From: Oryzias latipes
Taxonomy: Eukaryota; Chordata; Actinopteri; Beloniformes; Adrianichthyidae
DNA length: 64,000 nt
Assembly (NCBI RefSeq): GCF_002234675.1
Contig: NC_019866.2
Span: forward strand, 12,305,261-12,369,260
Reading direction: 5' to 3'
Below the pieces are notes generated by a model. That model was not told the DNA's origin and did not search any database. It saw only the letters and a program-made list of their open reading frames with translations. Of the stretch, positions 1-64,000 are shown piece by piece; position 1 is the first letter of the stretch; every line of letters starts with the position of its first letter. The position numbers and the translations under genes are program-made.

Positions 1-1787
1 GGTTCAAAATATAAATTCAGTTTCTTCATTTCAAAATATGTAGAGACAGAACAGAACACCTAGCAGCAGAATCAATTAGCTGTCTCTTCAGAATTCTTGG
101 TTTGCTTTTTTTAAATTCAATTGAAAATAATATAATTTCACTGAATTCCTCAAGTAAAACAAACTGTAGTTTTTGCAAATGTACAGAAACGTGCTAATCT
201 AAGCTTCTTTTTTTTACACAGACTGGTCATAAACAGGATTTCTGAATGTTTTGGGATTGTGAAAATAAAAGTTAAGACATTTATTTACTATTGTAAATAT
301 ATATTTAGACAAAATTTAATCTAAAAATGTATGCATATAAATGCACCACTTCTCTTCAAGTTTTGTAGAATTTCAGAGAAGAAGCTGCAGGTCTTGATGA
401 ATTGACTAAGTGTTTTCTTTGTTTGGGCCTTTGTTTGTGCTTTGACACAACCCCAAAAAGAAAGAAAAAAAAAATCTCAGCAGTTTTTGTTTTGTTTAAC
501 TATACTTATGTTGGCAAGACTTTTATAAAATAATTTCCTAACCGTTAGATTTCAATCTTTCTGCTGTTGCAAAGATAGTTTCCAAGTGTCATTTTTTCAG
601 GGAAGCTGCTGTTTTTCATGCAAAACTACTTTTGGGTCACTAAAACGCCTCTCCAGGACTGCAGGCTTCAGTGAGCATGTTTAATTTAAACGTTTTTGAC
701 AGTAAGATTAGACTGACAAATCACTTGTTGGAAAAGGTGGCCATAAAAGAAGCTAATTTGACTTTAAAAAAACGTCTGAGGTGACATTGACATCTGAATG
801 AGCAACTGGAAGAACTCCACTGGACTAATGCAACAAAAATATAGATCTGAGGACCAAATAGGTTCTTATGCAGAAAAATCTCCTCCTTGTGATAGGTCAG
901 GTTTGTTTTGCTTTTGGTTCCAAGATCTGGAAATCGTTGTTATGAACCTCTCCACCTACAACAGTATTCTAGAGGCAAACATGATCCCATCTGTCAACTG
1001 GGTACAGCAACAAGACAGAACATCTGCTGAATGGATCTAAATTAAACTAATGAACGTTTTAGAATATCCTTATCCATACTTAAGTCCATCTTATACGTGT
1101 TGTGCAAAAAAAAGGCTCACAACCTTTATAAGCCTTTATAAACAGAAGCAGTGCTGCAAAGAAGAATCGACTGATTTTCAGAGATGTGACGGAGCGAAAG
1201 TCGAAACTAGAAACGACTTCTTCAAAATGCAGATCTGAAAGGTGGATCTCCAAATTCTTAAGACATGAGGGTACTTATTTCTGCCCCCATGTGACTTTCT
1301 TTTTTTGGCTTTATTTTAGTTGGATCAGTAATGGCAGAGAGAAAACCTTTAGTGCTGTTTGTCTGTGGTTGGATGTGTCAACACCAAAAACCTATCTGAT
1401 CAGATAAGGCCATTTCTTACATACATAAACAGAATTGAAAGCATTTCTCTCTGGAAGTCTGTAAACAAAATATCTCAATGCTGTACTCAATGCTTAAATA
1501 TGTCTGTTCTGATAGTAAAGCAGCAACTCTAATTTGTAAATTATGTTAAACTTGTTTTTCATATCTTTTTAACTTGAAAATGAAATATTTGACATATTAT
1601 AAAATATATCTAATTAGTATGTTGTGACATTTACTTTAGACATGTTTTCTGATGTAAATTTGCAATAATTTGTTCAATTAAATAGATATTTTATAGAAAT
1701 CCGTGCAAACAAGCAAAAGGTTTCAGTACAGCATCATCTGGTGGTAGAATCTGGTAATTACATTTTTCAGAAACTATTAGGTTATAT
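1..1787. other. AT-rich intergenic sequence, no gene seen
   Basis: The stretch is AT-rich. The only open frames are short and lack splice context or recognisable motifs. I see no RNA gene. It could hold the 3' untranslated region of a gene lying outside the window, but nothing here proves that. Confidence 0.5.
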
Positions 1788-2131
1788 CAGGGGTGTCAAA
1801 CTCATTTTCACTGAGGGCCACATCAGCATAGTGGTTGTCCTCAAAGGGCCAGATATAACTTATACATTTAACTAAATGCAATGAAAAATACATGTAACTA
1901 CTCCTTAATGTAAAATAACTCATTTATTTATTATAACTTTTAAAGTGACAATTACAGTTGCATAGAAAACATATGTTTGCTTGTTACTTTAGCATACATA
2001 CTTTTAAATTTGATGGTGTCATGTTAGGTTATATGGACAGTGTTTAAGTCCTAATGTATAGTTGCCCAATCTGATATTTTAAGTCCAATTCTCCCTAGAT
2101 ATGCCCCTGAGCCTTAAGTTTGACACACGTG
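1788..2131. mobile_element. Non-autonomous hAT-type element
   Basis: The left end reads CAGGGGTGTCAAACTCA. The right end, read on the other strand, carries the matching AGTTTGACAC motif, so the ends are imperfect terminal inverted repeats of hAT (Charlie-like) type. The 8-bp flanks GGTTATAT and AGTTAAAG agree at five of eight positions, which fits an old target-site duplication. There is no transposase frame inside. The family assignment rests on terminal sequence only. Confidence 0.5.
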
Positions 2132-2280
2132 AGTTAAAGTATAAGGGTTTTTTGTTTTTCACCGAAATGGGTTCATTCACACTGATTAACTGTTTAATCT
2201 GTCGCTGTAGAAATGTTAAACATTGACTTGCAAAAAGTCCATTTCAGTCTTTTGTTGTTGTTGTCCAGCAAAGTTGTGTT

Positions 2281-2331
2281 ACATCAGGGCTTTGGACTTC
2301 CATTTGGAATTTTTCACAAAGCCCTTCATCC
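2281..2331 (-). promoter_or_regulatory. SECIS element of msrb1 copy A (form 2)
   Basis: Read on the minus strand, this 3'UTR segment has the SECIS pattern in order: ATGA, a perfect 8-bp stem (GGGCTTTG pairing with CAAAGCCC), an unpaired A-rich run, a small apical stem TTCC-AAAT-GGAA, then TGATG closing the non-Watson-Crick quartet. It begins about 57 nt after the proposed stop codon of msrb1 copy A, the usual place for eukaryotic SECIS elements. It would recruit SBP2 and eEFSec so that the upstream TGA is read as selenocysteine. Confidence 0.85.
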
Positions 2332-2387
2332 ATTGTGGACGCCTTTAGCAGCAGAAATAAATCAATCTCTTTTTTTCTTACATCCCT

Positions 2388-3003
2388 CTAACCTGAGAAA
2401 GAAAAGGAAATAGTTAATTGAGAATTTTAAAAAAACTAGTGTTAAAAAAAAGAATAACATCAACAAATGTCAGTTGTAGTGCACTGCAGAGGAAGATTGT
2501 GGATAAGAGATGACACTCACCTTTCGATATGAAGGTCAGTGAGCTGCTGAAGATTCAGAATCGGGACAGACCTTCTTTGGGTCCATCATATAAAAACTCG
2601 TGGCCCAGTGCATTGCCACATTTTCCACAGCAAACCTTATAAAAACAAAAATACATTTTTAAAAATCAACATAATTTAAACCTCATTTATTCTACCTGGA
2701 GCCCCATTTGCTGCAGTAATTCTACCTTTATAGGTCCCCATGCTTCAGGATGTTTGGTCACACTGTCCTCATGGAGGGTCTCCGAGAAGGCAGGCCATGG
2801 GGAAGAATGCTCAAACTTTGAAATGCTGGAAAACAACTCGTGGCCGCATTCAGCACACACGTATATACCTGAGGGGAGCAAAAACCAAAGCCACTCTCTA
2901 CTCTGGAACCAGGATCTCTATACTTCACGTCTCTTCCATGACACTCACCTGGCTGGAAGTGATTCTTATAATATTCTCCACCAGAAAAGGGGCAATAAGA
3001 CAT
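2388..3003 (-). CDS. msrb1: Methionine-R-sulfoxide reductase B1, tandem copy A (selenoprotein)
   Basis: Reduces methionine-R-sulfoxide in cytosolic and nuclear proteins, including oxidised actin in mammals. Exons on the minus strand: 3003-2949, 2868-2726, 2635-2521 and probably 2392-2388. The protein starts MSYCPF, keeping the resolving Cys4 of the family. Two CxxC zinc motifs follow (CAEC in exon 2, CGKC in exon 3), then SRF-TGA-IFSSS, where TGA at 2557-2555 is the catalytic selenocysteine. The first three exons have the same lengths (55, 143, 115 nt) as copy B. Start 3003 is preferred over an in-frame ATG at 3012 because it gives the family N-terminus and the same exon length. The last exon is uncertain: the splice proposed here adds one Gly and stops at 2390-2388, giving about 105 residues. 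A SECIS lies just downstream. Exon 2 is roughly two-thirds identical to copy B, so the duplication is not recent. Confidence 0.9.
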
Positions 3004-3547
3004 TTCCTCCATGTCAGATTCAAGCCAAAAAGTTTGACAATTATGAATAATTTTCTGTTACGTATTAAGCAAAGACTAGCAAACAGTAACTCGGCTTGAC
3101 GTGGAAAACGGTAGATCAGTGTCAACAGCTGGTGTAACACCTGATCCTTCTGGCCCAAGGTCCACCTAGTGGCAGAACTTAGGAACTGTTCTGACTTCAG
3201 AAAGCAATGAGTGGCACAAAAAGGTAAGAAAGTATCCAGATGGAAATGTATTTTAAAATATGTTTATTTTTGAGCATCATTCAGTGAAAAAAAATGGATC
3301 ATCAAACTTTTCACATTTCAGTCCTGCTGGATATGTTTTTATATTCAGGCAGCCACATACAGATAATATGGTCAAATAAGGGATCTGTCACTCAGAACGA
3401 GCTCTCAAAATCCTAAAAGGTTATCTTTACCAGAAGCAGAGGTTTGCTTAATGAGACAAAACTAGTTGCTACATCATTTGTGATTGCATAGCAAACAAGT
3501 GCAAAAAACAGATAGAAGTCCTGTAATCCTTGCTGTCCAGTGAAGTC

Positions 3548-3612
3548 AGGATTCATCAGAGCTCTGGTGCTCCCGGACCGGGCTTTGTCCCAGAACACTT
3601 CATTCGCTGTCC
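3548..3612 (-). promoter_or_regulatory. SECIS element of msrb1 copy B (form 2)
   Basis: On the minus strand the segment contains AATGAAG, a helix (TTCTGG pairing with CCAGAG), an unpaired ACAAA, an apical mini-stem CCCGG/CCGGG and a closing CTGATG. That is the order and spacing of a form 2 SECIS. It starts about 60 nt after the stop of msrb1 copy B, nearly the same spacing as in copy A. Pairing below the quartet is weaker than in copy A. Confidence 0.75.
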
Positions 3613-3671
3613 ACACCTTCAGCGGCACAGGGAAACTTCCAGACCTGCCGCATTCCTTAATGACAGCTCAC

Positions 3672-5062
3672 TTACTGTCCATCCACCTTATCTGCAGAAT
3701 GAATTTGACAGCAGTTACACAACTTTGAAAACAATAATTTGATGAAACCCCGAAGATCACTAAGAAAACACAGACCGGATAAGTACATTTTTGAGAGGTT
3801 CTTTCCAGGCATTCAAAGACATTTTCATTTCGCTACAGTTTCAGCACTGTAACCAGACTGTACCTTTGGGGATGAACTTCAGTGAACTGCTGAATATTCA
3901 GAAGCGGGACAGCCCTTTGGATGGCCCGTCATTTACAAATTCGTGACCCAGTCCGTTTCCACATTTCCCGCAGCGCACCTAGAACAAGACAACAGACGTT
4001 TGCTGCTAATACAAGTCAATCAGAAGGTACTTCCAGTTTAAATGGTGTTCCTAAATGTCAAAATACACATAACCTCATAACCAACAAGGAGCTTAAATAG
4101 ATGTTTTTAAAGGCACCTTGTATGCGCCTGGTCTTTCCTCGTGTTTGGAAATGCTGTCATCGTGGATGGTCTCGGTAAAAGCTGGCCATGGGGACGAGTG
4201 CTCGTACTTGGAGCGGCTGGAGAACAGTTGATGTTCACACTTGGAGCACACATAGATCCCTAAGAGAAAGAGATGGTTCAGCATAGAACAACAAGAGGTA
4301 CAGTGGTGGACGTTTTGGAATGAAACACGTGAATAATAGGGAGCATTATTGGTTTATAATGCAACACATTTAGTAAAAGATCTGCAGTTATCCCAGCTGG
4401 ACTTTGGTGAAAGCTAAGAAAAAGAGGAGCAACAGAGCACTCCCCACCTCTAAGAAACATCAAGACCCCCAACAAGATGGTCACTAAAATGAAAACAAAG
4501 CCTTTGAATTTTGCATCTGCTCACATAACATGCAGTTCATTCACTTTGAAGAATCCACTTATATGAGCAGAGAAACATTGAGTTAGCCTGAAGAACATGA
4601 TATTGTTAAGATAAACCTGGTCATTTGTTTTTGTGCATAATTTCACAAGGTTTAATTCCATTCTGTTCGATTTGTTGCTACACTTGTTGAACTGAGTGTT
4701 TACTTCTCCATTGTGTAAACTCGTGCGTTTTATAACGTTTCTGTTTGGTAACCTGACCCCCACTGTTACAAAATTATCTCGCTTGTACCTTTAAGGGCGT
4801 TTGGATCAAAAAAATAAAAATTCGATGTTGTCAAACTTACTATTACTCCGTGTTGAGGTTTTTTGGTCCCAAAATAGGTTAAGAAAAGTCTACTCTGTAC
4901 GTACTTAAATTTAAGTTAAGTACGTGACTAAAAACACAGTTGCTAGATTGCCCATTAATAACAAAAACAAAACGTTTTCGGTTTACTTTGTGAAAAAGTT
5001 AAATTACCTGGTTTAAAGTGGTCTTTAAAGACCTCTCCACCGAAGAAAGAACAGAACGACAT
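3672..5062 (-). CDS. msrb1: Methionine-R-sulfoxide reductase B1, tandem copy B (selenoprotein)
   Basis: Same enzyme family as copy A. Exons on the minus strand are 5062-5008, 4259-4117, 3978-3864 and 3691-3672, all with GT-AG junctions, giving 110 residues plus a Sec codon read in frame; the usual vertebrate length is about 116. The N-terminus is [19 protein letters not shown], nearly identical to mammalian MSRB1, with resolving Cys4. The zinc motifs are CSKC (exon 2) and CGKC (exon 3). The active site is [14 protein letters not shown] with the Sec codon at 3900-3898. The C-terminus encoded by the last exon is short (DKVDGQ). Copy B lies upstream of copy A in the same orientation, about 670 bp apart. 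A SECIS follows the stop. Confidence 0.95.
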
Positions 5063-6090
5063 TGCTTCAACGGGTCTTCGGTGTTAATCTGCCTTCAATC
5101 CACGACAGAACAAAACATCCGGCCGGCAAAACACTACTTCCTGTTTGTTTGGCATGCCTTCAAAATAAAGGTTGTGGCGTTACTTGTGCGTTTCACAGGG
5201 TGACTTCTGTTTGGTCAATAAAGTTTTATCGAATGCAATACGCTTCCATGGTAAAACACGCCAGCCTTACAAACAAGAAAAGTTTCAATTGAAACTCTAT
5301 TATTAATTAGAACGAAATAGTTCATTTCATCCTTCCATGTATATATGTTCCATATTTTGTCTTTTTTATATTAAGATCTTTTTTTCATTTACTAATGCCT
5401 TCATTTTGTATTATTACGAAAAAAATAATACGAAAAAAAAAAGGAAACTGGGAACCAGTTTCCTTTTTTTTTCCTTTTATTTATAATATAAATCTAAAGT
5501 CTTCTTTCTTATTTGAAAGATTAGGTCTTCATGTTTTGATTGGACGTTTAATTTTAAAGAACCTTTGGATCTGAAATTGAAGTTATGCTTAATCGTGAGC
5601 AACCACAGAAGAACAAACAGCACCTCAGCCCCGTATTTATTTATTTATTAGAAAAAAAGAAAGAAAAAGAAGGAAATGCCCGTTTCCGCTTTTCCAGCAG
5701 GGGGCGGTGGGTAGCACCTAGTACGCTACTTTCCCGGTGAGCAAATATAGCCTACCAATTCATCCAGTAATCCCTATAGCATTTGAAAGTAAACCAGCTT
5801 CCTCAAATGCAATCTGGAGCCAGTATTTTGGATATAAAGTGATTTTTTAATTTAAAATTATTATTACCATTACTTCCATTAATCAAACGTGATCACGATG
5901 AGAACTGTTAGATTATTGTGGGATCAAATAATCATTAAATTAATTTGGCATCAGCTAAATTATAACAATTACATTTCATATGAAATATGAAATATCTTTT
6001 TTTAAGTCAACATTTTTTAAAGGGCATAGTTTTCCTCTGACAGGAGTTCCTGCAGGACGTGTAATTACATAAACCTGCACGCATGCACTG
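5063..6090. other. Intergenic region between msrb1 and the TEX2-like gene
   Basis: AT-rich spacer upstream of msrb1 copy B. It should hold that gene's promoter, but no TATA or initiator is clear. A palindromic-looking A/T-rich stretch lies near 5,405-5,475 (AAAAAAAAGGAAACTGGGAA followed by its near complement). The only strong motif seen is the CTCF-type site annotated at 5694-5708. Confidence 0.4.
5694..5708 (+). promoter_or_regulatory. CTCF-consensus motif
   Basis: CCAGCAGGGGGCGGT fits the CTCF core consensus CCASYAGRKGGCRSY at all 15 positions. It lies between the divergent msrb1 and TEX2-like genes, a common place for an insulator. Occupancy cannot be judged from sequence. Confidence 0.5.
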
Positions 6091-6094
6091 CGGT

Positions 6095-6491
6095 GCTGGA
6101 GAGTTCATCCCAGTCGTCTGTTTTCATGCAGAGCGCAGTACCTCTCACACTGCTCTCCCTGCATGGTAACTGCTGGTGTCACTCGTATAATCTGGATTAA
6201 GGTGTCATCCATCGGCGCGGTCGCTCAGTCATCTGATTTTAGACTGCAGCGAGCTGGGATGGTGCTGCGTCCGGATGCTCGCTGAACTGCAGATGCTGCG
6301 TTTGGGAGTTTGATTGATAGGAGGAGGAAGAAGCTCAGGAATGGCAGCAAAGTTGGGGGGATAATTGCTGCCAAAGGAGCAAATGTGCCGCAGGACTTGG
6401 AAGATCTGCAGCATAGGGGCACACAGCAGCTCAAAACAGACTTCTGCATGAAAGCCTTCCTCGCTCCACCACTTCTCTTCTTCACCTGTAG
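6095..6491 (+). other. Possible 5' untranslated exon of the TEX2-like gene
   Basis: This segment is richer in G+C than its surroundings and ends in a strong splice donor, CCTGTAG|GTAAGAAC, at 6491/6492. The first coding exon of the TEX2-like gene has an acceptor (TTTTGCAG) near 8847, upstream of its ATG, so a 5' non-coding exon is expected somewhere upstream. The link between the two is inference from position and splice strength only. Confidence 0.35.
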
Positions 6492-6879
6492 GTAAGAACA
6501 TTTTGAATAGTGTGAGCATTTTGAAAAATATTCTGTTCTGCTGGAACTGGAATTGAGAGGGCAAAGAGAAATTATCTCAGTGACAGAAGTTGCAGCCAAA
6601 TGTGTCAAACATCAGGGTCAAATATCACACTTACTGCAGGATTAAGCATAAGAAATAAACCTCCTGCCTGTTTTCTGATCCCCCTCTTCATTATATCCCA
6701 ATGGAACATTACTGAATTTCCTGAAATGTATTTTTTATCTCCTGCAGGAAAAATAATTTTCTGTCTACTTTTAATCTTTCGGTCAAACTTAATCCAGGAT
6801 AGACAGATTTAGAGGGAGAGCATGAAAGAAGGTGATTTATTAAAATAAAAAAAGTTAAAGCCACAATAAATTACATATG

Positions 6880-6984
<105 letters not shown>

Positions 6985-8922
6985 GTATCTTGGCTTTAGC
7001 TTTTTTTTATATAATTTTTCATAATCTTTTCTCTAATTAAATTTAGCTGAATTTGCCATATTTTGTGTGTCAGACCCATGTTCAGGCTGAGTCTGAGTCA
7101 CGTCTGGTCCAAGTTGTTTCCACTGCTTACAGGATTTAGGTCAATTAGGTTGCCCTTAACTTAAGTAGGTAAAACTAGGTTTGAGTTCACAAACAATCAA
7201 GGATACCTGGGTACACTTAAGGTAATTTTCCTTTGCCAGGTTTTTGTTTTTCATGTTAGTGAGGTAAGCTGCTTTTCTAAATTTATTCGACATGTCTTTG
7301 CATTTTCTTCACAGCCAGAAGTCCAAAGTATTGCAGGTGGGTGACCGACATCCTGAAGTCAACAATTTGCATCTTTTTTGCATCTATTTGCATCTTTTCT
7401 TTGTTTTAGAGGCGATTCTATAGATTTTTTTGGTCAAACTTTGCTCACAAAATACGTATAACCAAAACTTATAACTAGTATTTTTTGACACTAGAACAAG
7501 ACACTAGTGATGATAAATAGTATCTGAATCGATGTTCTGGTACAACTTTTTTTATAGATCAGAGTGTAAATTAGGAAAGTGTTTCATACAATATTGAATA
7601 AATGAAGATATAAGTGATTGGCTTTTATTTTCCTGCATGGAGAACATTTAAAAAAATGCAGGTGCATCATGGTCTTACTGTCAGTGCTGCTTGTTCCACT
7701 TTTTAACTTATTTGAGCAAAACTGAATCCATAGCCTGAACTGGAATGCTGCCAAAACTCAGCCATCCCTGCAATCCACTCAGCAGCACAGACCTTCTCTT
7801 CTCTGTCAGCAAAACCGACTTGTGAAGAGAAATTGATCAGGGTAATCTAAGGTAGTCTGCAGCAGCTGACCTGCTGAAGGAGCAGCACTTTTTCCTGACT
7901 GTTATTGACACACAGCCCTGCATGGGTGATGACACACAAATGAATGAATATTAAACTTCAACAGCAAATATCTCCAATGGAAAAAATGTCTGGAAAAAAA
8001 AACAATTTATTTAGTTGTTTTTGTGAAAATCGGCTTTTATGAAGGTTAATCAGGTTTATTGATATTTCTGTTTATTTTGTATGTCCCTTAATTTGGTGAT
8101 CACAAGATAACTGTGTTACACAGTACATACACATCAACTCAAAGATGAATATTCATCATTATTTTCGTTTAATGGGAGGGTAATAATTAAAAAAAAGTAT
8201 GAGTGTACCCCTAGGAGGTGCCTGATGGAACTCCGTGTTTTTTCTGCACAGCAGGTCAAGACACAGGAAATGACATAACTTTTTCTAGACATTTTTTCTT
8301 ATTTTTTTCTATTTTTTTTGCTCTGTGTGTTATTTTGAGTTGAACTTTGGTTGGTTGAATTTAGAGAAGAAAGTTTTAAACATTTCATGTCTGAATTTAT
8401 TTCCTTTTTTTTTTTAAGAAAAACTCTGTTCAAGGTGATGCTAAGTGGAGTCCTGGATTAAAGGGTTTGAATAAAGGGACTAAGGAGTGTAAAGGGCTTA
8501 AAATTGTGTTTTTTAAGTTTGAAGAGCTCACGAGTTTTCCAGACACTGAAATTCTAAAACCTGTTACCCCAGCATGATTCCAAACATGATGAACCTGTTT
8601 CGGAAAGATAGAAAAAAGGAATAATTCTCTGATTTTCTGCAGGAGGGTGAATATGAGAAGATGACAATTTTGGACTTGTCTTGTTTAAAAACAGAACTGG
8701 ATCTTTTAACAGATTGAGCAAGACATTTCATTGTATTTTTTTAAGTGAACTTATCTGCAATGGTTTGAGGAATTAAGTAAAACTCTTTCAATAGATTTTA
8801 TACAATAACATTAATGTTTTTTCTCATTCCACACATGATTTTGCAGGGTCTAACAAGAATGCTACAAATCAAGAAGTTTACATTAACTAGTTGGTACCAA
8901 ATTCTACTCAGCTGTTTGCACC

Positions 8923-11900
8923 ATGGAGGAAAGTAAGCTCATCTTCAGCCTGGACCGCAAACATGAAGGCCCTTCTGTGGCTTTTACAAAAGAAAAACCC
9001 CAAACCAGGGAGTGTCAGTCGGACCACAGCCTTGAGATGGCTTTGGATCTGGGCCCAAGTGTTTACTCTAAGCCCCTCTTTCCCCTTCACTCCCCATCAT
9101 CTCCAGGATCTTTATCTGATCTGTCCATGATGTCAGAGGATCTTCTCATGACTACCGGGCTGGTCAAGTCCTCTTCCACAGACCTGAATACAAGTGAGAG
9201 CAGCACTCTAAGAGGCAAGCCGCTCCTCAGCTTGGTCAAGTCTTTCAGCACAGAAATCTCCCGCAGGACTGAGCCTGAGGTCAATCTCTCCATGTCTGAC
9301 TCCAAGCTTCATTTGCATCCCCGGAAGACAAACCAGAAGATCCGCGACCATAGGCCAGAGGAAGCGGGAAGGGATCAAAATGAAGATGGGTCATCACATC
9401 CTTCGGCAGACAACCTGTCTCCCACTGAACCACGAGGAAGTTCACTGATCGCTGACTTGGAGGACACACGGAGGAAGTTCTCAGAAGCTATGCAGGATCC
9501 CCTCAGCATGCTAAATAAGATCATGGGGGACGAGAACTCTGGAAGTCCCAAGCAGGGAAAAATGTCAGCTCCAGAGGACTCACCTCTTTCCCAAAGTTGC
9601 TGCAGGAGAAGCAGCATCAGTGACAATTCCGTCCTGAGATGCAGGAGGACAGACAGCGAGCACAAACTTATGTGTGACAATCCAGTCAGAAGACTTCAGA
9701 AGGAGTCACCAATAAAATCCAGCAACAGCCTGGAGCACTGCAGCCAGCGAAAAGACAGGCACTTAGAAATCTGCTCTTACGGGGATGTGATTCAGGTGGT
9801 GGAGCTCCAGGATGGAGCTGGGCGGACACATCAAAGAACTTATCCCAAGTCTGGAGTCACAATCATGGGTTCGGCTTTTCCCTTTCACTGGCTCTTCCCT
9901 GTGGGACTTCTGGCTTATGCCTTTTTTGTGCTGCCCCTGCCACCCTACGTTACAGGTCTTTCCCTGGGTGTGGCGTGCGGGTTTATGCTGGGCTTGGTGG
10001 TGGTGTTTGTGTTTTCCCCAAGACATGGAGGCTCCAGAGGGAAAACGGGACCTCGGAGCCACACAATTACAGAGGATCTGGATAGGGAGCTCACTGATCC
10101 AGGCTTTCTAGAGGTAATTCATTATTCAAATAAACAGACTCAGGAAAATGGCTGCAATGTGAGTGATATAGTTCCCATGGAGGAGAGCAGGCTGCTTTGT
10201 TTACCTGGTTTGATTACATGGAAATGAAGTGCAAAAGTGGAGCACAATAGATAAGTAATTGCTGCACTAAAGCTACCTTCAGGCCAAGCAGACTACGCAA
10301 TTTAGAGTTTAAAAATGGCTTCATCCAACTAGTTTCAGACATTTCTGCTGGAAAAGCAGATTTGGCTGTCACACCATGTACAGCTAACAAAACCAAACAG
10401 ATGTACACAAGTTTCACCTTTTGCATTACCTTTATGTCAGATTTTATGCTGTGTGCTCATGTATTAACATCCACAAAAAATACATTTTCCTGTTTTCATT
10501 TGTACCCTTTTTTTTATCTCAGGGCTGGATGAGTGAAGCATTTAGCTACGACCCTGAGACCTTCCACCCCTCCATCACTCATTCCGTTTATGTGACACTG
10601 GATGGCAGCCGGCTACGTCTGGCCTACCCACGTGCCAACATTCCCCGGTGGGCTTCATTTAAAGAGACGCACCACGAGGCAGCGTTTTTACACGCTCACA
10701 TTTACCAGCTGGGTAACAGTAAGGTCAGTGTGATGACGGGAGATGTGAAAATCACTTGATAGTCCGAGGGGAGCAGAAGAGAAAGCCCAGGTGACCTCTC
10801 ACCTGAGTCTCGTCTTTCTGCACCCTCTTTGTCACCCAACACAGAGGCGAAAGACCTGATGCACTCAGTAAACATGACTGTAATTATGGCGTTCAGACAC
10901 GTGAATGAAAGAAAACCGTTTTTATGCAGATGCCTTAAAAAAAAGTTGGGCGACTCAACGTAACCTTCTTTTCCTCCAGGTTTCCTTGGAGCCTCCTGGT
11001 TTGGCTCGTAAGAGGATATGGAACAGGAAGTACCCCATATGCATCACCCTGGCTGAGGGTGAGATAGGGGAGGAGACCTTTGACGAAGGGCAAGAGGAGG
11101 AAGAGAAGGCAGAGAAGCACACCATTCCAAGCCAGAGCTCCCCCGTCACCCTCTACCTGTTTGGCCGCACAGGAAGAGAAAAGGAGGAGTGGTTTCAACA
11201 CCTTTTGTTAGCTTCCAAAGCTGGAGCTGTAAGCAGCAATGAGGAGAATACAGGCAAGGTTTTAAATGAAACGCTGACATCTGTGACTGCAGTTACTTTA
11301 TTATAATCTAAATTTTATTTGTCTTTTAGAAACACCAAATAGTGGAGAAGCTTTCAAAGAAAATGCAGAGGACCTGAATGACCTCTCTGTAAAATCCAGA
11401 ACGATGCTGGACTACACCACCTACATGACTCAATTGATTGGCTCGAAAAGATGCAGCCCCGCCAACAGCCCCTGCCAAAGTGATAAGGGAAGCCCCTCAA
11501 TTTGTAAAAAGGTAAAAAAAAAAGTTTTGGTCTTTCTTTTTTCTTCTTTTGCCCACTATTTTTCATCTAATTTTCCTCATAAATGCCACTGACAACTCTG
11601 CGTCAGAAAATCTTCCTCTAGAGTGTTGCTCTTTTCTCAGATCTGCTTCAACCTAATGCTGGGTTCAGAAAAATACTATAAGATCCTGCTGGCACAGAAT
11701 GAAAAAGATTTAAACATGGAAATGTCTATTTTTTTGCAGGTTCATGCTGAAGATCATGGCTCTGAAGGTGAATCAGGGGGTGATCCATCTGCAGCGACTG
11801 AGTCAGCGAGGTGCTCTGCAGAGAGCCAGCCCACCTGGGTGAACTGCCTGGTGGGCAGAATATTCTGGGACTTTCTAGGAGAGAAATACTGGACTGACCA

Positions 11901-14900
11901 GGTGGCACACAAGATTCAGAAGAAACTCAGCAAAATTAAGGTGTGTGGGGTGGGGGCTGAGATCCCTTTTGAAGACATCTTGAAAACAGCCCTCGTTAGA
12001 TCAGGATCATTGCAAAATAAATATCAGTTAAATGAATGTCACAAAAAGGATGAAATGAATGTCAGCACTGAGCTGTTTGCAATGCTACAAGATTTCAGGC
12101 TTGTAAACAGTAAAAAACTCGTGTTTTGTGTGTGTGAGAGATTCTGCTGATGGCACAGGCTCGCTGCTCTCAAGACAGAAGTGCAGATTTACACGGATGG
12201 AACTGCAGCATCACATTAATCATTTTAAGTCCTTCCTGTCTCAAAGCATTTTTTATTCCCCCCTATTCATTCAAATGTTCACCCTGCAGGCATTCCTGCA
12301 TAGTCTTTTCTTTTGAAAATAGTATATTTGCCTTAGTGTTGCCTTCTTATCACAAAAAAACCCTGCTTATCTTACAGTTGCCATATTTCATGAATGAGCT
12401 GACCCTGGCTGATCTGGACATGGGTACCTGCCTTCCTCAGGTCCTACACACGTCCAAGCCTGCACTGGATCGCAGAGGTACTCGGTCTGTATTGCACTAA
12501 TGTTTGTCCGTCTGTCCTTAAATCAGGTCACAATCGAAATGTTTGGGTTTGGGGGTTTGTTGTGCACGCCTCGGTAGCCTGGCTTCCATTGTCTTTCTTA
12601 CTGAAGCGATTAGCAATCCTCTTATCCGGATTAACCATCAAGAACAAGCCAAAGCTGAGTACTGCTTATCCAAAGAATCAAGGAGAGATGTTGGATTTGC
12701 CTTTAAATCAAACTCAGATTTATTTGAAATCATTTCGCATTGAACATTGTGGAGAGATTAGATTAGTCTCCTCTAATCCTAAATGTTCTTTACTTTTGTG
12801 AAATTGTAAAAGTTTCCAGTTTGTGAGGGTAAAATTTAAATTTGAATCTAACTAAAGGACTGAAAAATTTGTTGTACAGTGGTGGACAAAATTGTTGGTA
12901 CCCCTCAGTTAAAGAAAGAAAGTCCACAATGCTCACTGAAATGACTCGAAACTTTCAAAAGTAACAATAAATTTAAATTTATTGAAAATTAAATAATCAA
13001 AATCAGCCATTACTTTTGAGTTGTTGATTAACAGAATTATAAAAAAAAACTAATGAAATAGGGCTGGACAAAAATGATGGAACCCAGAACTCAATATTTT
13101 GTTGCACAACCTTTTGATGCAATCACTGCGATTAAACAGTTTCTGTATTTGTCAATGAACCTTTGTCCAGCCCTATTTCATTAGTTTGTTTTTTTAAATA
13201 ATTCTGTTAATCAACAACTCAAAAGTAATGGCTGATTTTGACCATTTAATTTTGAATAAATTAAAATTTATTGTTACTTTTGAACATTTCAAGTCATTTC
13301 AGAGAGCATTGTGGACTTTCTTTCTTTACCTGAGGGGTACCAACAATTTTGTCCACCACTGTAGCTTGCTGTAAGTTGTGGTTTTCTTTCTGATTTATTC
13401 CGTTCACCTCATTTGACACCAAGGTCTGTGGCTGGAGCTGGAGGTGATGTACACAGGCTGCCTTCAGATGACTCTGGAGACTAAGATGAACCTTTCTAAG
13501 CTGGGAAAGGAGGAAGAGGATGAAGCTCACAGTGTTTCTGAAATGCAACATGTTGGGTAAGCATCATTTTAAGTCCCACTGCCATCATCTTTTGATCTAT
13601 TGCCCCAGTGGTCTTTTTAATTTATTATTATGCCACTTTAAGACAAAATTTAAAAATCTGTCATTTTCTAGGACATAGTTTCTGCAGAGCGGTAGTAGTT
13701 CGTTGGAAATTCACCTCTGAGTTGTGGGCGGGACCGACCCCTTTCCCCTTCCTGTTGCACAGCAGAGTGGAGCAGAAGGCTTGTGGCGTATTTTCAACAT
13801 CTTTCTTTAAACTGCATTTTTTTCGTCTGCTCCTGATTCATAATGATTTGAATAAAGATACTCAGAAATGCAATTGTGGTGTGGGTTCTGGTCCTTGCCC
13901 CTGAGCGCTGGGCCTCGCCAAATTTCCAACAGTGGCTGAGCCTGGTCGGACCATGTTTACAACACCTCTAGTGGACCCCCTCTTCTCCTGGGTGCCGTCC
14001 TCCTGGGCGGGGGCGGCTGGCCTCTGCCGTGCTCTTTCCTGGACCAACCGTGGGCCGGGTGGGTGGCTGCCTGGAGCGCGGGGTGGGTCTCCCTTGGGGG
14101 TCCTGGCCCGTACCTGGGGTTGGGGCGGGGGGATGCCCAGAACTCCTGGGTGGTGATGAGGTGCTTGTCTGGGGTTGTGGGCACTCTTTTGGGGCGGGGC
14201 CCTGCGTTGGGCCCTCCCTGCACAGCAGGGGGGACTGCTCTCCTTGTTGAGCTGGAGCTGCACTCTCTGTCCCCCCATGCCTCCCTGCTCTCTGGCTCTG
14301 GGGGCCCCGTGGTGGTCCTGCTGGCCCTGGCCTGGGTGGCAGATGTGATCACCTGGGGGGCGGTTACTCTCCATGTGCGGGTGTTTGGGGGTTCTGCCTG
14401 CCGCTGCTGTTACGGCGGGGGCTCTTGGTGTGGGGATGACTGGGCACTCTCCCTCCTTCTTTTCACATTCCACCATCCATTTTAGAAGAACATAAACACT
14501 CACTTAAGCTCAGGTGTTAGCTCACCTTTGCACTAATATTTTGCGTGTTTGAATGAAATATTTCACACTAATGTCTTTAAAGGCATAAGTATGCATGTGT
14601 GAACACTATCTGTATTGTGTACATGTTGACATGTGGACATTTTTGGAGCCAACAGGTGTGTTTATAACATTTGGGTGTGTGTGTGGACAGGCCCCGGCCC
14701 TTCAAGATTTGTATTACATCTGAACCTGACCGAAATAATAAACATCCAGCAACTTGTTGCTTTATGCTGCTTCATGGTTTAACCCCCCCTATAATCACCC
14801 TCCTATCCCCCCCCTCTCTCTAACATCCCTCTTTTTCTTCCCTCCTTTCCTTTTCCGTCCGGTCCAACACAAACGATTTTCAAATACGATTAAAATGAAT

Positions 14901-16145
14901 AAAGTTTGGCCTCAATTACAAAAGGGGTTTATATAGAAATAAATCTGGTTTGTCAGAAGATTCATAACCCCTGTTGTTAAAGTAAAATATGTCCAACACA
15001 AGAGGCCTTCAGCTCTTATCTGTCTGCCCAGCTGTTGAACAGGACAAGTAAAAAAAAAATGCTATTTTGAGCTTAATTTTCTTTCTACATGTCCTCAAAC
15101 ATCAGAAAATCTGTCACACGAACACGTTAAAAAGGCCAAAAACCACAATTGTTCAATGGTGTGGGTCTTTAAAATTCAACATGCTATAGCTTAGTGTTTA
15201 GTAATTCTGGTTTTGAAGCCAGCTCTAATGCCTAACTGGTGTGTTTTTCAGCTCTAAGGCAAGACTGTGTGTATTGGCTGATAGTGATGAAGAGTCGTCG
15301 AGTGCAGGATCCTCTGATGAAGAAGAATTTCCTGCATTTGAGCTGCAGGGATCTCAGGGGGAAAAGAGCAGCGGAACAGCAGCTGATGGGTAATTTGTGT
15401 TTTTTTCATGAATGTCATACAAAACTGAGTTTTAATGTAATAATGCTCTCCGGCAGAAGTGATGACTAACAAATTTTTACTGTATGTCGTCCACAGCCAC
15501 ACTGGTAGCAGCACAGGTAGAAAAATACTAAAATTTGTTGACAAGATAGCAAAGTCTAAATATTTCCAGAAGGCCACAGAAAACGAGTACATCAGGAAGA
15601 AGATAGCTGAGGTCTCCAACATGCCCCTCATGCTCAGTGTTGAGGTCCTGGAGCTTTCTGGAACTCTGGCGGTCAACATTCCTCCTCCCCCTACAGACAG
15701 GATATGGTAAGCACAGGCTCTGCCCCCTTTTTAGGCAGAAAGATGTTACAAGATTTGTTTGCCACAATCTCCCTTTGCTGTTTCAGGTACAGCTTCAGAG
15801 TGCCTCCCAGGTTAGACCTTCATGTGCGCCCTATGCTGGGAGAGCGGGAAGTCACCTTCACTCACGTGACTGAGTGGATTGAAAGAAAACTGCAGTGTGA
15901 ATTCCAGGTCAGTCCATCTGTGCGTTTGTTAGTTCACTTTTCCATTGGGTTCATGCAATGATCTGCGCTCAGATTTGTTTTTCTGCGCTTCTGAGCAGAA
16001 AGTGTTTGTGATGCCAAACATGGATGATCTCTATCTGCCGCTGATGACATCTGGGCTGGAAAATACACCTGCATCCCATCAGTCCTCTGGTCATTCTTCC
16101 TCCTACCAATCATCTGTGGAGTCTCAGGAGTACCTGACAGAATAA
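8923..16145 (+). CDS. tex2l: TEX2-family SMP-domain lipid transfer protein
   Basis: TEX2 proteins (related to yeast Nvj2) sit in the ER membrane and use an SMP tubular lipid-binding domain to move lipids at membrane contacts. Coding exons: 8923-10113, 10523-10723, 10980-11253, 11330-11511, 11740-11940, 12378-12477, 13424-13556, 15252-15389, 15497-15706, 15787-15907 and 15999-16145. They join in frame to 965 residues. Residues 1-300 are low-complexity and Ser-rich. Two membrane segments lie at about 320-365, then a PH-like region (about 398-600). The SMP domain runs from about 650 (GRIFWDFLGEKYW, then the ELTLADLDMG motif) into the last exons, with an acidic insert (SDEESSSAGSSDEEE) inside it. 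A stop lies upstream of the ATG in the same exon. The junction 11253/11330 uses a GC donor. Zebrafish has tex2 and tex2l; which one this is needs a tree, so the symbol is tentative. Confidence 0.93.
12877..13361. mobile_element. Palindromic Tc1/mariner-type MITE
   Basis: The element begins CAGTGGTGGACAAAATTG and ends with the reverse complement, with TA on each side, the Tc1/mariner target. The two arms (about 12,877-13,072 and 13,165-13,361) are near-perfect inverted copies of about 190 bp with a short centre, so the whole element could fold into one hairpin. It lies in a TEX2-like intron (12478-13423) and has no coding capacity. Confidence 0.8.
13600..14940. repeat. GC-rich composite interspersed repeat in a TEX2-like intron
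   Basis: Between TEX2-like exons the base composition changes sharply. About 13,880-14,470 is very rich in G+C with Gly/Pro/Arg-rich open frames on both strands. It is flanked by AT-rich segments that look like parts of the same or neighbouring repeats. The open frames have no domains, and neither strand shows splice context. A high-copy teleost repeat is my best reading, but I cannot name the family. Confidence 0.4.
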
Positions 16146-17294
16146 AGCCCCCTAGAGCCCACTCATGCAACTCTCCAGGGACTCTGATGAAAAAAGAAAC
16201 AATGCAACAGTGGCCCCAGCTGGATTCATGGAAAACTCAAAGCATGCACATCCATTGTGATCATTCAACATCAGCAAAGTTGAAACTGAAATATGGAAGC
16301 TTTGGACTGCAAACATCCCTTTAATCTTATAATAATGGTGCATGATGTTTAAGTGATTTCTTGACATTGAATAAAGTTTATTTAGACATTTGTGGAAATA
16401 TCTTTTTGACTTTAAATTCCAAATGTAAAATAAGGTACCTAAATTGAAAAAATACACTCATAACAGATAAGTTACAACAAATAATTACATAAAAAACTAG
16501 ATTGTTGAAGTTGGTTTTATTATTGTGTGGGGAAAACCCACAAATAGAGGCTTCTTCAGGCTTCCTCTGGTTGAGATTCTGGCATCGTCTTCAGGACGTC
16601 TTTCTTCAGCGGCAGTTAGTTTCTTATAGTGTTCGGATGTGAGATTTTTCCTACCCGTCACCATAAAAGCTCTTTTCTCATCAACAGTTAGGAAGCACCA
16701 ATGACCAAATTTGGAAGTGGTGTCACTACGCCACTCTTTATTGCATATATAAGCCTATTTAGGTTTTTCTTCTGTACTTAACAGTCATTTAGTTTCCTAT
16801 CCTGGATGGTAAAGCTGATTTTTAAGTAGATTTTTGTGTCCTTTTTTTTGGATGATAACAAACCTTGTTGATCTCCGTGCGGTGATGATCGCCTGTCTGC
16901 CCTGCACGATCTACCGTGAATCCCACACGAGAAGGATGCCAGGCTCCAATGCAAGCCACCTTCCTCAAGCCTTTTGTGAGTCTTCCTGGCTAGTTTCTTT
17001 GTGTGCCAGCTTTTATTTACACCTGACAGACCAAAACAAAAACAAAAAAGAAAACTGACTTGTCTGATTCGGTTCGGCCTGTCATGTTTTACATGACATC
17101 CATCACTTTTCCTAACCTTGAAGCCATGCCCCTTGGAGACACCAATGAAATCAATCATTTTGTCCAACAAACACATCTGTAGAAACAAAGAATCCATTCA
17201 AAAAAGAGATAATAACTCAGACGTTTTCAATAGTTAATAAATGTTGTTTTGTTACCAAGATGAACAATGTTCGTCTTTGAATTACAACTAAAGT

Positions 17295-17943
17295 TTGAAT
17301 TCTGGGAAATAGATAGATAGATAGATAGATATAAACTTTATTAATCTCCCAAAGGAGAAATTCAGGTGTCCGGTAGCAAAACACACAACCACACACAACA
17401 AACAACAGTAAAAAGACAGTTCACAAAATAATATCAGTTCATATCAGGCAGGTTCATTAAACAGCCTGATAGCTGTAGGGACAAATGAGTTCTTAAAGCG
17501 CTCTGTCCTGCAGCGCAGTGAAAGGAGTCTATTACTCCGTGTGCTCCTCTGACCTGACATCGTGTTGTGCAAAGGATGTCTGGGATTGTCCAGGATGCTC
17601 TGAGTCAAAGCCCTCATTCTCTTCTGCAGCACAGATCCCAGAGAGTCCACCCTCCTCCCGATCACAGATGCACATCTCTTAATCAGTTTGTCCAATCGAG
17701 TGCAATCCCTCGTGGTCATACTGCCACCCCAGCAGACAACCCCATGGAAGACAGCACTCGCCACAACCGACTGATAAAAGAGGAGCAACATGTCAGTACA
17801 TACATCAAAGGCCCTCAGCTTTCTCAGAAAGAACAGTCTACTCTGCCCTTTCTTATACAGAGCATGAGCCTGCTCCGACCAGTCCAGTTTGTGGTCAAGG
17901 TGCACACCCAAGTATTTGTAGGAGTCAACCACCAAATGACTTG
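17295..17943 (-). mobile_element. 5'-truncated LINE (L2-like), reverse transcriptase C-terminus
   Basis: A minus-strand frame reads YKYLGVHLDHKLDW, then ALYKKGQSRLFFLRKLR, VVCWGG and ILDNPRHPLH, ending SFVPTAIRLFNEPA. This is the C-terminal reverse-transcriptase region of fish non-LTR retrotransposons of the L2 or a related clade. The 3' end carries a short GATA-type microsatellite tail at 17,306-17,332. The copy lacks its 5' part, the usual result of incomplete target-primed reverse transcription. It sits inside the rpl3l pseudogene, so it inserted after or during that gene's decay. Confidence 0.8.
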
Positions 17944-18105
17944 AGAGGATGATTTTAGCAAAAGAAAGGTATGCATGGGACCTGCGACAGACTGGCGAAC
18001 AGTCCAGGGTGTACCCTGCCTTCGCCCACAAGTGGCTGGGATAGGCTCCAGCAGCCCCGTGACCCCGAAAGGGATAAAACGTTAGAAAATGAATGAATGA
18101 AATGT
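17944..18105 (+). mobile_element. SINE 3'-tail fragment
   Basis: The segment GCGACAGACTGGCGAACAGT onward, ending in GAATGAATGAAA, matches the 3' half of the complete SINE at 52,163-52,543 in this window. The tRNA-like head is missing. It abuts the LINE fragment, and both interrupt the rpl3l pseudogene. Confidence 0.75.
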
Positions 18106-18640
18106 ATGCATTCAGCAATATTGATAATATAGCTTATATAAATAAAGTGGTTCCAAGATAAAGGTATGATTCTCCAGTAGCCCCCTCCTCCTTATTAATG
18201 TTGTTGCTGATATCTGAGCCCGTATGTGGGGGTGAACAATAACCCGGGTTACTGAGCAGTATTTCTTCATCGCACCAAATTCCTTGTCCAGCTGTTTCTT
18301 CCCAGTCTCATCCTGCCCACGTCTTACTGTTTTTAGTGAAAGCCTTTTTCTTTCCCTTGAGCCTGAAAAGTCCAAGAAAAAAACAAAATGTCATGAGAAA
18401 AAACTTTGATCGGTCAGCAGCAAGTATGAGGGAGTTGCACCAGTTTTTGTAGAACCTCCGTCTGCACTCATCACTAAGGTGCTCAGCAAAGATTGTTTTT
18501 CAAGCACCATAACCCTCTGAAAGTTTTGATGTATCCCACAACCCCCACCACGATGACAGGTGGAGTCTCAATGATGGTGACTGCCTCAACTTCTTCTCGC
18601 TTTGATTTCTCTCTGGAGGAGACGGGTCCATCATGAGATT

Positions 18641-19954
18641 TTTACTGCACGCTTTATGACTGCCCCACATGTTTGAAACACCTCGTTCTACTTACCGGTA
18701 GATGTATTGCAGAACCTAAAGTAAAACATTTTCTCAGACTTTCCTTACAACAATGGTGCAAAGCCTTGTTGTACGTACCGAGAAAAAGACGATGATGATG
18801 ATTTTGCAAAGAAAACATATTTAAATGTAGATTTTCATAAAATACCAGCATCTACAGAACACAGTGGATTCATAAACCATCGTTGCAAAAATGCTCATAA
18901 CAATGAGATTTTCACTTCGTGAAATCAATGACATAAAATTCGCCATTAAAAAATGAAGTGAGCATGGTGTCCGAATTGCTTTTAAAATCCAGGGCACTAC
19001 ACGGTCCAGCACTAAATAGTTTTTTAGTTGTTAGGGAGTAGGGTGGGAATTCGGACACAGCCTAAGTTTATTTTAGGTAAGATACAATTTTACACATATT
19101 AGGAAAGAAGTTATCAATCTATTAATAATTTGTTTCTCTTTCTGTTGCACTTATGCCAACAAAGAGGATTTAATGCCCTACGTTAAGCATTTTATTTTAG
19201 CTACTGAATTCAATACAATAAAGTTACAAATACCCTACAATGTTTGTCCTGTTGTTATTTCTTTTTTCTTTTATCATAAAGAGCAAATGGGTTAAAAGCT
19301 AACTATAATGGTGTAATAGATACTAGATGGATTGTGTATTGAGAATAACCCATTTTTGAATTTATTTTAATCAAACTGCAAATTAGGTTTTGTGTTTCAT
19401 TGCCAAATGTGATGTAAAGTAATTTTAAGTCTAATTGTATTGTTAGGTCATCAGGTTGCTCTTGTTCAATGCAGGGGTTTGCTTTGGTAAAATGGTCGCC
19501 CCTACCCACAATGCTCTGTGTGTTAGTCATGTGGTCAGTTGAACTGCATACACATTTGATAGGTAAACTCTAATATCACCCAGAGGATTCTGAAGGTAAA
19601 ACTCAAGTTTGAAGTGGGAGGGGCATATTGACTGGAGTTTGCTCCGCCCAATGTGTCAAAAATGGCTCTGTGGGCGGGGCTAAGTTCACTGAGTGTTGTT
19701 CAGTGCACACATAGGTTCACATAACTGACAATAGTAACAAAAAAAAATAATTGCTCACCATGACAATGGTGAGCAATTAACATCACCCAGTGAGGGTCCT
19801 TGGGCAAGACCCTTTATAAGGGAAAAACGGAATAGAAAATGAATGGGAAAAAAGAATAAATAAATAAATAAATTGACAACCCCTCCCCCCACCCAGGGAT
19901 GTCATAACCAACAATTCATATACAAATGGTTCAAAGATTTGACATGTGATTTAC
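18641..19954. other. Intergenic sequence, no intact gene
   Basis: The first 60 bp may hold a further eroded stretch of the rpl3l pseudogene (a weak match to the segment before EAVTI). The remainder is AT-rich with only short unsupported frames. No RNA gene or mobile element ends were recognised. Confidence 0.4.
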
Positions 19955-20640
19955 TGATGTGATTATAAATACAAATAAAGTTATGTATTGTAAAAACTGT
20001 ATCCCTTCATTGTTATTATTCAAATCAACGTCTCCACGGTTGCATGATTTCACATTTCTGTTGGGCTTTGGGCTCTTCTTTGTGATGTCACAGATTGTTT
20101 CTATAACAACACCCTTAGAGATCAACACACTGCAAAGTGACTCTAAGACGTCAACACGCAGAAAGCTTCGTTCGTTCAACGATTTTCTCCAAATCGTGAA
20201 AACAAAACAAAAGTCATGGAAAACTCAACTGAGCTCCGTTCCATTTGTGAAGGTACATTTAAAAAGCAGAACAGATTCAATTTTAAGATAAATTCAGGTT
20301 TATGATTTAATATATTCATATTTTATTATTTTACATTCAATAAATGATCTTAGAAGCTTTGTTAGGGAAGTGGTGACATTTTGAAATGTTAGACGACAAA
20401 CATGCAGGTTATGTTGTTTAAACAGATGTGATATTAGTCTGTGGGGATAATTTATTCTACTCTGATGACGTGCCATCAGAGAACTGGGGGGTATTCCAAA
20501 AAGCAGGTGATGTGAGTTAACACGGTAAATTTGGGGCTAAGGAAGTAGATAACCTCAGCATTTGGTTCCAAATATGAAGGTATGTTTCAGGGTATGTCAC
20601 GTTGCCATATAGTAACTCATGCAACTTTGAACATAACCTG
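19955..20640 (+). repeat. Duplicated segment, copy 1 (carries a spare kinase exon 1)
   Basis: This segment matches 22,337-22,990 almost base for base over several hundred bp, including a shared stretch with CTGTATCCCTTCATTGTTAT. It contains ATGGAAAACTCAACTGAGCT, which opens a 37-nt exon at 20216-20252 ending in a GT donor in the same phase as exon 1 of the PIM-like gene downstream. The two copies lie about 2.4 kb apart in direct orientation, with a hAT element between them. The exon could be an alternative start of the kinase gene or a relic. Confidence 0.8.
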
Positions 20641-21395
20641 GTCTGGAGCAGGTTCCAGAGGCAATAAAGTTACTCCAGCTGGCCCTCACTCTACCAGCTA
20701 CAACAGCATCAGTGCAGAGGTCATTCCCTGCATTAAAAAGACTAAAAACATACTGTAGGGGCGGTCACGTGCACATTGGGTCTGCTGTCTGAGATGGCAG
20801 CACGGGATTGTGGGATATAATCCCCCTTGCCTGCTCTGAGGTTGGTGCGATGTACAATGTTAGGCTTTTCAAAGTGAAGGTCAAAAGGTCACAAAGGTCA
20901 ACTTGTTTTGACAGTAGTCATGTGTGATATTTATGAACTAATTTTGAACAAAACGAGTCTTGTTTCCTTGGTAACGAAATAAATATTCTGTGGAGAATTT
21001 ATATGTATTTGCATGTGTCTTTTTGCTGTTACTTGGTGTTGAATGAAGGGTGAAATACTAAGTTCTTGAAATTGAAAAACTGAGGAATCAATGCCTCACC
21101 AGCCCTCAACCTCACTGCACGTCACTGACACACACACACAACACACGCACGCACATTCACTGCTCTAACCTTTACTTATAAATTAAGTCCATATGCCTCT
21201 CCTTCTGGACAAAAATCTCCAAACTACAGTAAAAGTCCTTCTTATCTTCTTTTAGTTTGAGAACTCCCTCAGTCCCTGGGGATTTGTTGGTCCACCATTT
21301 GATCATCCATTATTTATGCATGTCTGATTGAAATTCAAGCTTTGAGAAAATTTTTATTCCATCCACCATGTTTGCAGTCAAAACAGAACAGAATA

Positions 21396-22245
21396 GACTA
21401 GACCAGTTTTTTTCAACCAGTGTGCCGCGGCACACCACTGTGCCGTGGGAGATGGTCAGGTGTCCCGTGGGAAATGGCCCTCATTAACTGACCTAACAAC
21501 ATTTTCCATCTCCAGGATATTAGCTCTTTGTCCATCCAAACAGGCCCTGTTAAACACTGTTAGGAATATAAAAGATCATAAAAGACCCTTTTCTTTGTGT
21601 TTATTTGATTCTATTAAATACGTTTTGATAAGAATGATGGTAGTGCGATTTAGCCGCAGCTACAGCTGTTTACGGAAAAGTCCCACCCCTTTAAGTGTCT
21701 CCACCAATCATTCTTGGAGGCTTAATCACACGTCATCAGTCTGACCAATTAAAAGTCCTTATAGTCTTTACTTCCTTGTTCCGATTTTGCTCATAAAGTC
21801 GCTCAGTTCTAACAAAAATTCCAGCTAAAGCTCGTCTTTAGCGGTGTAGCTTTCCACGGGATCCGGTATCAGACCGTGGAAAAAATCAACAAAACCATGA
21901 AGCTCAGAGAAGAGAGTCTGTCTGCATTCGGCGGTTGTTCGCACTACATCTCCCATGAGGCATTGGGTTAAAGTGACAGCGTCCTTAGTGCACAATGAAT
22001 CTTCATTGTTAAATGTCTTGAAACCACAACGAACACACTTCAAACAATTTTTAAAGCTGCAACTACCAGCTTTTTTTGCCACAATTATCACAAAAATGCA
22101 TGTGAGATTGCGGAGGGGATGTAGATCAATAGAGACTATGAGTTTCTCATTTTTTTTTTTTTTTGGATGCTGGTGTGCCGCGGGATTTTTGTTAAGGTTA
22201 AAGTGTGGCGTGGCTCAAAAAAGGTTGAAAAACACTGGACTAGAC
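21396..22245. mobile_element. Non-autonomous hAT element with 8-bp target duplication
   Basis: The element spans 21404-22237, beginning CAGTTTTTTTCAACC and ending GGTTGAAAAACACTG, terminal inverted repeats of hAT type. It is flanked by a perfect 8-bp duplication GACTAGAC at 21396-21403 and 22238-22245. Sub-terminal GTGCCGCGG motifs occur near both ends. There is no transposase. The intact target duplication suggests a fairly recent insertion, between the two duplicated segments. Confidence 0.9.
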
Positions 22246-22336
22246 CACAATAAAACACAACACAAAAAAAACAAATACACTTATCAAGCCTTATAGCTAC
22301 AATAAAATGAACACGAGCACATGGGCAATTTAGTAA

Positions 22337-22990
22337 TTTGACTATAAATAGAAATAAAGTTATGTATTGTAAAAACTGTATCCCTTCATTGTTATTATTC
22401 AAATCAACATCTCCACGGTTGCATGATGTCACAGATTGTTTCTATAGCAACACACTTAGAGATCAACACACTGCTAAGTGACTTTGAGAAGTCAACACGC
22501 AGAAAGCTTTGTTCGTTCAACGATTTTCTCCCAAAACACATTTTATTGTCGAAATCGTCGAAAAAGTGATGGAAAACTCAACTGAGCTCCATTCTATTTG
22601 TGAAGGTACATTTAAAAAGCGGAACAAATTTGATTTTAAGATAAGTTCAGGCTTATGATTTAATATATTCATATTTTATTATTTTACATTCAATAAATGA
22701 TCTTAGAAGCTTTGTCAGGGAAGTGGTGACATTTTGAAATGTTAGACGACAAACATGCAGGTTATATTGTTTAAACAGATGTGATATTAGTCTGTGGGGA
22801 TAATTTATTCTACTCCGATGACGTGCCATCAGAGAGCTGGGGGGGTATTTCAAGAAGCAGGTGATGTGAGTTACCACAATAAGTTTGAGGCTAAGAAAGC
22901 AGATAACCTCAGCTTTTGGTTCCAAAAATGGAGGTATGTCTCAGGGCATTCAAGTTGCCGTAGCAACTCATGCAACTTTGAACACAACCT
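22337..22990 (+). repeat. Duplicated segment, copy 2 (carries kinase exon 1)
   Basis: Direct copy of 19,955-20,640. It holds the version of exon 1 (22569-22605) that lies nearest the kinase exons. The copies differ by scattered substitutions and small indels, so the duplication is young but not brand new. Confidence 0.8.
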
Positions 22991-25900
22991 GGTCTGGAGC
23001 AGGTTTAGTTGAAGGTTAGTCGCTTTCAGAGAGCTGAAGGAGCATAACGTGTCCATTTCAAGATGATTTAGTGGATGAAGAAGCTCAGATAATACTTTTT
23101 CCACTGAGGGTGATAAGACCACGTATGGATGTTGGAAAGATCAACTTTTTTACATTGATCTAACTTAGTTATTTGCTTCTTAAGATAAATATGTTTTTGA
23201 GTTCAGTCAACCTATAAATAACACGTAGTTATCAGACATAGTTATTTTACTTTCATTCAAATTAATTCAATTGTACTGTTGTTAGATTGGCAGTGCAAGG
23301 AATTGTGGGATACCATTCCCTTTGCCTATCTGGGCAGATTTGTTTAATTCTTTCTTCACCATGAGTGAGAGGGTGATGAGTTTATTTAGCACCACTGGTG
23401 CTCCTTTTATATTTTAATAACATAAGTTAAAATCAGAGGTATGATAACTGTATGTATGTTATATATTGCAAATCCAAACCGTTTCTTTCATTTCAATGAT
23501 ATAAAAATTAGTATATCTGCAGCCTCAAACTTAGACATATATGAGAGTTCAAGAAGTATGGAAGATGGAAAAACATTCAATTAAATTGGAGTAAAATGAC
23601 ATTTAGTTGGATAAATATGTAATTTCGAGTTGTATAAACAATTATTGAGTTTGATAGACATAAGAAATTAGATTGAATAACATATAAGTTGCATTTCTAG
23701 CACAGACTAGATGACACATTTGTTATATTATTAGGATGCATTTATTGATGCTAGCTGAGGCACTGCTTTATATACAGCCACCTTGAATCGGATGTAGAGT
23801 GTTGTTTTGACCCAGTGTTGTGTTGCTCTTTTTGTAGAACACATCAGCGGTGTGGTCCAACAACATTCATCTTTTGCTGAAAAGGATGGGACCACATCAA
23901 GAAAAAGAAAATCCTCGGCTGAAGAGGTGCCTGCTGGGAAAAAGTTAAAACTCTCCCAGACCAGCAGCAGCCAAGAACCAAAACAACTTGACTCCGAGTC
24001 TGACAGCGGTGAGATGATTGTAATACTATCTGTTGCCCCTCACTGTTAACAAATGGATTACTGTGAAAAATATTTGACCTTAGCAGCTGATTTGGACTCA
24101 ATCTGACAGAAAGATCATTGAAACAGTGAAAAATAAAATCATTGTTTTAAATGATTTCCCTCCCATCAGAAACAACATAAAATAATATAAACTAACGAAA
24201 GTTCCCTTTATGAGATTAAAATTCAGGCGTTTAAGCCTGTTAATCAGAAATGTTCAATCTTTTTTATCTGATTTATAAATAATGAAATGCCATTTGAGTT
24301 GTGTGACGTTCAATGACATGTAGTTTGTAAACAGTAAAAAGCAGTGACAGGCACACCCCCCCCACACACCCCCCCCCCCCCCCACACACACACACACACA
24401 CACACACTGCTCTAACCTTTAACACCTTTACTTGACTATAAAAATCATAAAAATGATCAGAATCTGGCATTCAAGTGGCATTTCTAGCACAGATTAGATG
24501 ACACATTTGTTATATTATTAGGATGCATTTATTGATGCTAGCTGAGGCACTGCCTTATATACAGCCACCTTGAATCGGATGTAGAGTGTTGTTTTGACCC
24601 AGTGTTGTGTTGCTCTTTTTGTAGAACATATCAGCGGTGTGGTCCAACAACGTTCATCTTTTGCTGAAAAGGATGGGACCACATCAAGAAAAAGAAAATC
24701 CTCTGCTGAAGAGGTGCCTGCTGGGAAAAAGATAAGACTCTCCCAGACCAGCAGCAGCCAAGAACCAAGACAACTTGACTCTGAGTCTGAAAGCAGTAAG
24801 ATGATTTTCAGTTAACAGATGTATTGCCTCATAAAATATTTGACCTTAGCAGCTGATTTGGACTCAATCTGACAGGAGGATTGTTTAAAAAGTGAAAAAA
24901 ACTGATTTTGTTCAATTAAATTATATTGGAGAACGCTTTTCCAAAAAAACTGTATTTGGTAAAATAAGTCAAAAGATAAATATATTTAAGATAGAAATAT
25001 TTGTTATAATGTTTCAAAGCTCATCTTCTGCAATCTCTGTGTGTTGGTCATTGAAACATTTTTCACATGTAAAATTTCAGATTCTTGCTGATAAATATGG
25101 TGTTCAATAATTTCACATAAAAATTGTATTTAGTTTTAATGCATATTTAAAAAAAAGTATACATATTGATGTCTAATGTGTACAGTAAAATAACACCAGC
25201 ACTTCAATTGAGCACAAATTATTCTGTGAGGAACAGAAGATGTCATGTTGATCACTTAACTCACTTAATTCCATTCAAGACACAAATTTTGTCAAAGGTT
25301 TGGCAGAAAACTTTTGCATTTAAACACTTATCTGTCACTTTTAAACATCAAATAAAAAGATAGAAGTAGAATGAAATACTTAAGTTAAATACTCAACAAA
25401 GCTTGATGAAGAGATTAAGAAGTTAAAGCAAAAGTTTAATGCAACCCTTCAATGTTTCAGTCATAAAACTGTTGAACTTTAACTAAACTGTTAATTCAGG
25501 ATTATTCCCTTTGAAAAACTGTCAACTCTGTTTTTCAGTAGCCAGAGTTGATCCAGAACTGATCCGATCCAAATCGGCTGCTGTAATCCACTTCATACAA
25601 TCAGCAAACGCTTTTGCATGTCTTTAAATCAATCCTGTTAAAGGAGATTTGAAAAGTTCTGTTTTCTTTTCACACTTTTCCCTCAGACAAAAAGGAATCC
25701 TTTTATTCTGGGTTAACTCTTTCTTTAGCAACAGTGTCTAAAACATGTGTCTGCTCTTCTTCTCATCTTCAGAATGTGACAGTTCTTCAGAGGCCGGAAG
25801 TTCTTCCCAAGAAAAAAGCTCTTGTCCACGGAAAAGTTGGAAGAGCCACTCTTCATGCGATGCTCTGCTTGAAGGTGAAAATAATAGTCAGGTTTCTTAA

Positions 25901-27382
25901 TCAGTGAAGGAAGACTTTCAAATCCTCTTGAATTACTTTTTCCTCACAGTCATAACTGAATGTTTTTGGTGTGTCTCTGTAGTAAAATACAAGAAAGAAG
26001 GCCTGCTGGGAGAAGGAGGCTATGGATCAGTTTATGCTGGCTATCGCATTTCTGATGGGTTACCAGTAAGTGTGACGTAGAGCAGCTCTTGATGGAGCAG
26101 ATCAGGAGGGAAATACTCACCAAAGCTCTGTTTGTGTCCTACAGGTAGCAATCAAATACATCCCATCTGAGAACGTGATTAGAGATCTGGTAAGTTCAGC
26201 TGCTGTCTCTGCTGCTCACCTGAAGTCTTCTGACCCTCATCTTACACTTTTCTGGCATTTTGCAGGCTGATGATGGGAAGCAGCTCCCCACTGAGGTAGC
26301 CATCATGCTAAAAGCAGCTGATGGAAGAAATGGACCTGTGGGAACCTCAGCCTCCGTCTCCCTGCTGGATTTCTACGACCTGGAAGACGACTTAATCCTG
26401 GTTTTAGAGAGACCAAACCCTGTTGAGAGTCTCTTTGAATACTCACTAGACAAAGACAACTTAGAGGAGAAAGACACCAAGGTAGGCTGGTTCTGAAATG
26501 ACGGCCTGCTCACAGCATGTCTTTGTTTTCTCTTTCTCCCTCTGAGGAGGTCTTCCTCCATGTCCTTCTTCTCAGAGTATTCTGTGTTTCCTGTCTTCCT
26601 CAGATCATTATGGAACAGATTGTCCAAGGTTTGAAAGAGCTTGAAGAAAAGAACATCTTTCATCGGGACATCAAGTTGGAGAACATTTTAATAGAGACTG
26701 GCTCTGACGTCCCACGAGCACGCCTCATTGATTTTGGAATGAGCTCTTTCACAGAGAGGGACACAGTTCATGAGATGGACTATGGTGAGTGATCAGCTCT
26801 CTGCTTCTCTTTTTCACTATTTGGGGGGGCAGATCGCACATATTTAAAGGAGCTTTCCTGTCCAGTTATTTCTGTAGCTCATATAATATCAGAACATGAA
26901 AATAAAAATGTGAATTTCAGAGAAAAATAAGATGTATGGTGACACAGCGATCCAATAACTGAGCTGGGAACAGCTGACAGGAAGACACATACAGTTGAGA
27001 GTAAAACTAAAATGTGTTTCATTTTTGTGTGTTTTGCAGACAAAGCTGACCATGACCCCCCTGAGTTTAATTTTGGATCCTACTCAGCCGGGCCCACCAC
27101 AGTGTGGCAGCTAGGGGTTGTGTTGTATGAAGTTATGCACGGAGACCTATTCAACACAAATGATTTTCTGGAGAAAAAACAGGAAATAAGCCAGGAGCTG
27201 TCCAGAGGTAAAAACACCTTCCCTACTTGGCTGAGTGGCTGGATCTCTGCATCTGTGTGCTTCATTCTTTTATGTTCTTCTTCACAGAATGCAAGAACTT
27301 CTTAGAACAGTGTTTAGCTCCACTTCCAGAGAACAGGCCCACGCTAGACGAGCTCCTTCTTCATCCGTGGCTTCAAAGATAA
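22569..27382 (+). CDS. PIM-like serine/threonine kinase
   Basis: Exons: 22569-22605, 23838-24008, 24625-24795, 25773-25874, 25983-26065, 26145-26189, 26266-26481, 26604-26784, 27040-27207 and 27288-27382. The frame stays open throughout: 422 residues with both copies of exon 2, or 365 with one. The N-terminal part (MENSTELHSICE, then KRKSS and KK-rich stretches) is disordered and may hold nuclear localisation signals. The catalytic domain has every key element: glycine loop GEGGYGSVYAG, VAIK lysine, TEVAIM glutamate, HRDIKLEN, DFG and PPEF in place of APE, with VWQLGVVLYE resembling the PIM hallmark. PIM kinases are constitutively active survival kinases; fish genomes carry very many divergent PIM-like genes of unknown role. 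Exons 2a and 2b are the same length (171 nt), and both enter and leave in phase 1, so either or both can be spliced. The start ATG was chosen because its exon ends in matching phase. Substrate is unknown. Confidence 0.85.
23690..24800 (+). repeat. Tandem duplication of about 787 bp containing kinase exon 2
   Basis: The block starting GCATTTCTAGCACAGA near 23,690 recurs near 24,477 and runs through exon 2 in each copy. A C-run and a CA dinucleotide repeat at about 24,355-24,407 lie at the end of the first unit, near the duplication joint. The exon copies differ at a few positions (for example KLKL versus KIRL near the end). Confidence 0.9.
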
Positions 27383-27934
27383 GAGGATCAAGCCATGATG
27401 GAGGACTCATGAGACTCATGCACCTAAGAAAGGAAGGACATACAGGGAAGTAACATCTCCCTGTAAATATGTGGGTTCATTCAGACACTGCCCCCACAAT
27501 TCTACAAAAATCCAATTCGGTTTGATTAGTTGGGCTTGCACCCCCCACCCCCGCTGGATACATCGCAGTCACTGTAAGTTGCAGAGTGCACCAGAGGCCT
27601 AAAAGAGGTTGTTGTGGTGAAGTCTAGTTACAAAGGGGTTCCGCCTTTTAGTGGCGGTTCGTCTCAATTGCCAGTGAAGAAACCAACAGAACCCAACATC
27701 CATTAAAACTTGGGCCCTCGAAGTGACTCTGCAACCTAGCAGCGTGGAAGGCCCACTGCTGGGAGACCACAGCAGGTGGGTGCAGAGCTGTGCTGTGGCT
27801 GTAGCATGTCTTCCTGTTGCCCGAACTCTCCCAGCAAAACATTCCCTAGCATTACACTAAATTATGACATTTGTATTAGGCTACAATTCTACTTTAATTT
27901 AAATGTATTGTTTTTTATTATTATATAGGGAAAG
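27383..27934. other. 3' flank of the kinase gene, up to the satellite
   Basis: This should include the kinase 3'UTR, but no clear polyadenylation signal is seen before the satellite. Only short unsupported frames occur. A fragment near 27,640-27,840 may be an old repeat. Confidence 0.35.
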
Positions 27935-30900
27935 AAAAAAAACATTTTATAAGCGTCAGTGCAATAAAAATTGGGGAAAGTTATGGGGTAAACTGTGACA
28001 TTGTTATTAGGGGGGGTGGTGGCGGGCCAAAGGGGGGGAGGCGGTAGGGGGGGGGCATGCCTCCTCTGTTAATACCTGGTTGCTGGCCCCTCTTCAGAAA
28101 ATGCCCCCCCCGCCCAAAAAAAAATTATTTATTTAGCCTTAATGCAATAAAAATAGGTTGAGATATAGGGGAAACAGTGACGTTGTCATTAGGACGGGTG
28201 GTGGCGGGCCAAAAGGGGGGGGGGGCGGTTAGGGGGGCCATGCCTCCTCTGTTAATAGCTGGTTGCTGGCCCCTCTTCAGAAAATGTCCCCCCTCCAAAA
28301 ACAAATTATTTAGCCTCAATGCAATAAAAATTAAGGAAAGATATGGGTTAAACTGTGACGTTGTCATTAGGACGGGTGGTGGCGGGCCAAAGGGGAGGGG
28401 GGGGGGGGTATGGGGGGCCATGCCTCCTCTGTTAATAGCTGGTTGCTGGCCCCTCTTCAGAAAATGCCCCCCCCCAAAAAAAAAAATATTTATTTAGCCT
28501 TAATGCAATAAAAAATAGGTTGAGATATGGGTGAAACAGTGACATTGTCATTAGGACGGGTGGTGGCGGGCCAAAGGGGGGGGGGGGGGGGCATGCCTCC
28601 TCCGTCAATTGCTGGTTGCTGGCCCCTCTTCAGAAAATGCCCCCCCCTAAAGAAGAACATTTTTTTAGCGTCAGTGCAATAAAAATTGGGGAAAGTTATA
28701 GGATAAACTGTGGCATTGTTATTAGGGCGGGTGGTGGCGGGCCAAAGGGGGGAGGGGCGGTAGGGGGGGCCATGCCTCCTCTGTTAATAGCTGGTTGCTG
28801 GCCCCTCTTCAGAAAATGTCCCCCCTCCAAAAAAATTTTTTATTTAGCCTTTATGCAATAAAAAATAGATTGAGATATAGGGGAAACAGTGACGTTGTCA
28901 TTAGGACGGGTGGTGGCGGGCCAAAAGGGGGGGGGGGTAGGGGGGGCATGCCTCCTCCGTCAATTGCTGGTTGCTGGCCCTTCTTCAGAAAATGCCCCCC
29001 CCCCCCAAAGAAAAATTTTTTTTTAGCGTCAGTGCAATAAAAATTGGGGAAAATTATAGGGTAAACTGTGACATTGTTATTAGGGCGGGTGGTGGCGGAC
29101 CAAAGGGGGGGGGGGCGGTTGGGGGGGCCATGCCTCCTCTGTTAATAGCTGGTTGCTGGCCCCTCTTCAGAAAATGTCCCCCCTCCAAAAACAAATTATT
29201 TAGCCTCAATGCAATAAAAATTAGGGAAAGATATGGGTTAAACTGTGACGTTGTCATTAGGACGGGTGGTGGCGAGCCAAAGGGGGGGGGGGGGGGAGGG
29301 GGGCATGCCTCCTCCGTCAATTGCTGGTTGCTGGCCCCTCTTCAGAAAATGCCCCCCCCTAAAGAAGAACATTTTTTTAGCGTCAGTGCAATAAAAATTG
29401 GGGAAAGTTATAGGATAAACCGTGGCATTGTTATTAGGGCGGGTGGTGGCGGGCCAAAGGGGGGAGGGGCGGTAGGGGGGGCCATGCCTCCTCTGTTAAT
29501 AGCTGGTTGCTGGCCCCTCTTCAGAAAATGTCCCCCCTCCAAAAAAATTTTTTATTTAGCCTTTATGCAATAAAAAATAGATTGAGATATAGGGGAAACA
29601 GTGACGTTGTCATTAGGACGGGTGGTGGCGGGCCAAAAGGGGGGGGGGTAGGGGGGGCATGCCTCCTCCGTCAATTGCTGGTTGCAGGCCCCTCTTCAGA
29701 AAATGTCCCCCCTCCAAAAACAAATTATTTAGCCTCAATGCAGTAAAAATTAGGGAAAGATATGGGTTAAACTGTGACGTTGTCATTAGGGCGGGTGGTG
29801 GCGGACCAAAGGGGGGGGGGGGGCGGTTGGGGGGGCCATGCCTCCTCTGTTAATAGCTGGTTGCTGGCCCCTCTTCAGAAAATGTCCCCCCTCCAAAAAC
29901 AAATTATTTAGCCTCAATGCAGTAAAAATTAGGGAAAGATATGGGTTAAACTGTGACGTTGTCATTAGGACGGGTGGTGGCGGGCCAAAGGGGAGGGGGG
30001 GAGGTATGGGGGGCCATGCCTCCTCTGTTAATAGGTGGTTGCTGGCCCCTCTTCAGAAAATGTCCCCCCCCCCCCAAAAAAAATTATTTATTTAGCCTTA
30101 ATGCAATAAAAAATTAGGTTGAGATATGGGGCAAACTGTGACGTTGTCATTAGGACGGGTGGTGGCGGGCCAAGGGGGGCGGTAGGGGGGTCCATGCCTC
30201 CTCTGTCAATTGCTGGTTGCTGGCCCCTCTTCAGAAAATGTCCCCCCCCCAAAAAAAATTATTTATTTAGCCTTAATGCAATAAAAAAATAGGTTGAGAT
30301 ATGGGGTAAACTGTGACGTTGTCATTAGGACGGGTGGTGGTGGGCCAAAAGGGGGGGGTAGGGGGGGCCATGCCTCCTCTGTCAATTGCTGGTTGCTGGC
30401 CCCTCTTCAGAAAATGCCCCCCCCCCCAAAGAAAAAAATTTTTTTTGCGTCAGTGCAATAAAAATTGGGGAGAGAGATGGGGTAAACTGTGACATTGTTA
30501 TTAGTGTGGGTGGTGGCGGGCCATTGGGGGGGGTGGGGGGGGGCATGCCTCCTCTGTTAGCCTCAATGTAATAAAAAATAGGTTGAGATATGGGGCAAAC
30601 TGTGACGTTGTCATTAGGACGGGTGGTGGCGGGCCAAGGGGGGCGGTAGGGGGGGCCATGCCTCCTCTGTCAATTGCTGGTTGCTGGCCCCTCTTCAGAA
30701 AATGTCCCCCCTCCAAAAACAAATTATTTAGCCTCAATGCAGTAAAAATTAGGGAAAGATATGGGTTAAACTGTGACGTTGTCATTAGGGCGGGTGGTGG
30801 CGGACCAAAGGGGGGGGGGGGGGGCGGTTGGGGGGGCCATGCCTCCTCTGTTAATAGCTGGTTGCTGGCCCCTCTTCAGAAAATGTCCCCCCTCCAAAAA

Positions 30901-33900
30901 CAAATTATTTAGCCTCAATGCAGTAAAAATTAGGGAAAGATATGGGTTAAACTGTGACGTTGTCATTAGGACGGGTGGTGGCGGGCCAAAAGGGGGGGGG
31001 GGTAGGGGGGGCATGCCTCCTCCGTCAATTGCTGGTTGCTGGCCCTTCTTCAGAAAATGCCCCCCCCCCCCAAAGAAAAATTTTTTTTTAGCGTCAGTGC
31101 AATAAAAATTGGGGAAAATTATAGGGTAAACTGTGACATTGTTATTAGGGCGGGTGGTGGCGGACCAAAGGGGGGGGGGGGCGGTTGGGGGGGCCATGCC
31201 TCCTCTGTTAATAGCTGGTTGCTGGCCCCTCTTCAGAAAATGTCCCCCCTCCAAAAACAAATTATTTAGCCTCAATGCAATAAAAATTAGGGAAAGATAT
31301 GGGTTAAACTGTGACGTTGTCATTAGGACGGGTGGTGGCGAGCCAAAGGGGGGGGGGGGTAGGGGGGCATGCCTCCTCCGTCAATTGCTGGTTGCTGGCC
31401 CCTCTTCAGAAAATGCCCCCCCCTAAAGAAGAACATTTTTTTAGCGTCAGTGCAATAAAAATTGGGGAAAGTTATAGGATAAACCGTGGCATTGTTATTA
31501 GGGCGGGTGGTGGCGGGCCAAAGGGGGGAGGGGCGGTAGGGGGGGCCATGCCTCCTCTGTTAATAGCTGGTTGCTGGCCCCTCTTCAGAAAATGTCCCCC
31601 CTCCAAAAAAATTTTTTATTTAGCCTTTATGCAATAAAAAATAGATTGAGATATAGGGGAAACAGTGACGTTGTCATTAGGACGGGTGGTGGCGGGCCAA
31701 AAGGGGGGGGGGTAGGGGGGGCATGCCTCCTCCGTCAATTGCTGGTTGCAGGCCCCTCTTCAGAAAATGTCCCCCCTCCAAAAACAAATTATTTAGCCTC
31801 AATGCAGTAAAAATTAGGGAAAGATATGGGTTAAACTGTGACGTTGTCATTAGGGCGGGTGGTGGCGGACCAAAGGGGGGGGGGGGCGGTTGGGGGGGCC
31901 ATGCCTCCTCTGTTAATAGCTGGTTGCTGGCCCCTCTTCAGAAAATGTCCCCCCTCCAAAAACAAATTATTTAGCCTCAATGCAGTAAAAATTAGGGAAA
32001 GATATGGGTTAAACTGTGACGTTGTCATTAGGACGGGTGGTGGCGGGCCAAAGGGGAGGGGGGGAGGTATGGGGGGCCATGCCTCCTCTGTTAATAGGTG
32101 GTTGCTGGCCCCTCTTCAGAAAATGTCCCCCCCCCCCCAAAAAAAATTATTTATTTAGCCTTAATGCAATAAAAAATTAGGTTGAGATATGGGGCAAACT
32201 GTGACGTTGTCATTAGGACGGGTGGTGGCGGGCCAAGGGGGGCGGTAGGGGGGTCCATGCCTCCTCTGTCAATTGCTGGTTGCTGGCCCCTCTTCAGAAA
32301 ATGTCCCCCCCCCAAAAAAAATTATTTATTTAGCCTTAATGCAATAAAAAAATAGGTTGAGATATGGGGTAAACTGTGACGTTGTCATTAGGACGGGTGG
32401 TGGTGGGCCAAAAGGGGGGGGTAGGGGGGGCCATGCCTCCTCTGTCAATTGCTGGTTGCTGGCCCCTCTTCAGAAAATGCCCCCCCCCCCCAAAGAAAAA
32501 AATTTTTTTTGCGTCAGTGCAATAAAAATTGGGGAGAGAGATGGGGTAAACTGTGACATTGTTATTAGTGTGGGTGGTGGCGGGCCATTGGGGGGGGTGG
32601 GGGGGGGCATGCCTCCTCTGTTAGCCTCAATGTAATAAAAAATAGGTTGAGATATGGGGCAAACTGTGACGTTGTCATTAGGACGGGTGGTGGCGGGCCA
32701 AGGGGGGCGGTAGGGGGGGCCATGCCTCCTCTGTCAATTGCTGGTTGCTGGCCCCTCTTCAGAAAATGTCCCCCCTCCAAAAACAAATTATTTAGCCTCA
32801 ATGCAGTAAAAATTAGGGAAAGATATGGGTTAAACTGTGACGTTGTCATTAGGGCGGGTGGTGGCGGACCAAAGGGGGGGGGGGGGCGGTTGGGGGGGCC
32901 ATGCCTCCTCTGTTAATAGCTGGTTGCTGGCCCCTCTTCAGAAAATGTCCCCCCTCCAAAAACAAATTATTTAGCCTCAATGCAGTAAAAATTAGGGAAA
33001 GATATGGGTTAAACTGTGACGTTGTCATTAGGACGGGTGGTGGCGGGCCAAAGGGGAGGGGGGGAGGTATGGGGGGCCATGCCTCCTCTGTTAATAGGTG
33101 GTTGCTGGCCCCTCTTCAGAAAATGTCCCCCCCCCCCAAAAAAAATTATTTATTTAGCCTTAATGCAATAAAAAATTAGGTTGAGATATGGGGCAAACTG
33201 TGACGTTGTCATTAGGACGGGTGGTGGCGGGCCAAGGGGGGCGGTAGGGGGGTCCATGCCTCCTCTGTCAATTGCTGGTTGCTGGCCCCTCTTCAGAAAA
33301 TGCCCCCCCCCCAAAAAAAATTATTTATTTAGCCTTAATGCAATAAAAAAATAGGTTGAGATATGGGGTAAACTGTGACGTTGTCATTAGGACGGGTGGT
33401 GGTGGGCCAAAAGGGGGGGGTAGGGGGGGCCATGCCTCCTCTGTCAATTGCTGGTTGCTGGCCCCTCTTCAGAAAATGCCCCCCCCCCCCAAAGAAAAAA
33501 TTTTTTTTTGCGTCAGTGCAATAAAAATTGGGGAGAGAGATGGGGTAAACTGTGACATTGTTATTAGTGTGGGTGGTGGCGGGCCATTGGGGGGGGTGGG
33601 GGGGGGCATGCCTCCTCTGTTAGCCTCAATGTAATAAAAAATAGGTTGAGATATGGGGCAAACTGTGACGTTGTCATTAGGACGGGTGGTGGCGGGCCAA
33701 GGGGGGCGGTAGGGGGGGCCATGCCTCCTCTGTCAATTGCTGGTTGCTGGCCCCTCTTCAGAATATGTCTTCCCCCTAAAAAAAATTTTTTTTTAGCCTT
33801 TATGCAATAAAAAAATAGGTTGAGATATGGGGCAAACTGTGACGTTGTCATTAGGACGGGTGGTGGCGGGCCAAAGGGGGGGGGGGGGGTAGGGGGGGCA

Positions 33901-36900
33901 TGCCTCCTACGTCAATTGCTGGTTGCTGGCCCTTCTTCAGAAAATGCCCCCCCCCCCAAAGAAAAACATTTTTTTTGCGTCAGTGCAATAAAAATTGGGG
34001 AAAGTTATAGGATAAACTGTGGCATTGTTATTAGGGCGGGTGGTGGCGGGCCAAAGGGGGGAGGGGCGGTAGGGGGGGCCATGCCTCCTCTGTTAATAGC
34101 TGGTTGCTGGCCCCTCTTCAGAAAATGTCCCCCCTCCAAAAAAATTTTTTATTTAGCCTTTATGCAATAAAAAATAGATTGAGATATAGGGGAAACAGTG
34201 ACGTTGTCATTAGGACGGGTGGTGGCGGGCCAAAAGGGGGGGGGGGTAGGGGGGGCATGCCTCCTCCGTCAATTGCTGGTTGCTGGCCCTTCTTCAGAAA
34301 ATGCCCCCCCCCCCAAAGAAAAAATTTTTTTTAGCGTCAGTGCAATAAAAATTGGGGAAAGTTATAGGGTAAACTGTGACATTGTTATTAGGGCGGGTGG
34401 TGGCGGACCAAAGGGGGGGGGGGGCGGTTGGGGGGGCCATGCCTCCTCTGTTAATAGCTGGTTGCTGGCCCCTCTTCAGAAAATGTCCCCCCTCCAAAAA
34501 CAAATTATTTAGCCTCAATGCAATAAAAATTAGGGAAAGATATGGGTTAAACTGTGACGTTGTCATTAGGACGGGTGGTGGCGAGCCAAAGGGGGGGGGG
34601 GTAGGGGGGCATGCCTCCTCCGTCAATTGCTGGTTGCTGGCCCCTCTTCAGAAAATGCCCCCCCCTAAAGAAGAACATTTTTTTAGCGTCAGTGCAATAA
34701 AAATTGGGGAAAGTTATAGGATAAACCGTGGCATTGTTATTAGGGCGGGTGGTGGCGGGCCAAAGGGGGGAGGGGCGGTAGGGGGGGCCATGCCTCCTCT
34801 GTTAATAGCTGGTTGCTGGCCCCTCTTCAGAAAATGTCCCCCCTCCAAAAAAATTTTTTATTTAGCCTTTATGCAATAAAAAATAGATTGAGATATAGGG
34901 GAAACAGTGACGTTGTCATTAGGACGGGTGGTGGCGGGCCAAAAGGGGGGGGGGTAGGGGGGGCATGCCTCCTCCGTCAATTGCTGGTTGCAGGCCCCTC
35001 TTCAGAAAATGTCCCCCCTCCAAAAACAAATTATTTAGCCTCAATGCAGTAAAAATTAGGGAAAGATATGGGTTAAACTGTGACGTTGTCATTAGGGCGG
35101 GTGGTGGCGGACCAAAGGGGGGGGGGGGGCGGTTGGGGGGGCCATGCCTCCTCTGTTAATAGCTGGTTGCTGGCCCCTCTTCAGAAAATGTCCCCCCTCC
35201 AAAAACAAATTATTTAGCCTCAATGCAGTAAAAATTAGGGAAAGATATGGGTTAAACTGTGACGTTGTCATTAGGACGGGTGGTGGCGGGCCAAAGGGGA
35301 GGGGGGGAGGTATGGGGGGCCATGCCTCCTCTGTTAATAGGTGGTTGCTGGCCCCTCTTCAGAAAATGTCCCCCCCCCCCAAAAAAAATTATTTATTTAG
35401 CCTTAATGCAATAAAAAATTAGGTTGAGATATGGGGCAAACTGTGACGTTGTCATTAGGACGGGTGGTGGCGGGCCAAGGGGGGCGGTAGGGGGGTCCAT
35501 GCCTCCTCTGTCAATTGCTGGTTGCTGGCCCCTCTTCAGAAAATGTCCCCCCCCCAAAAAAAATTATTTATTTAGCCTTAATGCAATAAAAAAATAGGTT
35601 GAGATATGGGGTAAACTGTGACGTTGTCATTAGGACGGGTGGTGGTGGGCCAAAAGGGGGGGGTAGGGGGGGCCATGCCTCCTCTGTCAATTGCTGGTTG
35701 CTGGCCCCTCTTCAGAAAATGCCCCCCCCCCCCAAAGAAAAAAATTTTTTTTGCGTCAGTGCAATAAAAATTGGGGAGAGAGATGGGGTAAACTGTGACA
35801 TTGTTATTAGTGTGGGTGGTGGCGGGCCATTGGGGGGGGTGGGGGGGGACATGCCTCCTCTGTTAGCCTCAATGTAATAAAAAATAGGTTGAGATATGGG
35901 GCAAACTGTGACGTTGTCATTAGGACGGGTGGTGGCGGGCCAAGGGGGGCGGTAGGGGGGGCCATGCCTCCTCTGTCAATTGCTGGTTGCTGGCCCCTCT
36001 TCAGAAAATGTCCCCCCTCCAAAAACAAATTATTTAGCCTCAATGCAGTAAAAATTAGGGAAAGATATGGGTTAAACTGTGACGTTGTCATTAGGGCGGG
36101 TGGTGGCGGACCAAAGGGGGGGGGGGCGGTTGGGGGGGCCATGCCTCCTCTGTTAATAGCTGGTTGCTGGCCCCTCTTCAGAAAATGTCCCCCCTCCAAA
36201 AACAAATTATTTAGCCTCAATGCAGTAAAAATTAGGGAAAGATATGGGTTAAACTGTGACGTTGTCATTAGGACGGGTGGTGGTGGGCCAAAAGGGGGGG
36301 GTAGGGGGGGCCATGCCTCCTCTGTCAATTGCTGGTTGCTGGCCCCTCTTCAGAAAATGCCCCCCCCCCCCAAAGAAAAAAATTTTTTTTGCGTCAGTGC
36401 AATAAAAATTGGGGAGAGAGATGGGGTAAACTGTGACATTGTTATTAGTGTGGGTGGTGGCGGGCCATTGGGGGGGGTGGGGGGGGGCATGCCTCCTCTG
36501 TTAGCCTCAATGTAATAAAAAATAGGTTGAGATATGGGGCAAACTGTGACGTTGTCATTAGGACGGGTGGTGGCGGGCCAAGGGGGGCGGTAGGGGGGGC
36601 CATGCCTCCTCTGTCAATTGCTGGTTGCTGGCCCCTCTTCAGAATATGTCTTCCCCCTAAAAAAAATTTTTTTTTAGCCTTTATGCAATAAAAAAATAGG
36701 TTGAGATATGGGGCAAACTGTGACGTTGTCATTAGGACGGGTGGTGGCGGGCCAAAGGGGGGGGGGGGGGTAGGGGGGGCATGCCTCCTACGTCAATTGC
36801 TGGTTGCTGGCCCTTCTTCAGAAAATGCCCCCCCCCCCAAAGAAAAACATTTTTTTTGCGTCAGTGCAATAAAAATTGGGGAAAGTTATAGGGTAAACTG

Positions 36901-37590
36901 TGACATTGTTATTAGGGCGGGTGGTGGCGGGCCAAAGGGGGGGGGGGGGGGGGGGCATGCCTCCTCTGTCAATTGCTGGTTGCTGGCCCCTCTTCAGAAA
37001 ATGCCCCCCCCCCCCCCCCCCCCAAAAGAAAAACTTTTTTTTTTTGCGTCAGTGCAATAAAAATTGGGGAGAGAGATGGGGTAAACTGTGACATTGTTAT
37101 TAGTGTGGGTGGTGGCGGGCCATGGCGGGCCATTGGGGAGGGTGGGGGGGCATGCCTCCTCTGTTAGCCTCAATGTAATAAAAAATAGGTTGAGATATGG
37201 GGCAAACTGTGACGTTGTCATTAGGACGGGTGGTGGCGGGCCAAGGGGGGCGGTAGGGGGGGCCATGCCTCCTCTGTCAATTGCTGGTTTCTGGCCCCTC
37301 TTCAGAATATGTCTTCCCCCTAAAAATTTTTTTTTTTTTTAGCGTCAGTGCAATAAAAAGTAGGGAAAGATATGGGGTAAACTGTGACATTGTCATTAGG
37401 GCGGGTGGTGGAGGGTCAAGGGGGGGGCGCATACCTCCTTCCTTGGTTTCCGGCCGGTGGGGTGGGTGGAGGGTGAGAGGGTAAGTCATGCTTCCTCTCT
37501 CAATTAGTGGTTGCTGGGCCCTCTTCAGACTCCCCCCTTCCCCAAAAACCAAACCAAACAAAAAACAACATTCTTCAGCCTCACTGCATA
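27935..37590 (+). repeat. Satellite array, 170-185 bp G-run/C-run monomer with higher-order structure
   Basis: About fifty head-to-tail monomers. Each holds, in order: TGACGTTGTCATTAGGACGG (or a variant), GGTGGTGGCGGGCCAAAG, a long G-run, CATGCCTCCTCTG, TGGTTGCTGGCCCCTCTTCA, a C-run, an AT-rich TTATTTAGCC-like stretch and GCAATAAAAA. Three monomer types alternate, distinguished by the AT-rich part (AGCGTCAGTGC, AGCCTCAATGC, AGCCTTAATGC). Larger blocks are nearly identical: 29,361-31,424 repeats at 31,425 with a 2,064-bp shift and again 3,242 bp later; a further roughly 999-bp shift links 32,357 and 33,356. The right end (37,380-37,590) is degenerate. The many short frames repeating GGGGPKGGG are by-products. 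It is not a CRISPR array or a gene. Copy number may be misassembled. Confidence 0.95.
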
Positions 37591-37739
37591 AAACTAAATG
37601 TTAGATTTATGGTCAAATTTTAATATCTGCAAAAAACACAAAATTTCTTGATAAAAATTTTGATTATTTTTGCTTTCTTAAAACATTCAAACAAGACTGA
37701 GGCAATTATGCGATAAGGCTAAAGAACTGTTAGTGATCG

Positions 37740-37925
37740 AGAGACATGTTTTTTTTAAAGTAAGTACAGACATGGAGGAAACTGTGATTTTGCCATTAGG
37801 GCGGGTGGTGGAGGGTCAAGGGGGGGGTGCATACCTCCTTCGTTAATTGCTGGTTTCTGGCCCCTCTTCCCAAAAAGCCCCCCCCCCCAAAAAAAGAAAA
37901 AAAAACATTCTTTATTCTGCATGCC
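37740..37925 (+). repeat. Detached satellite monomer
   Basis: One diverged copy of the neighbouring satellite unit (CATTAGGGCGGGTGGTGGAG, G-run, CCCCTCTTC, C-run) lies about 150 bp beyond the degenerate end of the array, separated by unrelated AT-rich sequence. It marks an older edge of the array. Confidence 0.8.
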
Positions 37926-38159
37926 CTCTGATACAATATCAATGTCGGTCATTAATTTCCTTCAACCAATCAAATTCTGAGTTGGTGTCAGCAGGGCTTT
38001 CTAGCAGGCTTAGCCAACGTCTCAGTATTCAGACCTTCTGATTGGACAGAAGTTTCAGGAAAACAGGAAAAATTTCCCAACTGCAGCCTTGCCCAGTTTG
38101 ACACAGAGCCACGGAGCACTTTTTTATCTGTCTCTGTTTAAAAACAGAGCTGACTGTAA

Positions 38160-38375
38160 TGGATGATTTAGCAAGTAAATCTCCCACTGATCTCCTTTAC
38201 TTCCTTCATCAGAAAAATCTGAGTAAGAGCACGAGCAGCCGTACAGATTTGTGTGTTTGGAGCTGACCATTCCCGTGTCCACTGCGTCTGTCGAACGGAC
38301 ATTTTTAGCTCTGAAGCAAATTAAAACCTACGCAAAAACACAACTGGACAGACTCGGCCTTAAATTGTGGGATGG
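38160..38375 (+). mobile_element. hAT transposase remnant (C-terminal dimerisation region)
   Basis: The frame reads LTIPVSTASVERTFLALKQI followed by KTYAKTQ, the conserved C-terminal hAT motif. The preceding sequence (MDDLASKSPTDLLYFLHQKN) may belong to the same transposase in another frame. No terminal repeats were found, so only a fragment of this DNA transposon remains. Confidence 0.65.
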
Positions 38376-38895
38376 CTACATTTCATTTCCCTATTCATTT
38401 TCTATGAGCCTTCTCAGGATCACATGGACTTTGAGTTTTTGCCTGCTGTTAACAAAAAATGGCAGAAATTCACAACTTTTTGGGTGGAAAATCCCACAAA
38501 ACAAGATATTTTGAGGACTAATCTTTATTTTGATAACATTTCTATCGAGAAATTTACCTTTTACTTTCATAATATACATTCATTTAGGCTTACGTGGGTC
38601 ACATGACAAGTGAGTTTATCTTTTTTCTGGGGAAAACCTCGTAAAAAGGTCTGTTGCAGCTTGATTTACATTTCTAAGGACCGGTGTATGGGTTTCGTGT
38701 TCCGTGTTGCTATTGCGGCGATCACTAGTGGAACAGGCTTTGAATGACATTTGAATCAAACAATGTTGAGTTCAGGGACAGGGACGTACCCGGAACACCT
38801 CCCCAGTGAGGCATCTCAGGAGGCCCAAGCCCCCTCAACTGGCTCCTCTGGATGTAGAGAAACAGAAGTCTCCACTCAGAGCTCTCTCCAGGTGA

Positions 38896-39478
38896 CTGAG
38901 CTTCCTAAACATGTTCCGTGAAGACATATTTGTGAATCCCTTATATTTGCAGAGATGGCTTTCTCCACAGAACGTGCAGTTCTTCTGCTCTGATGTAGTC
39001 TACGAGTACTGGCCATATTTGGAGAAGGTTGTGTTCCAGTGTCCTGAGATGCAGGACCTGTTGGACATGTGTCCTATTCAAGCTCCCTCTTGGATGAATG
39101 AGGTAAGAAATATCAAAGGCTTATTTCTCATTATTCCTGTTGGGGTTTTTTTTCTAACTCCTTATGACCCAAAAGTTCACAAATATATTTTGTTGAAATG
39201 AGGAGGATCTGGGGATGTAATCGAGAAGGGACCACATTAGGGAAAGGGACTGAACCAAGTAAACAGCTTCCTCTCTTCAGCAGACACATGTTCCGAGTAC
39301 ATGTATGTCAAAAGCTGGTAAATACTTATTAAAGATGGATCTTTTTTTGTTTGCTCAGTTTAATACATTGTGATCCTTTCATTCTGCACAGACATCCTCA
39401 CCGTTCAGGCCGGTGGCTGGAACAAGCCAAAGTCAGAAAAGCTGGACCAAATATTACCAAAATGACACTCCCAGGTAA
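38896..39478 (+). mobile_element. KDZ/Zisupton-like DNA transposase remnant
   Basis: Three pieces in order: SPQNVQFFCSDVVYEYWPYL to PEMQDLLDMC (about 38,953-39,075), NQVNSFLSSADTCSEYMYVK (about 39,255-39,320), and DILTVQAGGWNK (about 39,391-39,430, in a different frame). The DVxxxYWPY, EQVNSFLS and DMLTxxAxGWN patterns resemble, from memory, the KDZ (Kyakuja-Dileera-Zisupton) transposases found in fishes. The frames are broken and the middle is lost. Splice-like AG and GT edges around the first piece could instead mark an exon of a transposase-derived host gene, which I think less likely. Confidence 0.45.
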
Positions 39479-41640
39479 AAATTTGAGCAGTATTGTAGAT
39501 ATAGGGCCAGCTTGTTTCCTTAATATCACTCTCATGTTGCTGATGAGCAATATTTCTTTATTATTATTCATAAATTAATCTCTTCCCACAAGGATCAATC
39601 ATAATGACCCGGAAAAAAACATTGAAGGACTTTATCTGAGCATCAGGAAAACAAGTATCAGCTGTGTCAAGAAAATATGGTAGAAAATCTTTTTTATACT
39701 TTCTAAAGTTGTTACATAACTGTTCAAGCATAATGTGATGGATTGCAGGTTATGGTGTCATGGTAAAGAACAAAAGGCTTTATGATGTCATGCTGCTGAC
39801 CAGACTGGGGTTGGTGAAGTCAAGCAGGGCCGCGGATCCTTGAAGAGTTGTTGAAGAGCTCTCCTCCCAGCTTTTGGAAGGTATTGCCCTGCAAAGCCAG
39901 GAAGTTTTCTCTTTGTAAATTGCATGAAAGTCCACAGCTTGTAGCACTTGTGTGTTTTTCTCACACAAATGCTATATGAATTAAATGAATTAAATTCTTA
40001 GGCAGCACAGAGGCAGTGACAGAGTGAGGCGTGAGGGACTAACTGCCTGCTGAGGAGGAGATTGTTTCAGATCAAATGTCCATTAAAAGCCCCAGCCCCA
40101 CCCCTAAAAATAGGACTTATATGATGGAAACACTCCTTTCAACTTTGTACCAACAAATTACTTGCAATGGAAAGAGAGATTTTTTTTTTCTGCACCACAC
40201 TAATGAAGGTTTTTTTCAACCTAAATTTCAACTATTACATATTTTTTAACCTCCATTCAGGTTTCTAAAAAATGTCTCCCTAAACATTTCAGTGCTCACA
40301 CCTGTGCTAAAGGCATTTTACTTTTTTTCTAAAACGTTTGGCCTTTGATTTGTATGTCCAACGTCTGCAAATGAAACACTGACTTATTAAAATCAATTTA
40401 ATAAATGTGCAATGCATTTCCACATTTTGTCAGGGTACAGACTACATGTTATGGTTGACCATTTTCTTCAAATTTACATCTAAACAGTTCTATAAACAAT
40501 CATCTGGACTTGACAATGTTTTACAACAGTCTCCTGAAAACATTGACTGTATCTAAGAACTGGATTGAGTGACCCCTCCTCATTCAGGAAGTCCCAGCTG
40601 ACTATAAGGAGCCAAAATCCCATAGACTTCTATTGAGAAATAAACAGTTTTTACTCAGTCATTCTTTAGGTCAGAATAAACATTCTTGCTCTGCTACCTT
40701 TTTTTTAAACATGTTATTAATAAATCTTGTTTTTCTAATTTGTTTGTAGTGTAAGTTATTAAAGTTATGAACTGCCCAATCTGTTACCTCAAAAGTGTTA
40801 AAATACTATGACAGATTTTGTGTAGCCCTCTTTCAAGTGTTAGGGGTGTGGCTGTCCAACAAGCTCACTCATGATTTTGTGACAGTGGAAGACATAGAAA
40901 CAGTGACTCAGACCGACCAATTATTGCTTACTGACGCCGTCTGGCTGAAAAACGGCGATGTCCACATCGTGAAAAATTTAGTTGGAACAGGAAGCAACTC
41001 ATGTTCTATGGGTGAAATCACATTCACTCAGTCCAGGGTCCATATACAGTCAATGCCTGAAACCTCAAATGGACAGCTTCACATAGCCCTACATTAATTA
41101 AATCAATAGTTATCTTAATTGTTTTGCTAATTTGTCCTATCAATAAAAGACGCTTTTATGTTTTTTATCTTTGTAAACTAAAACTGAAACTAATGAGTTT
41201 GTAAAAAAAAAATTGTTTAGTTCAAAACAGATTATTATGTTATCTTTATCTGGTTATTATTGAACACCAGTTTGTTTTAAGAATCTATATGACTCATTAT
41301 TTTGTTCTTGATAGTTGAGATTTTAAAATCTCAGTTTTATTCTGTATTCTGAACTGTGCTGTATCCTTATATTGTATTGTTATAAATGTCGAATTTATGT
41401 ATTACATTCTATAAATGTTCAATGAAAAAAAAAAAGGAAATACTCCTCAAAAAGACTCTATTTCCACCTAGAGGATTAACGTTGAATAGCAACTTAAACT
41501 TTAACCTTTGCACTTCGACATCTGTTCTATATTTATTTATTTGTAAATACATATATTTATTTAAAAGATTCGTTTTTATTTATTTAATTTTTGATAGTTA
41601 AACCACAATACTATAGTATTAATATGCAATGGAGACCTAA
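39479..41640. other. Intergenic region with old repeats
   Basis: AT-rich. The stretch around 40,555-41,090 (including CCATAGACTTCTATTGAGAA) looks like a dispersed fish repeat, but I found no ends. A 100-codon frame at 40,795-41,097 has no recognisable motif and is probably chance. The last 150 bp lead into the ndufb10 promoter. Confidence 0.35.
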
Positions 41641-41681
41641 GGCGTGATTAAAAAAAACATGACCTCTAGTTGGTTCCTACA

Positions 41682-41693
41682 ACGCATGCGCGA
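41682..41693 (+). promoter_or_regulatory. NRF1 site in the ndufb10 promoter
   Basis: ACGCATGCGCGA matches the palindromic nuclear respiratory factor 1 consensus (YGCGCAYGCGCR) closely. It lies about 70 bp upstream of the ndufb10 start codon. NRF1 drives many nuclear genes for respiratory-chain subunits, so the site fits the gene. Confidence 0.6.
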
Positions 41694-41759
41694 TCTCGAA
41701 AGGAGACCAGTCGAGGTCGAACTGTAGATTTAATATCGTCTTGGTCAGAATTCAACAAA

Positions 41760-43031
41760 ATGCCCGCAGATTATGACAAGGACGCATATCCGGAGCCTCC
41801 GAGAAAGACTCCGGTTGTGGACAAACAGACAGCTTTGCCAAACCCAGCTCTGATTCTGACTAAAGTCTTCTATTACGCAGTTGACTTGCCTGTCACCACA
41901 TTTAGAGGTAAGCTAACCATGCTAACAAGGATAACTGAGAACACAGCTGATCAGTATGCATGGTGCTAGTCGCTGTGTTTACCCATAGCCCCGATGGTAT
42001 TTAAGTGTAAATGCAAGAACAAATGTGTTTTCAAACTAAGTGTTGACCCTAACGTTGTAACTTAGCACTGTTATTATGCTAGTTAGCATCATTGTAGAGA
42101 CAAGAAACCCAAGTAGTGTTGCATGGCCTTACCGGGAGTTTTTAAGCATCCATGATCTCGTAACTTGTTTATTTCTTTACCTAGATGTTGTTGACAGCAT
42201 TCGGTCGAAAAACAAGTTGGTCTACTACCACCAGAGGTTCCGCCGTGTTCCTGACCTGACTGAGTGCCAGGAGGGAGACTACGTCTGCTGCTACGAGGCA
42301 GAGATGCAGTGGCGGAGAGACTAGTGAGTAAAGGACATGTCTACCTGAGGACATGTAAACACTGAAAATTCCAACCTCCCTACCGTGAAGTAAACCAAGT
42401 GTGAACCCATCAGCACAAATCAGATATAATTTTAATAAATGCACCAGGCAATGCCAAAAATAAAAGTTGGAGTTATTTTAACCCAATTTTAAAACCCTCT
42501 AAGGTAAAACAGCAGGACTTATTGATAATGTATATCACTATCATAAATGAATCAACACTTTGTGATCTTTGGATTCATTGTCTCTGGGTTTTTTTTTTTT
42601 TAACTGCTTTTAAATGGTTTGTGTAAAAACTACACGGTGGACCTCTTGCTTTCTGCTGGTCTCTACAGTAAGGTGGATCAGGAGATTGTGAAGGTGGTTC
42701 AGGAGCGGATGAAGGCCTGCCAGCAGAGAGAAGGCGACAGCTTCCTGCAGAACTGCGCCAGGGAGATCCAGCAGTTCAACGATGTGACCAAGAACTATCA
42801 GTCTCGCTGTAAGCACTGTTATATTTATCTGTAATTGAATCTTTCATTACTATGTAATCTCATTTTTGTATTTCGAAATGGTAATTGTTCAGTTTAATTG
42901 CAAACTCTTTTTACATGCGTTTAATTTATGGCCTTTTCTCAGATGGAGACCTGGGCGCATACGCCAGTGGGAGGAAATGCTTAATGAAGCAAAAAGAACG
43001 AATGATGGCAGCTCAGGCTCAAAGTGCTTAA
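41760..43031 (+). CDS. ndufb10: NADH:ubiquinone oxidoreductase subunit B10 (PDSW)
   Basis: Accessory subunit of the distal membrane arm of mitochondrial complex I. Exons: 41760-41907, 42185-42323, 42669-42808 and 42943-43031; all join in frame to 171 residues (human 172). The N-terminus MPADYDKDAYPEPPRKTPV resembles mammalian PDSW; there is no cleavable presequence. The family core is present: HQRFRRVPDLTEC, then CCYEAEMQWRRDY, then CQQREGDSFLQNC. The paired cysteines are those oxidised in the intermembrane space. The gene ends QSRYGDLGAYASGRKCLMKQ and a short tail. An AATAAA lies about 30 bp past the stop. The upstream in-frame ATG at 41670 is ignored because it lies in the NRF1-containing promoter region and lacks homology. 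It is convergent with rps2. Confidence 0.97.
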
Positions 43032-43483
43032 CAGTTCTGATGTCAAATGTAATAACTGTAAAATAAAGTTTGTGAATAATCTGAGTTGTGCACTTTAATG
43101 TGAATTTGGATGCAAATGTTTTACTAATATTTCTCAGGTTCAAAAGATTTACCAATGAGGGAAATGGTAAATGAACCTATCACAACAGGTGCAAAGTAAT
43201 TCTTTTGGAAGTTAAAATACAGAAAAAAGCCTGAACTAGTCATCTTCAGCTGTCAAAGTTGTTCAGTTTGGAAATTCAGGCTTTTAACCTGAAGGGTAAT
43301 GGTCATACAATACCAGCAGGTTCCTCCATATGCTAGTATACAACAGCCACTCAGTTAAAGTGGCTGACAAACTTTGATTTAAAAAGACAATCACCACAGC
43401 TATTTACTTATGATCTCCAAATAAAAGACAACAAAACAATCATTTTTCCGAACGTTTATTCAACTGTTCTCTGTAGAAAATGT

Positions 43484-45030
<1,547 letters not shown>

Positions 45031-45500
45031 TTGCTAGTCACAGACAACATTTATAATAAACAATTTTGTTGCTAACTTAAAGAGTTTTACTAAACGTTTC
45101 ACTAGCCACGACTACCGCCATGTTCATTGTGTACATCATATATGTCCGATATTAGTGATTCTACGAACATCTAACGTTAAATATGCAGACATTTCAAGAG
45201 TATAATATGTAAATATTACTCTGTGTGAAAAATAAATATCCGTAAGACAAAGATGCGTTTGATAAACGTGGATTTCTAGCCAGCATCAATGGAAGCACGA
45301 TTGACTTACGTGATGATTTGGACAGGAAGAAGGCCTGTTCAAGGCTCAGCCGGGTTTTGTCAAACGACGTTCTCGCGATATTTGCGTTAATGCAAAAGTT
45401 GCTCTTTACTGCCACCTTTTGGTCGGCTTTGCAAGAACATGATCTGCACCTTACGTTATGAATAAGACTGGAATAAGACAAGGAAAGGAAAGTTGTGATT
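45031..45500. other. rps2 promoter side and rnf151 3' flank
   Basis: The first 150 bp hold the rps2 upstream region; a minus-strand ATGGCGG (YY1-type) motif lies at about 45,115-45,121. No protein-coding sequence is evident. Near 45,500-45,515 the minus strand carries AATAAA for the neighbouring rnf151 gene. Confidence 0.4.
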
Positions 45501-45644
45501 TTGAAAACTTTATTTACATAATAAAAATAAACTAAAATATTAGATATATATCAGTAAATTCACTCATTTTAACGCAATCACCTTTTTTTTAAATTAAATC
45601 ACACTTAGAGATTGATGGAGAAAAGCAATAACAGGCTGACACCC

Positions 45645-47335
45645 TCAGTAATTCCTGTTGCCACTTGGGGTCCCATTAGAACTGCCACTGCTCTCACCTT
45701 GTTCATCCTCCTCCACCTCATACAGATCATCCATCCCCTCCAGGCTCTCACAGATGAGCCCCAGCTGTCTTTTCATGTGGGCCATTGTGCTTTGCATCCT
45801 CTTCATCTTCCTCTGTAGTGCTGCAGCGATTGCCCTGTGGTTCCTCTGCTTGACTTCGTACTCTTGTCTCAGCTGCTTATAACAGTTGTGCTGAGATTGG
45901 GTGCGGTGGGAGAGTATTGCACCACAGCCCATGTTGCAGGGCTGACTCCAGTGCTCGCAGTGGCGTGCATGAGTCTCCAGGTCTCTGCGGAGAAGCTGTG
46001 CCCTGCATCCCTGGTATGGGCAGGGGATGAGCTCATACAGGCAACTCAAGCTGTGGCAGTATTGTTCTGAGAGGGAGAAAGTCTCTGCACAGCCCCGAAT
46101 CTCATTTGTGCACTGCAATAACATAAAAATATAAAAGAAATATGAAAAGAGAGATATAAAACACATCAAGCACAGTAAGGGAGTCTTAATCACGGTGAAT
46201 GAGGCATCCTATTTTCGCTAAAATTTACATTATTTGTCAAATTGTTATTTTATTTTTTTATTTCAACTGATTGAGTGATGGATTTGGGGGGTAAACTAGG
46301 TTCAAATCGCAATCCTCATATCAGATGTATGTGATTTATAGTTTATCAATTTCTAAAATCAATTAATAAAAGTTCCTTTAAAGCAATTTTAGGCCGTTTT
46401 TAAGGCAGAAAAAGCTTTTTTTGCATTTCTAAAATAACAATTCATAAAATTACTAGTAAAATTTTCATGCTGGATTAGTTTAAACCATTAGTTTAAACCA
46501 TTTTTATCACTACGTAAACTCTGACTTAAAGTTTTAAAATAATATATGCACCAATACATATGAACATACACACAATCATATATTTGTTTTAAAAAACTGA
46601 ATGGTGAACATGTAGATTGAAATAGAATAGATTAAGCACTTAGGCAGTGATACCCAGCGCCGCTCTTCAGTTTTCTTTCACGTCCTACCTTGATCTTCAT
46701 GCGACCAATGGATTTGCTCAGCTTGAACATGACAAAGATCAAACTCGGATTGACCGGATTTCTGCAGCAGGGGCAGGTCTGCTGTCTGGATGAAACAGGA
46801 CGAAACAGTCAATTTCTTTATACAAGTGAGCACCATCCAGCAGCTGCTGTGTGATCGGTGACATAATATTTAGAACCTTTTTAGCCACTGTAGGATGCAT
46901 TTCTTGCAGAAGATGTGGTGGCACGCAGCTCGCACTGGACATCTGAGGACTCCTTGGCAAATAGTGCAGATCAGATCGTAGTCTGGGGGGTCCACAAACA
47001 TGTCCACATCGTAGCCCCCACTTTGTCCTGACACTTCTGGGTCTGCCTGGATTAAATAGAAAAACCATATTTATTTAGATCTTAATTATGTCTTTAAATC
47101 GTTTGTTTTTAAAGTCTTAAAGAGTGAAATGTGGAAGCTTTGGTCATCACCATCCACAACCCTAAATGTTTTCAGCAAAGGACAACAAAAAAGTTGTTCT
47201 GGAAAGTCACATGTGTTCAATAGGTTTTTTTTCCCCTTCCTCACTGAGAGTTTGTATAAAACTGACCATAAACGTGTGTAATAATTAAAAATATATAAAC
47301 AGAAAAAGGACATAAATATGCAACCAACTCACCAT
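45645..47335 (-). CDS. rnf151: RING finger protein 151 (RING plus TRAF-type zinc finger)
   Basis: Putative E3 ubiquitin ligase; the mammalian protein is spermatid-specific and linked to acrosome formation. Exons on the minus strand: 47335-47333 (only the ATG), 47046-46877, 46785-46689 and 46112-45645. They join in frame to 245 residues, the length of human RNF151. The RING is C3HC4: CTIC, then CHHIFCKKC (CILQWLKR) and CPCC. TRAF-type zinc finger cysteines follow (GCAETFSLSEQYCHSLSCLY, CPYQGC, HARHCEHW, CNMGC). The C-terminal third is a probable coiled coil (KRMQSTMAHMKRQLGLICES) and an acidic tail. The start is inferred: an ATG immediately before a GTGAGT donor gives MADPEVSGQSGGYDVDMF, and SGGYD is the family N-terminus. 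A perfect CRE lies upstream. Confidence 0.9.
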
Positions 47336-47489
47336 TACAATCTGCTTCCCTCACGGTGTTGCCATTGTCGGCTGTGTTGTTACTCCATATCGATGTCCCA
47401 CATGTCACCAACAGCACACACACACCCGCGTTATCAATGCAGCTCACACACGAACATTCCTGACCGGCCGTGAAGAGGCACGCGCCTGG

Positions 47490-47497
47490 TGACGTCA
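47490..47497. promoter_or_regulatory. Perfect cAMP response element upstream of rnf151
   Basis: TGACGTCA, the full palindromic CRE, lies about 155 bp upstream of the proposed rnf151 start codon, in GC-rich sequence. CREM/CREB binding at such sites drives many spermatid genes, which fits the mammalian expression of RNF151. The link to testis expression in this fish is inference. Confidence 0.55.
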
Positions 47498-47509
47498 CGC
47501 TCAGGAGTG

Positions 47510-48540
47510 GAGCGGCATAATGGCGATCATCACAGAGGAGAGTCCTTTCCCTGGTTTTCCAGCATCAGAGTCGAGCAAAGTGTAGAGCAAAGTGTAGCAG
47601 GAAGCAACGTCAAACACGTGTCAATTAATACAAACTTGCATTTAAAAGAGAAAGTTAAAACAACAAAATATAGTTTTTTATGTTTATAAAAGTGGTTTTG
47701 ATGAATAATTTTTATATTCAAAAAACACTTATTTATTTATTAATTTAGAGAAAATTTGGTTTGTGTAGACAGTTTTTTTTAAATCCATTTTTTTATCTTC
47801 AAAATTAAATTAAACAAGTTTTCCACTAACGACAAATTAGCCCACTAATTTTCTTTCTGTCCTGAATCAATGTTTTATAAAAGCTAATCTAAAAAAAATG
47901 TTTTTAAAACGTTAAACTCGTGTAAGTCTTCACTTGAACTCTGAGGTATCCTATTTTCAGTGGTTGTCAAATAGACGTATGTGCTGACAATGACTCTTTT
48001 AGAATTATATGTTCAGATTTTAATTCTTCCCCCAAGAATCACATCTTCCCCCCAAACACTTTCGCTTTTGGTAGACTGGTAATTTTCTCTTGTCTTGCTC
48101 TTTGGAAAATTTACAAAATAGGTTTGACCTGGCATAAGTTTGAGGTATTTCTTAAGTATTAATATTTTTGCTGGGGTAGAAATTTAATTAATCAAATACT
48201 TTGTTTCCATTTGTGATTCTATTGTTTTCTTTTCTATTGAAGTTTATATTGAGATTCATGTCTTATTTGTTATACTAGGGCTTTTATATTGCATTTTTGG
48301 TTTTATTTTCTTACTTTTTAATATTAAAAAAATACACGAACAAACAAATAAAAACAAAAACCCTCGTAAGAACAGCTGACCAATCACAGCTCCGTACCCT
48401 GTGACGCAAAATGTGTGCGACTCGTCCAATTAACATGAGGGAGAAGTGTGTTTTTTCCAGTCACCGTGTGAGATGAGAAATAAAGGATTTTCTTTTATTA
48501 ATACAAACTTCTTCATGCTTTCTCGTCTCTAGGAAGCAAA
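47510..48540. other. Spacer between divergent rnf151 and tbl3
   Basis: Mostly AT-rich with no coding sequence. The last 60 bp are the tbl3 5'UTR or promoter: AAAATGGCG at the start codon is a YY1-type initiator motif, common at ribosome-biogenesis genes. No TATA box is seen. Confidence 0.4.
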
Positions 48541-51500
48541 ATGGCGAACACAAACCTTCGATTTAAAACCAAGTAAGTGTTTGAACTTCATTTGTGGGTA
48601 TTTTACCTGGTGTGTTGCTGGCTAATAGCACTAGTAGCGACCCTAAGCGTCATGATGTGTGGAGGCGAGTTTTACCACTTACACAGTTTTTCATCTTTCT
48701 CTTTTTCAGTTATGCTGTGTCGAGCAAAATTGAACCTTTTTACAAAGGAGGGAAAGTTCAGGTATGTGAACTGAAATGAAGAGTAATCACATGACAGAGT
48801 CTTACACCTTAAATTTAAAAGAAGGAACATTTTAGTAAGCTTGTTCTCGAGACTAACTTGAGTGTTTTTTCCCCTCAGATCAGCAACGATGAACAATACA
48901 TTTTTTGCACATGTGGATCACGTGTCAATATTTTGGAGATCAGCACAGGCAAGATTGTCCACTGTGTAGAACATGTGAGTTTGCTTTTTCTGAGCTTTAG
49001 TTTTAATTATTTCCTAAATAGGGTTAGGTTTCGCTACCAAATACAATTCAGTTTTGATTTATAAGTTATTCAGATTTACGAATAAACAAAGTTTGATTAG
49101 GTAGTTTGTTTGTTTTTTAGTTTTCCCCAAATCAATTTTTAAAATCAGTTTTCATTAAGCTGACATTTAAATCTAACATTCAAAACTTTAAAAAAAAGTT
49201 TTATTTTAACAAACACAACAAAAGCTTTGAAGGAAAATTATAATCTAAAAAGAGATTTCATAAATGAAATAAAAACATTTTTCAAAAGTGATTCTACATG
49301 TATTTATATTTAAACCCAGCCCTATCCTTATGTGTCAATCATAAAGTCCTTCAAAATAATTTATCTTATTATTCACTTTTTTCAACAATAGTCTTATTCT
49401 GCTTGCAGGATGATCAGGAGGACATCACATCATTTGCAGTGAGCTCTGATGATGAGGTATAGAAAAAACATAATGTCTAATTCATGTCAACTATGCAAGG
49501 TTAAGTTTTTTTTGTGTGCATCTATTTGTTTAATGATTTTACTTTAAATTGTTTCTAATTACAGCTGCTGGTAACAGCGAGTAGGGCTTTGTTGTTGAAG
49601 CAGTGGGATTGGAGGCGCGCTAGTTGCACTCGGTCCTGGAGGGCCATTCACACTGTTCCTGTGGCTAGCATGACCTTTGACTCCAGCTCGACTCTCCTGG
49701 CTACAGGTCAGCTTTCACTTTACTGATGTCTGTCACATCAGTTCAGTTTTGCTGAGCTTTCATAATTCCAAATTTTCCTTTTTTTGTTTGGTTTTGTCTT
49801 TCAGGTGGCTGTGATGGTACTATAAAGCTATGGGATGTTGTGAAGCAGTACTGCACTCACAACCTCAAAGGATCATCTGGTGTTGTTCAGTAAGGAGGCT
49901 TAGCTTTCCGTTTGTTTAGATCTAGCAATAAGGAGTTTTGCATTGATATAGTATTGAGTCAGAGTTGAGGTGTTGATGTAATGGAACGTTTTGCATTTTC
50001 CTAAAGCCTAACCAGTATTTATTTGTGTTGTTTTTGTGCAGTCTGGTTCAGTTTCACCCAGACATCAGCCGGCTGCAGCTTTTCTCCTCCTCCCTGGACT
50101 GTGGCATTCGCATGTGGGACCTGCGCTCCAGTCAGTGTGTGTGTGTGCTGCAGAGCCACTACAGCTCCGTCACCTCCCTCAGCTTCAGCGCTGATGGTGG
50201 CACCATGGTCAGGTACGGTTCGCACTTCAAGTTTAAAGCATTTTTAATGCTTCTTCTTTTCTTTTTTTTTTAAATAAAAAGCATTGGATTAAAGCTTTTT
50301 GACTCAACGGTATCCTGATCTGCACTTGTAGTTCTGGAAGAGACAAGATCTGTACAGTGTGGGACCTCAATACTCGCCAAGCGAAAAGAACTGTTCCTAT
50401 TTATGAGGTAGGATTTTTTAAATAGTAGAAAAATTCACTGGAAAAATAATTTCCCACTTTTTTGAAAACATATTTTACGTCTTCTTTCCCAGGCTGTTGA
50501 GGGAGTTGTACTTCTTCCCAAAGATGCAGACTTATCACAGCTGGGAGTGAAGAGCAAAGACTCGCACTTCATCACCGCTGGAAGCAAAGGTTTAACACTT
50601 GAGATTCTTTGTACTGCTCATTTTGTATGGAGCTTTTAATATCTGGTTGCAAACAGTTTCCTGTTTCGTTCGACCTGTAAGGGATTCTCAGAGTGTGGCA
50701 TGCAAGCACAGCTCGTTGTGTCTACACCCAGAAGGCCCCCTCCACCCTCAGCTCTGCCACAGGGGAAGCTGAAGACCAGGATGACAACCCTTTCGGTCTG
50801 ACGCATCTGTTTTACCTGCCCGCCTCCCACAGAGTGGCCACAGTCACTGCAGAACATAACATCCTTCTCTACCAGCTGCCAGGACTCACCACACAGCAGC
50901 AGGTAAGTGTTTATTTAGGAGAGCTTTGCTTCAGCCAAGCTGTAGTATTTCCTCTATTTGTAGCAATAGTTTTGGCTTTATTGTTGTTAAAGGAAACCAA
51001 GTGGTAGCTCTTATTGTTAATTCATGTCTTATAAGCAGGGTTGGAGTATAAAGGCTCAAAGCCATTTAATAAGCGACATTACCTCCGGGTCTTGTCTCCA
51101 CAGCTCTGAAAAGTTGCATAAATTCAGTATAACATGACATAACGCAACAATGCACAAATAAACAAAACACAATACAGCTTAACACTTCAAAGTTAAGTAC
51201 ATAAAAGGAGGCTCTTTTTTTTAGGTAATTAAAATGTATTTAACCTTTTGGCATTCAGAGCGAACAGCAAAGTAAGCATCTCATCGTACAGGGAAACCTG
51301 TTTCCTTACTGTACATGTGACAATAAATGCTGTTGAATCCTGTCAATTGACCACATTTGGCGTTTTGAGTAGAGACTCATCAGCTGTAGTCTAGTTCAGA
51401 GTGAAACTAGAGTTTTGTTACAGGTTGTTGGAGTTTCCAAATATTAAACATAAACTTGCAGTGAAGATGTGACAGTTAACAAATACAGATGTACAAACGT

Positions 51501-52755
51501 ATTTTAACTCCAAATCCTAATTAAATTAAGGTTCATCTTCCTATTCACTCGTCACTCTTGGTTGTTCTTCTTGAGGAAATGTTATATGAATTTAACCCTG
51601 AAGAACCTAAGAGCAATTTTCCTCTGTACTTTAAAATTTAATTTTTACATATTTGTGGTTGTTCATTTTGTTTGGCAGCAATTTACAGTAGCTAAATAAT
51701 AAATCAAAAAAAAAAAATAATATATAAAAAAAGCAAAAATATTTCCTGACATCTTGATTTGAATCAAGAGATGTTTTAGTTTCTCCCTTCTTGCAATAAA
51801 TCCCATCTAGTGCATCTTCAGAGTAGTTTCATCTTAAATGTTCTCCTTCTCTCCTGCAGTTTGTGGGTTACAGTGACGAGGTGCTGGACGTGAAGTTCCT
51901 GGGTAAGAACGACAGTCACATTGTGGTGGCCACAAACAGCAGCCAGCTGAAGGTGTTTGAGCTGCTCACCAACAGCTGTCAGATCCTCTTCGGTCATACA
52001 GGTGAGTCACCAGCAGAGGGCGCCACGTTTCCATCATTGAAACAACCGGTACACGGTTTTTGTCTTTTTCACTGGCAACTCAAAACTCTTTGAGGCAAGA
52101 AGTCCAGCACCAACTCAGTGGCCAGAAATTGTCTTAATTATTTGAAGAATTTTTTTTTAAAAAGTTGCACGGTGGAGCAGTGGTCAGCGCTCTTGCCTTA
52201 TAGCAAGAAGTCCCTGGTTCAAGTCCCGGCCGGGGGACCTGAACCAGGAAATCAATGGGGGACCTTTCTGTGTGGAGTTTGCATGTTCTCCCTGTGCATG
52301 CGTGGGTTCTCTCCGGGGTCTCCGGCTTCCTCCCACCATCCAAAAACATGCTTCAGAGGTCAAATGGCAACTCTAAATTGTCCCTAGGGTGTGACTGAGA
52401 GTGAATGTGTGTGATTGCGGCCCTGCGACAGACTGGCGAGCAGTCCAGAGCGTCCCCTGCCTTCGCCCACAAGTGGCCAGGATAGGCCCCAGCAGCCCTG
52501 TGACACTGAAAGGGATAAAACGATAGAAAATGAATGAATGAAAACAAATTCATGTCGATGTTTTCATGCCACCAGTTACACAACTTTATTGAACCTCGAA
52601 CTGTAAAATTGAAGGTTGCCGATCAGGTTGGACCAATGTTTACCTCCTTATTGTCTTTCACAGATACTGTCCTCACCTTGGATGTTTTCAAAAAAGGCTT
52701 TCTCTTTGCAAGCTGTGCAAAGGTAAACAATTTTGGGTGTATCCCACCCTGACCC

Positions 52756-52795
<40 letters not shown>

Positions 52796-55700
52796 CGAAA
52801 TAATCTAGTGTTTTCACATGGACATATTTGTGCTCATCTTCAGGACAGGTCGGTGCGTGTGTGGCAGATGGACAGCGACAGCGGTCAGGTGTGCTGTGTG
52901 GCCCAGGGCACCAGCCACACCAATGCTGTAGGATCCATCAGCTGCTCCAGGTAGCACGCCAAATTCCCTGTCGTCTGATCTTTGCCTTCATCTGATTAAT
53001 GTTTGGACCGGGAGAACTTTGGATCGATTGGAGGGCATCAGAGTTTCTGTGAGCGTTAATCACCCTGCTGTTTGTCCACAGGATGAAAGCCTCTTTTGTT
53101 GCGACTGGCAGTCAGGACTGCACCGTGAAAGTGTGGGACCTGCCTCCAGACCTGTCCTCTGAAGATATTTGTCAGCTGACACCCCGCACCACAGAGAAGG
53201 CTCACGATAAGGTAGATAAACAAAAGGTTCACAGCGGAGGGAAAAAAAGCAATGATGGAGGGATGAATGTGGTTCAGCGAAGCAGATGTCCTCCCTTATT
53301 CATCACATTGAATAAATGCATCTGATTGTCAAAGCACCTAATTTTTGTTTTAAATCTGCGATAAACTTTGATGTTAAAATGCTATACTGGGTGTACAAGA
53401 TGTCCAGATTGATGTCACACTGTGACTGATCAATTTTTGCTTGTCTCTGGCTTCCTTTTTTGAGAAAATTCTAAAACATGTCTGCTTCCAGTAAGCCTGA
53501 ACCAAAAGAACAGAAGCATTTTTTCATGTTTGTCTGGTTGCTTCCTGCTGCTCTCAGACCGCACAGATTGACATTCCTGTGGAAATTCCTAATCTAACTA
53601 GAAAGGGATGAGTCAGATGTAACCCAGACTCACCTGTATCCACTTTTATCATTTCCTTTTTTATTTAAATATTCCCAGCCTCCTATTTACTTTGATTTAC
53701 AGTATTCTCACATGTTTTTTTCCCTCAGGACGTAAACAGTGTTGCAGTGTCACCTAACGACAAGCTCCTGGCCTCGGGTTCTCAGGACCGCACAGCCAGG
53801 TTGTGGTCTTTAGCGGTAGACGGGAACATTTCCCTCCTGGGGGTGTTTCGCGGCCACCGCCGTGGCATTTGGAGCGTCTGCTTCTCTCCTGTCGACCAGG
53901 TTCTGGCCACCTCTTCTGCAGACGGAACCACCAAGCTGTGGAGCCTGCAGGACTTCAGCTGTCTCAAGGTGGGGTCACGGCGTGGACAGAGACCTCAAGT
54001 TTATTTTTTTCTATGGCATGTTGCTTCTAACTAAACTTGAGATTAAAATGTCTTTTGTTTTTTGTTATCATTTGGGGAACATTAAGACATTTGAAGGCCA
54101 TGATGCTTCAGTACTTAAGTGCATCTTTGTGAGCCGTGGCACTCAGCTGCTGACCAGGTAAATGCAAACAAAATATGAAGTCCACAGATTTACGGTTTAC
54201 ATTATGCTAAACTGTCTTTACATGGGTTAAGATCGTAAATCATTTACAGAAATTGATGTAAAAAGCTGTTCCTTAAAACTCAGTTCACCAAATACATATA
54301 TTTTGGTTAATGTCAGGTATTTTTACAAAGATTTGCCTGCTTTTGTTTACTTTAAGGTCCTTTGTTACAGTTTTGAAGCTAACTGAATGAAGGGCCGAGG
54401 TTTGGATGTACCAGTGAAGTCTTTATTTTTCCTACTCCTTGTAATCACTGCTTTTAGTGGCTCAGATGGTTTGGTAAAGTTGTGGACCATAAAGACCAAT
54501 GAGTGTGTGAAGACCCTGGACGCCCACCAGGACAAAGTGTGGGGTCTCCACGCCAGTCGCAAGGACGACAAGATGGTGACCGCCTCGGCAGACTCCAACA
54601 TCACAGTGTGGGCCGTAAGTGAGATTAGCATTGTCGGTTTTATATTTAGATGGTATTTAGTGCTTATTTTTGGGGGGGGTAAAAGTTTCAAAACTGTTTT
54701 TTTCTTGTTTGTTGTTCTGTGGTATCTGAAAGCACACAGGACATAACTAATAAGCTTTGTGCCAACAGGATGTGACGGAGGCAGAGCTGGCAGAGGAGCA
54801 GGCCAAGCAGGAAGATCAAATCCTGAAGTGTGTTAAGCCAGTCCTTTATGGTTTTGAAACTTGAACGTCATGGTTTAGGCCGTCACCGTCCATTACGGCT
54901 TCCTTTGTCTGCATCTGCTTTGTCAGGATGAAAACCCAGTTAGTGGAATGTAAAGAGTGTCGTTGCTTTTTCCTTTATGGTCATGGCTACTATCAAAATG
55001 TTAAATACTTTTGGTGCGTCCTTGCACGTCACTATGGCAATCTGAAATGACAATCTTTTGTATTTGAATTTAGGTTTAGTCACCAGGAAGCTGGATTGCC
55101 TTAAAAATAGTAACTTTGGGTGGTTTGAGTTCACTAGATGCCAAAAGATTAGCTTGATGGATTCAGAAAATGCTGACAATGTGAGTTAGATGCTAGTTAG
55201 ATGAGCAATCTTTATTGTTAAGTTAACATGGTGAGTAGAATAAGTGCACATGTTGGTTTTTATGCCACTGTGTGTGAAAATGCCCCTTTGTGTTTGTGCA
55301 TGAAGGCAGCAGGAGTTGTCCAACCTTCTCCATGAGAAGAAGTACCTTAAGGCTCTGGGTCTGGCCATCTCGCTGGATCAGCCTCACACAGCGCTCACAG
55401 TTATCAAAGGTAGGGTTTCCTGCAGTCTGCACTGCATTTTTTTCTCTTCCTGGCCTTCTGCCAGTCTGCCGTCTCTCGTTCTGCACGAACGCTCACTCAA
55501 GCATTGAGGTGTAAATGGCACGACTCTACACTCCTTTTTTCCTTCTCTCAACAGCAAAGTCACACACAATAAGTACAGTCTTTGGAACAATAAGTGTTGT
55601 TGCACATCTTATTCTGACTGAAGCTTTTGACATAGGGTGGCTGGAAAACCAGAGTGGAGGCTGGTTAAAACAGACAGGAATGCAAGTTTAAATGTCAGGC

Positions 55701-57193
55701 AGGGTTGTAAAATAATCAATAGTTACTTAGTGAAGTTAAGCAAAGGTTTTTGTTGTTTTTGCTTCTAGCTATTCGTAGCGGGGAAGATCGCTGCGAGCTG
55801 CTGGAGAAAACTTTACTGAAGCTGCGTGTCGATCAAAAAGGTAGCTTTCAAACTGGATTTATGTCCCTAAGAACAAAAAGGTTCAAGAATGTGAAAAATC
55901 ATAATTGAGATCAAATTTGTTCAGGGAGAATGCTGCTTTTTGCTTGACGTTTGGCTTTGCTCCATCAGAGTCGCTCCTGCGGTTCTGCGTGGTGTGGAAC
56001 ACCAACGCCAGGAACTGTCTGGATGCTCAGGCTGTCCTCCAGGTGCTCCTCACACACATGCCGCCCGAGGAGCTGCTGCAGTACCAGGGGGCCCGGACCC
56101 ACCTGGAGGGTCTCATCCCATACACAGGTCAGCAGCGTGGAGGGCGGGGCTTCCCGTACCCAAGTGCAGGAAGAGCATGTCAGCAAATTACAAGAACACA
56201 TTCCACGTACATTTCCACCTTAACTTTGGTTATGTAATAATTTATGCCTGTTACTTAAAAGTCTCACAGTCAAACGATCTAATCATAGCAATTTAGCCTC
56301 AGGGAAGTTTGATAAATACACTGAATACTGAATCTGATGACTAGAAATACTTTTGTGACAGTTTTTTTGCTCAGATTTCCTTTTGCAATTAGTGCAGGGA
56401 TTCTCCCCACAATGCAAATCAAAACGTACATTTATAAAAAACGTTATAACTCAGGCCAAATCATCAAAGTCGCTCATATTTGTTTGTATCTGTAAGTGGA
56501 TGTAGTTTTAGTCGTGGTAGATGAGTGAAAGATGAAATCATTTGATGGTACTTCTTTGTCCTGCAGAGAGACACATGCAGAGAATCGGCCGCCTGCTGCA
56601 GGCGTCCATGTTCCTCAACTACATGTGGCAAAAAATGAGGGTGGCTGGAGGACCGACAAGGTGGGATATTGTTCGGAGATTGTCTCTGTGTGGCTCTGAG
56701 AGGGACAACCAACTTGTAGTTTTTGCTTCTTTAATTAGAATCTGTATGGTGCATTGTTTGGAACTTTTGTCTCGATAAAGTTTTATATATCTTTTTCTTT
56801 TATTTGATCAATTCCAGCATGAGCAACGATGAAGAAATGGACACGACTCCTCTTGGACAGAGCCAGACTGTCTTCTACGTCGACAAAGACAAAGGATCAG
56901 GCAGCGCTCGTGATGAACAAAATCAAGAGGAGGACAGTGACAGCGGCGCTGACGAGGATCCAAACAGCCATATGGATGATGAAGATGATGAAGAAGAAGT
57001 CAGCTCTGCCAGGAAAGCATCTACCAACACACAGGGAGTGGAAAAGAAGAAAAGAAATGGCCTCCAGCTTCCTGAAAGCGACGACAGCTCAGAGGAGGGT
57101 ATCCCGGAAGATAATGCAACAACTTCTGGAACTGTAGAAGTGATAAAGAAGCTCAGGGTTTTTCCCAGCACACACCCCCAGATTGTCAGCTGA
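48541..57193 (+). CDS. tbl3: Transducin beta-like 3, UTP13 of the SSU processome
   Basis: WD-repeat nucleolar protein (yeast Utp13, UTP-B complex) needed for U3-dependent 18S rRNA processing. Twenty-three exons: 48541-48572, 48710-48761, 48879-48974, 49409-49456, 49565-49706, 49805-49889, 50042-50212, 50332-50407, 50493-50589, 50682-50902, 51860-52001, 52664-52722, 52844-52950, 53082-53211, 53729-53968, 54087-54157, 54458-54614, 54769-54827, 55306-55409, 55769-55840, 55969-56127, 56567-56660 and 56818-57193. They join in frame to 929 residues. Two WD40 propellers cover about residues 25-645 (GCDGTIKLWD, GSQDCTVKVWD, GSQDRTARLWS, SADSNITVWA). The Utp13 C-terminal domain covers about 663-805 (ELSNLLHEKKYLKALGLAIS). 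The final 125 residues are an acidic tail with a KKKRN basic patch, making the protein longer than human TBL3 (808). Exon 19 uses the acceptor at 55304-55305 to keep frame. Confidence 0.97.
52010..52024 (+). promoter_or_regulatory. CTCF-consensus motif in tbl3 intron 11
   Basis: CCAGCAGAGGGCGCC fits the CTCF core consensus CCASYAGRKGGCRSY at all 15 positions. It lies 9 bp after the exon 11 donor. Occupancy is unknown. Confidence 0.55.
52163..52543 (+). mobile_element. tRNA-derived SINE in tbl3 intron 11
   Basis: The head has pol III internal promoter boxes: GGTGGAGCAGTGGTCAGCGC (A box region) and GGTTCAAGTCC (perfect B box). A central region with GGAGTTTGCATGTTCTCCCT follows, then a LINE-like tail GCGACAGACTGGCGAGCAGT ending in a GAATGAATGAA repeat. 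It appears complete. The tail is shared with the fragment at 17,944-18,105. Confidence 0.85.
52758..52792 (+). repeat. Poly-C tract of 35 bases
   Basis: An uninterrupted run of about 35 cytosines lies in tbl3 intron 12, ending about 50 bp before the exon 13 acceptor. Its exact length may be an assembly estimate. Confidence 0.9.
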
Positions 57194-58129
57194 TGGATCC
57201 TAGCAGAACCTAGATTCAGATAAAAACCTTTTGATGTTTTTTCACCTTGATATAGCAGATTAAAGCTTTTTCTGTAAAAATGATCATAGTGACTTCCTTG
57301 TTGTCCTATTCTAATTCGTCTTGTACATATAAACAAAGACAATCTTCCTTCTTTTATTTTTCAAAAATAATCTCTCACAACAATAGCTGAAAGAGTCTGA
57401 AGGGACAGATTGGAGGAAGAAACGGTTGCTGAACGTGTGGCAGAATGCCAGGGTTTTTAACTTCCTGTAACTACCTGCATGTATTTTAAATATGTCAAAA
57501 CTTTGTCTTCATACAAAATATGTTGTGCAAGCACAGATTATCTTCTGTTCTTTATACAAAATTTCTAATAAATAGCACAAAACAATCATATTGGGATTTT
57601 AAGTTAGGATTATTAAAATCAAAGATAACTGCAAAAGTCAGTCTATGTGAGTCAAAAGGCGATTTTATTTAGGTTTTTCTTAATTAAAGAAGCCAAAATA
57701 GAAATCCGTCTAGAGTATAAAACCTTTTATAGCTATTACCTGCAATTTTTTTCTCCAGTTCAACCAGTTTTTTATGTAACAAATAGTTGTCAATAAAAGC
57801 ACCTCTTTGAATTCTTGTTCTGGTTTACTGCTGAGGGCAAAGTTGCTTCAGTTGAAGCCAACCTGCATATTTCCTTGTGTCAAACTATTTTTTTTTTTTT
57901 GAGTTTAGGCTTGACTTGCAGTGATTCAAATTCAAGTTATCTTGTTAGAACTTCTTGTGGTGGAGTTTGAGGTAGCTTGAGTTCAGTCGTTAAGGAAGTC
58001 GGTTTCAGTCTTTGTCTTACTTTTTTACAAGATCTGATTCTGAAACTTAAGGAATATTTTACTTGAGCCATAATAGCTCAACTTTTGGAAAATATCAGAA
58101 GAATCATCAGAACTCTTGCCATACTGTAA
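57194..58129. other. tbl3 3'UTR and intergenic sequence
   Basis: Follows the tbl3 stop codon. Candidate polyadenylation signals are ATTAAA near 57,260, AATAAA near 57,568 and AATAAA near 57,793. No coding sequence or RNA gene was recognised. Confidence 0.4.
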
Positions 58130-58283
58130 CCCTTGTGCTATCCTAGGCACTTTAACATTGGGAGTTGGGTCATCTAGACCCACTAGACAGTGCTCTGAAC
58201 CTTTTTTCTTCAATGATTTGTGATCTTCAGGGAAGGGAGAACACGTCAATGTAAGGGTGGAGTCATCTAAGATAGCACAAGGG
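58130..58283. mobile_element. TTAA-type MITE, copy 1
   Basis: Ends are CCCTTGTGCTATC and its complement GATAGCACAAGGG. TTAA follows on the right; the left flank TAA suggests a mutated TTAA. This TTAA target and the terminal CCC are typical of piggyBac-like non-autonomous elements. The interior is the reverse complement of copy 2 nearby. Confidence 0.7.
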
Positions 58284-58372
58284 TTAAAGATTTATCATTA
58301 GCCATTATCATTTATTTAACTTCATTTACAAATAGTTTAAAGTAATGTAATCCATGAAGTCAATATTTTTAA

Positions 58373-58567
58373 CCCTTGTGCTATCGTAGTTGACCCCACC
58401 CTCACATTGACGTGTTCTCCCTACCATGACAAAGGTGGAAAGATTTCATGTAATTCATGGACACCAGTGAAGATCACAAATCATTGAAGAAAAAAGGTTC
58501 ACAGCACTGTCTAGTGGGTCTAGATGACCCGACTGCCAATGTTAAAGGGCCCAGGATAGCTCAAGGG
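58373..58567. mobile_element. TTAA-type MITE, copy 2 (inverted relative to copy 1)
   Basis: Same terminal sequence CCCTTGTGCTATC and, on the right, GATAGCTCAAGGG, with TTAA on both sides. The interior shares GATCACAAATCATTGAAGAA with the complement of copy 1, so the two lie in opposite orientation 89 bp apart. It has an extra internal stretch of about 40 bp. Confidence 0.75.
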
Positions 58568-59775
58568 TTAATATATTTGCAGCAATGTTTAGCTGGTTCA
58601 CAGTTCCTGCTCATCAGTTTGTATCCCAATCTCCCTCTGCTTTCTCAGATGTCTCCTTCCTCCAGATGGAATGTGGAGAAGAAAGAAACTCCCAACACAG
58701 TAGCCTTCAATGTGTCGGTCAACAGAGTTTAAAAAAAAAAAGGGTCTTAAAATACAGCAGTAAGAATGATAAGGAAAATAAAGTATATGCACCCAACACC
58801 CACCCTCAACCCCCAAAAACACAACATAATGAGATAAAAATGATGTAAGATGAGATGTGAGTTTGGAGGTATGGATACCGTAGAAATCGGACACAACCAC
58901 AGGATCCCCCGATCGAAGAAAAGAACCAGACCTGAGAGATCCCTGTTCACTAAGGAGGCTAAATCACTGACGTGGAGGATCCCTCTGAGGACTTAAAACA
59001 GTATTTTTAGTAAAATCTTTGGTCAGTTTTTAAAAATGTTCTTGTCGTTCTATCATTTTTGTCCAAACTTGTGTTTTCCGTTTTTCATAAGATTTTTTTG
59101 GTCATATTTTATTTAATATTACTATTATTTTGTCAGTTTCCAATGATTCCTGTTGAACATTGCACGTGTTTGTTAATGTGTGTGTACATACAACCAAAGG
59201 CTCTGAAGCAGCTTACTTTCCACTTTTTTATTTGACACTTTTACACTTTGACACTTTACACTTCTTTTTTTTACAAACTTTCCAACTGTTTCAAACTTTG
59301 CCTCGTGCTTTCGAGAGTCTGACTCTTGCTCATTTTCAAAATCCATATTTTTCCGACTGCTTTGTACAGCATGTTTATCTTGTTAAATCCAGGAACATAT
59401 AGACTCACATAAAAAAATAAAATAAAACTATGAACAGTAGTTGAATAAAGTACAAATAAACCAAATGATACAATAATGCGACTGGTAATTCTACTATAAA
59501 AGATGCATTCTATTAGTAGAATTTACACTGGATTTGCTTGACAACAACAAATGTGTGCACATCTGTCTGCAGAATCATCAATGCAGAAAAGGCCCAACAA
59601 AGTGTTTCCACTGAGGAAAATGATCTTTCATGTTCATCAAAATAAAACTAATGAGATTTCAATATTATTGTCATCACATGAAAATTGACTGTATCACATA
59701 TGTTTTTTTGCACAAAACAAAAAACAAACTAAAGCCTCTTTACATTATAATGAACATAGAATGAGTTGAGGGATC
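58568..59775. other. Intergenic sequence and noxo1 3'UTR
   Basis: AT-rich; no coding sequence seen. The part next to 59,776 is the noxo1 3'UTR on the minus strand. A minus-strand AATAAA occurs near 59,230, though closer signals may be used. Confidence 0.35.
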
Positions 59776-62700
59776 TCAACGGCTGAAAATCTCCCTCGGT
59801 AATGGTGAGATGTTGCCTTTGTCTGCGTTCTTGCGGGTGACCGTGGTGCAGCGGGTGAGGATCTCCCTGGCTTGTGGCCTTGGTGGCACTTTGGGTGACG
59901 TGGGCACCTTGTAGAGGTTGGGATCAGAGACACTTGGGGTCATTCTGACTTCTGTGTTGCTTGTTGGACTGAGGTAGCTGTTCATCATGGGAGGAGGAGT
60001 GCGGCTGTGGTAGAGTGACCTTTCATCAGTGCCAGGGGTCAAACTGAAGGATGAGTGAGGGCTATCATCGCTGGCGCTGTCCCAATCCAGACTTTCCTCT
60101 GACTTTGCTAATATGCGGAACCTATTTTGATGCTCATTACCATTAGTCTCCACCATGATGATAGGAGGGCTATGTATCGTCGGGGTAGTCGGGGGGAGGT
60201 AACGCGTAGCAGGGACAAAGTGATCTTTCATGGGCTGAGATTCCTGCAGCTCAGATGTGGAATGGGACCTCTGCATGATCCCCTCTTGTCTAGTAGGAGA
60301 AGAGGAAAGTGGAAGATTCAGCAGGTTTCCAAAAGAAAGGCTGTGCTGGGACTGTTGCTGGAGGCTCAGGGCTGAAGGAGACGGTTGTCTTTCATGTTGC
60401 AGGGATGGCATGTGAACTTTAGGGTGATTATAAGGCTGCAGGTACATAGCAGGGATGTAACCAATCTTTCCTTTGTGCCTGTCAAAGGACAAGAATTAGA
60501 AGATATAAATTAGCTTCCACTTAAAAGAAAATCTTTTTTTTTCAGTTAAAAATGTAAATTTGAGTAAAATCGACTTATTTGTCCTGCTTGATTTTACTGT
60601 TAAAACCAGAAATCTCAGTTAATCCAGTCAATGTTAGTCTGAATGTCAAAGGAAACATTGGCTTTAGGCAATTACATTGCTACTTCCTTTAAAAATAAAA
60701 TTAATCTTTCAAAATAAGACTTCTACTTCGATGGTAGAGCAGTAGAGCGGTCGACACAAATGTAAGTTTGCAGGTTCAATTCCCGCCTTGCACGCCCATG
60801 AGTCGATGTGTCCTTGGGTAAGACACTGAACCCCACCTTGCCTCTGGTGGGAGGTTGGCGCCAGTGTTCGCCAGCGGAGCCGCCACCAGTGTGTAAATGT
60901 GTGTGGGACTGGGTGAATGGGACTGTGACTGTAAAGCGCTTTGGGCCTTGTAGGTAAAAAAAGTGCTACATAAGTATACGGCATTTACCATTTATTTTAC
61001 CATGTTTTCATGACAATATTTGATGGTTAAAAAAAGGGATGGCGCTCCAAAGTCATATAAAGTCATGTTTAACTTTCTCTGCATTTTTAATTCAAGAGAG
61101 TATTTCATTTTATTTTGAAAGGAACTTGTATGTTCTGTAGTTAAAACTGAAAAGAAGTTCAAACTGTTTTATTTTACAAAGCTACCGTAAATGTAGAACT
61201 GTGTACATTTTGTAAATTAATGGTTTAATGGCCACAAAAACATAAATAGTGAAATAATGTGCTCTTTTCTTGGGACTTTGCGGCTCTTCCAGGGTTTTGG
61301 TCAGTTAAAAACATGGCTTAAATGGCTCTTTTAGTGCTAAAGGTGGAGAATATTGGCTATCGAGTTGGAAATAAACACTGGTTTCAATTTTAAAATTAAC
61401 CAGAAAAGTCACCTGGGATTGTGAGTCCTGCTGCTTTGAAAATGTATTCACAAATTGATAGATTGCAAATGCCAAACAAAGCCGAATCCTGATCTTCTAT
61501 GTATCTTGCCTTATAGATTGTTCATTTCTTGTACCTGTTGGACTTGGTGGTGTTGTAACGAAATAAAGGTGGTTACTTCCTTGTAATTGTGTCTTCAGGA
61601 CAAAGATATTTTTTTCTCTCTGTCTATCGTGGGAAGACATGCTGTCACTTTGGAATTTAAGCTTGTTCTACGAGAGTTTTTAACATGTAAAAGTCCCAGC
61701 ACGATTTTTTTAGTCTTAATGTTGCCAGACCTGACAAGCCACCAGCCATTTTCAGACTTTTGCTGAATTTCCACCACTGCTCCAGCGGTTACGGAGATCT
61801 CATCGTCACAGGTGGAAGTGTAGTTCTTGGTTGCAGTGTAAAGCTTTCCTGAGGGGGAAAAAAAAGAACAGATTTGTGGCCTTAGTTTACAAAATATCCA
61901 CTTTACAGAATGAAGCATGAGAATTCTGTGTGGATACCTCTTTCTGAAGTCTCATCATCATCATCATCATCACCATTGTCATATATCTTCTCTAGATAAG
62001 GCGCGGGGAACCAGGCCATCCTCTTCTCTTCATTCTCGACAAGCCACCACCCTGAACCAGCAGGACAAACGTGTTAGAACCCCGTGAGAGCCCTCACGCT
62101 CATCCGCTGCAGTTGTTGGCTCACCTGTTCTGTCTTTGATGAGAACGTCAAGCTTGTCATCCACAGCCACTTTGAACGGTTTGTTGCGTGTGTCTTTGGT
62201 TTCATAGGTGGCCATGCATCTATAAGTCTCGGACACAAACGGCTGCGTCACGTTTCCATCCGGACGATCCCTGCTGCTGCAGTTTTCTGCATCCGTCTGC
62301 ATAATCATGATGCTGGGGGGGGGGGAATACGGGTCAGAACCAGAATCAAAAAATCTATTTTCAGCTGTTTTATTCATGTTTAGCTGGAAATAATTTCCAT
62401 CTGGGTGGGAATTTCTTTTGCACAGCTTTGAAATTTGGGATTTTTTATCTAAGATTTAGAATATCTTTTAATTACAGGTAAAAGCTCAACCATATAAGTC
62501 TGTATCATCATCAAACTTTATAAAAGAAAAATAAAATAAAGTGCAGTTTCCTGAACAAAAAATGTGGAAACTGTTTCTGTAGATAATTTTTTGTTTGTTT
62601 CCTGTTGGGCATAAGCTCACCAGTTTTTTGGGAACTCTTTGTCCAAATCCTGATCATTGGGTTGGAAAAACTTGATGAGGCTTGAACTCTGACTGATTCG

Positions 62701-63301
62701 TGCTTCACAGTTTAGGAGATCGTTGCAATATTTCTCCAGAGACTTGAGGAAAACCACAGACTTGGTAGTTTTTTTCCCCATCCGCCCACCGCCTAAAAGC
62801 CACACAGAAAAAAAAACACTTTTTTTTTTTTTTTTAATCTGATAAGCTTCCAGCTGGACATGTAGAATTCAAAAGAAGATGAAAACTCACCTTGTAAGCG
62901 GAATCGTGGAAGGACTCGCTCAGATTTTTTCAGCTTCCGGTCAGTTGTGCAGTCTTTTTTTACTTGTTTCTGTGGTTAAAAAGCAATGAATAAATGAAAG
63001 ACATCTACAAATGTATTAAAACACAAGTTCTTCTTAACGTGGCTGAAGCCTGCATGTTAAATGTCATACTCACATGCATTTTCTTGAAATCTTCCAACTT
63101 TCTGTAAATGGCAATGTCATTCTGGTCCGACCAAAGCACAGAGGTCATAAACATCTGAAAGAAAAACATTCAACACCAACTTAAAAAAAAAAAAACATCC
63201 TTTTGACATAAATTGAATAAAAGGAATTTATTTACTTTGCTTTTTTCTTTATGCAATACTCCAATCAAACGCACGCTGACGGGGTAACGCTCAGGCTCCA
63301 T
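59776..63301 (-). CDS. noxo1: NADPH oxidase organizer 1
   Basis: Cytosolic organiser (p47phox relative) that tethers NOXA1 to membrane NOX1/NOX3-p22phox and supports superoxide production. Exons on the minus strand: 63301-63236, 63154-63074, 62969-62891, 62792-62621, 62312-62125, 62051-61938, 61848-61731 and 60478-59776. They join in frame to 506 residues. A PX domain covers about 1-130 ([32 protein letters not shown]). The first SH3 is about 155-215 ([36 protein letters not shown]), the second about 235-290 ([38 protein letters not shown]). A long tail ends with a PxxP motif, [12 protein letters not shown], as used to bind NOXA1. There is no autoinhibitory polybasic region as in p47phox that I can see. 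The linker between the SH3 domains holds six Asp. The tail is longer than in human NOXO1 (376). The start is the ATG giving [10 protein letters not shown], matching MAGPRYPVSV of mammals. Confidence 0.95.
60722..60992 (+). mobile_element. tRNA-derived SINE in noxo1 intron 7
   Basis: The head contains GGTAGAGCAGTAGAGCGGTC (A box region) and GGTTCAATTCC (B box), then a unique body and a tail AAAGCGCTTTGGGCCTTGTAG with a short TTTACCATTTA repeat. It differs from the SINE in tbl3, so it is a second family. It lies opposite in strand to noxo1. Confidence 0.8.
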
Positions 63302-64000
63302 GGTGACAGTCCTCAACAGTCCAGCTGGTTGCTGCTGTACAGTCCTCCCAGCCTCGTCCTGCTCTGATGAACGTACAAAGATCACAACCCATTTGTTTCT
63401 ATCTTCAAAGGGGGCGGAGCTACAGAAATTAACAGGTAGTCTCTTAAATTATCAATAGGAGGAGGGGGAAATCCTGTGGCTTCCTGAGGCTCTTGTGTTC
63501 TAAAAAAAAACACCTATGGGTCCCTTTGGAGGAAGAAGAAGCTTTAAAATAGTTATTCAGCAACTGGATTATCTAAGAAGACCTTTTATGTGAAGATCAC
63601 ACTCAATATCAAACTTCAACACATTTTTTTTGAAATTCTTCAAACTGAAAAATTAGTTGCAAAACTACCACTTTTTTCAATCCTGACTTAACATTTTAAG
63701 GGAGAAAAATAAATAATAAATGCTTGATTCCACTTGTTCCCATGTTTGAATTCCTGAGTTTATTAATATATTAATTTATAATATTTGTGCTAGTTTGGCT
63801 TTCAAGGTGCTGAAGTTAGTTTTATTTGATGGCTGTTTTTGTTGTCAAAGCACATGGAATGAAATCTTTACAGTCACTGTGCAAATGGCCAACATTAGTC
63901 AAGCCAACCAAGGAAGTTAGTGGGGGAAAAAAATAAAGGTGGCAGCTCTTTTCTCTGAGTGATCTTTATCTCTTTACTCTTTAAATTGTCTTCCTGAAGT
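63302..64000. other. noxo1 upstream region
   Basis: Contains the noxo1 5'UTR and promoter on the minus strand. The frame upstream of the chosen ATG stays open to 63,385 but lacks family homology. No other gene is recognised up to the window edge. Confidence 0.4.

Follow-up and report, generated by a model that had tools for sequence, protein, structure and literature searches.

The stretch of DNA analysed here, which we call the window, is 64,000 nucleotides long and covers positions 12305261-12369260 of contig 8 in one assembly of Oryzias latipes (medaka; 734,051,031 bases in 25 contigs). On its minus strand, from position 18612 down to position 16556, lie parts of six exons of a uL3 gene in their proper order, which we refer to as the relic. 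The relic and the genes that mark its flanks are listed in Table 1. Published work is cited by PMC number.

Gene order around the relic

Two tandem msrb1 genes are located on one side of the relic, and ndufb10 and rps2 on the other. The order and strands are msrb1 (-), relic (-), ndufb10 (+), rps2 (-), and this is also the order and strand pattern that we take the human genes MSRB1-RPL3L-NDUFB10-RPS2 to have, in agreement with the earlier note, which had placed the pieces at the syntenic position of RPL3L. A whole-genome search with PF10249 gave three candidates, all of which were scored; two matched, both at the ndufb10 locus in the window.

The note's placing of the relic between msrb1 and ndufb10 was correct as to position, but this interval also holds a tex2-like gene, pieces of a kinase gene and a tandem array. 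The first of these is a multi-exon gene on the plus strand (8887-16145) with a match to PH_SMPa below the cut-off, presumably resembling TEX2; it and the relic lie tail to tail, with about 400 bases between them. The kinase pieces (23798-27302, plus strand; Pfam Pkinase E 7.4e-13 at 26502-26789) include frames at 23798 and 24585 that by eye are near copies of each other, and we assume that they may come from a fish Pim-like kinase. Between them and ndufb10 there is a tandem array about 9 kb long (27935-37164), rich in GC and skewed towards G, with periods near 113, 178 and 354 bases. Both msrb1 genes carry an in-frame stop codon at what we take to be the selenocysteine site of human MSRB1.

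The name 'RPL3L-NDUFB10-RPS2 locus' is used in PMC13320957, and another paper describes linkage of TBL3, RPS2 and RPL3L in Tetraodon, chicken and mammals and a very similar arrangement in Takifugu (PMC2121648).

Table 1. Positions of the relic exons, the repeat inserted among them and the flanking genes, counted from the first base of the window; residue numbers are those of the human protein
Feature	Position	Strand	Evidence and remarks
Two tandem msrb1 genes, flank marker	2516-5062 (2516-3003 and 3862-5062)	-	tblastn with a presumed human MSRB1 sequence
Probable rpl3l exon 9, C-terminus, stop TGA	16556-16612	-	by eye
Putative rpl3l remnant, exon 8 3' end	16662-16724	-	residues 369-389; tblastn E 3.8e-5
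Putative rpl3l remnant, exon 6 first part	16864-17022	-	residues 231-282; PF00297 E 2.5e-16; whole-genome match E 1.9e-13
Putative rpl3l remnant, exon 5 end	17116-17164	-	residues 214-229; tblastn; sits after 42-codon in-frame loss
Probable start of rpl3l exon 5 (four codons), acceptor CAG before	17165-17176	-	by eye; alone too short for significance
Repeat insertion in relic intron 4	17330-18110	-	copy search of genome
Putative rpl3l remnant, exon 4	18226-18362	-	residues 123-167; PF00297 E 1.9e-4 (under cut-off); tblastn
Putative rpl3l remnant, coding exon 3	18440-18612	-	residues 68-122; start placed by reading; PF00297 E 2.4e-9 and 7.2e-8; tblastn
ndufb10, flank marker	41760-43007	+	tblastn; PF10249 search
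rps2, flank marker	43487-45015	-	tblastn with a presumed human RPS2 sequence

Structure of the relic

Seven reading frames in the relic region were scanned with the PF00297 profile. Five of them matched it, with E-values between 4.7e-4 and 2.5e-16; at 19.7 and 21 bits, two of these matches fell just short of the Pfam cut-off of 22 bits. No match was obtained for the repeat frame or for the frame of exons 8-9. Collinear tblastn matches with human RPL3 and with the presumed human RPL3L were obtained for exons 3 and 4, the end of exon 5, the first half of exon 6 and the end of exon 8. When the intact rpl3 protein of the same genome was used as the query, six HSPs scored between 35.8 and 71.6 bits, and the best of 500 Markov shuffles of the 3-kb region reached 27.7 bits.

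The intact rpl3 gene is found on the same contig as the relic, 9 Mb away at 3.257 Mb. Splice sites are canonical throughout its eight coding exons (2-9); its product was counted as 403 residues with the ATG supplied by hand, not located in the sequence. DNA identity between the relic and the corresponding rpl3 exons was 69.9% for exon 3 (bases 15-169 of 169), 73.7% for exon 4 (bases 4-135 of 136), 78% over 50 bases for the end of exon 5, 73.8% for exon 6 (bases 15-158 of 263, with CAG immediately preceding its first base) and 68.3% for exon 8 (bases 58-120 of 120). In these alignments exons 3, 5 and 8 of the relic stop exactly where the corresponding rpl3 exon does, and exon 4 nearly so; the gaps between the pieces are thus introns, and the preservation of exon ends and introns indicates that the relic is a copy made at the DNA level and not a retrocopy. 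The donor GT is intact in exons 3 and 8. The at least five uL3 segments in order, with intron-like gaps, that the earlier note had described were recovered by Pfam, tblastn and alignment to rpl3 exons, at about the same places and on the minus strand, as parts of exons 3, 4, 5, 6 and 8, to which exon 9 was added by eye.

The probable exon 9 reads five residues longer than RPL3. Its match is marginal, being equalled by shuffles of the 300-bp region in 36 of 2000 cases with the RPL3L tail, 6 of 2000 with human RPL3 and 8 of 2000 with rpl3 of this genome, and the assignment is only suggestive. An extension of four residues has been described at the C-terminus of RPL3L (PMC10119107).

Lesions and repeats

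The relic contains three +1 frameshifts of one extra base each, near 18500 in exon 3, at 18316 in exon 4 and near 16972 in exon 6. From exon 5, 42 codons are deleted in frame, and the donor of exon 4 and the acceptor of exon 9 are gone. Protein- and DNA-level comparison recovered neither the remainder of exon 6 nor the beginning of exon 8 in the relic, and tblastn and DNA alignment gave no exon 7 in its region. For exon 2, searches at the protein level (window positions 12000-26000) and at the DNA level (16401-26000) gave chance-level matches only, the best with E 0.25; exon 1, which is little more than the ATG, is likewise absent from the pieces recovered. The relic therefore carries several disabling lesions, as is characteristic of a unitary pseudogene, and the frameshifts and internal loss noticed earlier are borne out by them.

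Transposon insertion had also been claimed, and one repeat insertion was seen in the relic, in intron 4. The 604 bases at 17330-17933, presumably a LINE-like 3' end, have copies elsewhere that match them at about 100% (best 40 of 4152 candidates), and for the segment 17934-18110 no copy besides itself was present among the matches listed (best 40 of 4152). We considered this repeat as the cause of the gene loss and rejected it: since it sits in an intron and hardly differs from its other copies, it is a recent, late passenger. Upstream of exon 3, repeats cover about 18801-19703 among the matches listed (best 40 of 4316 candidates). Some of the transposon load, at the least, was probably acquired once the gene was already dead. 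The LINE-like repeat also contains a 229-codon open frame (17444-18133, minus strand) that matches Pfam ALKBH8_N with E 4.7e-9, perhaps because this model picks up LINE ends.

Other uL3 genes in the genome

Three whole-genome searches for uL3 were performed and all first-look candidates were scored (13 of 13, 13 of 13 and 12 of 12). Besides the intact rpl3 and the relic, they returned one piece on contig 5, one on contig 11 and a chance-level match on contig 10 (E 4.55). The piece on contig 5 (32628890-32629186, minus strand) corresponds to positions 838-1156 of the rpl3 coding sequence with 82% identity and retains a 104-codon open frame. It was rejected as the missing rpl3l, because it passes through the exon 6/7 and 7/8 junctions without introns and carries a frameshift, which identifies it as a piece of an rpl3 retrocopy. 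The piece on contig 11 was also considered and was read from its alignment as mitochondrial, presumably mrpl3.

An intact rpl3l or another uL3 paralog, for which the earlier note had proposed searching the whole genome, was not found in this assembly, in which gaps are possible. Searches that detect a decayed exon at E 1e-13 would be expected to show an intact paralog as well, unless it lies in an assembly gap. We also looked for coding compensation in rpl3, and no site was found at which it has an RPL3L state that is absent from human, zebrafish and Xenopus RPL3.

Codon history of the relic

The relic and rpl3 were compared over 194 codons. Identity at the first, second and third codon positions was 79, 87 and 46%, and synonymous change was saturated (pS 0.76), whereas pN was 0.163. 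The two share 141 of the 194 residues in this comparison; in 2000 runs of a neutral model, in which rpl3 received random mutations up to an equal nucleotide distance, 88.5 +/- 4.5 residues remained shared, with a maximum of 105. Once the frameshifts are stepped over, the 194 codons of the relic contain no in-frame stop; neutral runs contained about five on average, with a minimum of zero. Saturated synonymous change combined with conservation of the protein shows that the relic is neither a recent copy of rpl3 nor a copy that was dead from birth, an argument that is independent of the presumed RPL3L sequence. Judging from its codons, the relic is a paralog that was long under purifying selection and died later.

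Of 150 otherwise invariant residues, 25 are altered in the relic, which together with the absence of in-frame stops suggests a late death in the history of the gene. If all 25 changes postdate it, the neutral distance since death is at most about 0.08 per site, as a rough bound.

Which paralog the relic represents

The only RPL3L sequence in our comparisons is a presumed human one, for which a PDB search gave no match of its own. Overall identity does not separate RPL3L from RPL3: over 194 residues, the relic shares 143 with the presumed human RPL3L, 142 with rpl3 of this genome, 141 with Xenopus RPL3, 140 each with human and zebrafish RPL3 and 129 with the Drosophila protein. Human RPL3L departs from a residue common to four vertebrate RPL3s at 25 diagnostic sites; in the relic, 10 of these show the RPL3L state, 9 the RPL3 state and 6 another residue. 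Neutral runs gave a mean of 1.5 RPL3L states and a maximum of 7, and none of 2000 reached 10; this control is a neutral one, and a constrained rpl3 copy could gain some RPL3L residues by convergence.

The best tree groups the relic with RPL3L, with UFBoot values of 74 and 71 (194 residues and a single presumed RPL3L), and is better than a tree in which the relic is sister to rpl3 of this genome by 6.2 and 5.8 log units; long branches could also favour the grouping of the relic with RPL3L. Four alternative placements of the relic, its position as sister of this rpl3 among them, had p-values of 0.12-0.26 in the AU test and none was rejected; one was excluded by bp-RELL only. The earlier note had regarded a tree with the pieces inside a recent rpl3 duplicate as evidence against its own interpretation. 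The best tree does not have this form, but the AU test on 194 residues does not reject it either (p 0.19-0.21), and it is the saturated synonymous change that speaks against a recent duplicate. Since the tree separates the paralogs weakly and identity does not separate them, orthology to RPL3L rests mainly on the genomic place.

Interpretation of the relic

RPL3L (uL3L) is the heart and skeletal muscle paralog of RPL3. The relic shares with it gene order and strand, rpl3-like intron positions, uL3 sequence and several RPL3L-type residues, and differs in being broken, with exons 2 and 7 not found, frameshifts, and a splice donor and an acceptor lost, so that a whole protein is impossible. We consider it very probable that the relic is a unitary pseudogene of rpl3l that decayed at its ancestral site in Oryzias latipes. 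Gene order and strand, the positions of introns, the lesions, past purifying selection and the lack of any other uL3 paralog among the whole-genome matches all speak for the in-place decay first proposed from the letters of the window. The data show an old, intron-bearing paralog of rpl3 that was long under purifying selection and has since lost exons, gained three frameshifts and lost splice sites, amid the neighbours of RPL3L; that it was RPL3L and not another old uL3 copy is indicated mainly by this place.

It is unlikely that the relic is a decayed DNA-level duplicate of rpl3 that is unrelated to RPL3L and landed here by chance. Such an origin is not formally rejected by the tree (delta lnL 6.2, AU p 0.19) and rpl3 itself is on the same contig, but the combination of saturated synonymous sites and a conserved protein points to an old, long-constrained copy, and site, strand and neighbours match RPL3L, as do 10 of the 25 diagnostic sites. 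The breakage might be limited to this strain or be an assembly error in a species with a working rpl3l, as a single assembly is behind the data; we judge this very unlikely, because independent lesions, missing exons and an insertion across 2 kb are unlike sequencing error, and the 25 altered invariant residues also argue against it. There is scant reason to believe that the relic is still useful, either as a truncated uL3 protein or as a non-coding RNA: stop-to-stop frames of 52-139 codons are present, but exon 2 was not found, there are three frameshifts, splice sites are lost, intron 4 holds a repeat, and across the 64,000-nt window Rfam gave no match at its gathering score. A processed, i.e. 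retrotransposed, rpl3 pseudogene does occur on contig 5, but for the relic this origin has a negligible probability, as introns and exon ends are kept at rpl3 positions.

Relation to known systems

The reading of the relic as an rpl3l lost in place corresponds to a known kind of event, lineage-specific paralog loss. A unitary pseudogene arises when a single-copy gene is lost where it stands, as with GULO in primates; the relic is alike in having decayed at the ancestral site with no working copy found in the genome, and differs in being a paralog of a ribosomal protein gene. Of 14,552 duplications counted for ribosomal protein genes in eight mammals, 14,524 were RNA-mediated (PMC4219774), so most ribosomal protein pseudogenes are retrocopies.

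The literature searched, which consisted mostly of papers outside subscription and was available in excerpts, contained no mention of an rpl3l relic in medaka. A 2007 synteny study did not see NOXO1-linked markers, RPL3L included, linked in medaka and zebrafish (PMC2121648); this is weak evidence that rpl3l is absent, because rps2, one such marker, is present here. Excerpts of other papers mention an L3-like protein in muscle proteomics of Nile tilapia (PMC12846687, figure legend), an L3-like protein of Poecilia (PMC6473766, table row) and RPL3L in tongue sole skin (PMC11071164), and percomorph relatives thus appear to retain the gene, with the reservation that '-like' protein names in fish papers can be ambiguous. 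Vertebrate RPL3L proteins show good conservation of the residues close to the A-site pocket, with Tetraodon as the fish example (PMC10119107). For zebrafish, this use of Tetraodon as the example and a table in which the counterpart of human RPL3L is zebrafish rpl3 (PMC12698088) are thin hints that would allow a loss.

Meaning for muscle ribosomes

Judging from gene content, heart and muscle of medaka appear to run on ordinary rpl3 alone; every cytosolic ribosome, also in heart and skeletal muscle, would contain the product of the single intact rpl3. In Rpl3l knockout mice Rpl3 increases (PMC12931454), and the likeness to these mice is muscle with RPL3 only, which in the fish is deduced from its genes. 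The loss in fish would be natural and old and that in mice is engineered.

Whether RPL3L makes a specialised ribosome or shares load with RPL3 is debated, and mouse studies disagree on its effect on elongation (PMC12931454). Variants of human RPL3L have been linked to atrial fibrillation and cardiomyopathy (PMC10119107); with rpl3l lost, medaka could not directly model RPL3L disease. A natural loss would at the same time be a free experiment, in which the heart must translate contractile mRNAs without RPL3L. We tentatively propose, as a possibility that we hold somewhat short of probable, that medaka, a standard laboratory animal, permanently lost its muscle uL3 and uses Rpl3 ribosomes in heart and muscle, with no RPL3L-type gain in rpl3; if zebrafish is also without the gene, RPL3L would have been lost more than once in fishes, and a specialised muscle ribosome may be dispensable in some vertebrates.
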